A DNA stretch of 58,335 bases, from NCBI GenBank assembly GCA_025350045.1, contig JANXYM010000054.1, forward strand, positions 1-58,335. Direction: 5' to 3'. Within the stretch, counting starts at the first letter, position 1. Each line of letters begins with the position of its first letter. Of the stretch, positions 1 through 58,335 are shown piece after piece. The translations under genes were made by a program, and so were the position numbers. The notes under the pieces were generated by a model. It searched no databases, was not told the origin of the DNA, and saw only the letters and a program-made list of their open reading frames with translations. The DNA is from Methanomicrobiales archaeon. GTDB taxonomy: Archaea > Halobacteriota > Methanomicrobia > Methanomicrobiales > Methanospirillaceae.

Positions 1-140
1 GATGAGAAAATTGATAAAATTACTACTCGTGCATTTCGGAGGGTTCACGCTCGTTCGATCTCCATTCCGGGTTTGTCTAACCCTTGAATTAGCGCTACTA
101 ACTCTTAGATCTTTCGGTCGAAACCAAGTGCGTAAGTCCT
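1..140. mobile_element. Putative insertion-sequence end, rest outside window
   Basis: The leftward sensor-kinase frame runs normally down to about base 141 and then switches to sequence unrelated to a kinase. Read on the minus strand, the switch point begins AGGACTTACGCA, which from memory resembles terminal inverted repeats of some archaeal and cyanobacterial insertion sequences. No transposase is visible because the element would continue to the left of the window. The assignment rests on the broken host gene plus the terminal motif, so it is an inference. A genomic deletion or rearrangement is the alternative. Confidence 0.45.
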
Positions 141-2042
141 AAATAACGTAAGATTTTCTGTTGTCTCACGGTAGTGGAGAGAAATTTCAGTTGCCGTTTT
201 CCCATGTCTCGTTGTATTTGCGACAAGATTGAAAAAAACCGTTTCCAGCAGGGGATCCGCATACAGTTCCAGGTCATCCAGATTGACCTTTCGTGACAAA
301 AATGCTGTATCCAGATGGGAGATAGCCAGGAGAAATGCCTGGTTTGTATTCTGCCAACGGGGTGGATTTATCCCCATATCCTGATAATGCCTTGCAAAAG
401 AGAGGGTGTTTGAAATTTTTTCTGCCACCTCTTTCTCTTTTTTTAAGAAGGCCCGGGCCCTTTCATCCATGGGAAGGTCTTTCTGGAGTTCAATATAGCC
501 CATCAGACTAAAGAGTGCATTCTGAATATCCTGGAATGTGATCGTATTGAGGAGGTTTAATTTCTTTCTTGCCTGCTCAAGAGCCTGCTGGCTCCAGTGA
601 AGCTCGTCATAGTTGTGCCGGAGTTTTTCAGCAGTTGCCGTCATCGTTTCATACGCGGTATTGAGTTGCTCGCTCTTGCAAAGCACCTCCTCCTGGGCTC
701 GTTTGCGATCCGTAATATCCCTAAGCGTACCTTCTACACCAAGGAAATTTCCGCCGGCATCTGTATAGGTATGGCTGCTGGTGAGGAAGATAAGAATGGT
801 ACCGTCAGCCTTTTTCAGCCGGGTTTCAAAATTGGTAACCGAGCCCGTTTCCCTGATCGCCTGGAGAATTTTTTCTCTGTCCTGGGGAGATACATAGAAT
901 GAAGAGATCTTCTTTCCCAGCATCTCTTCACGGGAGGAATATCCCAGTAATGCCACACCGGAGGGACTGATCATAACCAGGTTTCCCTCCTTGTCGCTCC
1001 GGTAAAAAATTTCCTGCATATTTTCAAGCATGGAACGATAATTCCGCTCGCTTTCCCGTAATGCCGCTTCAGCGGCCAGTCGTTTTTCCTCCTCTTTCAC
1101 AATGCCCCATGCCCGCGTTGAATAATAGGCAAAGAAGAACAGGGAAATGAACAGGATTCCTGAAATAATGATAAGATTATTGCGAAACACCTGAAGCGTA
1201 CTGAGTATTTCCCGCTCGGGTGTTGCTACAACAATCGACCAGTGAGTATCACCGGTATTTACCGGAAAATATGCCACCTGGTATGTTTCCGGACCGTCCG
1301 TCCCCGTCTGGGCAGATTCAAGCGTGTAGGAAGAGATGCCGGGGCTGCCTTTCAGTACCTCTGATATAAACAAAATGGCGGTAGGCGATTTGTTATACAG
1401 GGTAAAAGCAGACCGGTCAATCCAACCGGCTTGAGGAGAGTAAAGTATGGTACCGGACTGGCTGATCGCCCATGCGGATCCCGTGTCGAGGATCCTGATG
1501 GATTCAAGGTCTTTCTGGGTCAACTGCTCAAATGGAATCAGAATCGTCAGACTGCCATCGTACATACCATCCTTTACCACAGGAATGGCAAGTGCAACGG
1601 TCCGGAATCCCTGGACGGCAGTAAATACATCACTGATTGCAACCCGCCGGGTGCTCATGGATTTCCGGACATGGGACTGGGATGAGATATTTGCGCCGGT
1701 TGAGGATTCATACGGGTACGTGTAGAGGATAATTCCATTCCTGTCTACCCGGGAGATGGATGCAATATCCTGGGAATGGAGGGTGAAAAAACCCTGCAGC
1801 ATCCGCCGCCCTTCCGGGTCCATGGCGATGATATGATCATTTGCTGCAAGAAATGAAAGGGTATTGTTATAGGTGATGAAGAATCGTTCTATGCCCTTTG
1901 CAGCCTGTTGTGCATGAATCATCTGCTCGTTGTTGAGCTGGGCGATGGTTGTTGACTCCACCTCATTGTACATGGATAAGAGCAGCAATCCGCAGACAAT
2001 GAATAATACAAGAAATATCCCAAGTTTCCGCAGGTGCCTCAT
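105..2042 (-). pseudogene. Cache/PAS sensor histidine kinase, 3' truncated
   Basis: A membrane sensor of 645 residues from the ATG at 2042. A first membrane helix (about 5-25) is followed by an extracellular Cache-like sensor (about 30-280), a second helix (about 280-300), a PAS/PAC domain (about 330-450), a coiled linker and a kinase core. The H-box region reads TFQDIQNALFSLMGY near residue 504, with Gln where related archaeal kinases carry the phospho-accepting His. The ATPase domain starts normally (ADPLLETVFFNLVANTTRHG) but stops about 20 residues later in foreign sequence (RTYALGFDRKI), without the D-box and G-box. It therefore cannot bind ATP normally, and I call it a remnant interrupted by a mobile element. 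An upstream ATG at 2105 is possible but has no clear ribosome site. Confidence 0.75.
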
Positions 2043-2190
2043 ACCAAGAATCCATTCAGCCAGAAGGTGACATCCTAGTGACATCCTAACCTGAATCCTG
2101 AACATATATAGCAGTTACTATCCTAAGAATTACGGCGGGCAGGATTGCCTGTCGCAAACAGGAAAACGGCCGAAAATGATCCTCATAATA

Positions 2191-3300
2191 TCAGCCGGGG
2201 ACCGGTATGCCCGTAGATTCAAGCTTGCTTTCAATTTCCCGTATGACCTCAAGTTTTGCCTTGGTTGACGGACCAACGGGTACGGCTTTACACCCGGCTG
2301 CTGAGGATGTTGACTCCGTAAATGTCCCGATCTGACGTGCGAGCTGGATAGTATCTTCCTTGTCAAACCCGATGAGCGGGCGATAGATAGGGATCTCGGC
2401 TGCATCCGTGAGCACAACCAGGTTATCGAGCGTCTGGCTTGCCACCTGGCCGATAGATTCGCCGGTCACGATCCCTTTGGCCCCTACCCGGTCCGCATAG
2501 GCAGTTGCCACCCGGTACATCCGGCGCTTGCAGAAGATGCAGGTGTACTTCTCCAGATGCCGGCTGACGAGCTCTGCTTTTGCTGCGGCAAGATAGGAAT
2601 CTGAAATCACGGTCAGTTCAATGCCGGGCTGGTACTGTGCCAGCTGCGCGACCACCCGTTGTGCACGGGCGATGGTGGTATCATCAAGAAAGGTGTCAAG
2701 CGTCACAAAGAGCGGGAGGATCCGGCACCCCCGTTTCATCATCATCCATGCAGCAACGGGAGAATCGATACCTCCCGATACCAGAGCAACGAGCGTGCCC
2801 TCGACTCCCAGAGGGAGTCCCCCTACGGCTTTTGTCACCTTATCGTACAGATAGGCCTCGTTATCCCGGATTTCGATATGGATCTCAGTATCCGGGTTGG
2901 CAAGGTTCACTTTCAGGTGCGGGAATTCAGAACGGAGCAGGTTGCCGTACTCGATTGCCTTATCGTTGGAACTGAACGCGTGAGTGCCTACGCGTTTCAT
3001 CTTTATCGCAAACGTCTTAGCTTTGTCAATACCATGACGGCGACAGTAGTCCGGAAGACTTGCCTCAATCTCGTCAAGTTTTACGTGTTCCACTTCGGAA
3101 AATGAGACAATGCCAAAGACCTTTTTCAGCAGTTCGGGTTTCACATCGCCATCGAGCCAGATACGTCCCCGCTCGTTTCTCACATGAATGCCCGGCATCA
3201 CTTCGAGAATGTTTGCAATAAGTACATTCTCCCACTGCCGGCGCACCGGATCGGATTTTAAAAATATCTCGGAATAGCGTACAAGCCACTGTTTCTTCAT
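2191..3300 (-). CDS. thiI: tRNA 4-thiouridine sulfurtransferase ThiI
   Basis: ThiI adenylates U8 of tRNA and inserts sulfur to give 4-thiouridine; in some organisms it also supplies sulfur for the thiamine thiazole. The protein is 369 residues from the ATG at 3300 (MKKQWLVRYSEI, a typical ThiI start). It has the N-terminal ferredoxin-like and THUMP region, then the PP-loop SGGIDSPVAAW and a CIFC motif. The C-terminal rhodanese domain of bacterial ThiI is absent, as is usual in methanogens, so persulfide would come from another donor. It lies 17 bp from the preceding leftward gene DUF1894, probably in the same transcript. Confidence 0.93.
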   Translation of the reverse strand: MKKQWLVRYSEIFLKSDPVRRQWENVLIANILEVMPGIHVRNERGRIWLDGDVKPELLKKVFGIVSFSEVEHVKLDEIEASLPDYCRRHGIDKAKTFAIKMKRVGTHAFSSNDKAIEYGNLLRSEFPHLKVNLANPDTEIHIEIRDNEAYLYDKVTKAVGGLPLGVEGTLVALVSGGIDSPVAAWMMMKRGCRILPLFVTLDTFLDDTTIARAQRVVAQLAQYQPGIELTVISDSYLAAAKAELVSRHLEKYTCIFCKRRMYRVATAYADRVGAKGIVTGESIGQVASQTLDNLVVLTDAAEIPIYRPLIGFDKEDTIQLARQIGTFTESTSSAAGCKAVPVGPSTKAKLEVIREIESKLESTGIPVPG

Positions 3301-3316
3301 AACGAGGTTACACCGG

Positions 3317-3604
3317 TTATTTTTTCTTTCTCGCGGTTTTTCGGACGCGTGCCGCTTCATCATCATCTTCTATCCGCAGGAGGTAGGTGCCATGGCAGGG
3401 TTTGGTATAGGGAAAGACGATCTTTCCCCCGTCAAGCCCGAGCGCGATCGGGGGGAGGCCGATGATGTACTCATCGAAGAGCTTGTACCCGGGATCCACA
3501 TACCAGATCTCGGCAAAATGCTTCTCCACGTACTCCCGGCATTCCTTGAATGAAGCCCCCAGCGGGAGGAGCATCTCGTACTTCAGGTTCTCGATGCAGC
3601 CCAT
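3317..3604 (-). CDS. DUF1894 family protein
   Basis: A 95-residue protein beginning MGCIENLKYEMLLPLGASF and ending in a basic tail (ARVRKTARKKK). I recognise it as the methanogen-specific DUF1894 family, whose function is unknown. It has no signal peptide or membrane helix, so it is cytoplasmic. It overlaps the end of the preceding DUF1890 gene by 22 bp and is followed by thiI. DUF1890 and DUF1894 appear here as an overlapping pair in an operon with the ThrRS-type editing protein and metX. This suggests, but does not prove, a role near amino-acid or tRNA metabolism. Confidence 0.75.
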   Translation of the reverse strand: MGCIENLKYEMLLPLGASFKECREYVEKHFAEIWYVDPGYKLFDEYIIGLPPIALGLDGGKIVFPYTKPCHGTYLLRIEDDDEAARVRKTARKKK

Positions 3605-4080
3605 CCGAACACCTCGTTGACCTTTGCCTTCAGCTGCATGGGGTTATGCACTGCCTTCTCTACGATCTTCTCGCAGGGGAAATCGATCGATGCTGCGAGC
3701 GGTTCCGGATCTTTCCCGAAGATGATCACAACCATCCGGCTCTGTGGCAGGAGGTGGTGCATAGTTGCCGCATACGCAATCGCTGCATCGTTGTGGGCAC
3801 AGACCACGCAGAGATCAGCGGTCCGCCGCTTCTCCACGATCTCTTCGATGCACTTCTCGAGCACCATCATCTGTCCGGTATAGTGTTTCTCCGGATCCGA
3901 GACCCGGAGGAGGTTCAGCACCGATGGGTTGCCCGTGATGAGGAGATCTGCGCCGTGGGTACGAAGCTGATGTGCAAGGTAAAGCGCGATTGCCTGCTGC
4001 GCGGGCGCTTCCGGACAACCGAGCAGGAGCAGCGCTTTTCCGGCGGGGACAGTGGGGGGATTTTTTGTTGTTTCAGTCGT
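3583..4080 (-). CDS. DUF1890 family protein, no standard start codon
   Basis: The frame encodes a 165-residue DUF1890-like protein of unknown function. The conserved N-terminus (KALLLLGCPEAPAQQ) lies well upstream of the first GTG, so that GTG cannot be the true start. The frame is open back to the TGA of the preceding gene at 4084-4086, and it contains no ATG, GTG or TTG before the conserved region. A GGAG at 4087-4090 is spaced six bases from an ACG at 4078-4080, which is the best start candidate. The start given here is therefore an inference. A sequence error, or readthrough of the TGA, would be alternatives. Confidence 0.7.
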   Translation of the reverse strand, partial: TTETTKNPPTVPAGKALLLLGCPEAPAQQAIALYLAHQLRTHGADLLITGNPSVLNLLRVSDPEKHYTGQMMVLEKCIEEIVEKRRTADLCVVCAHNDAAIAYAATMHHLLPQSRMVVIIFGKDPEPLAASIDFPCEKIVEKAVHNPMQLKAKVNEVFGWAASRT

Positions 4081-4083
4081 TTC

Positions 4084-4620
4084 TCACTCCGGTTCCGGAC
4101 ACGAGCCCCTGCACCCGGCAGACTGCTCGCAGACATGCACGGCATCTGCTTCCTTAAACGGGTGATGGCAGTACGGGCAGGTGAAGTCGCATTCGGTTCC
4201 CTCGTACGGGCAGATCGTCATGGAGAGATCTGCAAGCGGGTGGCCCTTGCCCCGGATCTCAAATTCCTTGTACCAGCCAAACGGTGCCCTCTTTACATCG
4301 ACCGATTCTGCACGAAGGCTCTCATCGAGTCCCGTAAGAATCGCAAGGGCTACCTGCGGGGAACCGAGTGTGCTCGTAAGGTGGGCGTACGGGTAGATCA
4401 GCACCCGGTTCACCCCGAGAATCGTAAGCCGCTTCCGGACATTCCGTGCGGCACTTGCGATCACATTCCCGCAATTTTTTTCATCGAGTTTCTCCACGCA
4501 GCAGAAGAGGACTACACATTCCTCCATCCGGTCTTCCCGGACGGTAACGGGTTCTGCCATCCGGGTCTTCTGCGTGGCATGGTACCACATCGAAGTGGCA
4601 TGGATGGAGAGGATCCTCAA
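4084..4620 (-). CDS. Stand-alone ThrRS-type editing domain protein with zinc-ribbon tail
   Basis: 178 residues. The first ~145 match the archaeal N-terminal editing domain of threonyl-tRNA synthetase (start [16 protein letters not shown]; conserved [13 protein letters not shown]). This is a D-aminoacyl-tRNA-deacylase-like fold that removes serine from tRNA-Thr. There is no catalytic synthetase domain, so it would act in trans or has taken another substrate. The tail has CPYCHHPF followed by further cysteines ([14 protein letters not shown]), probably a metal site. The start overlaps the metX stop by 4 bp (ATGA), showing tight co-translation with homocysteine synthesis. The family call is firm; the substrate is not known. 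Confidence 0.75.
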
Positions 4621-6107
4621 GAGTCCCCTCTCCCGACAAGGGTGCTGATCGCATCGCTGGTGATGAGGCCGATGAGGCGCTGGCCGGCATCCACTACCGG
4701 CAGGGCCGAGATGGAATGCTCTTCCATCTTCTTTGCAGCAGATTCGATCGATTCCTCCGGCGTGGTCGTGTGCACGTTCTTCGACATGATCTCATCGAGC
4801 CAGAGGAAATTTTTCGCAACCGCTTTTGCAATATCCCACGAGGTGACAATGCCGACGAGGTGGCCGTCTCCTGACAGTACCGGGAGGTGATTGACCTCGA
4901 GGTTGATCATCCGGCGTGCGGTCACTGACGTTGTCGCCCCTTCCTCAATGGTCGGGACATTCCGGATCATCACATCGCTGACAACCGTCCGTGAGAGGAA
5001 CTGCGAGATAAGGTAGTTGACCTGGCCGGCCTCAAGCAGGAACCCGTCATGACCGTAGTTCGACCGGATCTCGCTGTACCGGACTTCCCGCTCATGTGCC
5101 GTAAGGGCCGAAACAATCTCCTGCGACTGGTACGGGGGATAGAGCCAGTCGGAAGAGACCGAGATGACGAGAAATCCTGCCTTTACTTCCGAAAGTCCCT
5201 TTACCAGCGAGCCGTCCTTTGTCAGGTCGAAGTAATCGATCGCTTTTGTTATGTAGAGATACGAGTTTGCATCGAACCGCTGGGTGAACGTGTCCCCCTG
5301 GTGATGGAGGTAACTCTCGACCGCAAAATCAGTTGAGAAGTCAAACCCGATCCGGTCTTTGGCCTGGAGCGAGCGCCCGAACTTTGCATGCATCGACTCA
5401 TCGGAAAGATACGTGATGTGGCCAACCATCCGTGCCAGGGCGAGCCCCTTGACCGGGCCCGGTGCATCGTACGATTTCGTATCGTAATAATTCCCGCCAT
5501 TCCATTCCGGGTCCGATATGATCGCTTTTCTCCCCACCTCATTGAACGCGATCTGCTGGGGTGTGGAGTAGCCGGTCGCAGCGATCACGATCGCCTTTTT
5601 CATCATGTCAGGGAAACTGACCGTCCACTGGAGGGCCTGCATACCGCCCATCGAGCCGCCGGCAACCGCATAGAGCTGCGGGATCTGGAGATGATCGATG
5701 AGTAGCTTCTGGGCATGCACCATGTCCTGAATCGTGATGACGGGAAATTTTGCACCGTACGGTTTTCCCGTTGCGGGATTGGTCGAAGAGGGGCCGGTCG
5801 ATCCCTTGCACCCGCCAATCACGTTCGAACATATGATAAAATACCGGTCCGTGTCAAAAGCCTTGCCCGGGCCAACCACCGCATCCCACCAGCCGGGTTT
5901 CTCATCGTCGTGGTGAAATCCCGCAATATGGGCATCGCCGGAAAGGGCGTGGCAGATCAAAATCGCGTTGTTCCGGTCCCGGTTCATTTTGCCGTAGGTC
6001 TCATAGGCAAGGGTAAAGGAGGGAAGACTCACCCCGCTCTCCAGTACGAGTGCGGCGGAATGATGATAATGCTGGGTGGTCACCGTGCCCACAGACCCTT
6101 GGATCAT
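4617..6107 (-). CDS. metX: Homoserine O-acetyltransferase with C-terminal CBS pair
   Basis: MetX transfers an acyl group from acyl-CoA to homoserine, activating it for sulfhydrylation to homocysteine. The 496-residue protein has an alpha/beta-hydrolase core with nucleophile Ser152 in [12 protein letters not shown], and the other triad residues in SSDWLYPP (Asp) and YGHDGFLLE (His). From about residue 375 two CBS motifs follow ([20 protein letters not shown] and [12 protein letters not shown]). CBS pairs usually bind adenine nucleotides or SAM, so allosteric control is likely; the ligand is not visible. The next enzyme of the pathway, MetY, is encoded immediately upstream in the same direction. 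Confidence 0.93.
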
Positions 6108-6189
6108 ATCCTCACACCATCCGGTAATGCGGAGAGTTCTGAAAGGATGTCATGGATAGTGCCAAACGGCCTGATAGCAACAGGATTCA

Positions 6190-7500
<1,311 letters not shown>

Positions 7501-7508
7501 TTAATTTT

Positions 7509-7529
7509 GAAAATGAATTTGCCATTTTC
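7509..7529 (-). promoter_or_regulatory. Inverted repeat in the metY leader
   Basis: GAAAATG and CATTTTC form a perfect 7-bp inverted repeat separated by seven bases, ending 24 bases before the metY start codon. It could be an operator or an RNA hairpin affecting translation. No second copy was seen in the window, so no regulon can be inferred. Confidence 0.35.
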
Positions 7530-7540
7530 CCGTGCCTGTA

Positions 7541-7562
7541 CTGATGTGCCCGCAGGCATCAG
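7541..7562 (-). promoter_or_regulatory. Hairpin in the metY 5' leader
   Basis: The sequence pairs CTGATG..GCC with GGC..CATCAG around a four-base loop, with a two-base bulge. It lies between a likely TATA element (GATAATTATC near 7590) and the metY start, so it would be in the leader RNA. A regulatory role in methionine or homocysteine control is possible but unproven. Confidence 0.35.
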
Positions 7563-7701
7563 GAGTTTTTACGGGATCAATGCATTGGATAATTATCAGG
7601 GGTTTTACCCTCCCTCCCTACAAGGGAGAGAAGATATTCGGGATCCTAGGTCTTCGTTGCTGCTTTCTTCAGGGGAGATTGAGTTCATATTCGTGCGATT
7701 A

Positions 7702-9066
7702 TTACGGTAATACCGTCAGTTCGTATTTTTCTGCTACTTCGGTAAAGGCATCGGCAAGGTACCGGACTTTCTTATCCGAAAGGCCGTAGGTGTTCAGCTT
7801 CCAGGTCCGGGTTGCGCCGGCAAACTCACCCACGATCCCGCGGGACGAGAGTTCGTCGCTTAAGTAGAACCCGCGACGCTTGTGGGTCTGGGCTATGGTG
7901 TCGAAACTGCCTGTTGTGTCAACCTTCGTCAGCGTGTGTTTCCGCGGGTACTCCGAGAGCACCCTGCTGCCCGCGATCTTCAGCAACCTATCGATGAAGT
8001 AGTTGGAGCGTTTTACTTCCTCCTCCCACTTCAGGGTCCGGGCCTTGACCGTGGGAAACGATGCCATCATGGACAGCAGCGTTCCGCCCATCAGCGTGCA
8101 CCCGAGCATCTCGACTTCTTTTATCCCGAACTTCCGCTTGGTCAGGTCCCCGACCATCGCGGTTGTCCGGAGAGCCTTAGGGGCCCATTCCTCGGTCATC
8201 GCCAGTACTCCGGACGGCGCGACCGAGGCCATACTCTTGTGTCCGGAGCCGACGACAAAGTCAGCCCCGATCTTTTTGCCATCGACCGGCATGATGCCGA
8301 CCGTATACGCCCCGTTGTAGAGGAGCGGGATATCGTACTGGTGGGATACCTTTGCAATCGCCGCAATATCGTGCTCGTTTGCGTACTGGTAATCGTAGTG
8401 ATCGATCATCACGAGGACCGGGAGTTTTCCCGTCTCGGTTTTGACCTCTTCGATCTTCTGGGCTGTGGCTTCTGCGGTCACGAGGTTCTGTGCATTCAGC
8501 GGCACTTCCCGGACAACCCCCCCGGCATTTTCGACCGCAAGGAATTCGGTGTAGTGGGCAAGCGCTGATACGATCACCGTATCGCCTTTTCCTACCAGCG
8601 TACCGGCAACTGCCTGGAACCCGCGCCGGGCCCCCGGCACCACCCGGGCGAGATCCATGTTGACAAACTTTGCGAGATCGTCATGGAAATCGGCAATGCC
8701 CGGCTTGGAGATCTTGTCGAGCCGGAACGGTTTCCGGCAGGCATCACAGGTTGAGTACCCGTCCCCGTACGAGATGAGGGCCTTCCGAGCTTCAGTAGTC
8801 AGCCTTCCTGCAGCCTGGATGGGCTGGATGTTGATCGATTCCTCTTCGCGGGTGCGGACATCAATGGTGCCGGCGATCTTTGTCACCTTCGGCGTTCCGG
8901 TCCCGGCTTCGAGATCCGCGACAATGGTTTTGAGATCAGCGATCCGCTGCCGGAACGTGGCGTCTTCATCCGGATCCAGACCAGTTGGTAAGGATTTGCG
9001 GAAGATCCCCCGGATCTCTTCCAACGCAAAGAGCGCTTCGAATGTTTTCTGGATTCTGATACTCAT
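7702..9066 (-). CDS. pscS: Sep-tRNA:Cys-tRNA synthase
   Basis: SepCysS converts O-phosphoseryl-tRNA-Cys to cysteinyl-tRNA-Cys with a persulfide sulfur. The 454-residue PLP enzyme shows the PLP lysine in VVGSGHKSMASVAPSG and the three cysteines expected for catalysis: STCDAC (CxxC) near residue 65 and a third in EVEMLGCTLMGG. Fold-type I aminotransferase features such as GARRGFQAVAG are present. Its gene follows two tRNA-Cys genes on the same strand by 47 bp, so substrate tRNA and enzyme may be co-transcribed. A separate TATA-like GTTAAAAATATCC also lies between them. The SepRS partner is not in the window. Confidence 0.93.
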   Translation of the reverse strand: MSIRIQKTFEALFALEEIRGIFRKSLPTGLDPDEDATFRQRIADLKTIVADLEAGTGTPKVTKIAGTIDVRTREEESINIQPIQAAGRLTTEARKALISYGDGYSTCDACRKPFRLDKISKPGIADFHDDLAKFVNMDLARVVPGARRGFQAVAGTLVGKGDTVIVSALAHYTEFLAVENAGGVVREVPLNAQNLVTAEATAQKIEEVKTETGKLPVLVMIDHYDYQYANEHDIAAIAKVSHQYDIPLLYNGAYTVGIMPVDGKKIGADFVVGSGHKSMASVAPSGVLAMTEEWAPKALRTTAMVGDLTKRKFGIKEVEMLGCTLMGGTLLSMMASFPTVKARTLKWEEEVKRSNYFIDRLLKIAGSRVLSEYPRKHTLTKVDTTGSFDTIAQTHKRRGFYLSDELSSRGIVGEFAGATRTWKLNTYGLSDKKVRYLADAFTEVAEKYELTVLP

Positions 9067-9112
9067 GGTAAATCTCCCATTATACTGAGGATATTTTTAA
9101 CTTCTCTCAGGA

Positions 9113-9184
9113 AGCCAAGGCCCGGAATCGAACCGGGATGTAGCTGATCTGCAATCAACCGCGTGACCACTCCGCCACCTTGGC
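9113..9184 (-). tRNA. tRNA-Cys(GCA), copy 1
   Basis: The minus strand folds as a complete tRNA. The acceptor stem GCCAAGG pairs with CCTTGGC, the discriminator is U, the anticodon arm is GTTGA-TTGCAGA-TCAGC with anticodon GCA, and the T-arm carries GGTTCGATTCC. No intron and no encoded CCA. U73 and GCA are the classical cysteine identity elements. It is followed by the SepCysS gene, whose product acts on this tRNA. Confidence 0.95.
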
Positions 9185-9240
9185 ATTTTTTTTAGATTTG
9201 GGTGAAATTTTTCATCGGGATTTTTTTAAATCCTGATAAA

Positions 9241-9311
9241 AGCCAGAGCCCGGAATCGAACCGGGTTATGCTGATCTGCAGTCAGCTGCGTAGCCTGTCC
9301 GCCACTCTGGC
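9241..9311 (-). tRNA. tRNA-Cys(GCA), copy 2
   Basis: The minus strand folds with acceptor GCCAGAG/CTCTGGC, U discriminator, anticodon arm GCTGA-CTGCAGA-TCAGC (anticodon GCA) and T-loop GGTTCGATTCC. It differs from copy 1 in the acceptor and anticodon stems by paired changes, so both are likely functional. It is the first gene downstream of a promoter with two TTCACAATTGTGAA-type palindromes. Two isoacceptors with the same anticodon side by side is unusual for an archaeon. Confidence 0.95.
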
Positions 9312-9320
9312 AGTGCATTA

Positions 9321-9334
9321 TTCACGATTGTGAA
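9321..9334 (-). promoter_or_regulatory. Palindromic operator candidate, tRNA-Cys promoter (distal)
   Basis: TTCACGATTGTGAA differs by one base from the perfect palindrome TTCACAATTGTGAA found at 11984 and 44924. It lies between the TATA box (9362-9371 on the minus strand) and the first tRNA-Cys, near the expected transcription start. Confidence 0.6.
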
Positions 9335-9348
9335 CTTCCCCATAATAA

Positions 9349-9371
9349 TAACAATTGTGAATATTTATAGG
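9349..9371 (-). promoter_or_regulatory. TATA box with adjacent operator, tRNA-Cys/SepCysS promoter
   Basis: On the minus strand CCTATAAATA is followed directly by TTCACAATTGTTA, a slightly imperfect copy of the TTCACAATTGTGAA palindrome. The TATA box is about 50 bases before the first tRNA-Cys. The same order, TATA then palindrome, recurs at the isc and OB-lipoprotein promoters. A bound repressor would block initiation. Confidence 0.65.
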
Positions 9372-9380
9372 TTTTGGAAT

Positions 9381-9675
9381 CGGTGATTTTAGGGGATCGC
9401 TACCAGGCCCCAAAACAGCCATTTTTAGCCCAGCGACCGTGTTACCCCCCATCTACCTCCCGTTTTGCCACCCAAAAGCGTACATTAGCGTTTCTCAATC
9501 GGCACCAAAATGCTCCGTTTTGGATTAATTCCTAGGAAAACGCTTATTTTAAAAACGTGTGTAAAAATGTACCATTTTTTGCCGGTATTGAACAAAAAAG
9601 AGCGAAACGGAGCCCGCACAGGACCCGGATTACCCCTTTCGGGATCCTCTTCCCGGGGGGTCAAAAAAGAAAAGG
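9381..9675 (-). repeat. Dispersed 290-bp repeat, copy A
   Basis: First of four full copies (others at 14278, 23092, 29823). All share 30 identical bases (here 9476-9505, AAGCGTACATTAGCG to CAATCGGCAC on the plus strand). On the minus strand a frame ending KKWYIFTHVFK...LVPIEKR-stop is conserved among the copies without indels. A hairpin (here CCCGGA/TTCGGG) also varies between copies while staying paired. The copy begins about 10 bp after the stop codon of the ABC ATPase gene, so it would form its 3' untranslated region. The function is unknown. Confidence 0.8.
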
Positions 9676-9684
9676 TAAGAACTC

Positions 9685-10353
9685 TCACGAACCGGCAACG
9701 ACACATCCGTCCCGGATCGCAATAACCCGGCCGGCCCGCTGTGCCAGCTCCCGGTTGTGGGTAACCACGATGACCGTAATCCCCTGCCGGTGCAGCTCCT
9801 CAAAGAGCCGGTAGATCCCGTCGGCGGTGACCGAGTCAAGGTTTCCCGTAGGTTCATCCGCAAGCAGGATCCGGGGACTGTTCACCAGTGCCCGGGCTAT
9901 TGCCACACGCTGCATCTCGCCGCCACTGAGCTGGCCGGGCAGGTGATCCGCCCGGTGGGCGAGCCCGACTTTTTCGAGCAGAATCTCGATCTTTGCCGGG
10001 TCGTAAGGTGTGCCTGAGAAGAGGAGGGGCAGGCCGATATTCTCCCCAACCGTCAGGGTCGGGATGAGGAAGAACTGCTGGAAGACAAAACCGATGTGTT
10101 CCCTGCGAATCTTCACCAGTTCTGCCTCTCCTTTCCCGGTGACCTGCACGCCATCGATCGTGAGCGTCCCGCAGCTCGGGGTGTCCAGGCAGCCGAGAAT
10201 ATTCATCAGGGCGGTTTTGCCGGCGCCGGATGGCCCAACGATGGAGACGAATTCCCCTGGTTCGAGGGTGAGGTCAACGCCGCGAAGGGCACAGACCTCT
10301 TCCCGGCCCCGCTGGTACGTTTTGCAGATACCGGTTGCTTTGATGATACTCAT
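9685..10353 (-). CDS. ABC transporter ATP-binding protein, MacB/LolD type
   Basis: The 222-residue ATPase of an MacB/LolD-like ABC system. Walker A is [12 protein letters not shown], the signature [15 protein letters not shown], Walker [14 protein letters not shown], and the switch histidine is in VVTHNRELA. The start at 10353 (MSIIKATGI) is preceded by GGTGAG at good spacing and overlaps the permease stop (4 bp); an ATG two codons upstream is also possible. With the permease and the OB-fold lipoprotein upstream it forms a three-gene leftward operon. This family exports small molecules or works on lipoproteins; the substrate is not evident. Confidence 0.88.
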
Positions 10354-11519
10354 TCCCACTCACCCCGTATCGCTTCCATGGGCGAGAGCCGGGCGGACTT
10401 CCAGGCCGGGTAGATGCCACAGAGAAGCCCCAGCCCGATCGAGAATACCAGACAGCCTGCGATAAGGATTGGATCGAAGGAGACAAAACTTCCCGAGGGA
10501 GCGTACGGGACCATGCCCCGGACAAATGTCTCGATCAACCCCGAACCCGCAAGTGCCGCAAGGATACCGATAATCCCCCCAAGGGTCGTGATGAGCAGGG
10601 TCTCTGTAATGAGCAGAACACCGATATGGTATCCCGAAGCCCCGATCGCCTTCATCATCCCGATCTCCCGGGTCCGCTCGTTCACCGACATCAGGAGCGT
10701 GTTGGTGATTCCCGCAGCACTGATGACAATCGCGATTACGATGACCGAGAAGAGGAGCGAGCGGGCTGAACCCACGATGTTCATGATCGTGCCCGTCACC
10801 TGCGCCATGGTCACGACCTGGATATCGGGTACCTTCTCCAGTTCCACGGAAATGTCGTGGATATGCTTCACGTCGTCAGCCCTGACGGCAATCGCCGTGA
10901 TGAACCCTTCTTTTTTGAACACCCGCTGGGCTTCTGCCAGGGGAAGGAAATGGAAGTTATCGTCCTCGCTGCCGCTCGGTTTGAGGACACCGATGATCGT
11001 GAATGGTTCCTGTAACGGCCCGAACGGAATCACGCTGCCGGGCATAAGATTCTCCTTCTCTGCCAGTGTGCTGCCTATCACCATGACGTGTGTCTCGTCT
11101 GCCGTGAAAAACCGCCCCTCGACCTTCCAGGCCGGTTTGAGCGGGAGCATGACGTCCGGCTCGATCCCGTACACAATATGAGGAATCCCGTCTTTGACGA
11201 ACTGCTGGAGCAGCAGCGGGGCCGCGATCACCACGCCATCGGTTGCCCGTGCACGGACCAGATCCTCGTTCGTGAGATACTTCGGGATCACGCCCCCGTG
11301 AAGGATCAGGGTGGTCGCCTCATAGGGGCAACCTTTGGGAACCGCGAGAAGATGAAAACCAAGACTGTCCATCTCTTTGGTCAGTTCCCGTTCGTACCCT
11401 GCAGAGAACGAAAGGAGGGAGAAGAGGATGGCAACTGCAATTGCAACACCGGCGATGGTGAGGAGAGTCCTGCCTTTCCGCCGCTGGAGATTCTTTACCG
11501 CGAGTGAGAAGAGATTCAT
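10350..11519 (-). CDS. ABC transporter permease, MacB/FtsX family
   Basis: 389 residues in the MacB-type layout. One helix near the N-terminus (TIAGVAIAVAILFSLLSF) is followed by a large extracytoplasmic domain (about 45-255). Three C-terminal helices form the FtsX domain, with the conserved SVNERTREIGMMKAIGASG loop. It starts inside the last codons of the lipoprotein gene (ATGA overlap) and its end overlaps the ATPase start, so the three are translationally coupled. Such permeases work without a classical transport pore and act on substrates at the outer membrane face. The operon has the TTCACAATTGTGAA palindrome in its promoter. Confidence 0.88.
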   Translation of the reverse strand: MNLFSLAVKNLQRRKGRTLLTIAGVAIAVAILFSLLSFSAGYERELTKEMDSLGFHLLAVPKGCPYEATTLILHGGVIPKYLTNEDLVRARATDGVVIAAPLLLQQFVKDGIPHIVYGIEPDVMLPLKPAWKVEGRFFTADETHVMVIGSTLAEKENLMPGSVIPFGPLQEPFTIIGVLKPSGSEDDNFHFLPLAEAQRVFKKEGFITAIAVRADDVKHIHDISVELEKVPDIQVVTMAQVTGTIMNIVGSARSLLFSVIVIAIVISAAGITNTLLMSVNERTREIGMMKAIGASGYHIGVLLITETLLITTLGGIIGILAALAGSGLIETFVRGMVPYAPSGSFVSFDPILIAGCLVFSIGLGLLCGIYPAWKSARLSPMEAIRGEWE

Positions 11520-11938
11520 GGGTAGGACCGGGAATCAGTGGTTATATTTGTCGCGTAGAGCGTGGGATCTCCTTTGGCAACGTGGATAACGCCTTTTACC
11601 ATTACGGTCGAGCCCTGCAGCTGGGGAATGGCAAAGTTATTCGGTGCCAGATCAACGTAGATAATGCCGGTCCCGTCGTCCAGCATGAACCAGCAGCCTG
11701 AACCGCATTCACTGGCAATCTTTCCTTTCACCAGGACCTCTTTGCCTTCATAGGCCAGGGGTAATTTTACGATTTCGCCTACGGAAACACTGCCGGGCAG
11801 TGCCGGCCCTGAACTTGTTCCTGCCGGTGCAGCTTGCGAGGTGCACCCGGTAATGAGGATTGTTGCAATGAGCATGCCAGCCAGCAGAAGCGGGAGGTAT
11901 GCCCGGATACGGGAGATGTTTGATGAATCGGACTGCAT
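11516..11938 (-). CDS. OB-fold lipoprotein
   Basis: A 140-residue lipoprotein. The signal helix (AYLPLLLAGMLIATILI) ends in the lipobox LITGC, with a Ser/Ala/Pro-rich linker. The rest (EGKEVLVKGKIASECGSGCWFMLDDGTGIIYVDL...) has the strand pattern of a small OB fold with two extra cysteines (ECGSGC). It would be anchored outside the cell. Its position as first gene of the ABC operon suggests it serves the exporter, perhaps by binding a metal or ligand. The start at 11938 is chosen because GGTGG lies five bases before it; an ATG at 11950 is in frame too. Confidence 0.75.
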   Translation of the reverse strand: MQSDSSNISRIRAYLPLLLAGMLIATILITGCTSQAAPAGTSSGPALPGSVSVGEIVKLPLAYEGKEVLVKGKIASECGSGCWFMLDDGTGIIYVDLAPNNFAIPQLQGSTVMVKGVIHVAKGDPTLYATNITTDSRSYP

Positions 11939-11983
11939 AATTTCCACCATGAACGGGCATCTGTTACGAACAGAGAGGGCCGT

Positions 11984-11997
11984 TTCACAATTGTGAA
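11984..11997 (-). promoter_or_regulatory. Perfect palindromic operator TTCACAATTGTGAA
   Basis: A perfect 14-bp palindrome 46 bases upstream of the OB-lipoprotein start. On the minus strand it is preceded by a weak TATA-like CTTAGATTA, giving the same TATA-then-palindrome order as the tRNA-Cys and isc promoters. It is likely the operator for the exporter operon and could also affect the small rightward frame at 12028. Confidence 0.65.
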
Positions 11998-12027
11998 TAA
12001 TCTAAGCCGGGTGCCATAAAAAAACTT

Positions 12028-12120
12028 ATGGTACGGGCAATCTGCCGGAAACGCAGGGTGTTGGATCAGGAGTACGAACTCTTCCCGGGCATCGCAGCGA
12101 ACAGGTACTGCAACGAATGA
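12028..12120 (+). CDS. Possible small protein, 30 aa
   Basis: A short frame reading MVRAICRKRRVLDQEY and ending AANRYCNE. A TATA-like CATAAAAAAAC lies immediately upstream with no room for a leader, so it would need an unusual start. It is basic, with two cysteines. I see no family match. It is listed because it fills part of an otherwise gene-free 350-bp stretch divergent from the exporter operon; it may be chance. Confidence 0.2.
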   Translation: MVRAICRKRRVLDQEYELFPGIAANRYCNE

Positions 12121-12348
12121 GGCGGTATCTTCCGGTATGCGTATTAACCGGATCGGGAAGATTAGGGAAAACTGCCGCTATCTTCTTAATCTTCCTGCCG
12201 GAATGGTATCATAAATAACGCAGGATTTCACACCCCTGCATTTTGCCGGAAACCAGAACATAAATCCGGTTCTGACAATTGACGGTGGTGAGATACCAGA
12301 GTTTTTCCGGTAAATGCGGAAGATATCCGGATTCGGCGAGGAAAATCC

Positions 12349-13281
12349 ATGACACAGATCCATGAAAATATCACAACTACGATCGGCAACACCCCGCTCG
12401 TGCGGCTGAACCGTCTCACCCGTGGGGCCGGCGCAACAGTGCTCGCCAAGCTCGAGTCCTTCAATCCGATGAGCAGCGTCAAGGATCGGATCGCTGTGGC
12501 GATGATCGATGCAGCAGAGACAGCGGGTCTTATCAAACCCGATACCATCATCCTCGAACCCACCAGCGGGAACACCGGGATAGGACTTGCCATGGTGGCC
12601 GCTGCCCGGGGATACCGGATCACCCTGGTTATGCCGGATACGATGAGTATCGAGCGGCGCAAACTCCTCAAAGCGTTCGGTGCCGATCTCATCCTCACGC
12701 CCGGAAAAGAGGGAATGAAAGGAGCGATTGGAAAAGCCGAGGCACTCCTTGCGGAGAATCCCCGGTATTTCTATATCCCCCAGCAGTTCAGGAACCCGGC
12801 AAATCCTGCCATTCACAAGAAGACCACCGCAGAGGAGATCTGGCGGGACACGGGCGGGCAGGTGGACGCCATAGTCGCGGGTGTGGGGACCGGGGGTACC
12901 ATCACCGGGATAACTTCAGTCATCAAGCCCCGCAGGCCGGGATTCAGGGCGATTGCCGTGGAGCCTGACACATCCCCCGTATTATCCGGAGGCCAGCCGG
13001 GACCGCACAAGATCCAGGGCATTGGGGCAGGATTTGTCCCGGACGTGCTCTTAAAGGATCTTCTCGATGAAGTGATCCCCGTCACCTATGAAGATGCCGT
13101 CACAACTGCACGGAGAATGGCCAAAGAGGAGGGGATACTCATAGGTATTTCAGGGGGAGCTGCGACATGGGCTGCACTCCAGGTTGCGGCACGGAAAGAC
13201 TATGCGGGTAAGACGATCGTTGTCATCATTCCGGATTCCGGGGAGCGGTACCTGAGCACGGAACTCTTTGAGACAGGATAG
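12349..13281 (+). CDS. cysK: Cysteine synthase (O-acetylserine sulfhydrylase)
   Basis: CysK makes cysteine from O-acetylserine and sulfide. The 310-residue PLP enzyme has the PLP lysine in [14 protein letters not shown], the substrate loop [11 protein letters not shown] and the phosphate loop [10 protein letters not shown], all standard for CysK. It starts ATG at 12349 after GGCGAGGAAAATCC and is followed after 8 bp by cysE. With SepCysS also present, the organism has both tRNA-dependent and free-amino-acid routes to cysteine. The bacterial-type cysK/cysE pair in a methanogen was probably acquired by transfer. Confidence 0.95.
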
Positions 13282-13289
13282 GAAAAACC

Positions 13290-14255
13290 ATGGTTTTCGA
13301 TTACATACGGGAAGATATCGGGTCCATTTTATCCCAGGATCCGGCCGCACGCTCAACCATTGAGATCCTGTTCTGCTATCCCGGGCTGCACGCTCTCTGG
13401 TTTCACCGCCGGGTCCACTGGCTCTGGATGCATAACGGAAAATTCTGGGCCCGGTTTATCTCCCACATCAGCCGGTTCCTGACAGGCATCGAAATTCATC
13501 CCGGTGCAGTGATAGGCCGCAGGGTCTTTATCGATCATGGCATGGGTGTGGTGATCGGAGAGACTGCGGAAGTGGGCAACGATGTACTCATCTACATGGG
13601 TGTGGTGCTGGGCGGGACAGCTCTCGAAAATGTCAAGCGTCACCCGACCATTGAAGATGGCGTCATCATCGGTTCCGGGGCAACCGTGCTCGGGCCCATC
13701 CGGATCGGGAAGGGAGCAAAAGTCGGGGCAGGATCGGTCGTGGTCCGGTCGGTTCCGCCCGGTGCCACAGTTGTCGGGGTTCCGGGCAGGATTGCAGGAC
13801 CCGAGAACCTATCTCCGGGGGTGGATGAGGGCGGGATCATGCCCGATCCCATGCTCCGGGTCGTAAGCCGGCTGCTCGACCGTCAGAACCTGCTCGAAGA
13901 AAAACTCCGCATTTTTGAGCAGGCTCGGACAGGTCCCGTCTCTCCTGCTGCCCGGCAGGAGATTGTCTGCGAGAACGAGATCCGCGATGCCCTGCGGGAA
14001 GTGATCGATCCCGAGGTGGGCATCGATATCGTGGACCTCGGGCTCATCAAGGAGATCCGTATCAAAGATACCCGCGTGGAGATTGACATGGTCCTCACCT
14101 GCAAGGCCTGCCCCCTCTCCGATCACTTATCAGAGCAGGTAAAGCGCAAGGCGCTCGGGGTCTGCGGCATTGAACATGTGACCGTGAACTTACTCGACGA
14201 ACCGTGGAACTGGGATCGTTTCGTTAAACAGCGGGGAACTCTCCGGCAGATCTGA
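13290..14255 (+). CDS. cysE: Serine O-acetyltransferase fused to a MIP18/DUF59 (SufT-like) domain
   Basis: A 321-residue protein with two parts. Residues 1-~185 are a short-form serine acetyltransferase: [21 protein letters not shown], then left-handed beta-helix hexapeptides ([20 protein letters not shown]). It makes O-acetylserine for CysK. Residues ~225-321 are a MIP18/DUF59 domain ([21 protein letters not shown], then [12 protein letters not shown]). This family acts in Fe-S assembly or transfer as SufT, and its Cys is preserved. A short coil joins the halves. The reading frame is continuous, so the fusion is real here unless there is a sequence error. It may link cysteine synthesis to cluster assembly. 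Confidence 0.9.
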
Positions 14256-14277
14256 GTCATTACCAGGACGGCATCAA

Positions 14278-14590
14278 CGGTAGCGACGGGAGATCACTCC
14301 CAGGCCCAAAAACAGCCTTTCTTTTTCCCTTTGACCGTGCTACCTATCCAGTCACCCTCCGTTCGGCCTCTCATAAGCGTACATTAGCGTTTCTCAATCG
14401 GCACCAAAATGCCTTGTTTGCCATTAATCCAAAGGAAAACATATATTTTACAAACGTGTGTAAAAGTGTACCGTTTTTTGTAGGTAATGAACAAAAAACA
14501 GGGAAACCGAGCCCTCACCGGGCCCGTATTGCCCTTTACGGGATACTCTTATTGGGGGCCAAAAGGGGGTTATCCCCATTTATCCGAAGG
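14278..14590 (-). repeat. Dispersed 290-bp repeat, copy B
   Basis: Copy of the element at 9381, lying between the convergent cysE and the wHTH gene at 14618. The 30-base core is at 14375-14404. Its hairpin reads CCCGTA/TACGGG where other copies read CCCGGA/TCCGGG, a compensated double change. The minus-strand frame again ends KKRYTFTHVCK...LVPIEKR-stop, with an in-frame TAG near the left of the conserved part. It begins about 28 bp after the stop of the leftward gene. Confidence 0.8.
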
Positions 14591-14617
14591 GGAATCTCCC
14601 CCACCAGGAGTGGACTC

Positions 14618-14962
14618 CTACCGGGATTCGCCACTATCCTTGCACCTGGCCGATATACACGGATGATGCATCATTCCCAAAGTACCGGCAACTATCGTAT
14701 TTTTCCGTTTCACCAGATACCGGCATTTCGGGGGATCAGAGGGAGATACCCTTTCCACTTTCTCAATCCTGACAACGATATAGGGGCACTGGCCGAATGA
14801 TCTGAATTCCAGCCTGCGCAAGAATCCCGAGATCGTGTTGTACTGGTAACGGGTCAGGCAAAACCGTTCGCGGAGTTGCTGCACAGTGACCCACCGCACA
14901 TCAGTGCCATTCTCCAGCATGTACTGCTCAAGCAGTTCTGGCATACCGGAATATTTTTTCAT
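14618..14962 (-). CDS. Hypothetical winged-helix-like protein
   Basis: A 114-residue protein starting MKKYSGMPELLEQYMLENG. The first ~55 residues (VQQLRERFCLTRYQYNTISGFLRRLEF) look like a helix-turn-helix with a following wing, and the rest is basic with scattered cysteines. The start at 14962 has GGAGTGTTACC upstream. I do not know a named family. A decayed relative lies at 17605-17866 (PELLDQ..., ISGFLKK..., then CRYKVARTEK), showing that this is a real protein family with more than one member in the genome. Confidence 0.6.
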   Translation of the reverse strand: MKKYSGMPELLEQYMLENGTDVRWVTVQQLRERFCLTRYQYNTISGFLRRLEFRSFGQCPYIVVRIEKVERVSPSDPPKCRYLVKRKNTIVAGTLGMMHHPCISARCKDSGESR

Positions 14963-15222
14963 GGTAACACTCCTCAAAATTCATTTCAGCTATTAAAAAA
15001 ATGAAACAACCTTTCAGGACTCGACCAGTTTTACCAGGTTTTCCATTACCGCATCCACGGCTTTCCACGTAGGCATATCCGCATGGCGGAGAACGTAAAG
15101 GCCGTCCCTCATCGCAATTCTCATCGCAGTTCGTATCTTTTGCCGGTGTATGGGTTATCAGGGTGTCAATCATCCGGGTAAAGTGAGGGTAACAACCCGC
15201 TGCATCAGCGGGATCTGTTAAG
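14963..15222. other. Gene-poor gap
   Basis: Between the wHTH gene and component A2. A leftward 36-codon frame (15014-15124, MRIAMRDGLYVLRHADMPTW to KLVES) looks protein-like but has no ribosome site. It may be the tail of a lost gene. Nothing else is convincing. Confidence 0.3.
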
Positions 15223-16818
15223 TCAGTCGCGTTTTTCTTCCTCGGTAACCTGTGCAAGGATTGCTGCGGTCGGGCCGATATCAATGATCTTCCCGCCCCG
15301 CATCAGTGCAACGCGATCACAGACGTCCCGGACAAAGTCCATGTCGTGCGAAACCACGATAAAGGTCTCGTCCATCTCGTCGCGTGCATTCAGAATCGAG
15401 TGCTTCACGTCCTGCTTGGTGATGGGGTCCATGGTGCCGGTCGGCTCATCGAGAATGATGAGACGCGGTTCCCGGATAAGCACCTGTGCAAGGGCAACCC
15501 GGTGCCGCTCCCCGTCCGAGAGTTCGCCCGGGAAACGGTTCAGGATCTCCCGGGACTTCTCTTCAGTGAATCCGGCCATCCGGAGCGTAACAATCGCTTT
15601 TCTGATCGCCAGCTCCTTGGGAAAATCCAGTCCTATCGAATCAGTGAGGTTGTCGAGCACGGTGCGGTGGGGGAAGAGATCATACTCCTGGTGCAGGAGC
15701 CCGATGTACTCTTTCGCCCGGCCCCGCTGGTCGATGCCGGGTTTGGTCATATCCACCCAGTCGTCACCGATCAGGATGTTCATCTCGCCGCTTGTAGGTT
15801 CGATGATGCCGGAGATGATCCCGGAGAGGGTGGTTTTTCCGGCCCCGCTCTTCCCGATGATACCAAAGATCTCCTTCTTTGAAACATCGAAGGTGACCAT
15901 GTTCACAGCCTTTACCACGCCCCGGTCAACGGAGATATATCGCTTGGTCACATCCCGGGCCGAAAGAATCTTCTCTCCCAGTTCTACTACGGCGGACTCC
16001 TCGATCTCATGGAAATCTTTGGCAAACGCACGGATCACCATCGTGGGAGAACCAATAGCAGCGATCTCGCCATCGACCAGCAGCATCGCACGGTTTGCCA
16101 TATCCTCGATAACCTGTGAGAAATGCGAGGTGACGACCATGCCCATCGTGTTCTTCTTAGCCGCCTCGGTGAGCATCCCATGTACCAGCCGGGCTGTCTG
16201 GGGGTCAAGGGTTCCGGTGGGCTCATCGGCAAAGAGCATCGACGGGTTCTTGGCCAGCTGCCGGGCCAACACCACCCGCTGCTTCTCGCCACCCGAAAGG
16301 TCGCGGGCGATATGCAGCATCCGGTGGGAGAGTCTTACCTGGTCGATGAGGTCAGCAGCGCGGCTGACCGCATGTTCCTGCGGGTAGCGGATGTCGTCGA
16401 GTGCGTGAAGCACGTTCTCGATCACCCGGTCATCGCCGTAGAGGGCGAACGTACGCTGGAACATGATCGCGGTCCGGTTCATGACCCGGGATTTCATGCC
16501 GTCAGTCATCTTTCCCCAGAGATCAACATCGGCAGCCACGAGCTCGCCGCCGCACTCGGGACATTTTTTACCGGCCCGGCTCTGGACATCCATGAACGTG
16601 CAGCGGTCACAGGCAGACATATGATAGATGATGGAACCTTTGGTCGGGGGTTGTTCGACCCCACGGAGGAGGTGCATGAGCACACTTTTCCCGGCACCGC
16701 TCCGCCCGATAACACCGATGATCTCCCCTTCCGGGATCTCAAATGACACCTTGTTCAGGACCCGTGTGTCATTGAAATCCATGCAGAGGTCGTGTACGCT
16801 GATGAATGGTTTTGTCAT
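15223..16818 (-). CDS. atwA: Methyl-CoM reductase activation component A2
   Basis: AtwA is the ATP-binding component required for ATP-dependent reductive activation of methyl-coenzyme M reductase. The 531 residues hold two ABC ATPase domains: Walker A GRSGAGKSVL and GKSGAGKTTL, signatures LSGGEKQRV and LSDGERHRV, Walker B SMLFADEPTG and LIILDEPTG. The first domain carries the characteristic inserted zinc ribbon CDRC...CPEC. No membrane helices, so it is cytoplasmic. The start at 16818 (MTKPFISVHDL) has GGAGAGAGATC upstream. It follows a 48-residue DUF5320-like peptide by 11 bp, probably on one transcript. Confidence 0.92.
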   Translation of the reverse strand: MTKPFISVHDLCMDFNDTRVLNKVSFEIPEGEIIGVIGRSGAGKSVLMHLLRGVEQPPTKGSIIYHMSACDRCTFMDVQSRAGKKCPECGGELVAADVDLWGKMTDGMKSRVMNRTAIMFQRTFALYGDDRVIENVLHALDDIRYPQEHAVSRAADLIDQVRLSHRMLHIARDLSGGEKQRVVLARQLAKNPSMLFADEPTGTLDPQTARLVHGMLTEAAKKNTMGMVVTSHFSQVIEDMANRAMLLVDGEIAAIGSPTMVIRAFAKDFHEIEESAVVELGEKILSARDVTKRYISVDRGVVKAVNMVTFDVSKKEIFGIIGKSGAGKTTLSGIISGIIEPTSGEMNILIGDDWVDMTKPGIDQRGRAKEYIGLLHQEYDLFPHRTVLDNLTDSIGLDFPKELAIRKAIVTLRMAGFTEEKSREILNRFPGELSDGERHRVALAQVLIREPRLIILDEPTGTMDPITKQDVKHSILNARDEMDETFIVVSHDMDFVRDVCDRVALMRGGKIIDIGPTAAILAQVTEEEKRD

Positions 16819-16829
16819 GATCTCTCTCC

Positions 16830-16976
16830 TCAGATGCCGGTTATCCATCGGCAGTCTTGTTGCGGGCCGGGTTTTTTTGATCCTCTTCCTTTCGTGCGCA
16901 GCTTCGAGAGCCGTGCCTGCAGGGCCCCGATTACCCTCCCCTGTTTCAGCGGCCCGTTTCCGTCAAAATCCGGCAT
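16830..16976 (-). CDS. DUF5320-like small protein
   Basis: A 48-residue frame starting MPDFDGNGPLKQGRVIGALQ and ending in a basic Gly/Pro/Gln-rich tail. The N-terminus resembles the MPxFDGxGPxGxGPxTG start of DUF5320 proteins, small methanogen proteins of unknown role often found near DUF134 regulators and redox genes. Here the DUF134 gene is 180 bp away. The start codon is about 27 bases after the predicted transcription start, and the stop is 11 bp before atwA, so the two share a transcript. Confidence 0.6.
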   Translation of the reverse strand: MPDFDGNGPLKQGRVIGALQARLSKLRTKGRGSKKPGPQQDCRWITGI

Positions 16977-17004
16977 GTAAAATCCTCATGAACGCTCGTA
17001 CAGG

Positions 17005-17035
17005 ATTATTACGCATATGAGCATAAAGATTTAAG
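17005..17035 (-). promoter_or_regulatory. TATA box and CATATGAG operator candidate, atwA operon
   Basis: On the minus strand CCTTAAATC (TATA-like) is followed by TTTATGCTCATATGCGTAAT. The same layout occurs at 18191-18220, where the palindrome CTCATATGAG is perfect; here one half has a single mismatch. The distance to the next start codon is about 53 bases here and 57 there. The shared spacing argues for one regulator acting at both promoters. Confidence 0.55.
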
Positions 17036-17154
17036 GATCGGTACAGAAAAACGAAAATTGCCTCATAGCATCGGAAAGCCATTATTGCCCATTTGAGCTA
17101 AAAAGGTCAGACATTCATGAACAAAAAAAAGAGATTGGCCCTAGGGAAGAGAAC

Positions 17155-17514
17155 TTAACGGGGACACTTCGGGCACCGGCCTTCCGCTGCTTTTGTGCAA
17201 CCGGCCATCTCAATGCCTTTCCCGTTGACCAGCGCGTCGGCGATCTTGCGCCGGGCTTCGTGCAGATCGCGCCATGCAGTCTTGCGCGAGACCCCGAGTT
17301 TTTCTGCCGCCTCTTCCTGTTCCAGCCCTTCGAGATCAATGAGCCGTATCAGTTCGATCTCATCGGGATGCAACGATATACCCTGCCCCTCTGCCTCGGG
17401 ACAACAGCAGGGCTTGTAACAGCGGGATTCTGAAGGTCCGGCAATGATGCGCCGGAGCCGGGGTCGTCCCCGACGGGGACACTCCATCATTTCATCCTTT
17501 TCATCCACTGCCAT
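17155..17514 (-). CDS. DUF134/UPF0251 helix-turn-helix protein
   Basis: A 119-residue predicted DNA-binding protein. The N-terminus has the family motif MECPRRGRPRLRRI, then a cysteine cluster (CYKPCCCPEAEG). A sigma-70-region-4-like helix-turn-helix follows (LIDLEGLEQEEAAEKLGVSRKTAWRDL, in parts) and the tail has a second cluster CTKAAEGRCPKCP. The cysteines suggest a metal or Fe-S sensor. The start at 17514 is chosen for the upstream AGGAG; ATGs at 17487-17490 are alternatives. It lies between the two CATATGAG promoters and is the obvious candidate to bind them. Confidence 0.8.
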   Translation of the reverse strand: MAVDEKDEMMECPRRGRPRLRRIIAGPSESRCYKPCCCPEAEGQGISLHPDEIELIRLIDLEGLEQEEAAEKLGVSRKTAWRDLHEARRKIADALVNGKGIEMAGCTKAAEGRCPKCPR

Positions 17515-17604
17515 TTCCTGCTCCTGATTATACAAATGTATCCGGAATAGTATAACAGGTTAACCGGGTTTACCGGACATACTCTTCTGCATTGAAATTT
17601 GATG

Positions 17605-17866
17605 GCTTCTTTGGACCGACCTCCCCTGGACGAAATATTTCCTGATGATCCGGTTGGGTAGGGTTGGGTCCTGGAATTTTTCCGTCCGTGCAACCTTGTA
17701 ACGGCAGGGAGGATGACCAGTCGTGATTTTTTTTCAGAAACCCGGAAATTGCAGGTCCGTCAGAGTCAGCCAGATGAAAGTACATTCGGATTTCCTGAGC
17801 GGGGATCCACTGCACTGACCGGCCAGTGTCCTCAATGAACTGGTCCAGCAGTTCGGGAATTTCCTA
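17605..17866 (-). pseudogene. Decayed paralogue of the wHTH protein at 14618
   Basis: After a TAG at 17864-17866 the minus strand encodes IPELLDQFIEDTGRSVQW and then ISGFLKKNHDW, matching PELLEQYMLENGTDVRW and ISGFLRRLEF of the gene at 14618. Near 17715 the match moves to another frame (CRYKVARTEKF, then RKYFVQGRS, against CPYIVVRIEKV and CRYLVKRK). The stop at the N-terminus and the frameshift make it a pseudogene. The surrounding 400 bp contain no other gene. Confidence 0.7.
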
Positions 17867-17921
17867 GATGCCAGGTCATGGCTGATCAGTGATTTTTCGA
17901 AAAAAAAGATGCGAAAATTTC

Positions 17922-18158
17922 TTAGTGGCACCGCGGGCCGTGACCGCAGCGGTGGCGTGCTTCTTTTCCGGTCTCGCCGGACCCACAGCAGCAGGAATCG
18001 GTAAATTTCTGGGAGGACGTGCATTCGTCCCGGTGGCTTTTGCCTTCTTCATGGTTCTCGTGGACCTCCCCGCATGCGCAGGTATGTTCAGTGCTGTTTG
18101 TTTCAGTGGATACTGCCGGCTGATTCTTGTTGGTCGTATGTGTAGTTGGATCTGACAT
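17922..18158 (-). CDS. Cys/His-rich putative metal-binding protein
   Basis: A 78-residue hydrophilic protein with no membrane segment. The first third is Thr/Asn-rich. Then follow CACGEVHENHEEGKSH, DSCCCGSGETG and the tail HRCGHGPRCH, giving nine cysteines and eight histidines. This composition suggests binding of transition metal ions or delivery of metal to a partner. It is divergent from the MBL-fold gene across the CATATGAG palindrome, and shares that promoter type with atwA, which needs metal chemistry. I know no exact family; a metallothionein-like or metallochaperone role is an inference. Confidence 0.65.
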   Translation of the reverse strand: MSDPTTHTTNKNQPAVSTETNSTEHTCACGEVHENHEEGKSHRDECTSSQKFTDSCCCGSGETGKEARHRCGHGPRCH

Positions 18159-18190
18159 GTGTCACCAGAGTACGGATTTCCGCGTTATAA

Positions 18191-18220
18191 TTACTCATAT
18201 GAGCATAAATCATTTAAACC
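18191..18220. promoter_or_regulatory. Divergent promoter with palindrome CTCATATGAG
   Basis: The perfect palindrome CTCATATGAG (18194-18203) sits beside a two-sided TATA element ATTTAAACC / GGTTTAAAT. Leftward it would drive the Cys/His-rich gene (start 18158), rightward the MBL-fold gene (start 18321). Flanking bases (ATTAC before, CATAAA after) also match the site at 17005-17035. Confidence 0.55.
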
Positions 18221-18320
18221 AATGCAAACTGACACCATACATACTGACCGGGCTCCCCCATGCTCTCCATCTGATGGCAGAAAAGAAAGGCTCATCCCTT
18301 TTCCTGAACGATACATTTCC

Positions 18321-19172
18321 ATGAATCCCCGTCTCACTCTCACGGTCCTTGTCGATAATACCACGCTCACGGACCAAAATTACTTTAGCGAGGCCGGGCT
18401 CTCGTTCCTCATTGAAACTGCCGGAAAGAAATGCCTCTTTGATACCGGCTTGTCGGGACTGTTCCTTACCAATGCAGAGAAGATGGGAATTAACCTCCGG
18501 GACCTGGACTTCCTCATCCTCTCGCATGGGCATATCGATCATACCGGGGGACTGCTCCCGCTCGCCCGGCACCTTGCCAGTGCAGCACCGGAGGGGAGTT
18601 CCCCCCGGGTGCCGCACCTTATTGCCCACCCCCGCTGCTTCTGGCCCAAAGAAAAAGATGGCGAGAAAAACGGCTCCACGGTAAGCGAGGTAGTGGCACG
18701 GCAACAGTTCCTGGCCAGCTTATCCGCAAAACCGTTCTGGATTACCGATGACCTTGTATTTCTTGGAGAGATCCCCCGGAGATTTGCTTTCGAGCAGGGG
18801 GATCTGGCAATGCGGAAGATTCAGAATCCTGACGGAACCATTGAACCGGATAACCTGGCCGACGACACCGCACTCGCGTTTCGTTCAGAAGAAGGACTGG
18901 TCATCATCACCGGTTGCTCGCACGCGGGGATCTGTAATATTACGGAGTACGCGAGAGAGGTATGCGGGGAACGGAGGGTTGCCGATATTATTGGCGGGCT
19001 CCACCTGATTTCACCGACACCAAAACAACTCGCAAAAACGGGGAAGTACTTAAACCGCCTTCACCTCAACGCCCTGCATGCCTGCCACTGCACATCGCCC
19101 CCGGGGAAACTCGCCCTTGCGAGTTATTGTCCCATGCAGGGGGTTGGTGTGGGCATGAAGTTCGCATGGTAG
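18321..19172 (+). CDS. MBL-fold metallohydrolase (COG1237-like)
   Basis: A 283-residue metallo-beta-lactamase-fold protein. Metal ligands are in LSHGHIDHTGGL (HxHxDH), SGCSHAGICN and the late GGLHLI. The early GLSFLIETAGKKCLFDTG is typical of COG1237, annotated as related to the dihydropterin-ribofuranosylaminobenzene phosphate synthase side of methanopterin metabolism, although its reaction is unsettled. The start at 18321 (MNPRLTLTVLVDN) is chosen because homology begins there. Its operator is shared with the divergent Cys/His-rich gene, suggesting control by metal or redox state. Confidence 0.82.
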   Translation: MNPRLTLTVLVDNTTLTDQNYFSEAGLSFLIETAGKKCLFDTGLSGLFLTNAEKMGINLRDLDFLILSHGHIDHTGGLLPLARHLASAAPEGSSPRVPHLIAHPRCFWPKEKDGEKNGSTVSEVVARQQFLASLSAKPFWITDDLVFLGEIPRRFAFEQGDLAMRKIQNPDGTIEPDNLADDTALAFRSEEGLVIITGCSHAGICNITEYAREVCGERRVADIIGGLHLISPTPKQLAKTGKYLNRLHLNALHACHCTSPPGKLALASYCPMQGVGVGMKFAW

Positions 19173-19322
19173 GTCTCGGCGTATCAAAACCTCTTCTCTT
19201 TTTCGATAATCCAGCAAAACATTCATGACCGGGGATAACCCGTGTCACCTGCCGGCAAGACTGCAGATCTAAGATAATTCCCCCAATGAGTTTTCTGCCG
19301 GAAACAAAAAAAGAAAATTAGT

Positions 19323-20135
19323 TCAGGCAGGGAATTTCCCGAATGAAGAGAACAGGATGGAAAACGGACCTTTTATCGCTACTGCGGCAGTCCCGATTGT
19401 CGTGGTATTGCCGGAGTCCAGCGCAGCTCCCAGGTTATCCAGTGCCCGTGTCTGGTTCGCCATCAGGCTCTGGATTTGTGCCAGCTTATCTGGTGTGAAC
19501 CCGTACAACGTGGCATCGATTTTTCCTGATTTGACCGCATTCCATTTCTTAACGGCATCCGGATATGCCTGCCGGATGGTGGCGACATCCACCTTATCAG
19601 GAGTTTTATCCAGTGCTGCAAGCACAATTGTCTCCATGGGAGCATGGAACCGGGTCAGGTTGTCGATAAAATAATCGATTTTGTTCCGGGTCCTGAGATC
19701 GAGCATGGTGAGGCGGAACTGTTCGAGCCCGGCATGAGCGGCACTGAGATTTCCTTCATTAATCCTCGCGTTCGCTGAATTAATGGTGGCATCCACCGTA
19801 TCGAGATCGGGTTTCCACTGCGGATCCTGCGGCATGGCAGTGTAATACGTTCCCTTGAATGCATTCCACTTCGTGAGCAGGGTATCCATCGATTTTCGCG
19901 ATCCAACCGCGTCATTCTGGGTTGTCAGGGCAAGGACGGGAATATACGCCTGGTCCAGGGCAGCCATATCCGTCAGGAGTGAAGTCGGAGGACTCACTAC
20001 CGGTGCCATTGTTGTAACCGACGGGATCATTGTAGTCTGGGCCGGAGTTACCGGACTGGTACTGGGGGAAGTACATCCACATACAAGCACGAAAACAAGG
20101 AAAATCATGGGGATTATGAAAAATCGGGTTCGCAT
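19323..20135 (-). CDS. Secreted lipoprotein, unknown function
   Basis: 270 residues. The N-terminal signal (FFIIPMIFLVFVLVCGCTS) ends in a lipobox with Cys, followed by a Thr/Pro/Val-rich linker to about residue 50. The rest is predicted all-helical, with repeated patterns of ~30 residues (LDTVDATINSANARINEG; LAQIQSLMANQTRALDNL), resembling helical-bundle surface proteins. It is anchored outside. A TATA element AATATTTATTA lies at 20186-20196 on the minus strand. It is monocistronic as far as can be seen. No family was recognised. Confidence 0.7.
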   Translation of the reverse strand: MRTRFFIIPMIFLVFVLVCGCTSPSTSPVTPAQTTMIPSVTTMAPVVSPPTSLLTDMAALDQAYIPVLALTTQNDAVGSRKSMDTLLTKWNAFKGTYYTAMPQDPQWKPDLDTVDATINSANARINEGNLSAAHAGLEQFRLTMLDLRTRNKIDYFIDNLTRFHAPMETIVLAALDKTPDKVDVATIRQAYPDAVKKWNAVKSGKIDATLYGFTPDKLAQIQSLMANQTRALDNLGAALDSGNTTTIGTAAVAIKGPFSILFSSFGKFPA

Positions 20136-20470
20136 TATTTCACCTCACACTGGAATGGACGATATTTGTCCTATGTGGGTAATAAATATTGGGATAGATT
20201 CAATTTGACTGGCCGGAAGTCCGGAAAAACCCGCCCTTCGCAAGCCACATCACTCGCGGCGTCACAGGGTCGGGAACGGTATACTCAAAAAATCTGTTCA
20301 GGATATTGTTATGGAGGGGGACCCTGACTTCATTAAGAAAGCGTTCACGCGGCCGAAGCCATGGTATAGGGAACTGTGATACAGCGGATGTGAATGGGGT
20401 AATCCACCCCACGGGGTAGTGCCATAAAAAAGGTACCGGACCTGTTGGCCGGTACTGAGATTACGAATGT
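20136..20470. other. Gene-free stretch
   Basis: It holds the lipoprotein promoter (TATA at 20186-20196, minus strand). A rightward open stretch (about 20275-20395, reading LKKSVQDIVMEGDPDF and ending PKPWYREL) looks protein-like but has no start signal. It could be a remnant. No RNA gene or repeat was seen. Confidence 0.3.
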
Positions 20471-20800
20471 TCACGGGGTGTTTTTACCGTTCCCGCAGGA
20501 TCCGTCATGAAGGCGAAGCATCGAGCGAGTCTGTTTCTGTTCACCATTGCACTGGCCGTCACCGGAACACGGAACCCCTGCTGTGCTCTTTGCACCGTTC
20601 TGCTGCATTCCGTGGCGGTACTGTTCCTGGGCACCATTACCCTGCTGACCTGACTGGTTCACACAGTTCTGTCCATCCTGCAGGCACTGTCCCTGACCGG
20701 ACGCTGAACCGTTGCTGTTCCCCCCGGATCCTGCTGCCAATACTGTGGCAGGGACGAGGATGAGTGCAATGACCGCACATATAAGGATTTTTTTATACAT
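20471..20800 (-). CDS. Secreted Gln/Asn/Gly-rich protein
   Basis: A 109-residue protein with a clear signal peptide (MYKKILICAVIALILVPATVLA). The mature part is low in hydrophobics and rich in Gly, Gln, Asn and Ser, with six cysteines (GQCLQDGQNCVN, GVPCSGDGQCNG, GSCGNG). The start at 20800 has AAGGAGGT eleven bases upstream, a strong ribosome site. It is divergent from the HTH gene at 21011. Such proteins occur in Methanomicrobiales beside membrane-tethered regulators; a cell-surface role is likely but not specified by sequence. Confidence 0.65.
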   Translation of the reverse strand: MYKKILICAVIALILVPATVLAAGSGGNSNGSASGQGQCLQDGQNCVNQSGQQGNGAQEQYRHGMQQNGAKSTAGVPCSGDGQCNGEQKQTRSMLRLHDGSCGNGKNTP

Positions 20801-21010
20801 GGTTTTTAACCTCCTTGTGGTTGCCGGCCTCGCGGACTTTTGTAGTTCCGTTATCTGGCCGGTCCTGCATCCTAGGTCAACAGCCAGTAATAAACGATTT
20901 CCCGGAGCGGCAGCTACATATCGCATTTTCACACCTGTATTGGAAAAAGAGTGGCTATTTGCAGCATTCTGCAACATTATATAATTCCCCTTTACTATGC
21001 ACTGAGTAGG

Positions 21011-21796
21011 ATGAAACCGGGACTTGTTATCCTTGCACTTCTCATGATGGCACTGGTTGCGCTGCCGCTCGCACCGTATGGTGAGAGCGTAAGCTCCGGT
21101 ATTTCAGACCCGTTCCCGGGCAGAGGGGGGATGGGCCATGCATATCGCTACGGGACAGGGGCAGGATCCGTAATGGCCCCCGATACCGGGGTGCATGGAT
21201 CCGGACCCATGCCCCAGGCCGCACGCCACGGACAGGAACAGTCCGCCCGGTCCTCCGTGCAGCAGGAACTCAATCGCGATCCTTTTGACTGGAACACTAA
21301 GGTTGGGAGGATACGGTTCCACGGCTACCGGCGCCTTACGGGAAAAAATATTCTCGAACAGGAAAAAAGGCACAGGATCTACTCAACCATTCTTATGAAC
21401 CCGGGGATTGATGTTGTAGCCCTCGCATCAATGACCAGCATAAACCTTCACACATTGCGATACCATCTCTCGTACCTTGTACATATGGGGAAGGTTGCCT
21501 GTATCATACAAGGCGGGGCGCATCACTTCTTCGAGAATCATGGCCGGTATGCCCATGCGGATCAGCAGCAGATCCTGTTCCAGAAATATCCGACTTCACA
21601 CAACATTATCACCCTCGTTGCGGAAAATCCCGGGATCACCCGGGGAGAAATAGCCGTTCACCTGGGACTTGCCGGGCCTTCGGTTACGCGATGGATGCAG
21701 CGGCTGATAACAGAAGGCATGATAACGGAAGTGCACGAAGGGCGTTGTGTCCGGTATTATTCTTCACGGTCTCAGAATATCGCATTGGTTTCATGA
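21011..21796 (+). CDS. Membrane-anchored protein with two winged-helix domains
   Basis: 261 residues. An N-terminal hydrophobic segment (VILALLMMALVALPLA) is followed by a Gly/Pro/His-rich stretch to about residue 100 and then two winged-helix domains. The first (about 120-177) reads HRIYSTILMNPGIDVVALAS; the second (about 193-253) reads NIITLVAENPGITRGEIAVH. Tandem wHTH domains of this type are common in archaeal regulators. The arrangement suggests a regulator held at the membrane, but a single N-terminal helix leaves the topology open. It may control the divergent secreted-protein gene. The start ATG at 21011 follows a weak site; an ATG at 20951 is in frame. Confidence 0.7.
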   Translation: MKPGLVILALLMMALVALPLAPYGESVSSGISDPFPGRGGMGHAYRYGTGAGSVMAPDTGVHGSGPMPQAARHGQEQSARSSVQQELNRDPFDWNTKVGRIRFHGYRRLTGKNILEQEKRHRIYSTILMNPGIDVVALASMTSINLHTLRYHLSYLVHMGKVACIIQGGAHHFFENHGRYAHADQQQILFQKYPTSHNIITLVAENPGITRGEIAVHLGLAGPSVTRWMQRLITEGMITEVHEGRCVRYYSSRSQNIALVS

Positions 21797-21981
21797 ACGG
21801 TTCTCCCTTTAAATGGGAATCATGCCCGGATACCGGGTAGCTTTGAAAAATAAAAACAGGATAATGGAAATAATCTGCAAAAAAGAAAGCCGGTCCTGCT
21901 CAGCGCTCAGGTCCTCTTTTTTGTTCCAATGTTCCTGCCAGAATGATACCTCTGGTAATAGTAACACTTTAGGAAATGTTC

Positions 21982-22278
21982 CTACTCCGTATCACAGGCT
22001 TTCTTATCACCGGTCGAGAGACAACTCCTGATGTTCCGGAAAAACTTCACGTGCAGGAGCAGATGCAGAATGAGCAGGGCAGCGAACGCCAGGCTCGTGA
22101 AATTGTGCATGGTGATCCATTGGGTACGGGCAATCCCAAGATAGCTTGCCGCAATACCGGTTCCGCGTCCACCTCCCTCCGGGAGAACCAGATACAGTAC
22201 AAGACCGGTAACAAGCGATGGAATGAATGTGATCAGGCAGCCGATATCGACGATTGCATTGAGTGTAATGCGTTTCAT
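21982..22278 (-). CDS. DUF4405-type membrane protein
   Basis: A 98-residue protein with two or three membrane helices (NAIVDIGCLITFIPSLVTGLVL, in parts; LAFAALLILHLLLHV). Histidines in MHNFTS and LHLLLHVKF are placed as in the DUF4405/cytochrome-b-like family, where they may bind heme. The start at 22278 (MKRITLNAIVD) matches the usual start of the family. The C-terminus is short and soluble with two cysteines. Its upstream neighbour on the strand is the DUF2892 gene 240 bp away; no operon is certain. Confidence 0.65.
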   Translation of the reverse strand: MKRITLNAIVDIGCLITFIPSLVTGLVLYLVLPEGGGRGTGIAASYLGIARTQWITMHNFTSLAFAALLILHLLLHVKFFRNIRSCLSTGDKKACDTE

Positions 22279-22515
22279 GAATCTATTCTCAGGGTCAGTG
22301 AAGGTGTCCAGGCAGATAAACCTGATGGGAATCACCGCGGGTCTTAGGGAATTTTTCCCTTTAAGAAAAAGAAACTCGACAGATCCTGATAATCCAAAAA
22401 AGCCGTGCTACAGGAAAATGTCCGGAAAGGAGCCGGTAAAAGTACGCAAAGGATGTGCCGGGTTGAAAAATGGGCTTTTTTTAAGGGGAAACCTCCCCTC
22501 AACCAGGTGTTTTTA

Positions 22516-22734
22516 CTATTTTCCCAGCGTGTTCATGCCGAGGAGTGAATACAATGCACAGGTTCCAACGGCTCCGGTGACCAGTACGATCAGGCCGACA
22601 AGCGCAACGAGATATGACCACGGCGCTGCAACCATGTTCAATGCAAATACCCCAATGAGTACAATCCCGAGTATGATCCTGACCACACGGTCGATCATGC
22701 CAACATTCTTTTCACCAATCTTCAAACGTTTCAC
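22516..22734 (-). CDS. DUF2892 membrane protein
   Basis: A 72-residue protein with the DUF2892 layout: an N-terminal amphipathic part (EKNVGMIDRVVRIILG) and two membrane helices (IVLIGVFALNMVAAPW; LVALVGLIVLVTGAVG) ending CALYSLLGM. The family is often linked to rhodanese or sulfide metabolism, but its function is unsettled. A second DUF2892 gene lies at 25944. Downstream (22483-22498) a hairpin AGGGGA/TCCCCT could end the transcript. Confidence 0.75.
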   Translation of the reverse strand: MKRLKIGEKNVGMIDRVVRIILGIVLIGVFALNMVAAPWSYLVALVGLIVLVTGAVGTCALYSLLGMNTLGK

Positions 22735-22817
22735 CTTAATGGGTGATCAGGATGTAAGTGGATAAAAAGGTAACGGGTTCAAAGGATCCGTATGCAACAC
22801 AGGATTTGAATTTAGGA

Positions 22818-22965
22818 ATACCTATGTAGGATCCAGCATCAAACAACAAATACACTCATCCAATGCGACCGCTGTGGTGAGATGGTGACAGAGCACCGGG
22901 CCCGGGTCCGTAACGGGAAGTTTATCTGCATGCCCTGTGCCGGCGGGTACGGCAGAGGCTGGTGA
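22818..22965 (+). pseudogene. Remnant of a FmdE-type zinc-ribbon protein
   Basis: A short rightward frame without a start codon reads LIQCDRCGEMVTEHRARV, then NGKFICMPCAGGYGRGW and a stop. The CxxC...CxxC pattern with GEMV and ICMPC matches the C-terminal zinc finger of FmdE/FwdE-like proteins of methanogens. The ~130-residue N-terminal domain is absent, and a TAG lies just upstream in frame. It is best seen as the tail of a deleted gene. Confidence 0.6.
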
Positions 22966-23091
22966 AAGAGAGCAGAAACGGGCCGGGGACCTTGCACCCG
23001 AATCCCAGTATAGGGGGATCTGTCTCGCGGTGATCCCAACCGATCTTCCCAGCGGAATCCGGTTCAGCCCCCTTCGCCAGTACGTTACTGG

Positions 23092-23385
23092 CGGTGACAA
23101 AGGGGAATCGCTCCCAAGCCCCAAAAAAGCCCTTTTTAGCCCGGCGACCGTGCTACCCCCCCGGCCACCTCCCGTTTTGCCTCCCATAAGCGTACATTAG
23201 CGTTTCTCAATCGGCACTAAAACTTTCCGTTTTGCCTGAATCCCAAGCAAAATGGGTCTTTTAAAAACATGTGTAAAAGTGTACCGTTTTTTGCAGTCAG
23301 GGAACAAAAAAGAGCGAGACGGAGCCCGCACTGGGCCCGGATTGCCCCTTCCGGGATCCTCTTTCCGGAGGGTACCAAAAAAACC
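23092..23385 (-). repeat. Dispersed 290-bp repeat, copy C
   Basis: Copy of the element at 9381 with the core at 23188-23217 and hairpin CCCGGA/TCCGGG. The minus-strand frame reads GNPGPVRAP, KKRYTFTHVFK and LVPIEKR-stop in one continuous frame without a start codon. It lies about 113 bp after the end of the leftward ACR3 remnant, again on the 3' side of a minus-strand gene. Confidence 0.8.
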
Positions 23386-23497
23386 TTGTTGCAGGCACCA
23401 TAATCCGTATTCATGTACCCTTCCGTCGTCCCTGAACGTGTGGAGTTATGGATGCAGATGAACAGGATTTTTTTATACGACTTTTCCCCGTATCATT

Positions 23498-24172
23498 TCA
23501 CCGCAGCGACGGGCTGCACGTGCCGTCATTCTTTCCATCATACCATTTCTCCCTGAGCCAGAGTGAGACGTTCACGAGCCCGATCAGCACCGGCACTTCA
23601 ACCAGTGGCCCAATCACTGTTGCAAATGCTGCCGGGGATGCGATACCGAAGACCGCGATAGCAACCGCAATCGCAAGCTCGAAATTGTTGGATGCAGCAG
23701 TGAACGAGAGTGAGGCGGACTTCTGGTAATCGACCCCGAGACGGTGGGAGATCCAGAAACTTGCAAAGAACATGATGATGAAGTAGCAGAGCAGCGGGAT
23801 CGCGATCCTGACTACATCGAACGGCACGTTCACGATATATTCGCCCTTCAGCGAGAACATCACGATGATGGTAAAAAGCAGGGCAATGAGCGTGATCGGC
23901 GAGATCTTCGGGATGAAGACCTGCTCGTACCACGCTTTTGATGTCATGCGGAGCAGGGAGTACCGGGTAATCATACCGGCGATGAACGGGATGCCGAGAT
24001 AGATGAAGACACTCTCTGCTATCTGGAGCATAGTGATCGAGACCGCAGAACCAACCCCGATACCGAGCAGGGGTGGCAGGTACGTGATGAAGAACCAGGC
24101 ATAAACCGAGTAGAAGAAGACCTGGAAAACCGAGTTCAGGCCCACGATTGCGGCGCAGTACTCGCAGTCTCC
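23498..24172 (-). pseudogene. ACR3-type arsenite efflux permease, 5' truncated
   Basis: The frame encodes the C-terminal ~220 residues of an ACR3 arsenite permease (family about 350-400). It has five or six membrane helices and the conserved [17 protein letters not shown] and [14 protein letters not shown]. Homology begins at [17 protein letters not shown]; upstream the frame is unrelated and soon stops. A GTG at 24145 could start a shorter protein, but the helices holding the conserved cysteine of the transport path would be missing. Directly divergent is an ArsR remnant cut at the same place, so both ends arose from one deletion or recombination. Confidence 0.75.
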
Positions 24173-24419
24173 CTCAAAACTCGAAGAGAAGAGCCGGGTA
24201 TTTCACGCGCTGGCCGATCCCCTCCGCTTAACCATCCTCTATCTCATAAAAGATCAGCCGCTCTGTGTCTGCGTCATCAACCGTTTCACCCGCCTCTCCG
24301 GTTCCAGGCTCTCCTACCACCTCAATATCTTAAAAGAGGGGGGCCTTATCGAAGGAGAATATCACGGTAACTGGATCATCTACTCGCTGACGGATCCCGG
24401 GCGGGAATATCTCCGGTAA
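24150..24419 (+). pseudogene. ArsR-family regulator, 5' truncated
   Basis: A rightward frame reads [18 protein letters not shown], then DQPLCVCVINRFTRLS and SYHLNILKEGGLIEG and ends GREYLR-stop. This is a nearly full ArsR winged helix with the CVCV arsenic-binding motif. No ATG, GTG or TTG is in frame upstream; the frame is open back to a TAG but runs through the antisense of the ACR3 gene. An ATT at 24147 is the only conceivable start. The pair looks like an ars operon collapsed by a deletion at about 24172. Confidence 0.7.
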
Positions 24420-24441
24420 TCCCGGCAGGACCCTTCCTCTT

Positions 24442-25731
24442 TTACCGGAACACCAGGTATTCCAGTGCCGCGGCAACAACGAAGATCCCGATACCTCCGA
24501 GGGCGATGGGTAGCGTATAGTTCTTCACCACGGTTTTGATATCATCCCCGGTGGTTCGCTGGACAAGCCAGAAGAAGGGATCGGTCACGTAGGATACAAC
24601 ACATGACCCGGCACCTATGAGAAGGATGAGCGGGAGCGGGTGGATTGCACCTACGACCGCAGAACCTGCAAGGACTTCCGCCGTGATCACTGCAGTCACC
24701 ACCCGTGATCCCTGCGCAGTCTCGATTAATGCAGCGAGGATGAAGGGCACAAGAATGACGGGGATCAGTAGAGTCAGCTGGCCCAGGGCGATCTGGGCAA
24801 ATCCACTTTTGACAATCACAAAGCCGAGTGCCCCTGCCCCGCAGATGTCAAAGATGATCAGACCGGCATGCTTGGCACCCTGTGACAATCCCGGTGCCCG
24901 CGCTGCTGAAGGCGCAAGGGCAATTGCCGTAACAGCACCGACAAGCATAATGAAGTTGATCATGCTCACCTGCGACAGGTGCAGGATGAGAAAAGCGACC
25001 GGAATGGCGATCAGGATTGCAATAAACGGGGCCCATGCCCGCCAGTGAATACCCGGGTGCAGGACCGGAGTTGCGGCCGCGGGGCTTTGAGGAGGCAGAG
25101 CATCCGGTTTATCTTTTTCCGTGGTGAAAGCAGCCGGATGGACAAACCGGAAGTACAGGAGGATTCCCCCTAGCAGCAGGAGCGAGAGCGGGATGGATAC
25201 GGCATCAAAGGTAAACGGACTCATGCCGGCTGAGAACGCTTCATAGAGCGGGATGACGACCGGCGTGGGGTATATGAGGGCATACGAGATGATGCCTCCC
25301 ACCGCAGCAAGATAGAGGAGCACGTTGCGCTTCGTCCTGTCTTTCTCAAGGCTGTCGAGGATAGGGTTTAACATGATATACGCGGTGATGCAACAGGTGA
25401 TCGGCACGGACAGGAGATATCCCGATACCCCGGCAATCACCGGCGGATTTTTCACGTATTTTCGGATATCGGCAACGATCTCCTCGATCTGGTGCTGCTC
25501 CTGCAGGAGTTTTGCAATAACTGCCCCGCAGAGAATGATGATGCCAAATGCGGAAAAAACCTTGCCGATTCCCGCGATGATCCCCAGCATGGTTGCATCG
25601 GGGGTCATACCCGCAAGGAGCCCGAACAGGACTGCCCCGCCAATCAGGGTAAAGAACGGGGAGATCCGGTACCACAGGCTGACGATGGTGATGAGGGCGA
25701 GGGTGATCACAAACGCGAGGAGAGGATCCAT
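24442..25731 (-). CDS. GntP-family permease
   Basis: A 429-residue integral membrane protein with about 12 helices, starting MDPLLAFVITLALITIV. It belongs to the GntP (gluconate:H+ symporter) family, which in bacteria takes up gluconate and related sugar acids; archaeal substrates are not established. Recognisable parts are GGAVLFGLLAGM, the LSVPITCCITAYIM segment and the late TDPFFWLV. A cytoplasmic loop (about 205-225) is charged and Pro-rich. The start at 25731 is chosen because the upstream 20 codons are not hydrophobic or conserved. It is single, with remnants downstream. Confidence 0.75.
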   Translation of the reverse strand: MDPLLAFVITLALITIVSLWYRISPFFTLIGGAVLFGLLAGMTPDATMLGIIAGIGKVFSAFGIIILCGAVIAKLLQEQHQIEEIVADIRKYVKNPPVIAGVSGYLLSVPITCCITAYIMLNPILDSLEKDRTKRNVLLYLAAVGGIISYALIYPTPVVIPLYEAFSAGMSPFTFDAVSIPLSLLLLGGILLYFRFVHPAAFTTEKDKPDALPPQSPAAATPVLHPGIHWRAWAPFIAILIAIPVAFLILHLSQVSMINFIMLVGAVTAIALAPSAARAPGLSQGAKHAGLIIFDICGAGALGFVIVKSGFAQIALGQLTLLIPVILVPFILAALIETAQGSRVVTAVITAEVLAGSAVVGAIHPLPLILLIGAGSCVVSYVTDPFFWLVQRTTGDDIKTVVKNYTLPIALGGIGIFVVAAALEYLVFR

Positions 25732-25943
25732 GGTTAGTATACTTGTAAACGGGTAGAAAAAGACTTGGAAACGTGTCGGGAGTTCGCGCATGCCGGACTA
25801 CCCTGCCGGGGTCTGACAGGAGAAGAAACGGGCAAAATTACTTCTTCCCGGGATCGTCGACCGCTTCACGGCATATGTCGATGCAGCGGGAACAAGATAC
25901 AGACATAGCAGTTCCCGGCAACAATCCCTGTTGAGATAATCCA

Positions 25944-26291
25944 ATGATGTTTAGTGAATTTAATGTCGGGATCCTGGAACGGATGATCCGGATTATTCTC
26001 GGAGGTTTCTTGTTAACCGTTGCAGTAACATATATTTACAGTCCCTGGTCATTATGGGCCGGTATCCTTTTGTTTATTGGAGCATGCGGCTCTGTTGAAA
26101 TCCTCTTTTCCGGTGTCGACTTATTTCATTCAGCTACTATGAGGGTAACCCCCTCTCTCCCCCAAAGGGGGAGGCAGCCCAAGGGGAGCATCCCCTTGAC
26201 CCCCGGTTTTTCATCAACCTTTCTGTGGGCCATCGTTATATTGGGGGATGCCCGATCGGCTCCTGCCCGATGTACACTCTTTTCAGAGTGA
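25944..26291 (+). CDS. DUF2892 membrane protein with repeat-derived tail
   Basis: The first ~65 residues (FNVGILERMIRIILGGFLL, two membrane helices, ACGSVEILFS) are a DUF2892 protein like that at 22516. From about residue 70 the frame runs into a hairpin-rich sequence (TPSLPQRGRQPKGSIP) that is not part of the family. The tail of ~45 residues therefore looks acquired when a repeat or terminator region replaced the original stop. The start at 25944 or 25947 is uncertain. Confidence 0.65.
   Translation: MMFSEFNVGILERMIRIILGGFLLTVAVTYIYSPWSLWAGILLFIGACGSVEILFSGVDLFHSATMRVTPSLPQRGRQPKGSIPLTPGFSSTFLWAIVILGDARSAPARCTLFSE
26157..26215 (+). terminator. Two tandem hairpins, terminator-like
   Basis: Perfect stems CTCCCCC/GGGGGAG (26157-26173, loop AAA) and CAAGGGGA/TCCCCTTG (26180-26198, loop GCA) are followed by CCCCCGGTTTTT. 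They fall inside the extended DUF2892 frame. They may be a transcript end or an intergenic repeat. Confidence 0.35.
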
Positions 26292-26537
26292 ATACTGCGG
26301 AAGATTCGTAACATTTTTCTGGAGTGCTCTCCGGCATAGCTGTTTTTCAGCCTGCCGGCAAACGGACGCATTTTTGCGGTTCGAGGTATTGATTATCAGC
26401 AATTTCGGACATCATGCAAAGTTCCACCCTGTTGTCAGGGATCCCGGGATTTTGCCTGAATGCATTTAATAATGGGATGCACCAAAGGTTGCCTTACAGG
26501 CACCCCCTCTGATACCGGTGCCGGGAGTTGCAGCACC

Positions 26538-28037
26538 ATGCAGGAAGTTATCAAGAAAATGATCACGGAAGCGATGGCTGCCCAGCACGCTGACGTGAAC
26601 CAGATAAAAAAGAAACGCGGTGAAAAATTTGTCATCGAGGACACGAAAGTCTACGTTGACGCAGTCAAAAGCATGAAACCCGCCGGGGGCCAGAGCAAGG
26701 CAGTATTTGCCCTGCACACCGATTCAGTCAACGCCCATTACACCATTCTGAAGGGCCTGACGAACACCATTCGTCCCGAAGACGATCCCTATGTCGAGCA
26801 CTACCAGACACCGGTAATCCTGGAGATGCTGTACGATGCAGACCCGAAGTTCCGTAAAAGCGTGGACGTGTTCATCAAAGCGGTTGGCAAGGCCGATGCC
26901 CTGATCGGCAAGGAATCGGCCCGCCGGTACGCTGGATTCTATGGCCCCACCTGTGTCGTAGACTTTGCCCTGATCCCGGGGAGCAGCAGCAACATCGTCA
27001 ACCAGATCCTCAAAACCACGGATATTCCGGTTGCACACAAGCAGGCGATCCTTGCCGCGAAATCATGGGGTATGAACACCTCGTACGGCATCGGGGATGT
27101 CTTTGCCCACGCGGTCGAGGGAGGAGCCACTCTTGCAGACGCGGTAAAGAAGGAAGTCGCGATGGTCCAGTCCATCTACGACACACCGGTCGATGCCCAG
27201 GCACAACTCATGGACAGTGTGGGCCAGTCCTCGTTCGACTGCCGGAAATACATGAAGGATTACCGCACGAAGATGAACGGTGCGGTCAAAGCATCGCTCG
27301 ACGAAGGGGTTCACTACGGCAACATCGTTACCGTACCGGCGTACTGTGTCGGGGACATCGCCCACCACATCTCCCAGTCCACGTACAACATGTGCAAGGA
27401 CGATGTGATCATGGCAGTCATCGAAGCGGTGACGGAGGTCATGGACAAGACCCTGCACGCGGCAGCACCGAAGATGAAGACCGAGAACGAAGTGCTCTCG
27501 GTGGCGACCGGTGCATCGGCAAGTGCTGCGGAGTATATCCTCGAACTCGACGGCTTCAACGCGATCATGGTCGTGGACATGCTCACCAAACGCTACCACA
27601 ATTATGTCCAGCTGTACCCGAAGCGCGGTGCGGCCATCGAGCTCCACAACTGCGATTTCATGGATATGATCTACCGGGGCTGGAAGATGGTGGACAAGGC
27701 CCGGAGGATGCAGAGCAGCGAGCCCGGCCTCGTGAAACCTAAGGTCGGAGGATTCGACGTTGATCTCTCACCGGTTCTCAGGAACGAGGTGCTGGCCAAC
27801 CCGCAGCGGTACGCCTACCCTGCCTGTGCAATGACGGTGCGGTTCTCGGCGATGATGCGCCTCTCCGATTACCCGTGCCTGCTGACAAGCGAGCCGGTCA
27901 CGGCAACACTGATGACGAACATCATTGCCCTCAGCAAGGATGTCCCGGCGGCGCCGGCACGGATCTGCAAGGACTGCGCATCGGCCGCACTGATGGATTT
28001 CCGGCACTGCTCCTGCCAGTGGAAGGAAGCGGTCTGA
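26538..28037 (+). CDS. DUF2193 family protein
   Basis: A 499-residue soluble protein that I recognise as DUF2193, a methanogen family of unknown function. Features are a repeated helical pattern, conserved CRKYMKDYRTKM, and a cysteine-bearing C-terminus (ARICKDCASAALMDFRHCSC) that could bind metal or a cluster. The start at 26538 (MQEVIKKMITEAM) is chosen because the family begins there; ATGs at 26460 and 26472 are in frame but lead through a non-conserved Cys/Gly-rich stretch. It is followed after 8 bp by DUF2180 and then an aquaporin, clearly one operon. Confidence 0.8.
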   Translation: MQEVIKKMITEAMAAQHADVNQIKKKRGEKFVIEDTKVYVDAVKSMKPAGGQSKAVFALHTDSVNAHYTILKGLTNTIRPEDDPYVEHYQTPVILEMLYDADPKFRKSVDVFIKAVGKADALIGKESARRYAGFYGPTCVVDFALIPGSSSNIVNQILKTTDIPVAHKQAILAAKSWGMNTSYGIGDVFAHAVEGGATLADAVKKEVAMVQSIYDTPVDAQAQLMDSVGQSSFDCRKYMKDYRTKMNGAVKASLDEGVHYGNIVTVPAYCVGDIAHHISQSTYNMCKDDVIMAVIEAVTEVMDKTLHAAAPKMKTENEVLSVATGASASAAEYILELDGFNAIMVVDMLTKRYHNYVQLYPKRGAAIELHNCDFMDMIYRGWKMVDKARRMQSSEPGLVKPKVGGFDVDLSPVLRNEVLANPQRYAYPACAMTVRFSAMMRLSDYPCLLTSEPVTATLMTNIIALSKDVPAAPARICKDCASAALMDFRHCSCQWKEAV

Positions 28038-28045
28038 GGTGAATC

Positions 28046-28258
28046 ATGAAGTGCTACGTATGTGCAAAAGAGGGTAAAGAGAGCGACGCTGTAGCGGTAT
28101 GCGTTGCCTGCGGGATGGGGACCTGCATGAAACACACGATCCGGAAAGAAGTGGATGTCTGGGAGGGCACGTACCCACTCCCCTCCCGAAAACTTCCAAA
28201 GAAGATGCCCCGTATGCTCTGTCCGGACTGCAATGCCGCATACGGGGAGGGGAAGTGA
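28046..28258 (+). CDS. DUF2180 zinc-ribbon protein
   Basis: A 70-residue protein: MKCYVCAKEGKESDAVAVC, CVACGMGTCMKH and MLCPDCNAAYG. The spacing of eight cysteines plus one His fits two zinc sites, as in DUF2180, a small methanogen family of unknown function. It sits between DUF2193 and the aquaporin, and its TGA overlaps the aquaporin ATG by one base, so translation is coupled. It may serve as a partner or metal donor for DUF2193; this is inference from position. Confidence 0.8.
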   Translation: MKCYVCAKEGKESDAVAVCVACGMGTCMKHTIRKEVDVWEGTYPLPSRKLPKKMPRMLCPDCNAAYGEGK

Positions 28259-28998
28259 TGGCTTCGCTCGCTAATCGCAGTATTGCAGAGGGTGTCGGAA
28301 CAGCTCTCCTCGTGTACTTCGGTGCCGGAGCAGCAGCCATTACGCTGATGATCGCAAACGGGACAAAACCGGCAACCCCCTTTAATATCGGGATCGGCCA
28401 GCTCGGCGGGCTCGGGGACTGGTTCGCGATCGGGATCACGTTCGGGATCGTCATCGCTGCTGTCATCTATTCACTCGGCCGGGTCTCCGGGGCCCACATA
28501 AATCCGGCAGTGACGCTCGCACTCTGGGCAACGAAACGGTTCCCGGCCGGTGATGCCGTTGCGTACATCGTCGCGCAGTGTATCGGGGCCGCGATCGGGA
28601 GCCTGCTCTTCTTCCTGACCGTGGGAATGGATGCGGTCACGATCGGCGGGCTCGGGGCTACCGCACCGTTTCCCGGGATCGGGTACGGGCAGGCAATTCT
28701 TGTCGAGGCGATAGCGACCTTCGTGCTGATGCTCGTCATCATGGGTGTCGCGGTGGACGAACGCGCCCCACCGGGATTTGCCGGGCTCATCATCGGCCTG
28801 ACCGTGGCCGGGATGATCACGATGGCCGGCAACATCTCCGGGGCATCGCTCAACCCGGCCCGTACGTTCGGACCTTACGTGATGGACTTCCTGCTCGGGG
28901 GTTCGAACCTCTGGGCATTCTTTCCGATCTATATCATCGGGCCGGTCACAGGGGCAGTTTGTGCTGCAGTCTTCTACGACCGGATCACAGCGGAGTGA
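28258..28998 (+). CDS. Aquaporin / MIP-family channel
   Basis: A 246-residue channel of six helices and two NPA loops: GAHINPAVTLAL and GASLNPARTFGP. The arginine after the second NPA belongs to the selectivity filter. It resembles archaeal AqpM, which passes water and small uncharged solutes such as glycerol, CO2 or H2S; the true solute is not evident. The start ATG at 28258 overlaps the DUF2180 stop. Its presence in an operon with two methanogen-only proteins is unusual and suggests a dedicated small-solute function. Confidence 0.88.
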   Translation: MASLANRSIAEGVGTALLVYFGAGAAAITLMIANGTKPATPFNIGIGQLGGLGDWFAIGITFGIVIAAVIYSLGRVSGAHINPAVTLALWATKRFPAGDAVAYIVAQCIGAAIGSLLFFLTVGMDAVTIGGLGATAPFPGIGYGQAILVEAIATFVLMLVIMGVAVDERAPPGFAGLIIGLTVAGMITMAGNISGASLNPARTFGPYVMDFLLGGSNLWAFFPIYIIGPVTGAVCAAVFYDRITAE

Positions 28999-29105
28999 CG
29001 CCTCCGCAATCTTCTCTTTTTTATACCGGTAAGATATCCTCGTAAGATACAGAGAAGAAGCTGACCGGAAAAATGCAGGAATGAGGAGAGACTGATATCC
29101 CCGTA

Positions 29106-29332
29106 TCAATCATTATGGCGGTTTATGAGCCGGACGATCTTATCCCCGATCTTCTGTGCTTTCCCGCTTCCTTATCCGCGAGCACTTCGCCCTCATGGTA
29201 CCCGTTGCCCTTGACTGAGCCCAGCAATGAGAATTCATGAGTACTCAGGAAACCTTCAAGGGTCTGGATTGTCCGGCTTGCACCTTTGTGCGCCTGCACA
29301 GCTACAGCAACGCCCTTCCTACCAGCCTGCGG
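29106..29332 (-). pseudogene. Flavodoxin-like FMN protein remnant
   Basis: On the minus strand, after a TGA at 29333, the frame reads RKGVAVAVQAHKGASRTIQT, LEGFLSTHEFSLLGSV and GNGYHEGEVLADKEA, and then shifts to AQKIGDKIVRLINRH. This matches the C-terminal half of NADPH-dependent FMN reductase or flavodoxin-type proteins. The N-terminal FMN-binding half is missing and there is at least one frameshift near 29170, so it is a remnant. The rightward strand here contains only short chance frames. Confidence 0.55.
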
Positions 29333-29734
29333 TCATGGAAGATAGAATACGTACGGTCGATGAAATTCTTGAGATGGCCACACACGTTTTACCATAAGAG
29401 TGATGAAAAAAACCGATGAGCAGGGACGCCTCTACGGTACATTCAACCGGGTGCCGGAATGAAAAATCGTTTCAGCACCAATTTTTTATTTTATAATATT
29501 GTTGTCAGAGAAACAGACCTTCATATTCGTGTTCCGGTAGCCTTTTCAGGCCCGGATGGACTAAACTAAGTGGCGAAAACAGCCTCGATTCCAGGGACTC
29601 TGGTGGCCATTCTGCGAGGGGATTTCCTTCCTTATTTTTACAATCAGGGCAAAATTTTAGCGTATTTTCCACAGGAACCGAATCCGGCGAATTTACGGGC
29701 TTTTCCAGTACGGGGGAATATGCCGCGAGGGGGA

Positions 29735-29820
29735 AACGAAGCCCGCAAAGGGCCCGGATTACCCCTTCCGGGATACTCTTCCCGGGGGGTGTTAAAAAAG
29801 AGGGTGACTCTCCATCCTCA
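29735..29820 (-). repeat. Dispersed repeat, partial copy E
   Basis: Only the part nearest the upstream gene is present: GCCC-GCAAA-GGGC, the hairpin CCCGGA/TCCGGG and ACTCTTCCCG. This is followed by AAAAAAGAGGGTGACTCTCC, which closely matches the end of copy D. It lies directly beside copy D in the same orientation, as if a tandem copy had lost its distal half. Confidence 0.7.
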
Positions 29821-29822
29821 TA

Positions 29823-30135
29823 GGGTGGCGATGGGGGATCGCTTCCAAGCCCCAAAACAGCCCTTTTTTTCCCGGCGACCGTGCTACCCCCCATCCACCT
29901 CCCGTTTTGCCTCCCAAAAGCGTACATTAGCGTTTCTCAATCGGCACCAAAACACCCCGTTTGGTCAGAATCAAAAGGAAAAGGGGTATTTGAAAAACGT
30001 GTGTAAAAGTGTACCGTTTTTTGCAGAGAGAGTACAAAAAACAGTGAAGCGGGGCCCGCAAAGGGCCCGGATTGCCACTTCCGGGATACTCTTCCCGAAG
30101 GGTGCGAAAAAGAGGGTTACTCCCCATCCTCAAAC
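29823..30135 (-). repeat. Dispersed 290-bp repeat, copy D
   Basis: Copy of the element at 9381 with the core at 29918-29947 and hairpin CCCGGA/TCCGGG. The minus-strand frame reads GNPGPLRAP, KKRYTFTHVFQ, LVPIEKR-stop. Its right end overlaps the last codons and stop of the leftward gene at 30117, so that gene's C-terminus (FSPFEDGE) is partly repeat-derived. In the 1.1 kb between 28999 and 30117 only the flavodoxin remnant and repeats E and D are seen. Confidence 0.8.
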
Positions 30136-30560
30136 GGAGAGAAAGGATCATCCGTTCCGTCGCCGGCGGTACCGGACGAGTCCCCCGTTTTCACCGGAAG
30201 GGATTCACGCGGGATATACATGCCATCGGCCCGGATCTCCCGGAGGGAATCGTGCCGGATCAGGAAGAACTGCCAGGTTCTCTTTGGTGACCGGATCCAG
30301 AATTCCCGGGCGGTTACCTGTGTCAGGGCCACGCGGTGAAGGCTCGCGATCTCGCGCCGGTACCGGTGCAGGCACTCCAGCTCATAGGTGAACAGTGTCT
30401 GCGAACGTTTCACTTTCACAAACACATTCCGGTCCGGTTCGCAGATAATGAAATCGAACGCACTCCCCCGTTTGCCGGTCACCTCCTCCACGCTTCCGCG
30501 CCTGCCGGCAATATCCAGCGCCTCGTCAAGCGCGTTGAGCGGGCGCCGTCCCCGGGTCAT
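30117..30560 (-). CDS. Hypothetical protein, possible PD-(D/E)XK nuclease fold
   Basis: 147 residues starting MTRGRRPLNALDEALDIAG. The stretch FDFIICEPDRNVFVKVKRSQ followed by a helix (ECLHRYRREIASLH) resembles the core of restriction-endonuclease-like folds (D, then xVK). The Glu of the motif is replaced, so activity is doubtful. The C-terminal ~35 residues are Gly/Asp/Ser-rich and end in repeat D. It overlaps the preceding gene by 4 bp (ATGA), forming a two-gene unit. No named family was recognised. Confidence 0.55.
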   Translation of the reverse strand: MTRGRRPLNALDEALDIAGRRGSVEEVTGKRGSAFDFIICEPDRNVFVKVKRSQTLFTYELECLHRYRREIASLHRVALTQVTAREFWIRSPKRTWQFFLIRHDSLREIRADGMYIPRESLPVKTGDSSGTAGDGTDDPFSPFEDGE

Positions 30561-30964
30561 GACCCGCCCCCCTCACTCGTCCGGCCCAGTTCGAGATCTT
30601 CAACCCGGTATAAGAGATCACCGAGTCTGAAGAAGATCTCCTCGTTCATCCGGTCCTGCCGCTCCATTAAGGAACAGACAAGATCGCGGGCTACCGTCTC
30701 AAACTTCACGTACGGGATTTCGGGATCCTTCCCATAGATGGCCCGCTGGGTCCGGCACCGTAGTGAACTCTTTGGTTCCCGGGGCCGGCCAATACCCAGC
30801 CCCCTCAGGGCAGTCACCCGCTCGACAAGTTTCGGGCCGGTTTTTTTACCGGCCCCGGTCCGGGTTCCTGCCGTCTCGGTTGTGTTTGCCCCGGTTCCGG
30901 GTTCACCAGACCCGGCAGGGCCCGGTGCTTTTCCTGCATCATAATCTGTACATTTTTCTGTCAT
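30557..30964 (-). CDS. Hypothetical protein with Gly/Thr-rich N-terminus
   Basis: 135 residues. The first 45 are a low-complexity tail (PGPAGSGEPGTGANTTETAG). The rest is ordinary soluble sequence (LVERVTALRGLGIGRPREPK; FETVARDLVCSLMERQDRMN) with a predicted coiled helix near the end (NEEIFFRLGDLLYRVEDLEL). No family was recognised. Translational coupling to the nuclease-like protein suggests the two act together. The region is accessory: remnants and repeats on both sides. Confidence 0.55.
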   Translation of the reverse strand: MTEKCTDYDAGKAPGPAGSGEPGTGANTTETAGTRTGAGKKTGPKLVERVTALRGLGIGRPREPKSSLRCRTQRAIYGKDPEIPYVKFETVARDLVCSLMERQDRMNEEIFFRLGDLLYRVEDLELGRTSEGGGS

Positions 30965-31875
30965 TTCCCAAATCCTCCTTTTTTGTTTTTCTTTGTGTTC
31001 CCATACTCCTGCGTGATCGGCAGAGCCTCCGCTCTTCCGGATGATTGCACTAGATTATGCAGCCTCGAAGAGACCGCAGCGACCGGGATTCCGGGTACTG
31101 ATCAGTACTCAGCCGGAAACCGGTCTATGGATGAGACGAGTCAACGGCACAAGCCGGTGTCCGCCGGGAGAAAAGTTCCGGCTTTGGAGAAATTGCTGCG
31201 GCTTCCCAGAGCCAGCGATACATTCCCACACTACACGAAGCGGGATGGTGGGCGAGTCTGTGGGTCCGGGTGCAAGCGACCCGCAGTCTGCCAGTTCTTC
31301 CGGACAATCATCACAGGCCATTCTTCCGGCATACCAGGTCTTCTGTGCAGCATGCACTACACACACGAGAATCACCTGCATGAGGAGTAACCTTGCTATG
31401 CATTCCGCATCCCCCGGCGGGTGTGCAATCCGTCGGATCTTCGTCATAACGAGGTGGCTGAATTCGCGGGGCATTATGATAAGATCAGGTGGATAAATAT
31501 TCGATATATACTTCGTGGTTGAATGGGGGAGAGGTTTTTAAAGCCTTGCCAGAGGGACCATGTCGTCCTGGACAACCCGGACTTCCCCCAGCTCACCGCA
31601 CACATTCCACCAGCCCTGCCCGCTCCAGCTCTCGTGAGTGATCTGCCGCGCGAATCCCCACGCACAACCACGTAGCAAACAAAAATCCCGCCAAAACGCC
31701 CGGATCCTTTTCTCCCGGAACCCGCCCCCAATTCCCAATCAAAACCGTCCGGAACAATCCCGGGACAATCGCACAGAGCACGGACGAACCGCAGACTCTC
31801 GGATTTTCACGACCCTTAAGCCACCCGGCATGCAACATGGATGCAAACGGCTATAGCCGGATTTGGAGAAAAATC
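30965..31875. other. Long stretch with only weak reading frames
   Basis: The best candidates are leftward. 31109-31474 (121 codons, start MPREFSHLVMTKIRR, seven cysteines including MACDDCPEEL) has a TATA-like AATATTTATCC at 31491-31501. 31593-31838 (81 codons) has a hydrophobic stretch GVLAGFLFATWLCVGI. Neither has a recognised family or a strong ribosome site. No tRNA, repeat or operator was seen. Confidence 0.3.
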
Positions 31876-32730
31876 ATGAAAACCAGCAAGACATTATTCA
31901 CCGGCCTTTTCGTGCTCGGCCTGCTCTGCCTCAGTGGCATCGCAGCAGCACAGGAAGACACCTCGGTAACAGACACCTCAGGAACCGTACTGACCGATGA
32001 CATCTTACCCTATGACGGGCCGATCGGTGCAGGCAGCCCCCTCTACGGGCTGAAGATCGCGATGGAGGACATCGATGAGTCCTTTACCACAAACCAGAGC
32101 GAGCGGGTGGACAAGCAGATCGGCCACGGCCGGCTCCGCATTGCAGAAGTGCGCCGGGCGCTCGAGCTCAACCAGTCCGATTCTGCCCGGCAGGCACTCG
32201 ACCTCTACTGGCAGAAGATGAACCTCACCCGGTCCACCATAGCCCCGTTCGGGTCCAACGCCACCGGGCTGCTCCATGCGCAGGAACAGATCGTAAAACA
32301 CCAGTTTGTCCTGGAACAGCTCCTGCTCAGCCACCCGAACAACACCGGTCTCCAGCGAGCCTACAATAACAGCCTTGAACTCGAAGAGAAGTTCTCAGAA
32401 AAGACCGCGATGCACTTCAACCGCTCTGCAGGGAAGGACAACAAGACCATCCTAAAGGCGATAAAGCTGGAACATAAGGAGATGGAGCAGAACGGGAAGC
32501 CGGGCGTGACCAGCCAGCCATCAGTAACAGAGACACAGGAAAAGCAGACCGAATGGGAGAAGAACCAGAATAAGAAACCCGTATCGGACACCACAACCAC
32601 GATCACAACCCAGCCAACCGTAACCGGGAACCAGCAGCAGGGCCACCAGTCCAATGACAGCCTGACCGGTAACAGCGGGAATAATGGGAATGCGGATACC
32701 AAGGGAAAAGGCAATTCCCAGAACAAATAA
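31876..32730 (+). CDS. Secreted DUF5667-domain protein
   Basis: 284 residues with a signal peptide (TLFTGLFVLGLLCLSGIAAA). A DUF5667 domain follows (about 40-200): the hallmark SPLYGLKIAMEDIDESFT, then helices with QIGHGRLRIAEVRRALELN. The C-terminal ~80 residues are low-complexity Asn/Gln/Thr/Lys. It is exported, probably to the cell surface. The start at 31876 (MKTSK) is chosen because it opens the signal peptide; an ATG at 31837 is in frame. The membrane HTH gene downstream (97 bp) may regulate it. Confidence 0.72.
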   Translation: MKTSKTLFTGLFVLGLLCLSGIAAAQEDTSVTDTSGTVLTDDILPYDGPIGAGSPLYGLKIAMEDIDESFTTNQSERVDKQIGHGRLRIAEVRRALELNQSDSARQALDLYWQKMNLTRSTIAPFGSNATGLLHAQEQIVKHQFVLEQLLLSHPNNTGLQRAYNNSLELEEKFSEKTAMHFNRSAGKDNKTILKAIKLEHKEMEQNGKPGVTSQPSVTETQEKQTEWEKNQNKKPVSDTTTTITTQPTVTGNQQQGHQSNDSLTGNSGNNGNADTKGKGNSQNK

Positions 32731-32826
32731 TACAATACAGGTATGAATACAGCATGACCCGGCATCCACCGGGTTCTGCAATTTTTAATACCCGGACGTG
32801 AAAGTATTCCACTGGCACGTGGTCCC

Positions 32827-33789
32827 ATGAGATCGATGAACGGCAACAGCCTTCTTTTACTGGCAGTACTGCTGGTCTGCGTTTTACCGGCAGGCACAGC
32901 AGCAGCCCCTGTCCCGGCATATGCCACAACCTATACGATCACGGTTCAGGAAGACGGCTCTGCCCTCTGGCAGATTGAGTACCGCACGCTCCTTGCATCC
33001 GATGACGACCTGCTGGCGTTCGACAACTATTCCCGGGACATGCCTGCCGTCTACCTGCCCCAGGTACGGGACCTGATGCAGCGCTCCGCAGTCCAGGCAT
33101 CGGTTGCCGCCTCCAGGCCTATGGCGATCAGCAACGTGACCGGCAACACCGCAGTCCAGACCTCCCCTACAGGAAGGTACGGGATCGTCATCTATTCATT
33201 CAGCTGGTCGGGATTTGCAAAACCTGACGGCAGCCTTGCTATCGGCGATGCGTTTGCCGGAGGGATGTACCTTGCCAAGGACAATACGCTCGTTATCCGG
33301 TATCCCTATGGCTGGACCGTCTTGCAGGCAGAACCGGCACCCGACCAGCAGCGGGATGTGCTTGTCTGGTACGGCTTGCGGACGTTTGGTCCCGGAGAAC
33401 CCCGGGTCCTGCTCGAAAAACCTGCCTTCCCGCTCGTCCCCCTGATCGCCGGGATTAGTGTCGTCGCCGTCATTGCAGGATTTATTTTATACCGGGCAAC
33501 AAAGCGCCAGGCCGCGCCAGACCTGACCGATTACCGGGATGAGCCGGCGGATTCAGGCGAACCGGCTGCACTCCTGTCCGAAGCGGAGGAGGCTGGCCTT
33601 GAAGAGAGGATCATCAGGCTGCTCGAAGCCGGAGGGGGAGAGCAGTACCAGTCGGAGATCGTAAAGACGCTGGGCCTGCCAAAGTCAACGGTGAGTTCCG
33701 CCCTCAATAATCTTCACCGTAAAGGGATGATCCAGAAGGTAAAAAAAGGCCGGGAGAACCTCATCCGGCTCGTGCGGGGCCAAACGTAA
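32827..33789 (+). CDS. Membrane-tethered winged-helix regulator
   Basis: 320 residues: a signal peptide (1-26), an extracellular beta-rich domain (about 30-200; TYTITVQEDGSALWQIEYRT), a membrane helix (about 203-224, FPLVPLIAGISVVAVIAGFI), an acidic linker and a cytoplasmic winged helix (about 258-318; SEIVKTLGLPKSTVSSALNN). This design lets an outside signal reach a DNA-binding domain without a kinase. The likely target is the upstream DUF5667 surface protein. A hydrophobic start and GTGGTCCC upstream support the ATG at 32827, with MNGNS at 32836 as an alternative. Confidence 0.8.
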   Translation: MRSMNGNSLLLLAVLLVCVLPAGTAAAPVPAYATTYTITVQEDGSALWQIEYRTLLASDDDLLAFDNYSRDMPAVYLPQVRDLMQRSAVQASVAASRPMAISNVTGNTAVQTSPTGRYGIVIYSFSWSGFAKPDGSLAIGDAFAGGMYLAKDNTLVIRYPYGWTVLQAEPAPDQQRDVLVWYGLRTFGPGEPRVLLEKPAFPLVPLIAGISVVAVIAGFILYRATKRQAAPDLTDYRDEPADSGEPAALLSEAEEAGLEERIIRLLEAGGGEQYQSEIVKTLGLPKSTVSSALNNLHRKGMIQKVKKGRENLIRLVRGQT

Positions 33790-34059
33790 GATCAGGCACA
33801 ACATTCCTGTCCGTACCCTAACCGGAACTTTTTTTTAAGCATGTCCCCGGAACAGCAAATAAGCAACACGCAAAAACCGATCGCAGAGACCGGGTATATG
33901 CTATCGTGATCCAAACAGCGTATCTCACCTGCCCGTCATGTGCGAACAGGATACGGCATATCTTACCGCAAAACTGATAGCTTATTGTCCTCAGCGCCTA
34001 CCGTATAACGTATGAAGCCTGCAACGCCCGGTACCCCTCCGTTGTCACGGAACAACACC

Positions 34060-35220
34060 ATGGCCCGGTTCTTTTCCACCCATCCCTCCCGGGCGGACAA
34101 TTTCTCGGAATCGGTGATCCGCGAGATGACCCGGCTGTCCCTGAAGCATAACGCGATCAACCTTGCCCAGGGATTTCCGGACTTTCCCTGCCCTGCGGAA
34201 CTGAAAGCCGCAGCCTGTGCAGCTATCAACGAAGACTACAACCAGTACGCGATCACGTGGGGGGCACAGGACCTCCGCGAGGCGCTGGCAGCCCGGATCA
34301 GGCAGTTCAATGGCATGAACTTTGACCCGCAGACCGAGATCACGGTTACCTGCGGTTCTACCGAAGCGATGATGGCCTCGATGCTCGCCCTCATCCAGCC
34401 CGGCGATGAGGTGATTGTGCCAGAACCATTCTATGAGAATTACGGGCCCGACACCCGGATCTCGGGAGCGGTGCCGCGGTATGTCCAGGTAAAGGACGAT
34501 TTCTCGATCGATGAAGAGGCCTGGAAATCCGCGTTCAACAAGAAAACCCGGGCAATTATCCTCAATACCCCCAACAACCCGACCGGCAAGGTCTTCTCCC
34601 GGGAAGAACTTGCGTTCATCGCTGACCTCTGTATCGACCACAACGTGATCGCCATTACCGATGAGATTTACGAACACATCCTGTACGATGGCAGAAAACA
34701 TGTCTCGATAGGTGCACTGGACGGAATGCAGGATTGTACAATCACCATCGGCAGTTTCTCCAAGACCTACAGTGTCACCGGCTGGCGTGTCGGGTATGCC
34801 CTCGCAGGAAAGGAGATCACGGCACGCCTCCGCAAGATCCACGATTTCTTAACCGTGGGTGCCCCGGCCCCGCTGCAGCATGCCTGTGGTGCAGCACTCC
34901 GGCTGCCGGAATCCTATTACCATGAGCTTGCCCGGGAGTACGACCGGAAACGGCACATCCTCTTTGACGGGCTGAAGAAAGCCGGGTTCACCTGCCAGCT
35001 GCCGGAAGGCGCCTACTATATCTTTACGGATATTGCCGGGTTTGGCATGAACGATACGGAGTTCGCCCGCTATCTCGTGGAAAAGGCCGGGGTGGCAGCG
35101 GTACCGGGAAGCTCGTTTTACCATGAGGGGGGAGAGACGAAACTCCGGTTCACGTTCTCGAAAAGGGATGAGACATTAAACGAGGCGTGCCGGCGCCTTG
35201 AGACACTCGATTTGGGGTAA
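34060..35220 (+). CDS. Class I PLP aminotransferase (probable cysteate/aspartate type)
   Basis: 386 residues of a fold-type I aminotransferase. Substrate arginine loops and NTPNNPTGKVFS are present, the PLP lysine is in SFSKTYSVTGWRVGY, and the late RFTFSKRD holds the carboxylate arginine. Sequence alone gives an aspartate/aromatic-type enzyme. Its place beside, and convergent with, cysteate synthase and sulfopyruvate decarboxylase suggests that it converts cysteate to sulfopyruvate in coenzyme M synthesis; this is inference. The start at 34060 (MARFFSTHPSRAD) is preferred over 34012 because homology begins there. Confidence 0.85.
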   Translation: MARFFSTHPSRADNFSESVIREMTRLSLKHNAINLAQGFPDFPCPAELKAAACAAINEDYNQYAITWGAQDLREALAARIRQFNGMNFDPQTEITVTCGSTEAMMASMLALIQPGDEVIVPEPFYENYGPDTRISGAVPRYVQVKDDFSIDEEAWKSAFNKKTRAIILNTPNNPTGKVFSREELAFIADLCIDHNVIAITDEIYEHILYDGRKHVSIGALDGMQDCTITIGSFSKTYSVTGWRVGYALAGKEITARLRKIHDFLTVGAPAPLQHACGAALRLPESYYHELAREYDRKRHILFDGLKKAGFTCQLPEGAYYIFTDIAGFGMNDTEFARYLVEKAGVAAVPGSSFYHEGGETKLRFTFSKRDETLNEACRRLETLDLG

Positions 35221-35256
35221 GTCAAAATGCAAAAATTATTTTTTTAATCCATCCCT

Positions 35257-36381
35257 TTACCGGGTATTTTTCATTGCAGCCGAGAACCGGTCCCGGATCT
35301 GATGCGGCGTGAGGGGGATGTTCTTTACTGTGGAGTTACCGGGTTTCAGCAGCACATGGATGAAGTTCGGACCTTTACGAAGTCCCCCGATAACCGCTGC
35401 CAGTTCAGCTTCAGTCTGGGTTTTTGTTGTGAACCGGAAACCTGCTGCAATGGCAAGCAGTTCGATATCCGTATCCCGGTATGCCGGAGTGAGCTGATTA
35501 CCGGTACTGCCAAAAGCGCCATTGTCAAGACAGAATATAGTCAGGTTCTCCGGCTGACAGGCGCCGATAACCGGCAGGATACCGGTCCCAAGGATACTCC
35601 CATCCCCGTCAATCACCCAGACATCTCGCCCGGTGCCTTCGGCAAGCCCGAGCCCCAGGGGTGAAGCCTGCGTGTAGCTCCCGAGCATGTAGAAGTTCAG
35701 GGGCCGGTCGTTTGCGGCATAGAGTTCCTTGCCGGGCACCCCGATATTCGAGACTACAGCCTGCTCCGTAAGGTGCCGGGCAATGACACGGATCGCATCG
35801 AACCGGGTCATCACCGGTTCTGTGATGGTCCGTTTGTAGGAGACTGCTACCCGCCGGGCACGAGACGGCGGAGGACAATCTTCCCGGCAGGATTCGGCTC
35901 CTTCCCATGCCTTGGGGAGCACGAGAGCCACATGGGGTCGCGAGTGGAGGAATGCATCATCAATCACATCGCCAATCTTTACGAACTCTTCGTTCGTACG
36001 GATAACGGTATACGGGATTTCAGTTGCGTCAAGGATCTTCGGGATCGCTGCATTGAATGGCACCTGTGCGGGTATTATTTCGTCCTGCACCCCGCGCCAG
36101 CTCGCGATGATGGGGAGCGGGAGATCGTACGTCTTTGTCAGGGACATGATGGCATTGAGGGAGTTGCCCAACCCTGAACTCTGGATGACCATCGCCGGCC
36201 GCTGTCCGGAAAGAGCCAGTCCAGCACAGACACCAATCCCATCCTCTTCCCGGGTAAGACAGGTATGGTCGAAGTGGTCGGGCAGCATGAAACAGAGATC
36301 TTTTGCCTTGTCGCACGGGATTGACGCCATGTGGCTGATGCCGTGCTCTTTCAAGATGTCGATAACGAGGTTCTCATACAT
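35257..36381 (-). CDS. comDE: Sulfopyruvate decarboxylase, fused alpha and beta parts
   Basis: Decarboxylates 3-sulfopyruvate to sulfoacetaldehyde, a step to coenzyme M. The 374 residues combine the Pyr half (MYENLVIDILKEHGISHMAS; catalytic Glu in CLTREEDGIGVCAGLAL) and the PP half. The thiamine-diphosphate motif there is WVIDGDGSILG and LDNGAFGSTG. In some methanogens these are two genes, comD and comE; here one frame covers both. Its ATG overlaps the stop of the cysteate synthase gene by 8 bp, so the two are coupled. Confidence 0.92.
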   Translation of the reverse strand: MYENLVIDILKEHGISHMASIPCDKAKDLCFMLPDHFDHTCLTREEDGIGVCAGLALSGQRPAMVIQSSGLGNSLNAIMSLTKTYDLPLPIIASWRGVQDEIIPAQVPFNAAIPKILDATEIPYTVIRTNEEFVKIGDVIDDAFLHSRPHVALVLPKAWEGAESCREDCPPPSRARRVAVSYKRTITEPVMTRFDAIRVIARHLTEQAVVSNIGVPGKELYAANDRPLNFYMLGSYTQASPLGLGLAEGTGRDVWVIDGDGSILGTGILPVIGACQPENLTIFCLDNGAFGSTGNQLTPAYRDTDIELLAIAAGFRFTTKTQTEAELAAVIGGLRKGPNFIHVLLKPGNSTVKNIPLTPHQIRDRFSAAMKNTR

Positions 36382-37645
36382 GGTTCTTGGTCATCTCCAC
36401 GAGTTCCTTTTTCACGTCTCTGACAGTTGCTCCGGCTGATACGCAGAATGCGGCCTGGACCGGGACAAGCGGGTAATCTTCCCGCACCCGCTCGTATCCC
36501 CCGCCAGTGATATTCAGGAGCACGGTCCGGCTCTTATCGATGCTGCCGCTCTCACACGCCCGGATGAGCGAGGCTGTGCAGACCGCTGCAGCAGGATCAA
36601 TATCGATGCCTTCGGCTTCGGTGAACAGGGCTCCGGCAGCACGAGCCTCTTCATTGGAAACCGCGTACATCCTGCCGTCAGTTGCCGACATCGCATCGAA
36701 CACCCCGCCGGGAATCGCGTAGGGAGGTTCCCGGTTGGTCAGCACGTCCGAGTAAACCCGGGATATGGCAGCCTGGGCATCCGGCATATCTGTCTCTGCT
36801 ACCAGAGTTCTCCGATGGTCATTCCATGCCGAGACCATCGGCACAAACGGGAGGTTCTGGCTGAGGTGGAGGGAGGGCAGCGCTGTCCCGAACCGCCCGT
36901 CTGCCTGAAGGCGCACCGCAGCTTCCCATGCCGCAATCCCCCCGGTACCGCTTCCGATGGCCTGGAAATAATAGTCCGGCATACGGCCGATAGTTACGGC
37001 CGCATCGAGCATCACGGTTCCCATGCCGTCCCGCCGCGCAACATTCCGTGCCCCGCCCTCCTCGATATAACCGGGGAGGGAACAGATCTCGCGGCTGAAA
37101 CTGATGGCGTCGGTGTAATCCCCCCGGACAGCAATCACGCAGGCCTTCTCTGCCGTAACAGTTGTCCAGAGCCGGGGCAGGGCTTTTTCCGGTACCACGA
37201 CAACGACCGAAACCCCGGTCAGGGCCGAGACTTGGAGGAATGCACGGGCGGTATTGCCGGCAGAGGCAATAACGAGAACCTTGTTTGTGGTCTCGCGTGC
37301 CCGGACCATGGTAGGGAGGGCTTCGAGCTCCTTAAACGAGCAGGTGGTGATCTTCCCGCCCCGTTCCGGCCAGTAGCCGTTGAAATCTATGTATAAGTTG
37401 GGGAGGCCCAGTTCGCGTGCCAGCGTTTCGCTCTTATAACAGACCGGGCCTGCATCGATGGGTAGTGTACCGTGGCTCGGGAGCCAGCTGCCAAAGCGGA
37501 AGATACCGGGAGCGTTTTTAAGATTCAGTTGTTTTTCCGCATAATCGGCCCGCAGGAGAGAGGCATGGCCATGAGGGCAGGACAGGGTATAATGTTCCGG
37601 CACCTCTTCGCCACAGTGGACACAACGGAGCGTGTAAGAGCTCAT
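36374..37645 (-). CDS. Cysteate synthase
   Basis: Makes L-cysteate from O-phosphoserine and sulfite, the entry to coenzyme M in Methanosarcinales and Methanomicrobiales. The 423-residue PLP enzyme is related to threonine synthase. An N-terminal zinc ribbon (CVHCGEEVPEHYTLSCPHGH) is followed by the PLP lysine in TTCSFKELEALP, SAGNTARAFLQ and GSGTGGIAAWEA. The zinc ribbon and the SFKELEA context separate it from ordinary threonine synthases. It overlaps the mmp16 gene by 4 bp upstream and comDE downstream, so the coenzyme M genes form one transcript. Confidence 0.88.
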   Translation of the reverse strand: MSSYTLRCVHCGEEVPEHYTLSCPHGHASLLRADYAEKQLNLKNAPGIFRFGSWLPSHGTLPIDAGPVCYKSETLARELGLPNLYIDFNGYWPERGGKITTCSFKELEALPTMVRARETTNKVLVIASAGNTARAFLQVSALTGVSVVVVVPEKALPRLWTTVTAEKACVIAVRGDYTDAISFSREICSLPGYIEEGGARNVARRDGMGTVMLDAAVTIGRMPDYYFQAIGSGTGGIAAWEAAVRLQADGRFGTALPSLHLSQNLPFVPMVSAWNDHRRTLVAETDMPDAQAAISRVYSDVLTNREPPYAIPGGVFDAMSATDGRMYAVSNEEARAAGALFTEAEGIDIDPAAAVCTASLIRACESGSIDKSRTVLLNITGGGYERVREDYPLVPVQAAFCVSAGATVRDVKKELVEMTKNHV

Positions 37646-38889
37646 AAGAGATCCTCCACCTTGCCGGTGAGGCTGAACTTCCGGTCAAGGATCAGGTCTT
37701 TGAGATGCGTGCACAACCGCAGTGCCCGGGCACGGTCCGACTGGCGCAATGAGATGGGAACATTTGTTGTGTTCACCGGTAACGCTCCGAGATTTCCGGA
37801 GAATGCTCCCCCGGGACACTCACGGACGCAGGTGCCACAGTTCACGCAGAGCAACAGGTCAATGCCAGACGGGGGCGTGATTGCACCCGTTGGGCAGCTC
37901 TGTGCAGCAAGGCAGGTATCGCAATGCACACAGGCGCCGGGCGAGAAGGAGATAACAGGATCCGTCCCATCCCAGATATCCGAGTAACGGGCAGTGGCAA
38001 AAGGAACCCGGTCCCGTACATCTGCTACCGGCAGCGGGATGCGGTCATTGGTGATGCGGAGGCCGGCTAGGACCGTATCGTCAAGAACGGGAATGGGAAT
38101 GGCAATCGAGGTGTTGCACTCGGGCCCCAGCGACGTAACAAAACCGCCCATCATCTCGGGGATCATCGCGTGCATATCCCCATAGGCAGCGATGTTGGGT
38201 TTTTCCCGGCTGCTTCGGGTGCCCGTGCCCATGACATAGCCGGTCCCTCCGTTGAGGAGGATCCTTGTTCCGGGACCGATCACCCGAAAACCCGGATCAT
38301 TCTGGAGCGGGTTGATATCCCCGCACCCGCTCACCGAGACTTCGGTATAGGGCCCGGTGAGTCCTTTTGCCGAGAAGATGGTCTGCACAGTCTCGGGTTT
38401 TGTATTGAGGACCGCAAGGTAATTTCGGAACGCGCTTCGCGTGGTGATGAGACGGGCATGGCCCATGTCGGTCAGTGTTACGGTGCGGGAGAACCGTTCG
38501 TGCGATGATTCCACCTCAGCGGTCACCTCATGTCCAGCGACGATGTCGCGGAAGAGATGCCCCCCGCCGTATGTGGCACTCGCCCGCGCTGTACCGTACA
38601 CCACGAGATCGACTGACCCGAGCCCCTCGTTCGGGCAGGGTCCGGGAATGGCCGGCACACCATTCAGCCAGACTTTTTCCGCATGCCGGAAGGTGCCGGG
38701 TGCAGTTACCGGGAGGTGCAGGACGGCAAGCGTGCCGGACATCACGCCAAACGTCCCGGTGGTCACCACATCCACATCAGCTGCGGTGATTGTCTCATCT
38801 TCCGCAATGCGCTGTTTGAGTTCCGCGGCAGTGCAGACAACGGCATTTCCCCCGGAAATTTTCCTGTTGATCTCATCAATAGTCTTCAT
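37642..38889 (-). CDS. Methanogenesis marker 16 metalloprotein (COG1900/DUF39)
   Basis: 415 residues. An N-terminal DUF39/COG1900 domain (about 1-330; conserved GTFGVMSGTLAVLH, GGTGYVMGTGT) is followed by two [4Fe-4S] ferredoxin motifs (CVHCDTCLAAQSCPTGAI, CVNCGTCVRECPGGAF). Other COG1900 members insert sulfide into aspartate semialdehyde to make homocysteine. A related protein has been proposed, from memory, to convert sulfoacetaldehyde to coenzyme M. The position between cysteate synthase and an Fe-S protein fits a last sulfur-insertion step. The start at 38889 has AGGAGTGCAGGA upstream. Confidence 0.85.
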   Translation of the reverse strand: MKTIDEINRKISGGNAVVCTAAELKQRIAEDETITAADVDVVTTGTFGVMSGTLAVLHLPVTAPGTFRHAEKVWLNGVPAIPGPCPNEGLGSVDLVVYGTARASATYGGGHLFRDIVAGHEVTAEVESSHERFSRTVTLTDMGHARLITTRSAFRNYLAVLNTKPETVQTIFSAKGLTGPYTEVSVSGCGDINPLQNDPGFRVIGPGTRILLNGGTGYVMGTGTRSSREKPNIAAYGDMHAMIPEMMGGFVTSLGPECNTSIAIPIPVLDDTVLAGLRITNDRIPLPVADVRDRVPFATARYSDIWDGTDPVISFSPGACVHCDTCLAAQSCPTGAITPPSGIDLLLCVNCGTCVRECPGGAFSGNLGALPVNTTNVPISLRQSDRARALRLCTHLKDLILDRKFSLTGKVEDLL

Positions 38890-38899
38890 TCCTGCACTC

Positions 38900-39520
38900 C
38901 TAGTGGATCCGGATATCCTCAACTCGCACCTGCAGGCCCGTGGACTTCTCAAACACCTGATTCACCACACCGGTATGGGCAACCTGCATCATGCAGAACG
39001 ACGGGAGGAAGAACTGCCGGAACCCGAACTCCGGGGGGCGTCTCACTACTTCTGCCATCCCCTCGAACCCGATGACATGGTAGGCCTGCACATCTTTCCC
39101 CCCGTTCTTCCGTGCCTCGTGGGGCCCGACCGTGTGGCAAGTGAGAACACCGGTCACCGTGTTTGCATCGATCACGCGGAGCACGTGCTGTACCGGGCAA
39201 CCCTGCCCCATGGGCCGGCCAATTACGATATCTCCCGGTACAATATTCCAGCGTTCAACCAGGTCAGCCCGGAACGGGAGGATGATCTTCCGTGCGGAGG
39301 GCTCACCGGGAAGCGGTCCGATGATGAAATCATAGGCTCTCCCGCACGCGTCAGTCGCGGGGGGAACGGGTTTATCAACGGCAACAGTTGGCGTTGAGGT
39401 ACCATAAAACGGGCAGTCTGTCCTGACCTTTGTTCCCTGCTCCACCAGGACAACAAAATCCCCGCAGCATCTCGCACCGCATGCACCGCAATCCTTCCCT
39501 GGCGGCTGCCAGTCGTCCAT
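38900..39520 (-). CDS. Fe-S protein of the coenzyme M operon
   Basis: 206 residues beginning with a cluster motif CGACGARCCGDF and DCPFYG near residue 36, then a domain with no clear relative (ADLVERWNIVPGDIVIGRPM) and a late cysteine in PSFCMMQVAHTG. The CxxCxxxC start resembles [4Fe-4S] domains of corrinoid and CODH proteins. It ends 10 bp before the mmp16 start and begins 3 bp after the GTPase stop. It may be an electron carrier or cluster donor for mmp16. No named family is certain. Confidence 0.65.
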   Translation of the reverse strand: MDDWQPPGKDCGACGARCCGDFVVLVEQGTKVRTDCPFYGTSTPTVAVDKPVPPATDACGRAYDFIIGPLPGEPSARKIILPFRADLVERWNIVPGDIVIGRPMGQGCPVQHVLRVIDANTVTGVLTCHTVGPHEARKNGGKDVQAYHVIGFEGMAEVVRRPPEFGFRQFFLPSFCMMQVAHTGVVNQVFEKSTGLQVRVEDIRIH

Positions 39521-39523
39521 GCC

Positions 39524-40231
39524 CTAGTCACCCCTGAAGATATCGTCAGCCCCGTCCAGTTTCCTGACCACACCGAAATGGTTCTGCCAGCCGATCTCCC
39601 GTTTGCCCACGCAGATGGTGCAGACCCCAAGCGGGGGTATGCCCCGCAGCAGGATGGAAGCGGGATCAGCAATCTCTGCCTGCTGGTCTATAGCCCGCAT
39701 CAGGAAGCGGAGCCCGGTTCCCTGTATCGCGTTGGTCTCGATGATATCAATCGCCGGGGCAACCTCCTTGGTCTTCTCGCGGAACACTTCCTTTTCCGAC
39801 TGGGAAACCAGATCGGTTTTGGTGATCACCGCCACATCAGCAAGGGAGATCATGGGACCCATCTTTAACGGAGAGTTCATGCCGCTGACCGCGGAAAGGA
39901 CCACGATCCCGAGAGACTGGGTAACATACGGAGAGCACCGGAGGCAGAGCCCGGCACTTTCCACGATAAAAATATCCGTCCCGAGACCCTCAGCCCACGC
40001 GATCGCATCTTTCAGGACCATGACTCCCGTATGGTCCGGGCACAGGTCGCCGGAATAGATCTTACGGGCAGGGATATGGAACTCCTCCTTAAGTTCCTCA
40101 TCTTCAAAAGCCCGGACCACATCGATCTTTAAAAAAGCGCACTTCTTCTTTCCGAGAAAATGCCGGATGATCTGGCGGGTTACCGCGGTCTTGCCGGCAC
40201 TCGGGGGTCCGGCGATGATGATGAGTTTCAT
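39524..40231 (-). CDS. HypB/CooC/UreG-type GTPase of the coenzyme M operon
   Basis: A 235-residue P-loop NTPase. Walker A is GPPSAGKTAVT, an internal VESAGLCLRCSP supplies a cysteine pair, the guanine motif is TKTD (AVITKTDLVSQ), and a late CTICVGK gives another CxxC. The fold is that of metallochaperone GTPases (HypB, UreG, CooC, CobW), which use GTP to load metal or release a cofactor. It lies between the Fe-S protein and an ABC-type ATPase, with a 4-bp overlap to the latter. I infer a role in maturing an enzyme of coenzyme M synthesis. Confidence 0.75.
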   Translation of the reverse strand: MKLIIIAGPPSAGKTAVTRQIIRHFLGKKKCAFLKIDVVRAFEDEELKEEFHIPARKIYSGDLCPDHTGVMVLKDAIAWAEGLGTDIFIVESAGLCLRCSPYVTQSLGIVVLSAVSGMNSPLKMGPMISLADVAVITKTDLVSQSEKEVFREKTKEVAPAIDIIETNAIQGTGLRFLMRAIDQQAEIADPASILLRGIPPLGVCTICVGKREIGWQNHFGVVRKLDGADDIFRGD

Positions 40232-41010
40232 ACCAAAAACCCCGGCTCGGTGAGGAGTTCCCCTGCACGGATCCGCTCACGGAAGCGGCAGAGCGTGAGA
40301 TCCATGCGGGCCACCATCTCCCGGATGTGAGTCTCCCGGCCTTCCGGCTCGAGAATTCTCTCCACGCCCCCGTGGCGCATCACCAGCCGGCGGTCGGACA
40401 ACAGCGAGACCAGCGGATCGTGGGTGACAAAGATCACCGATTTGCAGTGTTCCTTTAACACCTCGATCACCTTCTCCCGGAAAATTCCCGCATTTTCCAC
40501 TTCATCGAGCAGGATAAGAGGCGCATTGCTGATCAGGATCGCATCGGCCACCATGAGCGAGCGGGTCTGGCCCCCGGAGAGTGCCGTGATCAGGCAACCG
40601 GGGTGAATCTGTTCCCCGGTGAACTGGTTGGCGAGATCGATGGTCTCGGCAACAATCGCTGAACCGCTCATCTTCCGTGCCCGGACATGCATGGCAAGGA
40701 AGGCTTCCACCGACATATCGGCCAGGCACTTGGTATTCTGGGTGATGAGGGCTATGGGTTTTTTTGAGGGGTCCCGGATGAACTCTTCTGCGGGGATTTC
40801 GCCGTTCACCAGCACCGTTCTCCCGGTCGAGGTGTCGTTGCAGGCAAACACCTCAATATCGTTGATGAATGCGGTCTTTCCGGAGCCGGTCGGACCGACG
40901 ATAGAGAGCGTATCCCCGGGACGGATCACGATGCGGTCGAAGGATTCCGGGTTCCCGTGCTTATCGTGGCCGGGCAGAATGGTAATATCGCTGATGGCTC
41001 CGGAGCTCAT
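40228..41010 (-). CDS. Cytosolic ABC-type ATPase of the coenzyme M operon
   Basis: 260 residues of a single ABC ATPase domain with no partner permease. Walker A is GPTGSGKTAFINDIE, signature ALSGGQTRSL, Walker B LILLDEVENAG, switch His in FVTHDPLV. The N-terminus (SDITILPGHDKHGNPESF) is unlike that of transport ATPases. It is the first gene of the operon that ends with comDE. As with AtwA or SufC, a soluble ABC ATPase may drive protein assembly or reduction. The promoter lies in the AT-rich 41011-41113, divergent from the regulator at 41114. Confidence 0.78.
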   Translation of the reverse strand: MSSGAISDITILPGHDKHGNPESFDRIVIRPGDTLSIVGPTGSGKTAFINDIEVFACNDTSTGRTVLVNGEIPAEEFIRDPSKKPIALITQNTKCLADMSVEAFLAMHVRARKMSGSAIVAETIDLANQFTGEQIHPGCLITALSGGQTRSLMVADAILISNAPLILLDEVENAGIFREKVIEVLKEHCKSVIFVTHDPLVSLLSDRRLVMRHGGVERILEPEGRETHIREMVARMDLTLCRFRERIRAGELLTEPGFLV

Positions 41011-41113
41011 GACAAGCAGAAGGAACCGCGGCTAAAAATAGGTTTGCCATAATTTTAGTTTTTTTAATTATTAAAGGAAAAATTTTATTTTTTATTACTA
41101 CTATGATAGTATA

Positions 41114-41599
41114 ATGTTTTCAAAAAAGGTATTTGAAGTGGATTTCCGGACTGCGCTGGAAGAGGAACTCGCCCGCAGGAACATGACCATAAAGGAGCTT
41201 GCTGACAAGGCCGGGATTCCTGCAGCAACGCTGTACAAGATTACGTCCGGCGAAGGGGATGTCCGTCTCTCAACAGTCAAAAAGATAGTCCAGGTACTTG
41301 AACCGAAGTTGCCGGTCTTCATTGCTGTCATTGCGGCAAAATTTCTTCTCGATGAAATTGAGGGGCAGGAGATCTGTATAAGAGGCCAGACCTATTCGCT
41401 GCGGGGGTATACGGCAAACTCTATTGAAGAGTGCATCATTGCTGCCGTTATGTCGGAAAAAGACGGGGCGGCCGGGATCATCTGTGCTCCTATCCTGGCA
41501 TCGATGATAGAAAAGATTGTTGATGTTCCGGTAGCCATCATGAAGCCAAAGGCCGGCACCGTACTCGATGCGCTGGAGGTCGTTGCGCGACGAATATAA
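41114..41599 (+). CDS. XRE-type HTH regulator (COG4800-like)
   Basis: 161 residues. An N-terminal helix-turn-helix (about 22-62; MTIKELADKAGIPAATLYKI) is followed by a ligand-type domain (about 75-161; CIRGQTYSLRGYTANSIEE, AGIICAPILASMI) with three cysteines. It matches the COG4800 group of archaeal HTH proteins of unknown ligand. Only about 100 bp separate its start from the divergent coenzyme M operon, so that operon is its likely target. The intervening DNA is very AT-rich and holds TATA elements for both sides (AATTATTAAAGG toward this gene). Confidence 0.78.
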   Translation: MFSKKVFEVDFRTALEEELARRNMTIKELADKAGIPAATLYKITSGEGDVRLSTVKKIVQVLEPKLPVFIAVIAAKFLLDEIEGQEICIRGQTYSLRGYTANSIEECIIAAVMSEKDGAAGIICAPILASMIEKIVDVPVAIMKPKAGTVLDALEVVARRI

Positions 41600-41657
41600 C
41601 CGGCATCAGGTCAATCGACGGGGTTGTGGACGCATATTGGTAAAAACAGGGAGGGAT

Positions 41658-42080
41658 TTACCGGGGTTTTCCGCCCCCGTGCCCGTGCTCCCCCGGCACC
41701 CAACGCCCACCGTCTTTGGTGAGTTCCTTCTTCCAGATCGGGACGCCTTTTTTGATCTCCTCGATGATATAGCGGGAGCCGGCATACGCTTCGGGACGGT
41801 GACCGGCACTCACCACGATAATCAGGATATTTTCGCCAACAGTAAGACGCCCTATCCGGTGGATGATGTCGACATGTAGGAGCCTGAACTGGTCGGTCGC
41901 TTCCTTTGCGATCTTCTCGAGTTCTTTTGCCGCCACTTCCTCGTAGGCTTCGAGCTCCATCTCGGTGATCCCGTCATCCCGGACAATGCCATCGAAGACC
42001 ACGACTGCACCTGTCCCCTGCTTCTTTGCCGCTGCAATGAGAGCCCCGATATCGACATCAGCAGTCTGGATTGCGATCAT
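41658..42080 (-). CDS. moaE: Molybdopterin synthase catalytic subunit MoaE
   Basis: 140 residues. MoaE adds two sulfurs, carried by MoaD, to precursor Z to form molybdopterin. Conserved parts are GAVVVFDGIVRD, the RIGRLTVGENI strand, SAGHRPEAYAGSRYIIEEIKK (in parts) and the catalytic lysine region PIWKKELTKDGGRWV. It is the last gene of the leftward isc-moa operon, 11 bp after moaD. It would serve molybdenum or tungsten enzymes such as formylmethanofuran dehydrogenase and formate dehydrogenase. Confidence 0.92.
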   Translation of the reverse strand: MIAIQTADVDIGALIAAAKKQGTGAVVVFDGIVRDDGITEMELEAYEEVAAKELEKIAKEATDQFRLLHVDIIHRIGRLTVGENILIIVVSAGHRPEAYAGSRYIIEEIKKGVPIWKKELTKDGGRWVPGEHGHGGGKPR

Positions 42081-42091
42081 GGTTCCCTCAA

Positions 42092-42370
42092 TTATCCCCC
42101 CGCAACGGGCGGGAATACAGCGATCTCGTCACCGTCGGCAACCGGCGTTGTTGCCGCATCCTCAAGCTCGACCCGCTTGCCGTTCTTCATCAGGATCACA
42201 AACTCGTAAAAAGCCCCCTTCTCATCGAAGATGGCTGCATATCCCGCGGGATTTTTCCGGGCTATGGTTGCGATCAGGGAGGTAAACATCGTCCCTGAGG
42301 CTACATCGGTCATGATATCGGTCCCGAGCAGTTCGCGGAACCGGGCAAAAAACCGGATCTTAACGGTCAT
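42092..42370 (-). CDS. moaD: MoaD-type sulfur carrier
   Basis: A 92-residue ubiquitin-fold protein beginning MTVKIRFFARFRELLGTD and ending FPPVAGG. The terminal Gly-Gly is adenylated and thiocarboxylated by the E1-like enzyme encoded just upstream (4-bp overlap), then donates sulfur to MoaE. The start at 42370 is chosen because the family begins MTVKIRFFA; the 15 upstream codons overlap the E1 gene and are not conserved. The order IscS, IscU, E1, MoaD, MoaE gives a full chain from cysteine to molybdopterin. Confidence 0.92.
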   Translation of the reverse strand: MTVKIRFFARFRELLGTDIMTDVASGTMFTSLIATIARKNPAGYAAIFDEKGAFYEFVILMKNGKRVELEDAATTPVADGDEIAVFPPVAGG

Positions 42371-43125
42371 TTCTTCTTCCTCGCGGGTGTTTTTGATCCC
42401 GTTATACCACCGCACGCTTCGCAGGCGGGGTTGCGTTCAACACAGAGCTCTTCTGCATGCGCCTGCATCCCGTCCCAGATAAAGAGCCGGCCCGTGAGCA
42501 GTTCACCGCTTCCCAGCAGGTACTTGATCACTTCGTTTGCCTGGATCGTGCCGATGATACCGGGAGTTACCCCGACCACCGGGAACACTTCCTTGGGCGG
42601 GGCTTTGGGGAAGATGCATTTCAGGCAGGGGGTTTTTCCAGGAATGATTGTGGTTGCCTGCCCGTAGAATCCCCTGATCCCGCCATGGAAGAGCGGGATC
42701 TCCTTTGCTATCGCGGCGGTGTTGAGCAGGTATCGTGTCGGGTAGTTGTCCATGGCATCTACGATCCCATCAGCATTTCCGATAAGTTTTGCCGCGTTCG
42801 ACTCATCGATCTTCACGTCGATCGCGTTGATCGTGATATCCGGGTTGAGCCCCTGCAGTTTCTCTTCAGCAGAGATGGTCTTCTTCCTGCCTATATCCCG
42901 GTCGAAGTGGAGAATCTGGCGGTTAAGGTTCGACTGGTCGACTACGTCCATATCGACAATGGTGATCGTTCCCACACCGGCAACGGCAAGATATAGGGAA
43001 ATAGGTGAGCCCAGCCCCCCGGCGCCGGCCACAAAGATATGCGCCTTTTTCAGCCGCTCCTGGCCTTCCCCGCCAAAGAGCAGCATCTGCCGCTGGTATC
43101 GTTCGAGTTCCCGTTCTGAAAACAT
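42367..43125 (-). CDS. moeB: E1-like adenylyltransferase, MoeB/HesA/ThiF family
   Basis: 252 residues. It activates the C-terminal glycine of MoaD and probably of other ubiquitin-like carriers. The ATP-binding loop is VAGAGGLGSPISLYLAVAG, followed by VDQSNLNRQILH and DAMDNYPTRYLLN. Zinc is held by CLKC and CEAC (about 172 and 242). No rhodanese domain is present, so sulfur must come from a persulfide donor; IscS is encoded upstream. It could also serve the small GG-ending protein at 47915, since no second E1 is in the window. Confidence 0.9.
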   Translation of the reverse strand: MFSERELERYQRQMLLFGGEGQERLKKAHIFVAGAGGLGSPISLYLAVAGVGTITIVDMDVVDQSNLNRQILHFDRDIGRKKTISAEEKLQGLNPDITINAIDVKIDESNAAKLIGNADGIVDAMDNYPTRYLLNTAAIAKEIPLFHGGIRGFYGQATTIIPGKTPCLKCIFPKAPPKEVFPVVGVTPGIIGTIQANEVIKYLLGSGELLTGRLFIWDGMQAHAEELCVERNPACEACGGITGSKTPARKKK

Positions 43126-43166
43126 AGCTCACCAGTCGATTTCCGGATACCTGTTGCTGTAAATGC

Positions 43167-43598
43167 CTAATGCTGGCAGGTCATATCTTCGTGTTCATGC
43201 GAGTGGGGGTTCTTCTCCACCCAGGGTTCAAGCCCCTTCTTCACCCGGTAATCGTTGATCGCCTTGTGAATCCCTTCTTCGGCCAGCACCGAGCAGTGCA
43301 TCTTGATCGGGGGAAGGCCTTCGAGCGCCTCGGCCACCGCCGCATTCGAGACATCCCAGGCCTCTTCGAGTGTCTTTCCCCGGACCAGTTCGGTTGCCAT
43401 GCTGCTGGATGCGATCGCAGCCCCGCAGCCAAACGTCTTGAACTTCGCATCGGTGACGATGTTGTTCTCGATCTTTAAGAAGATCTTCATGATGTCCCCG
43501 CAGACGGGGTTTCCTACTTCCCCGATACCGTCGGCATTCTCGATCTCGCCGACATTCCGGGGATTCTTGAAATGGTCCATGACCTTGTCACTGTACAT
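43167..43598 (-). CDS. iscU: Iron-sulfur cluster scaffold IscU
   Basis: 143 residues with the three cluster cysteines in GNPVCGDIM, TFGCGAAIASS and MHCSVLAEEGI and the nearby Asp. It receives sulfur from IscS and assembles [2Fe-2S] or [4Fe-4S] clusters. The tail carries extra His and Cys (HSHEHEDMTCQH), absent from bacterial IscU, that may bind metal. It overlaps the iscS stop by 11 bp. The operon is preceded by the TTCACAATTGTGAA operator. Confidence 0.95.
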   Translation of the reverse strand: MYSDKVMDHFKNPRNVGEIENADGIGEVGNPVCGDIMKIFLKIENNIVTDAKFKTFGCGAAIASSSMATELVRGKTLEEAWDVSNAAVAEALEGLPPIKMHCSVLAEEGIHKAINDYRVKKGLEPWVEKNPHSHEHEDMTCQH

Positions 43599-44787
43599 TG
43601 CAACCTCCTTCCTTTCCGCTCTTCTGGTAGAGCGGGGACATATCCCGCAGCTTTGTTACCACTTTCGGGAGCACTTCGAGCACGACATCCACATCCTTGT
43701 CTGTATTCGCATCGCCCAGCGTGAGCCGGAGCGAGCCGTGCGATATCTCCACCGGCAGACCGGTTGCAAGCAGCACATGGGAGGGTTCAAGCGAACCCGA
43801 GGTGCAGGCGCTCCCGGTAGAGGCGCAGATGCCCTCGTCATCCAGCCAGAGGAGCATGGACTCGCCTTCGATAAATTCGAAACTCACGTTGAAGTTCCCC
43901 GCGAGCCGTTTTTCCGGGTGACCGTTGAGCCGGGCGTTGGGTATGGTATCCAGGACACCCTTGATGAGCCGGTCCCGCATTGCCCGGATCTTCGCTGCAT
44001 GCCCCGGAATATCTGCCGTTGCCTTCTCGATTGCCTTTCCCAGACCGACGATACCGGCAATATTCTCGGTACCCGCACGCCTTCTCCGTTCCTGTCCCCC
44101 GCCATGAATCAGGTTGTCGATCCGGACGCTTTTTTTGATGTAGAGCGCTCCTGTCCCTTTGGGCCCGTAAAATTTATGGGCCGACAGGGAGAGCAGATCG
44201 ATGTTCTGTGCATTCACATCAATCGGTACGCTGCCGATTGCCTGGACGGCATCGGTATGAAAGTATACCTTATGCTTCCGGGCGATCGCACCGAGTTCAA
44301 CGATTGGTTCAATCGTCCCGATCTCGTTGTTCGCGTACATGATCGTGATCAGGATCGTCTTGTCCGTGATCGCTTTCTCCAGGACTGCTGGATCCACCAG
44401 CCCGTACTGGTCAACGGGAAGGTACGTAACTTCGAATCCTTCCTTTTCAAGGAACTGGCAGGTGTGGAGCACCGCATGGTGCTCGATCGCACTGGTGATA
44501 ATATGGTTACCCCGCTTCCGGTTCGCAAGCGCAACACCTTTGATCGCCCAGTTGTCCGACTCACTTCCTCCCGAAGTGAAATAAATCTCATCCGGTTCCG
44601 CACCCAGCGCTTTTGCCGTCTGCACCCGCGCCGCATCGATCGCCTTTTTTGATTCGCGGGCAATGCTGTAGATGGAGGACGGGTTGCCGAAATGTTCCGT
44701 GAAGTACGGGATCATCGCGTTCACCACGTCGGGTTTTACAAACGTGGTTGCGGAATGATCCATGTAGATTGTGCGTTGCGCTCCCAT
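43588..44787 (-). CDS. iscS: Cysteine desulfurase IscS/NifS
   Basis: 399 residues. A PLP enzyme that takes sulfur from cysteine as a persulfide. Motifs: MDHSATTFVKPDVV at the N-terminus, PLP lysine in SLSAHKFYGPKGTGALY, and catalytic Cys in STGSACTSGSLEPSHVL on a short loop. It is first in the leftward operon iscS-iscU-moeB-moaD-moaE. The leader is long (about 130 nt from the predicted start site). Regulation by the palindrome at 44924 and the Cys4 HTH protein encoded divergently is likely. Confidence 0.95.
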   Translation of the reverse strand: MGAQRTIYMDHSATTFVKPDVVNAMIPYFTEHFGNPSSIYSIARESKKAIDAARVQTAKALGAEPDEIYFTSGGSESDNWAIKGVALANRKRGNHIITSAIEHHAVLHTCQFLEKEGFEVTYLPVDQYGLVDPAVLEKAITDKTILITIMYANNEIGTIEPIVELGAIARKHKVYFHTDAVQAIGSVPIDVNAQNIDLLSLSAHKFYGPKGTGALYIKKSVRIDNLIHGGGQERRRRAGTENIAGIVGLGKAIEKATADIPGHAAKIRAMRDRLIKGVLDTIPNARLNGHPEKRLAGNFNVSFEFIEGESMLLWLDDEGICASTGSACTSGSLEPSHVLLATGLPVEISHGSLRLTLGDANTDKDVDVVLEVLPKVVTKLRDMSPLYQKSGKEGGCNVQ

Positions 44788-44922
44788 AGCATCTCTCTTA
44801 CCTGATTATCTGTGTGGGGGGTGAGATTATTCTTTCCCAATGATATCATGAAACCCCGTTCTCAGTCCGGGCAAACCGGGGACTGGTTCATGGTGCAAAG
44901 ATATTTGTGGTTTCCCGACTCA

Positions 44923-44951
44923 ATTCACAATTGTGAATGCAATATATTATG
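44923..44951. promoter_or_regulatory. Shared promoter: TATA and perfect palindrome, isc / HTH genes
   Basis: ATTCACAATTGTGAAT (44923-44938) is a perfect 16-bp palindrome. Beside it lies the self-complementary TATA element AATATATT (44942-44949). Leftward, the palindrome falls directly downstream of the TATA box, where a bound protein would block iscS transcription. Rightward, the same TATA is about 40 bases from the HTH start, with the palindrome upstream. The regulator would thus repress isc and may activate or tune itself. Confidence 0.7.
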
Positions 44952-44984
44952 TGACAACTCGGATAACTTAAACGTTGTGATACC

Positions 44985-45317
44985 ATGGAAGCACCCTGTC
45001 AGAAAATAGTATGGGATGTCCTGCCGGCAATCCGGGCGGCAATCGCCGTAGAGCTCGTCAGGTGCGGGGTCTCCCAGGTAGAAGCTTCGCGAATGCTGGA
45101 GATAGCGCCATCGGCGGTCTCACAGTACCTGTCCGGCAAACGCGGGTACCGGATCGAATTTGAAGAGGATGTAAAAAAGTCGATTGCCCTGCTGGCACAG
45201 GACCTGATCGACAAAAAAGAGATCAAGGTTATCGAACGGATCTGTGGGATATGCCGACAGCTCCGGGAAGGGGAGGGCGGATGTGCCGGCCCGGCTCCTG
45301 AACGGTGCGGTTCATAA
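44985..45317 (+). CDS. HTH regulator with C-terminal Cys4 motif
   Basis: 110 residues. An N-terminal helix-turn-helix (about 10-60; VSQVEASRMLEIAPSAVSQYLSG, in parts) of the COG2522-like archaeal type is followed by a helix and a tail with Cys87, Cys90, Cys100 and Cys108 (CGIC, GGCAGP, ERCGS). This C-x2-C-x9-C-x7-C set could hold a [4Fe-4S] cluster or zinc. It is divergent from iscS across a perfect palindrome and followed by larE, so a sensor of cysteine or Fe-S status is likely. Two further cysteines (5, 27) lie near the DNA-binding part. Confidence 0.8.
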   Translation: MEAPCQKIVWDVLPAIRAAIAVELVRCGVSQVEASRMLEIAPSAVSQYLSGKRGYRIEFEEDVKKSIALLAQDLIDKKEIKVIERICGICRQLREGEGGCAGPAPERCGS

Positions 45318-45368
45318 TTTTTTTCATTCGCATTCCGATCGAATATGTTGGGTAATTCCGGAGATCCC

Positions 45369-46187
45369 ATGATGGTTACAGAAAAGACGCAGGTGCTCAA
45401 AGAGATGATTGCATCGAAGGGATCGATGCTCATATCCTATTCCGGCGGCGTAGACAGCGCCCTGCTCGCCGTGCTCGCAACCGAGGTTCTGGGCGACAAA
45501 GTCCGGTGTATACTGCTCGACAGCCCGGTTGTCCCGCGTGCAGCAATCAATGAGGCCCGGCAGATCGCAGAGGAATACAACCTCCGGATGGAGATCATGC
45601 CCGTTCGCGTGATGGACGATGAACGGTTCAAGAAAAATCCAGCGGATCGCTGCTATTGGTGCAAGAAAAAATCCGACAAAGTGCTGAAATGGCGGATGGA
45701 TGCATTGCACTTTGCCTGCATTGCCGATGGCATCAATCTATCAGACAAAGGAGAACACCGGCCCGGGCTCCAAGCGAGCACCGAAGACGGGATCTGCCAC
45801 CCGTTCTTAGAGTCCGGTATAACCAAAGCAGACATACGGGAGATTGCCCGGGCCAGAGGGCTGAAGTTCTGGAACAAGCCATCTGCCGCCTGCCTCTCGT
45901 CCCGCTTTCCCTATGGAGATGAGATCACCTACAAAAAACTGGCCATGATCGAAGAGGCCGAAACGTTCCTGCACACCAGCGGGTTTGCCCAGTGCCGGGT
46001 CAGGCTGCATGGTGAGATCGCCCGGATCGAAGCAGTGCGGGAAGAAGTTCCAAAAGTGCTGGACATGCAAGACGAGCTGGTGAAGGTCTTAAAAGCGATC
46101 GGGTTTACCTATGTCACGCTCGATCTTGAAGGCTACCGCTCCGGCAGCATGGATGAAGTCTTACCAAAAGAAGAGCCACCACAATGA
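45369..46187 (+). CDS. larE: LarE-type sulfur transferase, three-cysteine form
   Basis: 272 residues. PP-loop YSGGVDSALLAVLA, the GINLSDKGEHRPG segment and CLSSRFPYG identify LarE, which adenylates pyridinium dicarboxylate and inserts sulfur for the nickel-pincer cofactor. Cysteines in RCYWCK (about 95 and 98) and SAACLSS (about 175) make the three-cysteine set of LarE forms thought to hold a [4Fe-4S] cluster and use outside sulfide rather than sacrificing their own cysteine. LarB and LarC are not in the window, so the true acceptor may differ. It overlaps fdhD by 4 bp. Confidence 0.85.
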   Translation: MMVTEKTQVLKEMIASKGSMLISYSGGVDSALLAVLATEVLGDKVRCILLDSPVVPRAAINEARQIAEEYNLRMEIMPVRVMDDERFKKNPADRCYWCKKKSDKVLKWRMDALHFACIADGINLSDKGEHRPGLQASTEDGICHPFLESGITKADIREIARARGLKFWNKPSAACLSSRFPYGDEITYKKLAMIEEAETFLHTSGFAQCRVRLHGEIARIEAVREEVPKVLDMQDELVKVLKAIGFTYVTLDLEGYRSGSMDEVLPKEEPPQ

Positions 46188-46990
46188 CCCACCACAATGA
46201 TGAACAGATCCCCAAAGAAGCAATGTTCCGGCACGTTCCCTGTATCCGGGTTGACGGGGAGAAAACTGAAGTTGCGAACCACGAGGTGATTGAAGAGATC
46301 CCCTATGCCCTCTTTATCAACGGCAGGCACGCGATGACTGCCATGATGAGCCCTGTGCAGCTGGAAGATTTTGTCACCGGCTATCTCTACACGGAACAGA
46401 TCATCAGGGGAATTGACGAGATCGAATCGATCAGGATCGAGAAGAACCGCCTCAGCGTGATCACAAAAAACCTCTTCAAGGTGCTGGGTCCAAAAAAGAC
46501 AATTCTCTCCGGCTGCGGGGGCAGTGCATCGTTCATCGACACCACAAAACTGCCTTTTGTCAAATCCGATTTTACTATTCCGACCACCATCATCAGCGGC
46601 ACCATCCGGGGCATTCTCGACTCCGAACTGCACGACAAAACGGGCGGCATCCACGTGGTGGGCCTTGCCTCGGCCGATGGCGTAATCGCCCGATCGGAAG
46701 ACATCGGGCGGCACAATGCACTCGACCGGGTGATCGGGTATGCCCTGAGAAACAACGTGGACCTGTCCCGGACCTATGCGATCTGTTCCGGGCGGATCTC
46801 CTCGGAGATGGTCCGCAAATGCCTGATCGCAAACATCCCCATCGTGATCTCCCGGGGGGCTACCACCACCCTTGCGATCGATATTGCCGCAAAGACCGGC
46901 CTGTGCGTCATCGGCTTTGTCCGGAGTTCAAAGATGAATATCTATACCCATCCCGAACGCGTGCAGGGTGTGCCGTCACTTCCCCAGTGA
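46184..46990 (+). CDS. fdhD: Formate dehydrogenase sulfur carrier FdhD
   Basis: 268 residues. FdhD passes sulfur from a cysteine desulfurase to the Mo/W-bis-PGD cofactor of formate dehydrogenase. Conserved parts: FVTGYLYTEQII, the loop ILSGCGGSASF, GGIHVVGLA, IGRHNALDRVIG and ISRGATTT. The usual CxxC is reduced to a single Cys (SGCGG), which is enough in some homologues. Translational coupling to LarE suggests that both take sulfur from the same source. The gene end overlaps that of the convergent thiolase gene by 15 bp. Confidence 0.92.
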   Translation: MTHHNDEQIPKEAMFRHVPCIRVDGEKTEVANHEVIEEIPYALFINGRHAMTAMMSPVQLEDFVTGYLYTEQIIRGIDEIESIRIEKNRLSVITKNLFKVLGPKKTILSGCGGSASFIDTTKLPFVKSDFTIPTTIISGTIRGILDSELHDKTGGIHVVGLASADGVIARSEDIGRHNALDRVIGYALRNNVDLSRTYAICSGRISSEMVRKCLIANIPIVISRGATTTLAIDIAAKTGLCVIGFVRSSKMNIYTHPERVQGVPSLPQ

Positions 46991-47914
46991 TTTCCGGAGC
47001 ATACAGACCTGGCAGAGTTCTCCGCTGCAGGGATCCCCGCACTGGCGGCAGCGGCGCAGGGATTCGGAGATTTCTCTCCGGTCCACCTGTTTTTCTATCG
47101 CCCGTTTGCTCCTGATCAGGTTACGCATGGTGCCGGGATGCTTCTGTTCCAAAGAAGAGAGCATCGATCGCACCTCCCGTCTCAGGGCATAGCGGGTATA
47201 CGGGCACTCGGGAAGGAAGGGGAAGAGGTCCTGCACGAACAGGTATGCTGCAATCTCTTTTTCCGCTATATCGGCAAGCGGTTTGATCCGGGGGATAAAA
47301 CAATCCAGAGAGTCCGCATCGCTGGTGCGGACAAGGCGGGGCAGGTCACCCCGGAGCGTGTTCATGAGAACCGATTGTGCCTCATCATCGAGATTGTGGC
47401 CGGTGGCAATCTTCGTTGCACCCGCCTGGTGTGCAGCGACTGAAAGGGCTTTCCTGCGAAGGATCCCGCAGACCGAGCATGCCTGTGTCTCGCGCCCGGC
47501 AAGCAGGGTATCGAGATTCTCCCCGATAAGATCCGCAAACGAGACGCAGACATGTTCGATCCCGAGTTTTTTTGTAACCCCCTCTGCGGCCCGTATGGTA
47601 TCATCGCGGTAGCCGGCAATCCCCTCATCCACGGTTATGGCAACAAGGCTCACACCATCCCATGAAGGAAGGAGCCGGGAAAGGATCACCAGAAGTGCAG
47701 TGCTGTCCTTGCCACCGCTGAACGCAACTGCAATCCGGTCATGAGGCTTTACCAGTTCCCGCTCACTGATCGTCCGTAAAGCCCGTCCTTCAACGTCTTC
47801 GATGAGATGAGCGGCGCAGAGATGCCGGTCAGGCTCCCGCATCCGGATGACAGGGGGTGCCCCGCATATCGTACACCGACCCGCTCCACCCGTCACCGGA
47901 TTACAAGACCCCAT
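46976..47914 (-). CDS. tRNA 2-thiolation enzyme, Ncs6/TtuA family
   Basis: 312 residues. The family adenylates a tRNA uridine and inserts sulfur (s2U34 or s2T54) using a ubiquitin-like carrier. N-terminal zinc finger CTICGAPPV, PP-loop AFSGGKDSTALLV, central ACSVCGILRRKAL and GHNLDDEAQSV, and a C-terminal zinc finger CRQCGDPCSGELCQVC. The central cysteines could hold a [4Fe-4S] cluster as in TtuA. Its upstream neighbour, ending one base before its ATG, encodes a small GG-ending carrier, the expected partner. Confidence 0.9.
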   Translation of the reverse strand: MGSCNPVTGGAGRCTICGAPPVIRMREPDRHLCAAHLIEDVEGRALRTISERELVKPHDRIAVAFSGGKDSTALLVILSRLLPSWDGVSLVAITVDEGIAGYRDDTIRAAEGVTKKLGIEHVCVSFADLIGENLDTLLAGRETQACSVCGILRRKALSVAAHQAGATKIATGHNLDDEAQSVLMNTLRGDLPRLVRTSDADSLDCFIPRIKPLADIAEKEIAAYLFVQDLFPFLPECPYTRYALRREVRSMLSSLEQKHPGTMRNLIRSKRAIEKQVDRREISESLRRCRQCGDPCSGELCQVCMLRKSLGK

Positions 47915-48109
47915 TCATCCTCCGTGCGCGATGCGGATGATCCGGATCTCGTCATCGCCACCGGCAACTACATCTTCCGGCACCAGTTTCCCGTTCCGGG
48001 ATACAATCACTTCGGAGGGGTTGATGCCCCGCAGGTGAAGAATCCAGCCGACACTCACCGGTTCGCCCTCGATAGTCTCGGTCGTTGAATCGGGAAAGAT
48101 GATCTTCAT
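47915..48109 (-). CDS. Small ubiquitin-like sulfur carrier ending Gly-Gly
   Basis: 64 residues with a beta-grasp pattern (MKIIFPDSTTETIEGEPVSV) and C-terminal RIAHGG. The thiocarboxylated Gly-Gly would carry sulfur. It is directly followed by the Ncs6/TtuA-type gene, so it is likely the TtuB/Urm1-like donor for tRNA thiolation; a ThiS role is possible. No E1 gene is adjacent, so the MoeB-like enzyme at 42367 may activate it. Confidence 0.85.
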   Translation of the reverse strand: MKIIFPDSTTETIEGEPVSVGWILHLRGINPSEVIVSRNGKLVPEDVVAGGDDEIRIIRIAHGG

Positions 48110-48211
48110 GAGAACAGGAGAATAGTTGGGCGTTCCCGTTCATTAATTTCCCCCTGCATGAAGTTTTTTAACACACGGTTCGAATGTATACAACACAGGA
48201 GCGTTCATACG

Positions 48212-49120
48212 TTGCCGGTCACTTCCCTCAAAGACGAGATTCTCGCCCTGAAACGAGAGCGCGATGCCATCATCCTTGTCCACAACTACCAGTTGCCGGA
48301 AATCCAGGACATCGCCGATCTCTGCGGAGATTCCCTCGAACTCTCCCGGGCTGCCGCCACCATGGAAGGCAAAGTGATCGTTTTCTGCGGGGTGGATTTC
48401 ATGGCCGAGACCGCGGCCATTCTCTCGCCGGAAAAGACCGTCTTACTCCCGGCACCCGATGCCTGCTGCCCGATGGCCCAGATGATCTCGGCAGAGGAAC
48501 TCCGGTTCGCCAGGGCCCGCAACCCGGATGCAGCCGTGGTCTGCTACGTGAATACGACTGCTGAAGTCAAGGCAGAGAGCGATATCTGCTGCACCTCGTC
48601 AAATGCTATAAAAGTGGTCAACTCGGTTGAACAGGATCGCGTGATCTTTGTTCCCGACCGGAATCTCGGGCGTTATGCAGCCCGGTTCACGAAGAAGGAG
48701 GTGCTTCCCTGGGAAGGGTTCTGCATTGTGCATGACCAGATCACCCCGGCCCAGGTCGCGACCGCCCGGCAGGCACACCCGGGTGCCGTGCTGCTCGTCC
48801 ACCCGGAGTGTCGCCCGGAGATAATCGATCTCGCGGATCACGTGGCCAGCACCTCCGGCATAATCAAGTATGTCTGCACCTCTCCCAAACAGGAGTTCAT
48901 CATCGGTACCGAAGTCGGGATCCTGCACCGGCTCACAAAAGAATGCCCGGGGAAAAAGTGCTACCCGCTCTCGCAGGCATCCGTATGCCGGAACATGAAA
49001 AAGACCGATCTCACAACAGTGCGGGACGCGTTGCAGACACTCCGCCCCCGTATTACCGTGCCAGAAGCAATTGCGGACCGGGCCCGCAGGGCGATCGAGC
49101 GGATGCTGGCGCTCCCGTAA
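48212..49120 (+). CDS. nadA: Quinolinate synthase NadA
   Basis: 302 residues. NadA condenses iminoaspartate with dihydroxyacetone phosphate to quinolinate using a [4Fe-4S] cluster. The three cluster cysteines are in FCGVDFMAETAAIL, DICCTSSNA and CPGKKCYPL; the start of the domain is LKDEILALKRERDAIILVHN (in parts). I choose TTG at 48212 because AGGAG precedes it and a TATA element (TTTTTTAACA near 48170) lies inside the longer frame that starts at 48158. That ATG would precede the promoter. NadB and NadC are not in the window. Confidence 0.92.
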   Translation: MPVTSLKDEILALKRERDAIILVHNYQLPEIQDIADLCGDSLELSRAAATMEGKVIVFCGVDFMAETAAILSPEKTVLLPAPDACCPMAQMISAEELRFARARNPDAAVVCYVNTTAEVKAESDICCTSSNAIKVVNSVEQDRVIFVPDRNLGRYAARFTKKEVLPWEGFCIVHDQITPAQVATARQAHPGAVLLVHPECRPEIIDLADHVASTSGIIKYVCTSPKQEFIIGTEVGILHRLTKECPGKKCYPLSQASVCRNMKKTDLTTVRDALQTLRPRITVPEAIADRARRAIERMLALP

Positions 49121-49123
49121 AAA

Positions 49124-49372
49124 TTATTTTTTCTCTGCAGGCACGTTCTTCTGCGCCATGAGTTTATTGTACATCTCTTCGCCCACGCACTCCTTTGCGT
49201 ACTTGCACCACTGGACGCAGGACGCAATATCGTTATAGACCTCAAAACCGCAGCTGCATCTGACGGAAATATCGTTGGAGAACAGTTCCACTTCTTCTCC
49301 GCACTGGGGGCACTTTTTGATAGCGAGCGTGGGAGTGCGGATATTTGCTGCTCCGGGACAGTGATCGAGCAT
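49124..49372 (-). CDS. Cysteine-rich zinc-ribbon protein
   Basis: 82 residues. CPQCGEEV and CSCGFEVY form a zinc ribbon, followed by ASCVQWCKYAKECVGEEMY, a second cysteine set of a kind seen next to redox and phosphohydrolase domains in methanogens. No enzyme domain is present. It is convergent with nadA (3 bp apart) and lies 13 bp downstream of the broken SRAP gene. The function is unknown; a metal or redox adaptor is a guess. Confidence 0.7.
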   Translation of the reverse strand: MLDHCPGAANIRTPTLAIKKCPQCGEEVELFSNDISVRCSCGFEVYNDIASCVQWCKYAKECVGEEMYNKLMAQKNVPAEKK

Positions 49373-49385
49373 AAAGGTTCCTCGT

Positions 49386-50061
49386 TTAGGGTGTATACTC
49401 CCCGTCTAATGAAACCACGGGTCGTATCACCCGTCCGTCATCGGACGTGGGGGTATTCACGAGAGAGGAGACCGGAGACAGGGACATCTTTTCTGCCGGG
49501 TAAGGGGCGAGCATCGCCCTGAGCTGCCCGGTATCCAGCGGACCACCGGTAAGACACCGCTCCTCGTAGTCCGGCGCAAGGATTGCCGGCATACGGCTGT
49601 GAACCGTTGCCATCAGGGCATTGAGATCCGTGGTGATGATTGTGTACGTGGAGAGCAGGGTTCCTGCGGGATCGTGCCACTCATCGTACAGCCCGGCAAA
49701 GGCAAAGAGTGGCTGGTCGTTTACCTGAATATAGAATGGGATCTTTTTTGCACCCTCGTACTTCCACTCAAAAAAGCCGCTCGCGGGGATGAGACAGCGT
49801 CTCATTTTCAGCAGGGGGACAAACGAGGGTTTCTCTGCAAGGGACTCTGCCCGGACGTTGATGATCGGATGCGCCAACTTGGGGTTCTTTGCCCGGTGGG
49901 GAACGATTCCCCACTGCATCTGCACGAGTTCTCTGCCGGAAGTTCCCTGCACTATCACCGGCTGCGATATTGAACTTCGAGCGAGTGCCGAGCATCGGGT
50001 TGAAGATGCGGAAGCGGTTGCCAAGATCATCAATGCAGATGAGGGAATACCGGCCGCACAT
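49386..50061 (-). pseudogene. SRAP (HMCES/YedK-like) protein, frameshifted
   Basis: The SRAP family covalently traps abasic sites in single-stranded DNA through the N-terminal Cys2. The start MCGRYSLICIDDLGNRFRIF (50061) and continuation KFNIA are present, but then the frame shifts. The rest (QPVIVQGTSGRELVQMQWGI, INVRAESLAEKPSF, CLIPASGFFEW, HSRMPAIL) is in another frame from about 49965. Both halves are otherwise well preserved, so the break is recent, a sequencing error or, less likely, programmed. A GTG/ATG in the second half could start only an inactive protein without Cys2. Confidence 0.8.
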
Positions 50062-50172
50062 TACTCTCCACGTATCATCCCCCCGCTCATCAATCTTGCG
50101 ATTGCTGCCCGGCACTTTCACCCCCCGCAAACCTGAGCCTTATCCCGCCCGGTGCAGCAGGGATCCGGTGCA

Positions 50173-50697
50173 ATGCTTATCGAGCTCTCCCGAGGGATCA
50201 CCCTCCACCCGGGCAGTTTCACGGCAGTGATAGCACCGGAAAAAAAGATCCTTGCAGCGCTCAACAGCAACGCGGATCTCCAGCGGTTCCTCTTCCTCTA
50301 TGTCTGCGGCAACTACTCGCGTATCCTCTCGGGCATCGGCCGCACATCGGGCAACTTCGAAGTCCGCCGGCCATTTACCGCTGACCAGCTCTTAACGGTC
50401 ATCCACGAGGCGAGTCACACGATCGTCTTTATCGAGCATGACGCAACACTTTTCGATGGCGCAGAGCGCCTGTTCGATCCGATCGCATCAGCGCTCAAAC
50501 AGGCGGGCAGAGAGGCAATGGTGATCCTGTGGGCACCGGCCAGTGACCGGTCCTTTGCCGCACTGATCCGGCAGGCAGATCGGATCATCGAGATTATTCC
50601 CGAAGGCACACCCCAGGATCGGTTTGGTTTTGCCAGCCAGCGCTCCTGCCGGAAGGGTGGGGCGGTACCCCGGGCCCAGAAAACACTGGAGGTGTAA
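50173..50697 (+). CDS. Hypothetical protein upstream of PolB2-like gene
   Basis: 174 residues from MLIELSRGITLHPG. The sequence has a nucleotide-handling look but no clear P-loop: AVIAPEKKILAALNSNAD, HTIVFIEHDATLFDG, AMVILWAPASDRSFAALIRQ. The shape resembles small NTPase-like proteins that have lost the Walker A motif. It is first in a run of four rightward genes (this, the 50700 gene, the polymerase and the Rsm22-type methyltransferase). I do not recognise a family; a partner role to the polymerase is inferred from position only. Confidence 0.6.
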   Translation: MLIELSRGITLHPGSFTAVIAPEKKILAALNSNADLQRFLFLYVCGNYSRILSGIGRTSGNFEVRRPFTADQLLTVIHEASHTIVFIEHDATLFDGAERLFDPIASALKQAGREAMVILWAPASDRSFAALIRQADRIIEIIPEGTPQDRFGFASQRSCRKGGAVPRAQKTLEV

Positions 50698-50699
50698 GG

Positions 50700-50999
50700 A
50701 CGGGCAGGAGTTTTGCAAGCGTCCGACAGGGAGTCAAGGGCCCCCTGGACCGCTGGGCCAGGACGGTACGGGCACTCAGGAAAGAAGACCAGCCGTACGG
50801 TGAGAGTGTGACAGCACTGGCCCGGCTCCATTCGAGCGAAGCATTCTATGGCTTCGATGAACCACTGGAGGCAGCGATCTTTTCTGCGCTTATAGGAATG
50901 CTCAGGCTGCAGGAAGAGCAAGAGGAGCAGAAAACACCGGCACACACGGATGACCTGAACACGAGTCAGGAGAGAGAGGAACGCGATGTGGATCCTTGA
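50700..50999 (+). CDS. Small protein upstream of PolB2-like gene, probable ACG start
   Basis: The frame RSFASVRQGVKGPLDRWART, then HSSEAFYGFDEPLEAAIFSA, ends in a charged tail (QEEQEEQKTP). It looks coding throughout but has no ATG, GTG or TTG before the GTG at 50808, by which point a third is lost. GGAGGTG at 50688-50694 is followed at good spacing by ACG at 50700-50702. I therefore propose an ACG start, giving 99 residues. The alternative is the 63-residue form from GTG 50808. It overlaps the polymerase start by 14 bp. No family recognised. Confidence 0.55.
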   Translation, partial: TGRSFASVRQGVKGPLDRWARTVRALRKEDQPYGESVTALARLHSSEAFYGFDEPLEAAIFSALIGMLRLQEEQEEQKTPAHTDDLNTSQEREERDVDP

Positions 51000-53037
51000 C
51001 TCGGCCTTCCGGAGCGGGGGCGTGGACCTCTGGCACAAGGACGGGACGGTGCAGAAGTGCCATCACGAGTATGATCCGCCGTTTTATCTCCAGCTCCCGG
51101 ACCCGGACTTACATCACGAAATGATCGAAGCGCTCGAAGAGCACTACCGTGCGGAGCCCTGCACGTTCACCACCATCTTTGGCGAATGTGAAGGTTACCG
51201 GGTTTTTGCCGGCAGGCCGGTGGCAGAAGCTATCGAGCAGCAGACGCAGTTTGCTGCGCAGCTCTTCAACGTGGATGTGCGGCGCGACCAGCGTTTCATG
51301 GCAGAGAACGGGATTGTACCCTGCTGTGCCGACCCGGATGACCGGTTCTCCCCTCTCTTCGAACACGGTCTGGACAGCATGGAGATCCGGATCCGTGATG
51401 ACCCGGACCGCGACCAGACCTGCTCGGATATTGAGATCATCTGCGGGCGCACCGAGCGGCTGCACGGGCAGGAGCGGGAAGTGCTTGCCGATCTCTTCGG
51501 GCTCATTGCTGCATCCGACCCGGACCTGATCCTGATGACCGATGCGGATCGCTGGATGTCGAAACTCCAGGTACGCGCCCGGGTCCTGGGCCTCGAGATG
51601 CAGTTTTCCCGGAACGGGAAGTATCGGACCATGGACTCGCGCTCCTACTGGAGCTACGGCAGGGTCGAGCACAAGGAAGCAGCACTCATACCGGACGGGA
51701 GGATCCTGATCGATACCGAGCAGTCGTTTGTGTACCGTGAGGGGGGGCTTGCCGGTGTGCTGATGGCCTCCCGGCTCTCGGGGCTCTCGCCCAACCTCGC
51801 ATCCCGGTTCACCCCAGGCACACTCATCTCCAGCTACGAGACCTATGAAGCGGTACGAAGGGGAATAGTGGTGCCATTCAGAAAGAGCGATGCCGAAGTT
51901 CTGCGGAAATTTGCTGCACTTAAGGCTGCGGACCGGGGCGGGATGATGTTCCAGCCGGAGCCCGGCATCTTTGAAGAAGTGGATGAGATCGATTTCACTT
52001 CGATGTACCCTTCCATCATCGTGCTGGCGAACCTGTCACCGGAGACTATCAGAGATCCGGAACAGGGACGCCGGGGATTTCTCCCCATCGCCCTGGAGCC
52101 CCTGCTCGACCTGCGGATACGGGCAAAGCAGCTGAAAAAGACCGACCCGGCCATAGCCGGTATCGATGCAGTCCTCAAGTGGATGCTGGTCACCTGTTTC
52201 GGCTACACGGGCTACAAGAATGCAAAGTTCGGCAGGATCGAGGTGCACGAGGGAATTACCGGGCGATCGCGCGACATCCTGCTGCAGACCAAGGACATTG
52301 CAGAATCTATGAACTTTCGCGTCCTTCACGGCATCGTGGACTGCCTCTGGGTGCAGGGTTCACCGGTTACAGCACTGCAGGAGCGGGTTGACCGGGAGAC
52401 CGGGTTGCCAACAGAACTCGAACATTTCACCTGGATAGTTTTCCTGCCGCTCAATGACGGGCTGGGGGCCTACAACCGCTACTATGGCCGGCTCTCTGAT
52501 GGCAGCGTGAAGGTGCGGGGCATTGCCGCACGCCGGCATGACACCCCGGAGTATATCCGCACGATGCAGGGTGCAATGCTCGCAGTTATGGGAAAGGCGA
52601 CAACGATTGCTGAACTTGGCGGGCTGTGGGATCAGGTACACGCGATATACCAAAACGCGGTGCAGCAGCTGCCATCTGCACCCGCACAGGAGATGGCTAT
52701 CAGCCGGCGGATCAGCAGGCTTACGTACGCCCACCGCTGCATAGAAGGCGCTGCGGTGAATGCATACCGGCAATGTGGAGTGCCGGCCGCACCGGGCATG
52801 AAGATCCGGTATGTGGTGCTGGATGCACGTACGTACCGGGTGGTACCGGCATGGGATGCAGACCATTTCGACATCCCGTACTACCGGGAACTGATGGAGA
52901 GGGCATGGATCGAGATCACGTATGCGTTCAGGGCGTTCAGGGTGGCCGGTAAAGAGCGGCAGGGTGTTCCTGCGCTTCGTATGCAGCAGCAGATCTGTAC
53001 TGAACAGCCGGAGGGCCGGGTTACACAAAAGATGTAA
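50986..53037 (+). CDS. Family B DNA polymerase, degenerate PolB2-like
   Basis: 683 residues of family B polymerase layout. Motif A is intact (DFTSMYPSII, about residue 336). Motif B is altered (LKWMLVTCFGYTGYKNAKFG; Thr/Cys replace the usual Asn-Ser). Motif C reads HGIVDCLWV near 448 where active enzymes have YGDTDSLFV, so one of its two metal-binding aspartates is missing. The exonuclease region (IEIICGRTER, DPDLILMTDADRW) also lacks a clean DxE. This matches the PolB2 group of archaeal polymerases described as inactivated. A structural or repair role is likely. It is coupled to the small gene upstream. Confidence 0.82.
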   Translation: MWILDSAFRSGGVDLWHKDGTVQKCHHEYDPPFYLQLPDPDLHHEMIEALEEHYRAEPCTFTTIFGECEGYRVFAGRPVAEAIEQQTQFAAQLFNVDVRRDQRFMAENGIVPCCADPDDRFSPLFEHGLDSMEIRIRDDPDRDQTCSDIEIICGRTERLHGQEREVLADLFGLIAASDPDLILMTDADRWMSKLQVRARVLGLEMQFSRNGKYRTMDSRSYWSYGRVEHKEAALIPDGRILIDTEQSFVYREGGLAGVLMASRLSGLSPNLASRFTPGTLISSYETYEAVRRGIVVPFRKSDAEVLRKFAALKAADRGGMMFQPEPGIFEEVDEIDFTSMYPSIIVLANLSPETIRDPEQGRRGFLPIALEPLLDLRIRAKQLKKTDPAIAGIDAVLKWMLVTCFGYTGYKNAKFGRIEVHEGITGRSRDILLQTKDIAESMNFRVLHGIVDCLWVQGSPVTALQERVDRETGLPTELEHFTWIVFLPLNDGLGAYNRYYGRLSDGSVKVRGIAARRHDTPEYIRTMQGAMLAVMGKATTIAELGGLWDQVHAIYQNAVQQLPSAPAQEMAISRRISRLTYAHRCIEGAAVNAYRQCGVPAAPGMKIRYVVLDARTYRVVPAWDADHFDIPYYRELMERAWIEITYAFRAFRVAGKERQGVPALRMQQQICTEQPEGRVTQKM

Positions 53038-53066
53038 TAGGGTCTATCACCAAGTAACCGGCAACT

Positions 53067-54548
53067 ATGACCGATAAGCAGCTCATCTCCACCATAAAAT
53101 ACGTGGCCGGTGCAAAACCGGTCTTTTTACTCTCGGAGATTGTGCCGTACCTTGAAAAAAAACACCCGGTTGAAAAACTGCTCACCCTCATTACCCCCCT
53201 GTTAGACGAACTGAACCTTGTGGCAAAGAAGGTGGGTGCAGACTATGAGATATCGCGGAGGGTACCGGCAGGGCAGTATACGTCAAACCCGGCAGAACTG
53301 GAACGGCAGGAGGCGTTTTTTGCGAGCCGACGCCTCCCCCCGGCACTGGAAACGGCAATCGAGCAGTACATACCGAAAAAAGTGGGAAAGGAACTGGCTG
53401 ATCCCGCGATTCTCGAACGGCTCCGCAGGGCGATTGTTGCCCAGAAGTCGGATTACTGGAAGCCAACGCACCAGCGTTCGCTGCAGTACACCAAGGCATA
53501 CCATGTGCTGGGGTACCTTGCGTACCATTTCCCGGTCTACTATGTGCAGACCCAGTACCTGCTCGCCATGCTCGCCAAAGACGGCCTGCTGAAGAACACG
53601 ATGACCGTGCTGGATGCCGGTACCGGGCCGGGAGTCGTGCCACTTGCAATTGCGGATTTTTATTCCCGGCTTGATGGTGCAACGGCAACGGTGTATTCGG
53701 TGGAACGCTCGGAAGAGCACATCGAGGCGTTCATGTACCTGCGGGAGCAGTGCACGCAGAAAGGGGACAAAGTCAGTATCAAGCCCCCGATAAAGGCGGA
53801 TCTCACCACCCTTGACCCGGCAAAGATTCCGCAGCAGATCGACCTGATGGTATTTTCCAATGTGCTCAACGAGATCAGTGATGTTTCGCTTGACCAGCGG
53901 GCGGATCTCGTCATGAAACTGGCCGGGCGGCTTGCACCGGATGGCACGATCCTCATCATCGAACCTGCTGAAGAGACCAACTCCGCCCAGCTGCGCCTGC
54001 TCTCGCTGGCATTGAAGAAACGGGGGCTCACGATCCACAGCCCCTGCTCATTTATCTGGGGCACGAACTGCACGCCGGACCGGTGCTGGAGTTTTGCCAC
54101 CAGCCGGAACATCCAGCCCACCCGCTTGATGGGGGTACTGGCATCCGGGGATGAGCCGTTCCGGTATCTCAACATCGATATCAAGTACACGTACGTGGTG
54201 ATCAGGAAAGACGGAAAAGTCCGGGATACCTACCGGGTGCCCACCGGTTCCCGGGTACTGCGGTTGTCCCAGATCCGCCGCCACGTGGAGAAACGGATCA
54301 ATCTCATAGCAGCCAAGATGTCCGGGAACCTGGGCGATGCAAAGACAATGGTGTTCAAGCTCTGCGATGGCACGGCCGATACACCGGTATATGCGGTGGT
54401 GCCGGCCTATCATGTAACCCCGGAAAATGAGGCGATCGTGTCGGCACCGTACGGGACAATCCTTGAGATCGAGAGCGTACTTGTCCGGCACAACCCGAAG
54501 CATGATGCATACAATGTGCTGGTGAGCAGGAATACCTTAATCCGGTAA
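53067..54548 (+). CDS. Rsm22-family SAM methyltransferase
   Basis: 493 residues. An N-terminal helical region (about 1-110) is followed by the SAM domain (LDAGTGPGVVPLAIADFY near 182; VFSNVLNEISD; ILIIEPAEE) and a C-terminal beta domain. The cysteines in CSFIWGTNCTPDRCWSF (about 328-344) match the metal or [4Fe-4S] site of the Rsm22/METTL17 family, which acts on the small ribosomal subunit in mitochondria. The archaeal target is unknown but is probably also ribosome or RNA. It starts 29 bp after the polymerase stop, likely in the same transcript. Confidence 0.82.
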   Translation: MTDKQLISTIKYVAGAKPVFLLSEIVPYLEKKHPVEKLLTLITPLLDELNLVAKKVGADYEISRRVPAGQYTSNPAELERQEAFFASRRLPPALETAIEQYIPKKVGKELADPAILERLRRAIVAQKSDYWKPTHQRSLQYTKAYHVLGYLAYHFPVYYVQTQYLLAMLAKDGLLKNTMTVLDAGTGPGVVPLAIADFYSRLDGATATVYSVERSEEHIEAFMYLREQCTQKGDKVSIKPPIKADLTTLDPAKIPQQIDLMVFSNVLNEISDVSLDQRADLVMKLAGRLAPDGTILIIEPAEETNSAQLRLLSLALKKRGLTIHSPCSFIWGTNCTPDRCWSFATSRNIQPTRLMGVLASGDEPFRYLNIDIKYTYVVIRKDGKVRDTYRVPTGSRVLRLSQIRRHVEKRINLIAAKMSGNLGDAKTMVFKLCDGTADTPVYAVVPAYHVTPENEAIVSAPYGTILEIESVLVRHNPKHDAYNVLVSRNTLIR

Positions 54549-54571
54549 AAACAATTGGTTTTTGATGCGCA

Positions 54572-56524
54572 TCAGGTGATGCTGAAAATATTTCCACTGT
54601 TTCCAAACGGTGTATCAGTATTTGTGACTCTGATGTAGTACGCATTGGTTCCGGTCCTCACACCGCCAGAGGGAATGGTAAACTGACAGGTAAGCTGGTT
54701 CGGGGCGGCTATATTCACGGATGCACCCGTGGAGATTACGGTTGTTGCATTTCTCAATTCTACAGTTGCACCCGGCTGGAAATTAGCACCCGCAAGATTC
54801 GTGATGCTCACGGTTGTTCCCCGTGCTGCGGTATTCGGAGTAATGCTGGAAATTGTCGGTGCAGTACTGGTCACGGTAAATCCGTTGGCAAGGGTAACAC
54901 TCTTACCATCGGGGTTGATAATGGTGACATTACGTCGAGCGGCAGGTGCGCCGGTCAGGTCAAAGGAACAGGTAATACTGGTATTGGCCGGATTTACCAC
55001 AACACTGGTTGCTATGATATCAGGGCCTGCAGTCGCATTAACAAGTTTGACCGTGGCACCGGTCTGGAACCGGGTTCCCGCCAGATTCGTGATAGTCACG
55101 GTCCAGCCGCGTACATAGGTGTTCGGGGTGATGCTCGTCACGGTCGGGGCATTGCTGGTGACAGTGAATGTTCCTGCGGTGGTACGGGTAACAGATTTCC
55201 CGTCCGGATTTGTTACCGTAATATTGTATGCTCCAACCGGTGCTCCGGCGGGAACAGACAGGGTACCGGTGATATTGGTTGAAGAGACAACATTGATATT
55301 TTGTAAGGGTATTATCGTGGCACCCTGCCAGTATGTAACTGTTGTACCCGGTTGGAAATTGGTCCCTGCAAGCCTCGTAATAACAATCGTTGCAGCCTGC
55401 GCACCGGTTGCCGGGGTGCTGCCCGTGATAGTCGGGGCATTGCTGGTGACCGTAAACCCGTTTGCAAGGGTGCCGTTTTTCCCATCGGGATTTGTCACTG
55501 TAACATTCCGTCTTGCAGCAGGAGCACCGGTGAGATCAAATGTGCAGGTAATACTGGTATTGGCCGGATTTACCACAATACTGGTTGCCATGATATCAGC
55601 ACCTGCAGAGCTGTTGACCAGTTTCACTACTGCTCCGGGTTGGAACCGGGTTCCCGCAAGGTTGGTTATGTTCACCGGCCATCCCAGGTTTGCGGTATTC
55701 GGAGTTATTCCTGTCACGGTCGGGGCATTGCTGGTAACCGTGAATGTTCCTGCAGTGGTGCGGGTAACGGATTTCCCGTCCGGATTTGTTACCGTAATAT
55801 TGTATGCTCCGACCGGTGCTCCGGAGGGAACAGACAGGGTGCCGGTGATATTGGTTGAAGAGACAACATTGATATTTTGTAAGGGTATTATCGTGGCACC
55901 CTGCCAGTAGGTCACCGTTGCACCCGTCAGGAAATTGGTTCCTGCAAGCCTCGTAATACCAACCGTTGCGCTTTGTACCCCGGTCGCCGGAGTACTGCTG
56001 GTGATGGTCGGTGCCGGCCCGGTCAGCGGAAGCGGAGTACAGGTCCAGTCCCATGTTGAGAGGATAAGGTGGGATTTTTCATCCACAAGCCGGATTTTCA
56101 TGGGGCAATCCGTAACCGACTGGGCTTCATTGGTCGAAAGTGTCGCAGTATTTGTGGTTATCCGGTAGATATTCTTGGAGGTATTGTAATAGATGAACAA
56201 TGTTGTACCTGGTTTGACCGCGTTGAGCCCCAGTACTGGCCTCGCTCTCGAACTGTTGGTCTTGTTATCAAGATAGATGCCCATCTCATGCAACCCGGTG
56301 AGAGAAGAATTCAGGTACACTTCTTCACCGGCCCGGTGGAACACCGTGATGAAGTTTTTGGAATACAGGGTCTGGTTTTTGATATCAGAGGCGATTAAAG
56401 CGGATTTTTGCTGGAAGATATTTGCGCCGAGGATTAAACCGGTAACAACAATCACCAGCATAAGGACCATGAGAATTATGAGTATAGCGGAAATTGTTTC
56501 TGAAATCGCAGGGTCGCTCTTCAT
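54572..56524 (-). CDS. Pilin-like protein with five IPT/TIG repeats
   Basis: 650 residues. The N-terminus MKSDPAISETISAILIILMV and a long hydrophobic helix are typical of archaeal type IV pilin-like proteins, cleaved and anchored by the helix. An extracellular head domain follows (to about 168), then five IPT/TIG Ig-like repeats of ~95 residues beginning APTxT (units A, B, A', B', C). A and A' share TYWQGATIIPLQNINVVSS, while B and B' share ANTSITC and DLTGAPAARRNVT, so a two-unit block was duplicated. The protein is probably a surface adhesin or pseudopilus subunit. Confidence 0.85.
   Translation of the reverse strand: MKSDPAISETISAILIILMVLMLVIVVTGLILGANIFQQKSALIASDIKNQTLYSKNFITVFHRAGEEVYLNSSLTGLHEMGIYLDNKTNSSRARPVLGLNAVKPGTTLFIYYNTSKNIYRITTNTATLSTNEAQSVTDCPMKIRLVDEKSHLILSTWDWTCTPLPLTGPAPTITSSTPATGVQSATVGITRLAGTNFLTGATVTYWQGATIIPLQNINVVSSTNITGTLSVPSGAPVGAYNITVTNPDGKSVTRTTAGTFTVTSNAPTVTGITPNTANLGWPVNITNLAGTRFQPGAVVKLVNSSAGADIMATSIVVNPANTSITCTFDLTGAPAARRNVTVTNPDGKNGTLANGFTVTSNAPTITGSTPATGAQAATIVITRLAGTNFQPGTTVTYWQGATIIPLQNINVVSSTNITGTLSVPAGAPVGAYNITVTNPDGKSVTRTTAGTFTVTSNAPTVTSITPNTYVRGWTVTITNLAGTRFQTGATVKLVNATAGPDIIATSVVVNPANTSITCSFDLTGAPAARRNVTIINPDGKSVTLANGFTVTSTAPTISSITPNTAARGTTVSITNLAGANFQPGATVELRNATTVISTGASVNIAAPNQLTCQFTIPSGGVRTGTNAYYIRVTNTDTPFGNSGNIFSIT
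54850..55990 (-). repeat. Internal tandem duplication in the IPT/TIG protein gene
   Basis: A block of two Ig-like units (about 570 bp) occurs twice with nearly identical DNA. Long stretches such as the DNA for TYWQGATIIPLQNI and NITGTLSVP differ at only a few bases. Such young duplications change copy number easily, so the repeat count may vary between strains or be miscounted in assemblies. Confidence 0.75.
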
Positions 56525-56631
56525 GATAGTAATTGATACAATACTTCCGTTGAAATCTATTTAAAATAATGTGGGCGTGAAAAAGCTCATATTGATTTTT
56601 ATAGTACAGATAGAGAGTTGAATATGAAGCA

Positions 56632-57987
56632 ATGGACACCATTACCTTAGCCAGCGACGAGTCCATCATCCACAAGACGCAAACACTTATTATCAGTGGC
56701 GTGAGGCACGAAGCAGTACTTACCAGCAGGCGCCTTATCCTTGTTGAGAGTGAAACTGGTCACATCCATGAAGATATCCCTTTTACCAGCATTAGTCTGG
56801 CAACATCGGGAATAAACAGAATGCGGGAACCCTTCATAACACTCAACTTCAATTCACCTGAAGGGGAGAAACGGCTGCTGGAGCTCATCTTCATCCATCT
56901 GACAGGTAACGGGAATATCAGGGAGATGGAGACATGCTTAACAATCCTCGGACAGCACAATGTTCCCGTTGAGAGCAAAGTCCCCCTGGGGAGTCCGACA
57001 CTTTTGCGCAGGGGAGACAGGACAGTGACCGGGGAGTCGTTTGCTGAAGCACAGGCCAACCGCCCGGCTGTACCGGAATGGACAATTCTTGGCTCGTCAC
57101 ACCAGATCAGGAAACCGCTCCCGTCAGAGGAGAAACAACAATCACCCCTCGTCTTAATCGCTGCGGCAGTCCTCATCATTGTCATATTTGCCGTAGGGGT
57201 GTTTATTGTAGGACAGTCTCTGACTGCAAAAAATGTCACGGTCAACCAAAACGTGACAGGCACTGATACTACCCGGGTCGTGGCGTCATCCCCATCAGTA
57301 ACACCCACACCTCAGCTGCAGGTAACTGACGACACGGATCGATATCCACTCCCGATTTCAGTTCCCACAACCGGGGTCTGGGTGCGGGTATCCTACCCGG
57401 GAAATTATACCGGGTTCCTCAAGGCACAGGGAAGACAGATCGAGATCAACAGTTCCGGAACTGGATTCTACCAGATGCCCGTCCAGAATACCATGATCGA
57501 GGGAATGATCGAGAAGCAGGACGGATCTGCGGAAAAAATTAAAGCAGAGGTCTATAACGGGGGGACACTGGTCTCGAAGAGCGAGACAACGACCCCGCGG
57601 GGAGTGGTTGATATCCATGTTATGGTGGGACCGGCAATCGGGGGTGAAGTTATACCCACGCTGACACCGGTAGTACAGCCAGAACCCATACCGGATGTAT
57701 CTCTTCCCCCGGTCACTATCCCTTCATCCGGGGTCTGGGTACGGATATCCTACCCGGGAAATTATACCGGGTCTATCGGTGCAAAAGGAAGGCTGGAAAT
57801 GATCAACAGCACGGGTAACCAGTTGATCCATGTACCCGTAACCAGCGGGATGATCGATGGCTCAATCGAGAAGCAGGATGGAAGTGACAGGACACTGTTC
57901 ATCGAGATTTATAAAGACGGAACCCTGGTCACCCGCAGCGCCTCCTCCCGGCCCTTCGAACTGGTGGATATCCATACGAATGTGTAG
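56632..57987 (+). CDS. PH-like domain membrane protein with two repeated outside domains
   Basis: 451 residues. The N-terminal ~110 look like a bacterial-type PH domain (QTLIISGVRHEAVLTSRRLI, VESETGHIHEDIPFTSISLA). A membrane helix follows (about 172-192, LVLIAAAVLIIVIFAVGVFI), then a Thr/Pro-rich linker. Two copies of an ~90-residue domain come next, each starting SGVWVRISYPGNYTG-like (about 246 and 367) and ending VDIH. The PH part would be inside and the repeats outside. It is divergent from the pilin-like gene. The TATA box would lie in the 110-bp gap. The function is unknown; a surface role is likely. Confidence 0.7.
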   Translation: MDTITLASDESIIHKTQTLIISGVRHEAVLTSRRLILVESETGHIHEDIPFTSISLATSGINRMREPFITLNFNSPEGEKRLLELIFIHLTGNGNIREMETCLTILGQHNVPVESKVPLGSPTLLRRGDRTVTGESFAEAQANRPAVPEWTILGSSHQIRKPLPSEEKQQSPLVLIAAAVLIIVIFAVGVFIVGQSLTAKNVTVNQNVTGTDTTRVVASSPSVTPTPQLQVTDDTDRYPLPISVPTTGVWVRVSYPGNYTGFLKAQGRQIEINSSGTGFYQMPVQNTMIEGMIEKQDGSAEKIKAEVYNGGTLVSKSETTTPRGVVDIHVMVGPAIGGEVIPTLTPVVQPEPIPDVSLPPVTIPSSGVWVRISYPGNYTGSIGAKGRLEMINSTGNQLIHVPVTSGMIDGSIEKQDGSDRTLFIEIYKDGTLVTRSASSRPFELVDIHTNV

Positions 57988-58128
57988 CCGGCACTGCAGG
58001 TACAGCCTGGCAGGTCCGGATCTGTTCCGCTCCATCCGGGGAAAAGAAATAAAAATTTTGCAGCAGAATTTTTGCAGCAGGTCTTGTTTTTGGGGAGTGG
58101 GGGGGAATTGTTCCCGTACCTGTGCCAA

Positions 58129-58335
58129 TCACGGTATACGATAGACATCCGTAACAGGAATGTAGGTCGTTGAGGGAGGAAGGGTGTAATCCAGATACGC
58201 AACCGCTACTCCCGTGTGTTCATACATATTCACCACAAGGTGATGGTACCCCGGAGTCAGGTGGACCGTCCGGGTGACTGCAGTTGAACTATGGAGCCCC
58301 CCGTTATCGATCAGCAGTGTCTCATCAACCCATAG
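58129..58335 (-). CDS. PA14-like domain protein, C-terminal part only
   Basis: The last 68 residues of a leftward gene that continues beyond the window. The sequence WVDETLLIDNGGLHSS, VHLTPGYHHLVVNMYEHTG and AYLDYTLPPS matches the end of a PA14 domain, a beta-barrel carbohydrate-binding module of secreted proteins, followed by a short tail ending VYRIP. It suggests a large surface protein. The start and the other domains are outside the window. Confidence 0.7.
   Translation of the reverse strand, partial: LWVDETLLIDNGGLHSSTAVTRTVHLTPGYHHLVVNMYEHTGVAVAYLDYTLPPSTTYIPVTDVYRIP

Follow-up and report, generated by a model that had tools for sequence, protein, structure and literature searches.

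A three-gene unit at the head of a methanogen coenzyme M operon is probably a general iron-sulfur assembly unit

Genes of the operon and its surroundings

The DNA analyzed here, called the window below, is a 58,335-nucleotide stretch from a Methanomicrobiales archaeon. Six of its genes (Table 1) are transcribed from the minus strand in the order ABC ATPase, GTPase, Fe-S protein, mmp16, cysteate synthase and ComDE; the first three will be referred to as the trio. The junctions, from 5' to 3', are a 4-bp overlap, a 3-bp gap, a 10-bp gap (the value with the ATG start of mmp16), a 4-bp overlap and an 8-bp overlap. Given such tight junctions between all six genes, they very likely form one operon, and the recurrence of the identical order in 11/11 Methanomicrobiales genera sampled means that the arrangement did not arise by chance.

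Table 1. Operon genes and flanking genes, with positions in the window
Gene	Position	Strand	Profile match or remark
Soluble single-domain ABC ATPase	40228..41010	-	PF00005 43.6 bits; first operon gene, trio member 1
HypB/CobW-class P-loop GTPase	39524..40231	-	PF02492; trio member 2
COG2000-type Fe-S protein	38900..39520	-	PF04060 26/23 bits; trio member 3
mmp16 (methanogenesis marker 16, COG1900/HcyBio + ferredoxin-type domain), proposed coenzyme M synthase	37642..38889	-	TIGR03287 483.8/364 bits, PF01837 327 bits
Cysteate synthase	36374..37645	-	TIGR03844 656/325 bits
Fused sulfopyruvate decarboxylase ComDE	35257..36381	-	TIGR03845 203.5/148; TIGR03846 216.5/221.5
XRE-type helix-turn-helix gene, candidate operon regulator	41114..41599	+	PF01381; divergent from operon
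Aminotransferase	34060..35220	+	Convergent with ComDE

The original prediction, made from the sequence of the window, named all six products in agreement with the profile matches. It also described a seven-gene locus forming one gapless operon with overlaps of 4-8 bp and with the accessory genes following those for coenzyme M (CoM). The tight operon stands, with six genes; the overlaps hold at three of the five junctions, and in transcription the accessory genes come first and ComDE last. The seventh gene, the aminotransferase, cannot belong to the operon since it lies on the opposite strand, convergent with ComDE (the two stops are 36 bp apart). Near the other Methanomicrobiales operons it was found in 0/11 cases, and it is an unrelated neighbor.

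In 27 of the loci examined, a homologue of the divergent XRE-type gene lies close to the CoM/trio operon; among these are operons without mmp16 and a trio-less CoM operon of ANME-1. A NifS-NifU pair located 2.2 kb upstream of the operon was rejected as a conserved link, as it occurs there in this window only.

The coenzyme M enzymes

Cysteate synthase passes the TIGR03844 cut-off (656.3 versus 324.9 bits), as does the alpha part of ComDE that of TIGR03845 (203.5 versus 147.95), while the beta part falls slightly below that of TIGR03846 (216.5 versus 221.5); the fused domains are in the expected order. Mmp16 exceeds the curated TIGR03287 cut-off (483.8 versus 363.95 bits) and has two C-terminal 4Fe-4S motifs; eight ferredoxin-type cysteines are conserved across the aligned sequences. 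The assignment of the sulfur-insertion step to mmp16 in the original prediction is right and had already been published. According to Chadwick et al. (2025, PMC12068725), mmp16 is the main CoM synthase, with genetic support in M. acetivorans alone; it functions in Methanosarcina without the trio; and L-ASST is proposed to compensate for its loss. The same study describes the core cysteines C200 and C202 of mmp16 as dispensable. Interest therefore centers on the clusters of the enzyme and on their formation.

The three accessory proteins

The LSGGQ signature, Walker A and B motifs and H-loop of the ABC ATPase are conserved in 12 orthologues. The protein had been compared with AtwA, a likeness that fails as homology: 40228-41010 is absent from the 53 TIGR03269 matches at E <= 1e-3 in the genome, whose two true AtwA genes are on contig C6 and at window positions 15223-16848. 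Nor is it SufC, being absent from the 55 TIGR01978 matches at the same threshold; the likely SufC of the genome is on contig C48 (202.8 versus 212.8 bits).

The GTPase scores 61.4 bits against the HypB profile TIGR00073, under the cut-off of 121.2, and the true HypB of the genome (241.9 bits) is on another contig. Motifs GPPSxGKT and TKxD are present, and residues C64, H67, C96, C99, C204 and C207 are invariant in a 16-sequence alignment of the family. C64 and H67 align with the C-H of the HypB from the same genome, and a later HypB cysteine falls in the C96-C99 stretch. Judged by these alignments, the GTPase is of the HypB/UreG class, with the predicted metal ligands of the family in register; its cargo could be nickel or another metal.

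The Fe-S protein combines an N-terminal four-cysteine domain, as in the corrinoid/Fe-S protein (CFeSP), with a beta-rich domain containing invariant C108, H112, C176 and H182. Its PDB match is to the CFeSP large subunit, over 40 residues. The AlphaFold2 model has a pLDDT of 91, and a fold search with the protein gave no match at E <= 0.001, with high probability only for the 37-residue CFeSP domain.

Association of the trio with coenzyme M genes

Co-occurrence was surveyed outside Methanococcales and Methanobacteriales (ComABC route). Among 99 genomes having both cysteate synthase and mmp16, the GTPase is missing in 34, and thus the trio is not required; this falls short of absence from most such genomes, which the original prediction had named as evidence against itself. 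The GTPase is also absent from many methanogens in the survey, among them (at 1e-30) the Methanosarcina genomes in which mmp16 works without the trio. Clearly, Methanosarcina and other such lineages do not need the trio to make CoM. Within Methanomicrobiales the association is close: the GTPase occurs in 34/34 genomes with cysteate synthase versus 1/16 without it, although Fisher p-values for this co-occurrence overstate independence because the genomes are related.

The CoM-linked label requires at least four changes on well-supported branches of the tree, and the trio joined CoM loci on roughly three or more occasions. Complete six-gene operons of Methanomassiliicoccales and Methanimicrococcus (L094, L100, L101) and four-gene units of trio plus mmp16 in Methanosarcina (L062, L063, L095, L097), where the mmp16 is a second copy, are nested inside the Methanomicrobiales-type clade, which suggests transfer. 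In the class B arrangement, the trio sits between cysteate synthase and ComDE, and mmp16 is either convergent or located elsewhere. A neutral history, in which the operon formed once and was then inherited or transferred with no functional coupling, would fit the strong phylogenetic clustering and the movement of the whole operon as a unit. We consider it very improbable in view of the repeated changes in CoM linkage, the different class B order and the joint loss of the GTPase and cysteate synthase in Methanomicrobiales (with one clear exception).

Some Methanoregula operons consist of the trio, cysteate synthase and ComDE, with no mmp16. In three genomes (G049, G240, G287) mmp16 is absent genome-wide and only L-ASST is present, and the trio is nevertheless retained with cysteate synthase and ComDE. 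Mmp16 therefore cannot be the sole client of the trio. This bears directly on the original proposal of a trio devoted to the loading or reactivation of mmp16 clusters in CoM synthesis, for which there are also favorable observations: the conserved six-gene order, the Methanosarcina units in which the trio accompanies mmp16 alone, and the grouping of mmp16 from trio operons in one clade (support 99), with C258 kept in 33/33 of these proteins versus 10/36 of the others. Besides the Methanoregula genomes, the class B arrangement, a stand-alone trio in a genome with neither cysteate synthase nor mmp16 (G172) and 30 bacterial genomes with the trio but without a COG1900 protein all count against exclusive dedication, and we regard it as unlikely.

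The trio outside coenzyme M loci

The best 80 of more than 578 trio loci were examined. In nearly all of these 80, the ABC ATPase, GTPase and Fe-S protein genes are adjacent, and the trio in this order is spread over many bacterial phyla. In 38 trio-bearing bacterial genomes, ComD over the cut-off was found in 0/38, no sulfoacetaldehyde route was found over the cut-off, and a COG1900 protein was not found in 30. The three protein trees are concordant: the Firmicutes trios share one side of a branch with the class A set from archaea.

A NifS-type cysteine desulfurase lies between the GTPase and the Fe-S protein in 20/49 bacterial loci (among the best 80 of more than 578) and in Methanocellales (L059); the members scanned match TIGR03402 at 471-485 bits. 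In the other 29 of these 49 loci, and in any Firmicutes trio among the best 80, no adjacent desulfurase was found. An Rrf2-family regulator is upstream of the trio in about a dozen loci, and two that were scanned score 114 and 108 bits. Together, the desulfurase and the frequent Rrf2-like regulator point to Fe-S or sulfur-cluster assembly. The trio locus of Bacteroidales L118 contains an inserted HydE maturase, a hint of a strict tie to [FeFe] hydrogenase that was dropped since only 20/38 of the genomes have a hydrogenase. Large open reading frames flanking bacterial trios (ComEC-like, helicase and FG-GAP proteins) look unspecific.

Two further readings can be weighed here. The trio might directly supply or activate the sulfur atom of CoM together with mmp16 or L-ASST, mmp16 being optional where the trio is present. 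The link to NifS is a sulfur connection, and the Methanoregula genomes lacking mmp16 retain L-ASST, with its proposed compensating role; the lack of a sulfoacetaldehyde route over the cut-off in trio-bearing bacteria and the many genomes that make CoM without the trio speak against this, and it seems less probable than dedication to mmp16. Alternatively, the trio could be an insertase of nickel or another metal, HypB-like, that serves MCR or another methanogenesis enzyme and merely travels with the CoM genes. The class and aligned ligands of the GTPase would suit such a role, as would the published label 'Ni2+ binding GTPase' (PMC12068725); we give it very little weight, because the trio occurs in many bacteria, where MCR is not expected and its linkage is to NifS and not to nickel enzymes, and because it is missing from many methanogens.

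What the trio may do

The reading that we prefer, at a probability of roughly 0.5, is that the trio is a portable module for the assembly or insertion of a metallocofactor, most likely an Fe-S cluster, and that CoM synthesis has recruited it for the step in which sulfur is inserted. Its presence in many bacteria without the tested CoM genes, often beside a cysteine desulfurase, indicates that it is probably a general iron-sulfur assembly unit rather than a CoM-specific machine. The adjacency of the three genes and the agreement of their trees favor a module, and the HypB/UreG class of the GTPase, the CFeSP-type domain of the Fe-S protein and the HydE maturase of L118 fit a role in cluster biogenesis. 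Of the 'dedicated assembly machinery' first proposed, assembly gains indirect support from the desulfurase and regulator found in bacteria and Methanocellales, and dedication is not supported.

In such a module, sulfur would come from the NifS-type desulfurase in bacteria and from sulfide in methanogens, and would be built with iron into a cluster on the Fe-S protein. Energy for forming the cluster and passing it to a client would come from the ABC ATPase together with the metal-binding GTPase. In Methanomicrobiales, where the module has come to stand first in the CoM operon, its clients may be mmp16, with its two 4Fe-4S motifs, and/or the COG1900 relative L-ASST as a possible stand-in. Points against assembly are the bacterial loci with no adjacent desulfurase, an ABC ATPase that is not SufC, a GTPase that could carry nickel or another metal, and the activity of mmp16 in Methanosarcina without the trio, which means that its clusters can be built otherwise. 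More tentatively, the trio, with or without NifS and the Rrf2 regulator, may be an undescribed metallocluster biogenesis system of many bacterial and archaeal phyla, distinct from SUF, ISC and NIF, with the CoM operon as one client-specific deployment.

The question thereby moves from three orphan CoM genes to which cluster is built by a widespread module of ABC ATPase, GTPase, Fe-S protein and NifS, and genetically tractable bacteria allow it to be tested with no need for methanogen culture. It also bears on how the CoM sulfur atom is inserted, and the Methanoregula genomes without mmp16 serve as natural experiments on the back-up route.

Comparison with known systems

The same genes in the same co-localization are described by Chadwick et al. 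(2025, PMC12068725), with the role of the ATPase, 'Ni2+ binding GTPase' and COG2000 Fe-S protein stated to be unknown. Within the open PMC literature, that paper alone uses COG2000 in the protein sense, and its sections used here make no mention of the distribution in bacteria, the linkage to NifS or the operons without mmp16. New relative to the published account are these operons and this linkage, the finding that the trio is neither CoM-specific nor required, and its repeated joining of CoM loci.

With AtwA (component A2), the window protein shares, by analogy only, the proposed action of a soluble ABC ATPase on a metalloenzyme; AtwA has two ABC domains, whereas the window protein, with a single one, is missing from the AtwA-profile matches. 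The GTPase resembles the metal-insertion P-loop proteins HypB, UreG and CooC in class and in cysteine and histidine ligands that align with those of HypB, but it reaches half the HypB cut-off score, forms its own clade, has the additional invariant C99 and a C-terminal CxxC, and is partnered by an ABC ATPase and an Fe-S protein instead of hydrogenase genes. Recurring features that recall SUF and ISC/NIF are the soluble ABC ATPase and, in part of the loci, a cysteine desulfurase and Rrf2-type regulation. The trio differs from those systems in that no SufBD-type scaffold was noted in the trio operon, the ABC ATPase does not match the SufC profile, methanogen CoM operons are without a desulfurase, and a HypB-class GTPase takes part.

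The coenzyme M operon

Six genes form one operon for coenzyme M (CoM) synthesis in the window, with successive junctions of -4, +3, +10, -4 and -8 bp. The same order is found in all 11 other Methanomicrobiales genera compared, and the closest relatives of the genes are from Methanoregulaceae/Methanolinea; the genome is that of a Methanomicrobiales-type methanogen, with mcrA on another contig. The aminotransferase that the original prediction counted as a seventh member is on the plus strand and convergent with the operon, 36 bp separating the two stop codons, and none of those 11 genera has it close by; thus, it is an unrelated neighbor of a real six-gene operon. The co-localization itself is not new, having been described by Chadwick et al. 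2025 (PMC12068725).

Genes of the CoM operon, in order of transcription
Order	Product	Position	Strand
1	ABC ATPase	41010-40228	-
2	HypB/CobW-class GTPase	40231-39524	-
3	COG2000-type Fe-S protein	39520-38900	-
4	Methanogenesis marker 16 (mmp16)	38889-37642	-
5	Cysteate synthase (CS)	37645-36374	-
6	Fused sulfopyruvate decarboxylase (ComDE)	36381-35257	-

The first three products are referred to here as the trio. The GTPase has a GPPSxGKT P-loop, a TKxD motif and a C-terminal CxxC, and in the alignment its invariant C64, H67, C96 and C99 match the HypB metal site; it is not HypB itself (61 bits); the true HypB is encoded elsewhere in the genome. The ABC protein has complete Walker and signature motifs and is neither SufC nor AtwA, so the proposed parallel with AtwA does not hold as homology. 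(A second full-length AtwA, component A2, is encoded at 15223-16848 on the minus strand, 851 bits; the other is on contig C6.) The Fe-S protein starts with a four-Cys domain as in the corrinoid/Fe-S protein large subunit. Its second, beta-rich domain is predicted confidently (pLDDT 91), has no clear match among solved structures and carries invariant C108, H112, C176 and H182.

Upstream of the operon, the stretch 41011-41599 holds a divergent XRE-type HTH gene (41114-41599), which also accompanies the CoM operon in 27 of the loci examined (L numbers), one of them a trio-less ANME-1 CoM operon (L045). The region between it and the operon often contains a CTACTATAGTAG-like palindrome and a TTTTCCT-N6-GGT element (judged by eye); the gene and motifs are candidates for the regulator and operators of CoM synthesis. 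The window has many sulfur genes: those within 42 kb around the CoM operon (4617-14255 and 42367-46187) encode MetX, O-acetylhomoserine sulfhydrylase, CysK, CysE, NifS-NifU, a MoeB/ThiF-like protein and LarE.

Distribution and operon variants

We compared mmp16, CS and the GTPase across 247 Halobacteriota genomes (G numbers), including 50 Methanomicrobiales. In the latter, the GTPase occurs in 34/34 genomes with CS versus 1/16 without (G172; CS-less G003 has only a fragment), and in 32/33 with mmp16 versus 3/17 without. G212, of the same order, has mmp16 but neither CS nor GTPase, the opposite of what is seen in Methanoregula below. Across the phylum, 99 genomes have both CS and mmp16, and 65 of these carry a trio-family GTPase, either of class A or of class B, which is more distant. 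The other 34, including Methanosarcina with native operons, lack it. Relatedness of the genomes makes the p-values of these comparisons optimistic. The trio is thus common yet dispensable.

The six-gene form occurs in Methanomicrobiales and in Methanoplasma (L094), Methanomethylophilus (L100) and Methanimicrococcus (L101). In these three the GTPase and mmp16 are nested within Methanomicrobiales-type clades, which suggests acquisition by horizontal transfer. Second copies in Methanosarcina (L062, L063, L095, L097) contain only the trio and mmp16. Other operons have the trio, CS and ComDE without mmp16 (G049, G240, L078, L083, L088; Methanoregula), and mmp16 of Methanogenium (L089) has been relocated outside the operon. 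Class B loci read CS-ABC-GTPase-FeS-ComD-ComE with mmp16 convergent or elsewhere (L064, L065, L069), or CS-ABC-GTPase-FeS (L066), and some trios stand alone (L053, L055-L058). Thus, mmp16 is not an obligate partner of the trio, and CS is linked to it at least as tightly. Archaeal CoM operon genes on contigs titled 'Bacilli' (L098) and 'Nanohalarchaeota' (L076) are probably from misbinned methanogens.

On the GTPase tree, the CoM-linked label requires seven changes, and well-supported branches force at least four. The stand-alone trios of Firmicutes are the sister group of the class A CoM operons; class B and the ANME-1 case are placed elsewhere. The class A plus Firmicutes group is also recovered in the ABC and Fe-S protein trees, indicating that the trio has a shared evolutionary history. 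Every mmp16 that shares an operon with the trio falls in a single clade (support 99), whose members have an additional conserved cysteine, C258; some 'noTrio' rows in that tree come from short loci and do have a class B trio within a few kb, on the opposite strand.

The trio in bacteria

Searching bacterial and archaeal genomes with an alignment of the GTPase gave at least 578 confirmed relatives. Of the best 80 loci, 49 are bacterial (Heliobacterium, Pelotomaculum, Acidobacteria, Bacteroidales, Omnitrophota, Gallionellales, Planctomycetes, Chloroflexi and others), with GTPases mostly 54-62% identical and adjoined by the ABC and Fe-S genes in nearly all. Among 38 trio-bearing bacterial genomes searched, 30 have no COG1900 protein (the mmp16 family) and none has ComD over the cut-off, and so the idea of a machinery dedicated to CoM is rejected.

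In 20 of these 49 loci, and in Methanocellales L059, the operon includes a NifS-type cysteine desulfurase, as a rule between the GTPase and Fe-S genes. Those scanned score 471-485 bits with TIGR03402, under its cut-off of 530.75, and are thus close relatives of NifS rather than certified NifS. About a dozen of these loci have an upstream gene for an Rrf2-family regulator (IscR/CymR superfamily), two of them profile-confirmed. The Bacteroidales operon L118 additionally encodes a radical SAM maturase of the HydE type that scores above its cut-off; [FeFe] hydrogenase is present in only 20 of the 38 genomes and so is not a universal client.

Proposed function

The most economical reading is metallocluster assembly, likeliest of Fe-S clusters: genomic association brings together a NifS-type sulfur source, a soluble ABC ATPase, a metal-binding GTPase, an Fe-S carrier that has additional ligands, and regulation of the Rrf2 type. 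The assembly role originally predicted is retained as a wider, testable hypothesis. In sulfide-rich methanogens, the trio might not need the desulfurase. At L067, L070 and L071, an ABC ATPase and a GTPase of more distant relationship are paired but lack the Fe-S gene, and are possibly a related metal-handling system; the adjacent genes are for a solute-binding-like protein with DUF1858, a DUF364 'heavy-metal chelation' protein, a CdhD-like protein or FecCD transport.

Apart from the trio, the only metalloprotein encoded in the CoM operon is mmp16, which from this association is the likely client. The mmp16-less operons imply that the trio also serves L-ASST (a COG1900 relative of mmp16) or another protein, or has a broader role: G049, G240 and G287 (the genome of L088) lack mmp16 genome-wide, and only an L-ASST-type COG1900 protein was found. 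According to PMC12068725, genetics identify mmp16 as the main CoM synthase of M. acetivorans, where its core cysteines C200/C202 are dispensable, and its loss is possibly compensated by L-ASST. Methanoregula-group genomes without mmp16 (L155-L161) retain a single L-ASST-type protein, and are natural test cases for this proposed back-up CoM synthase.
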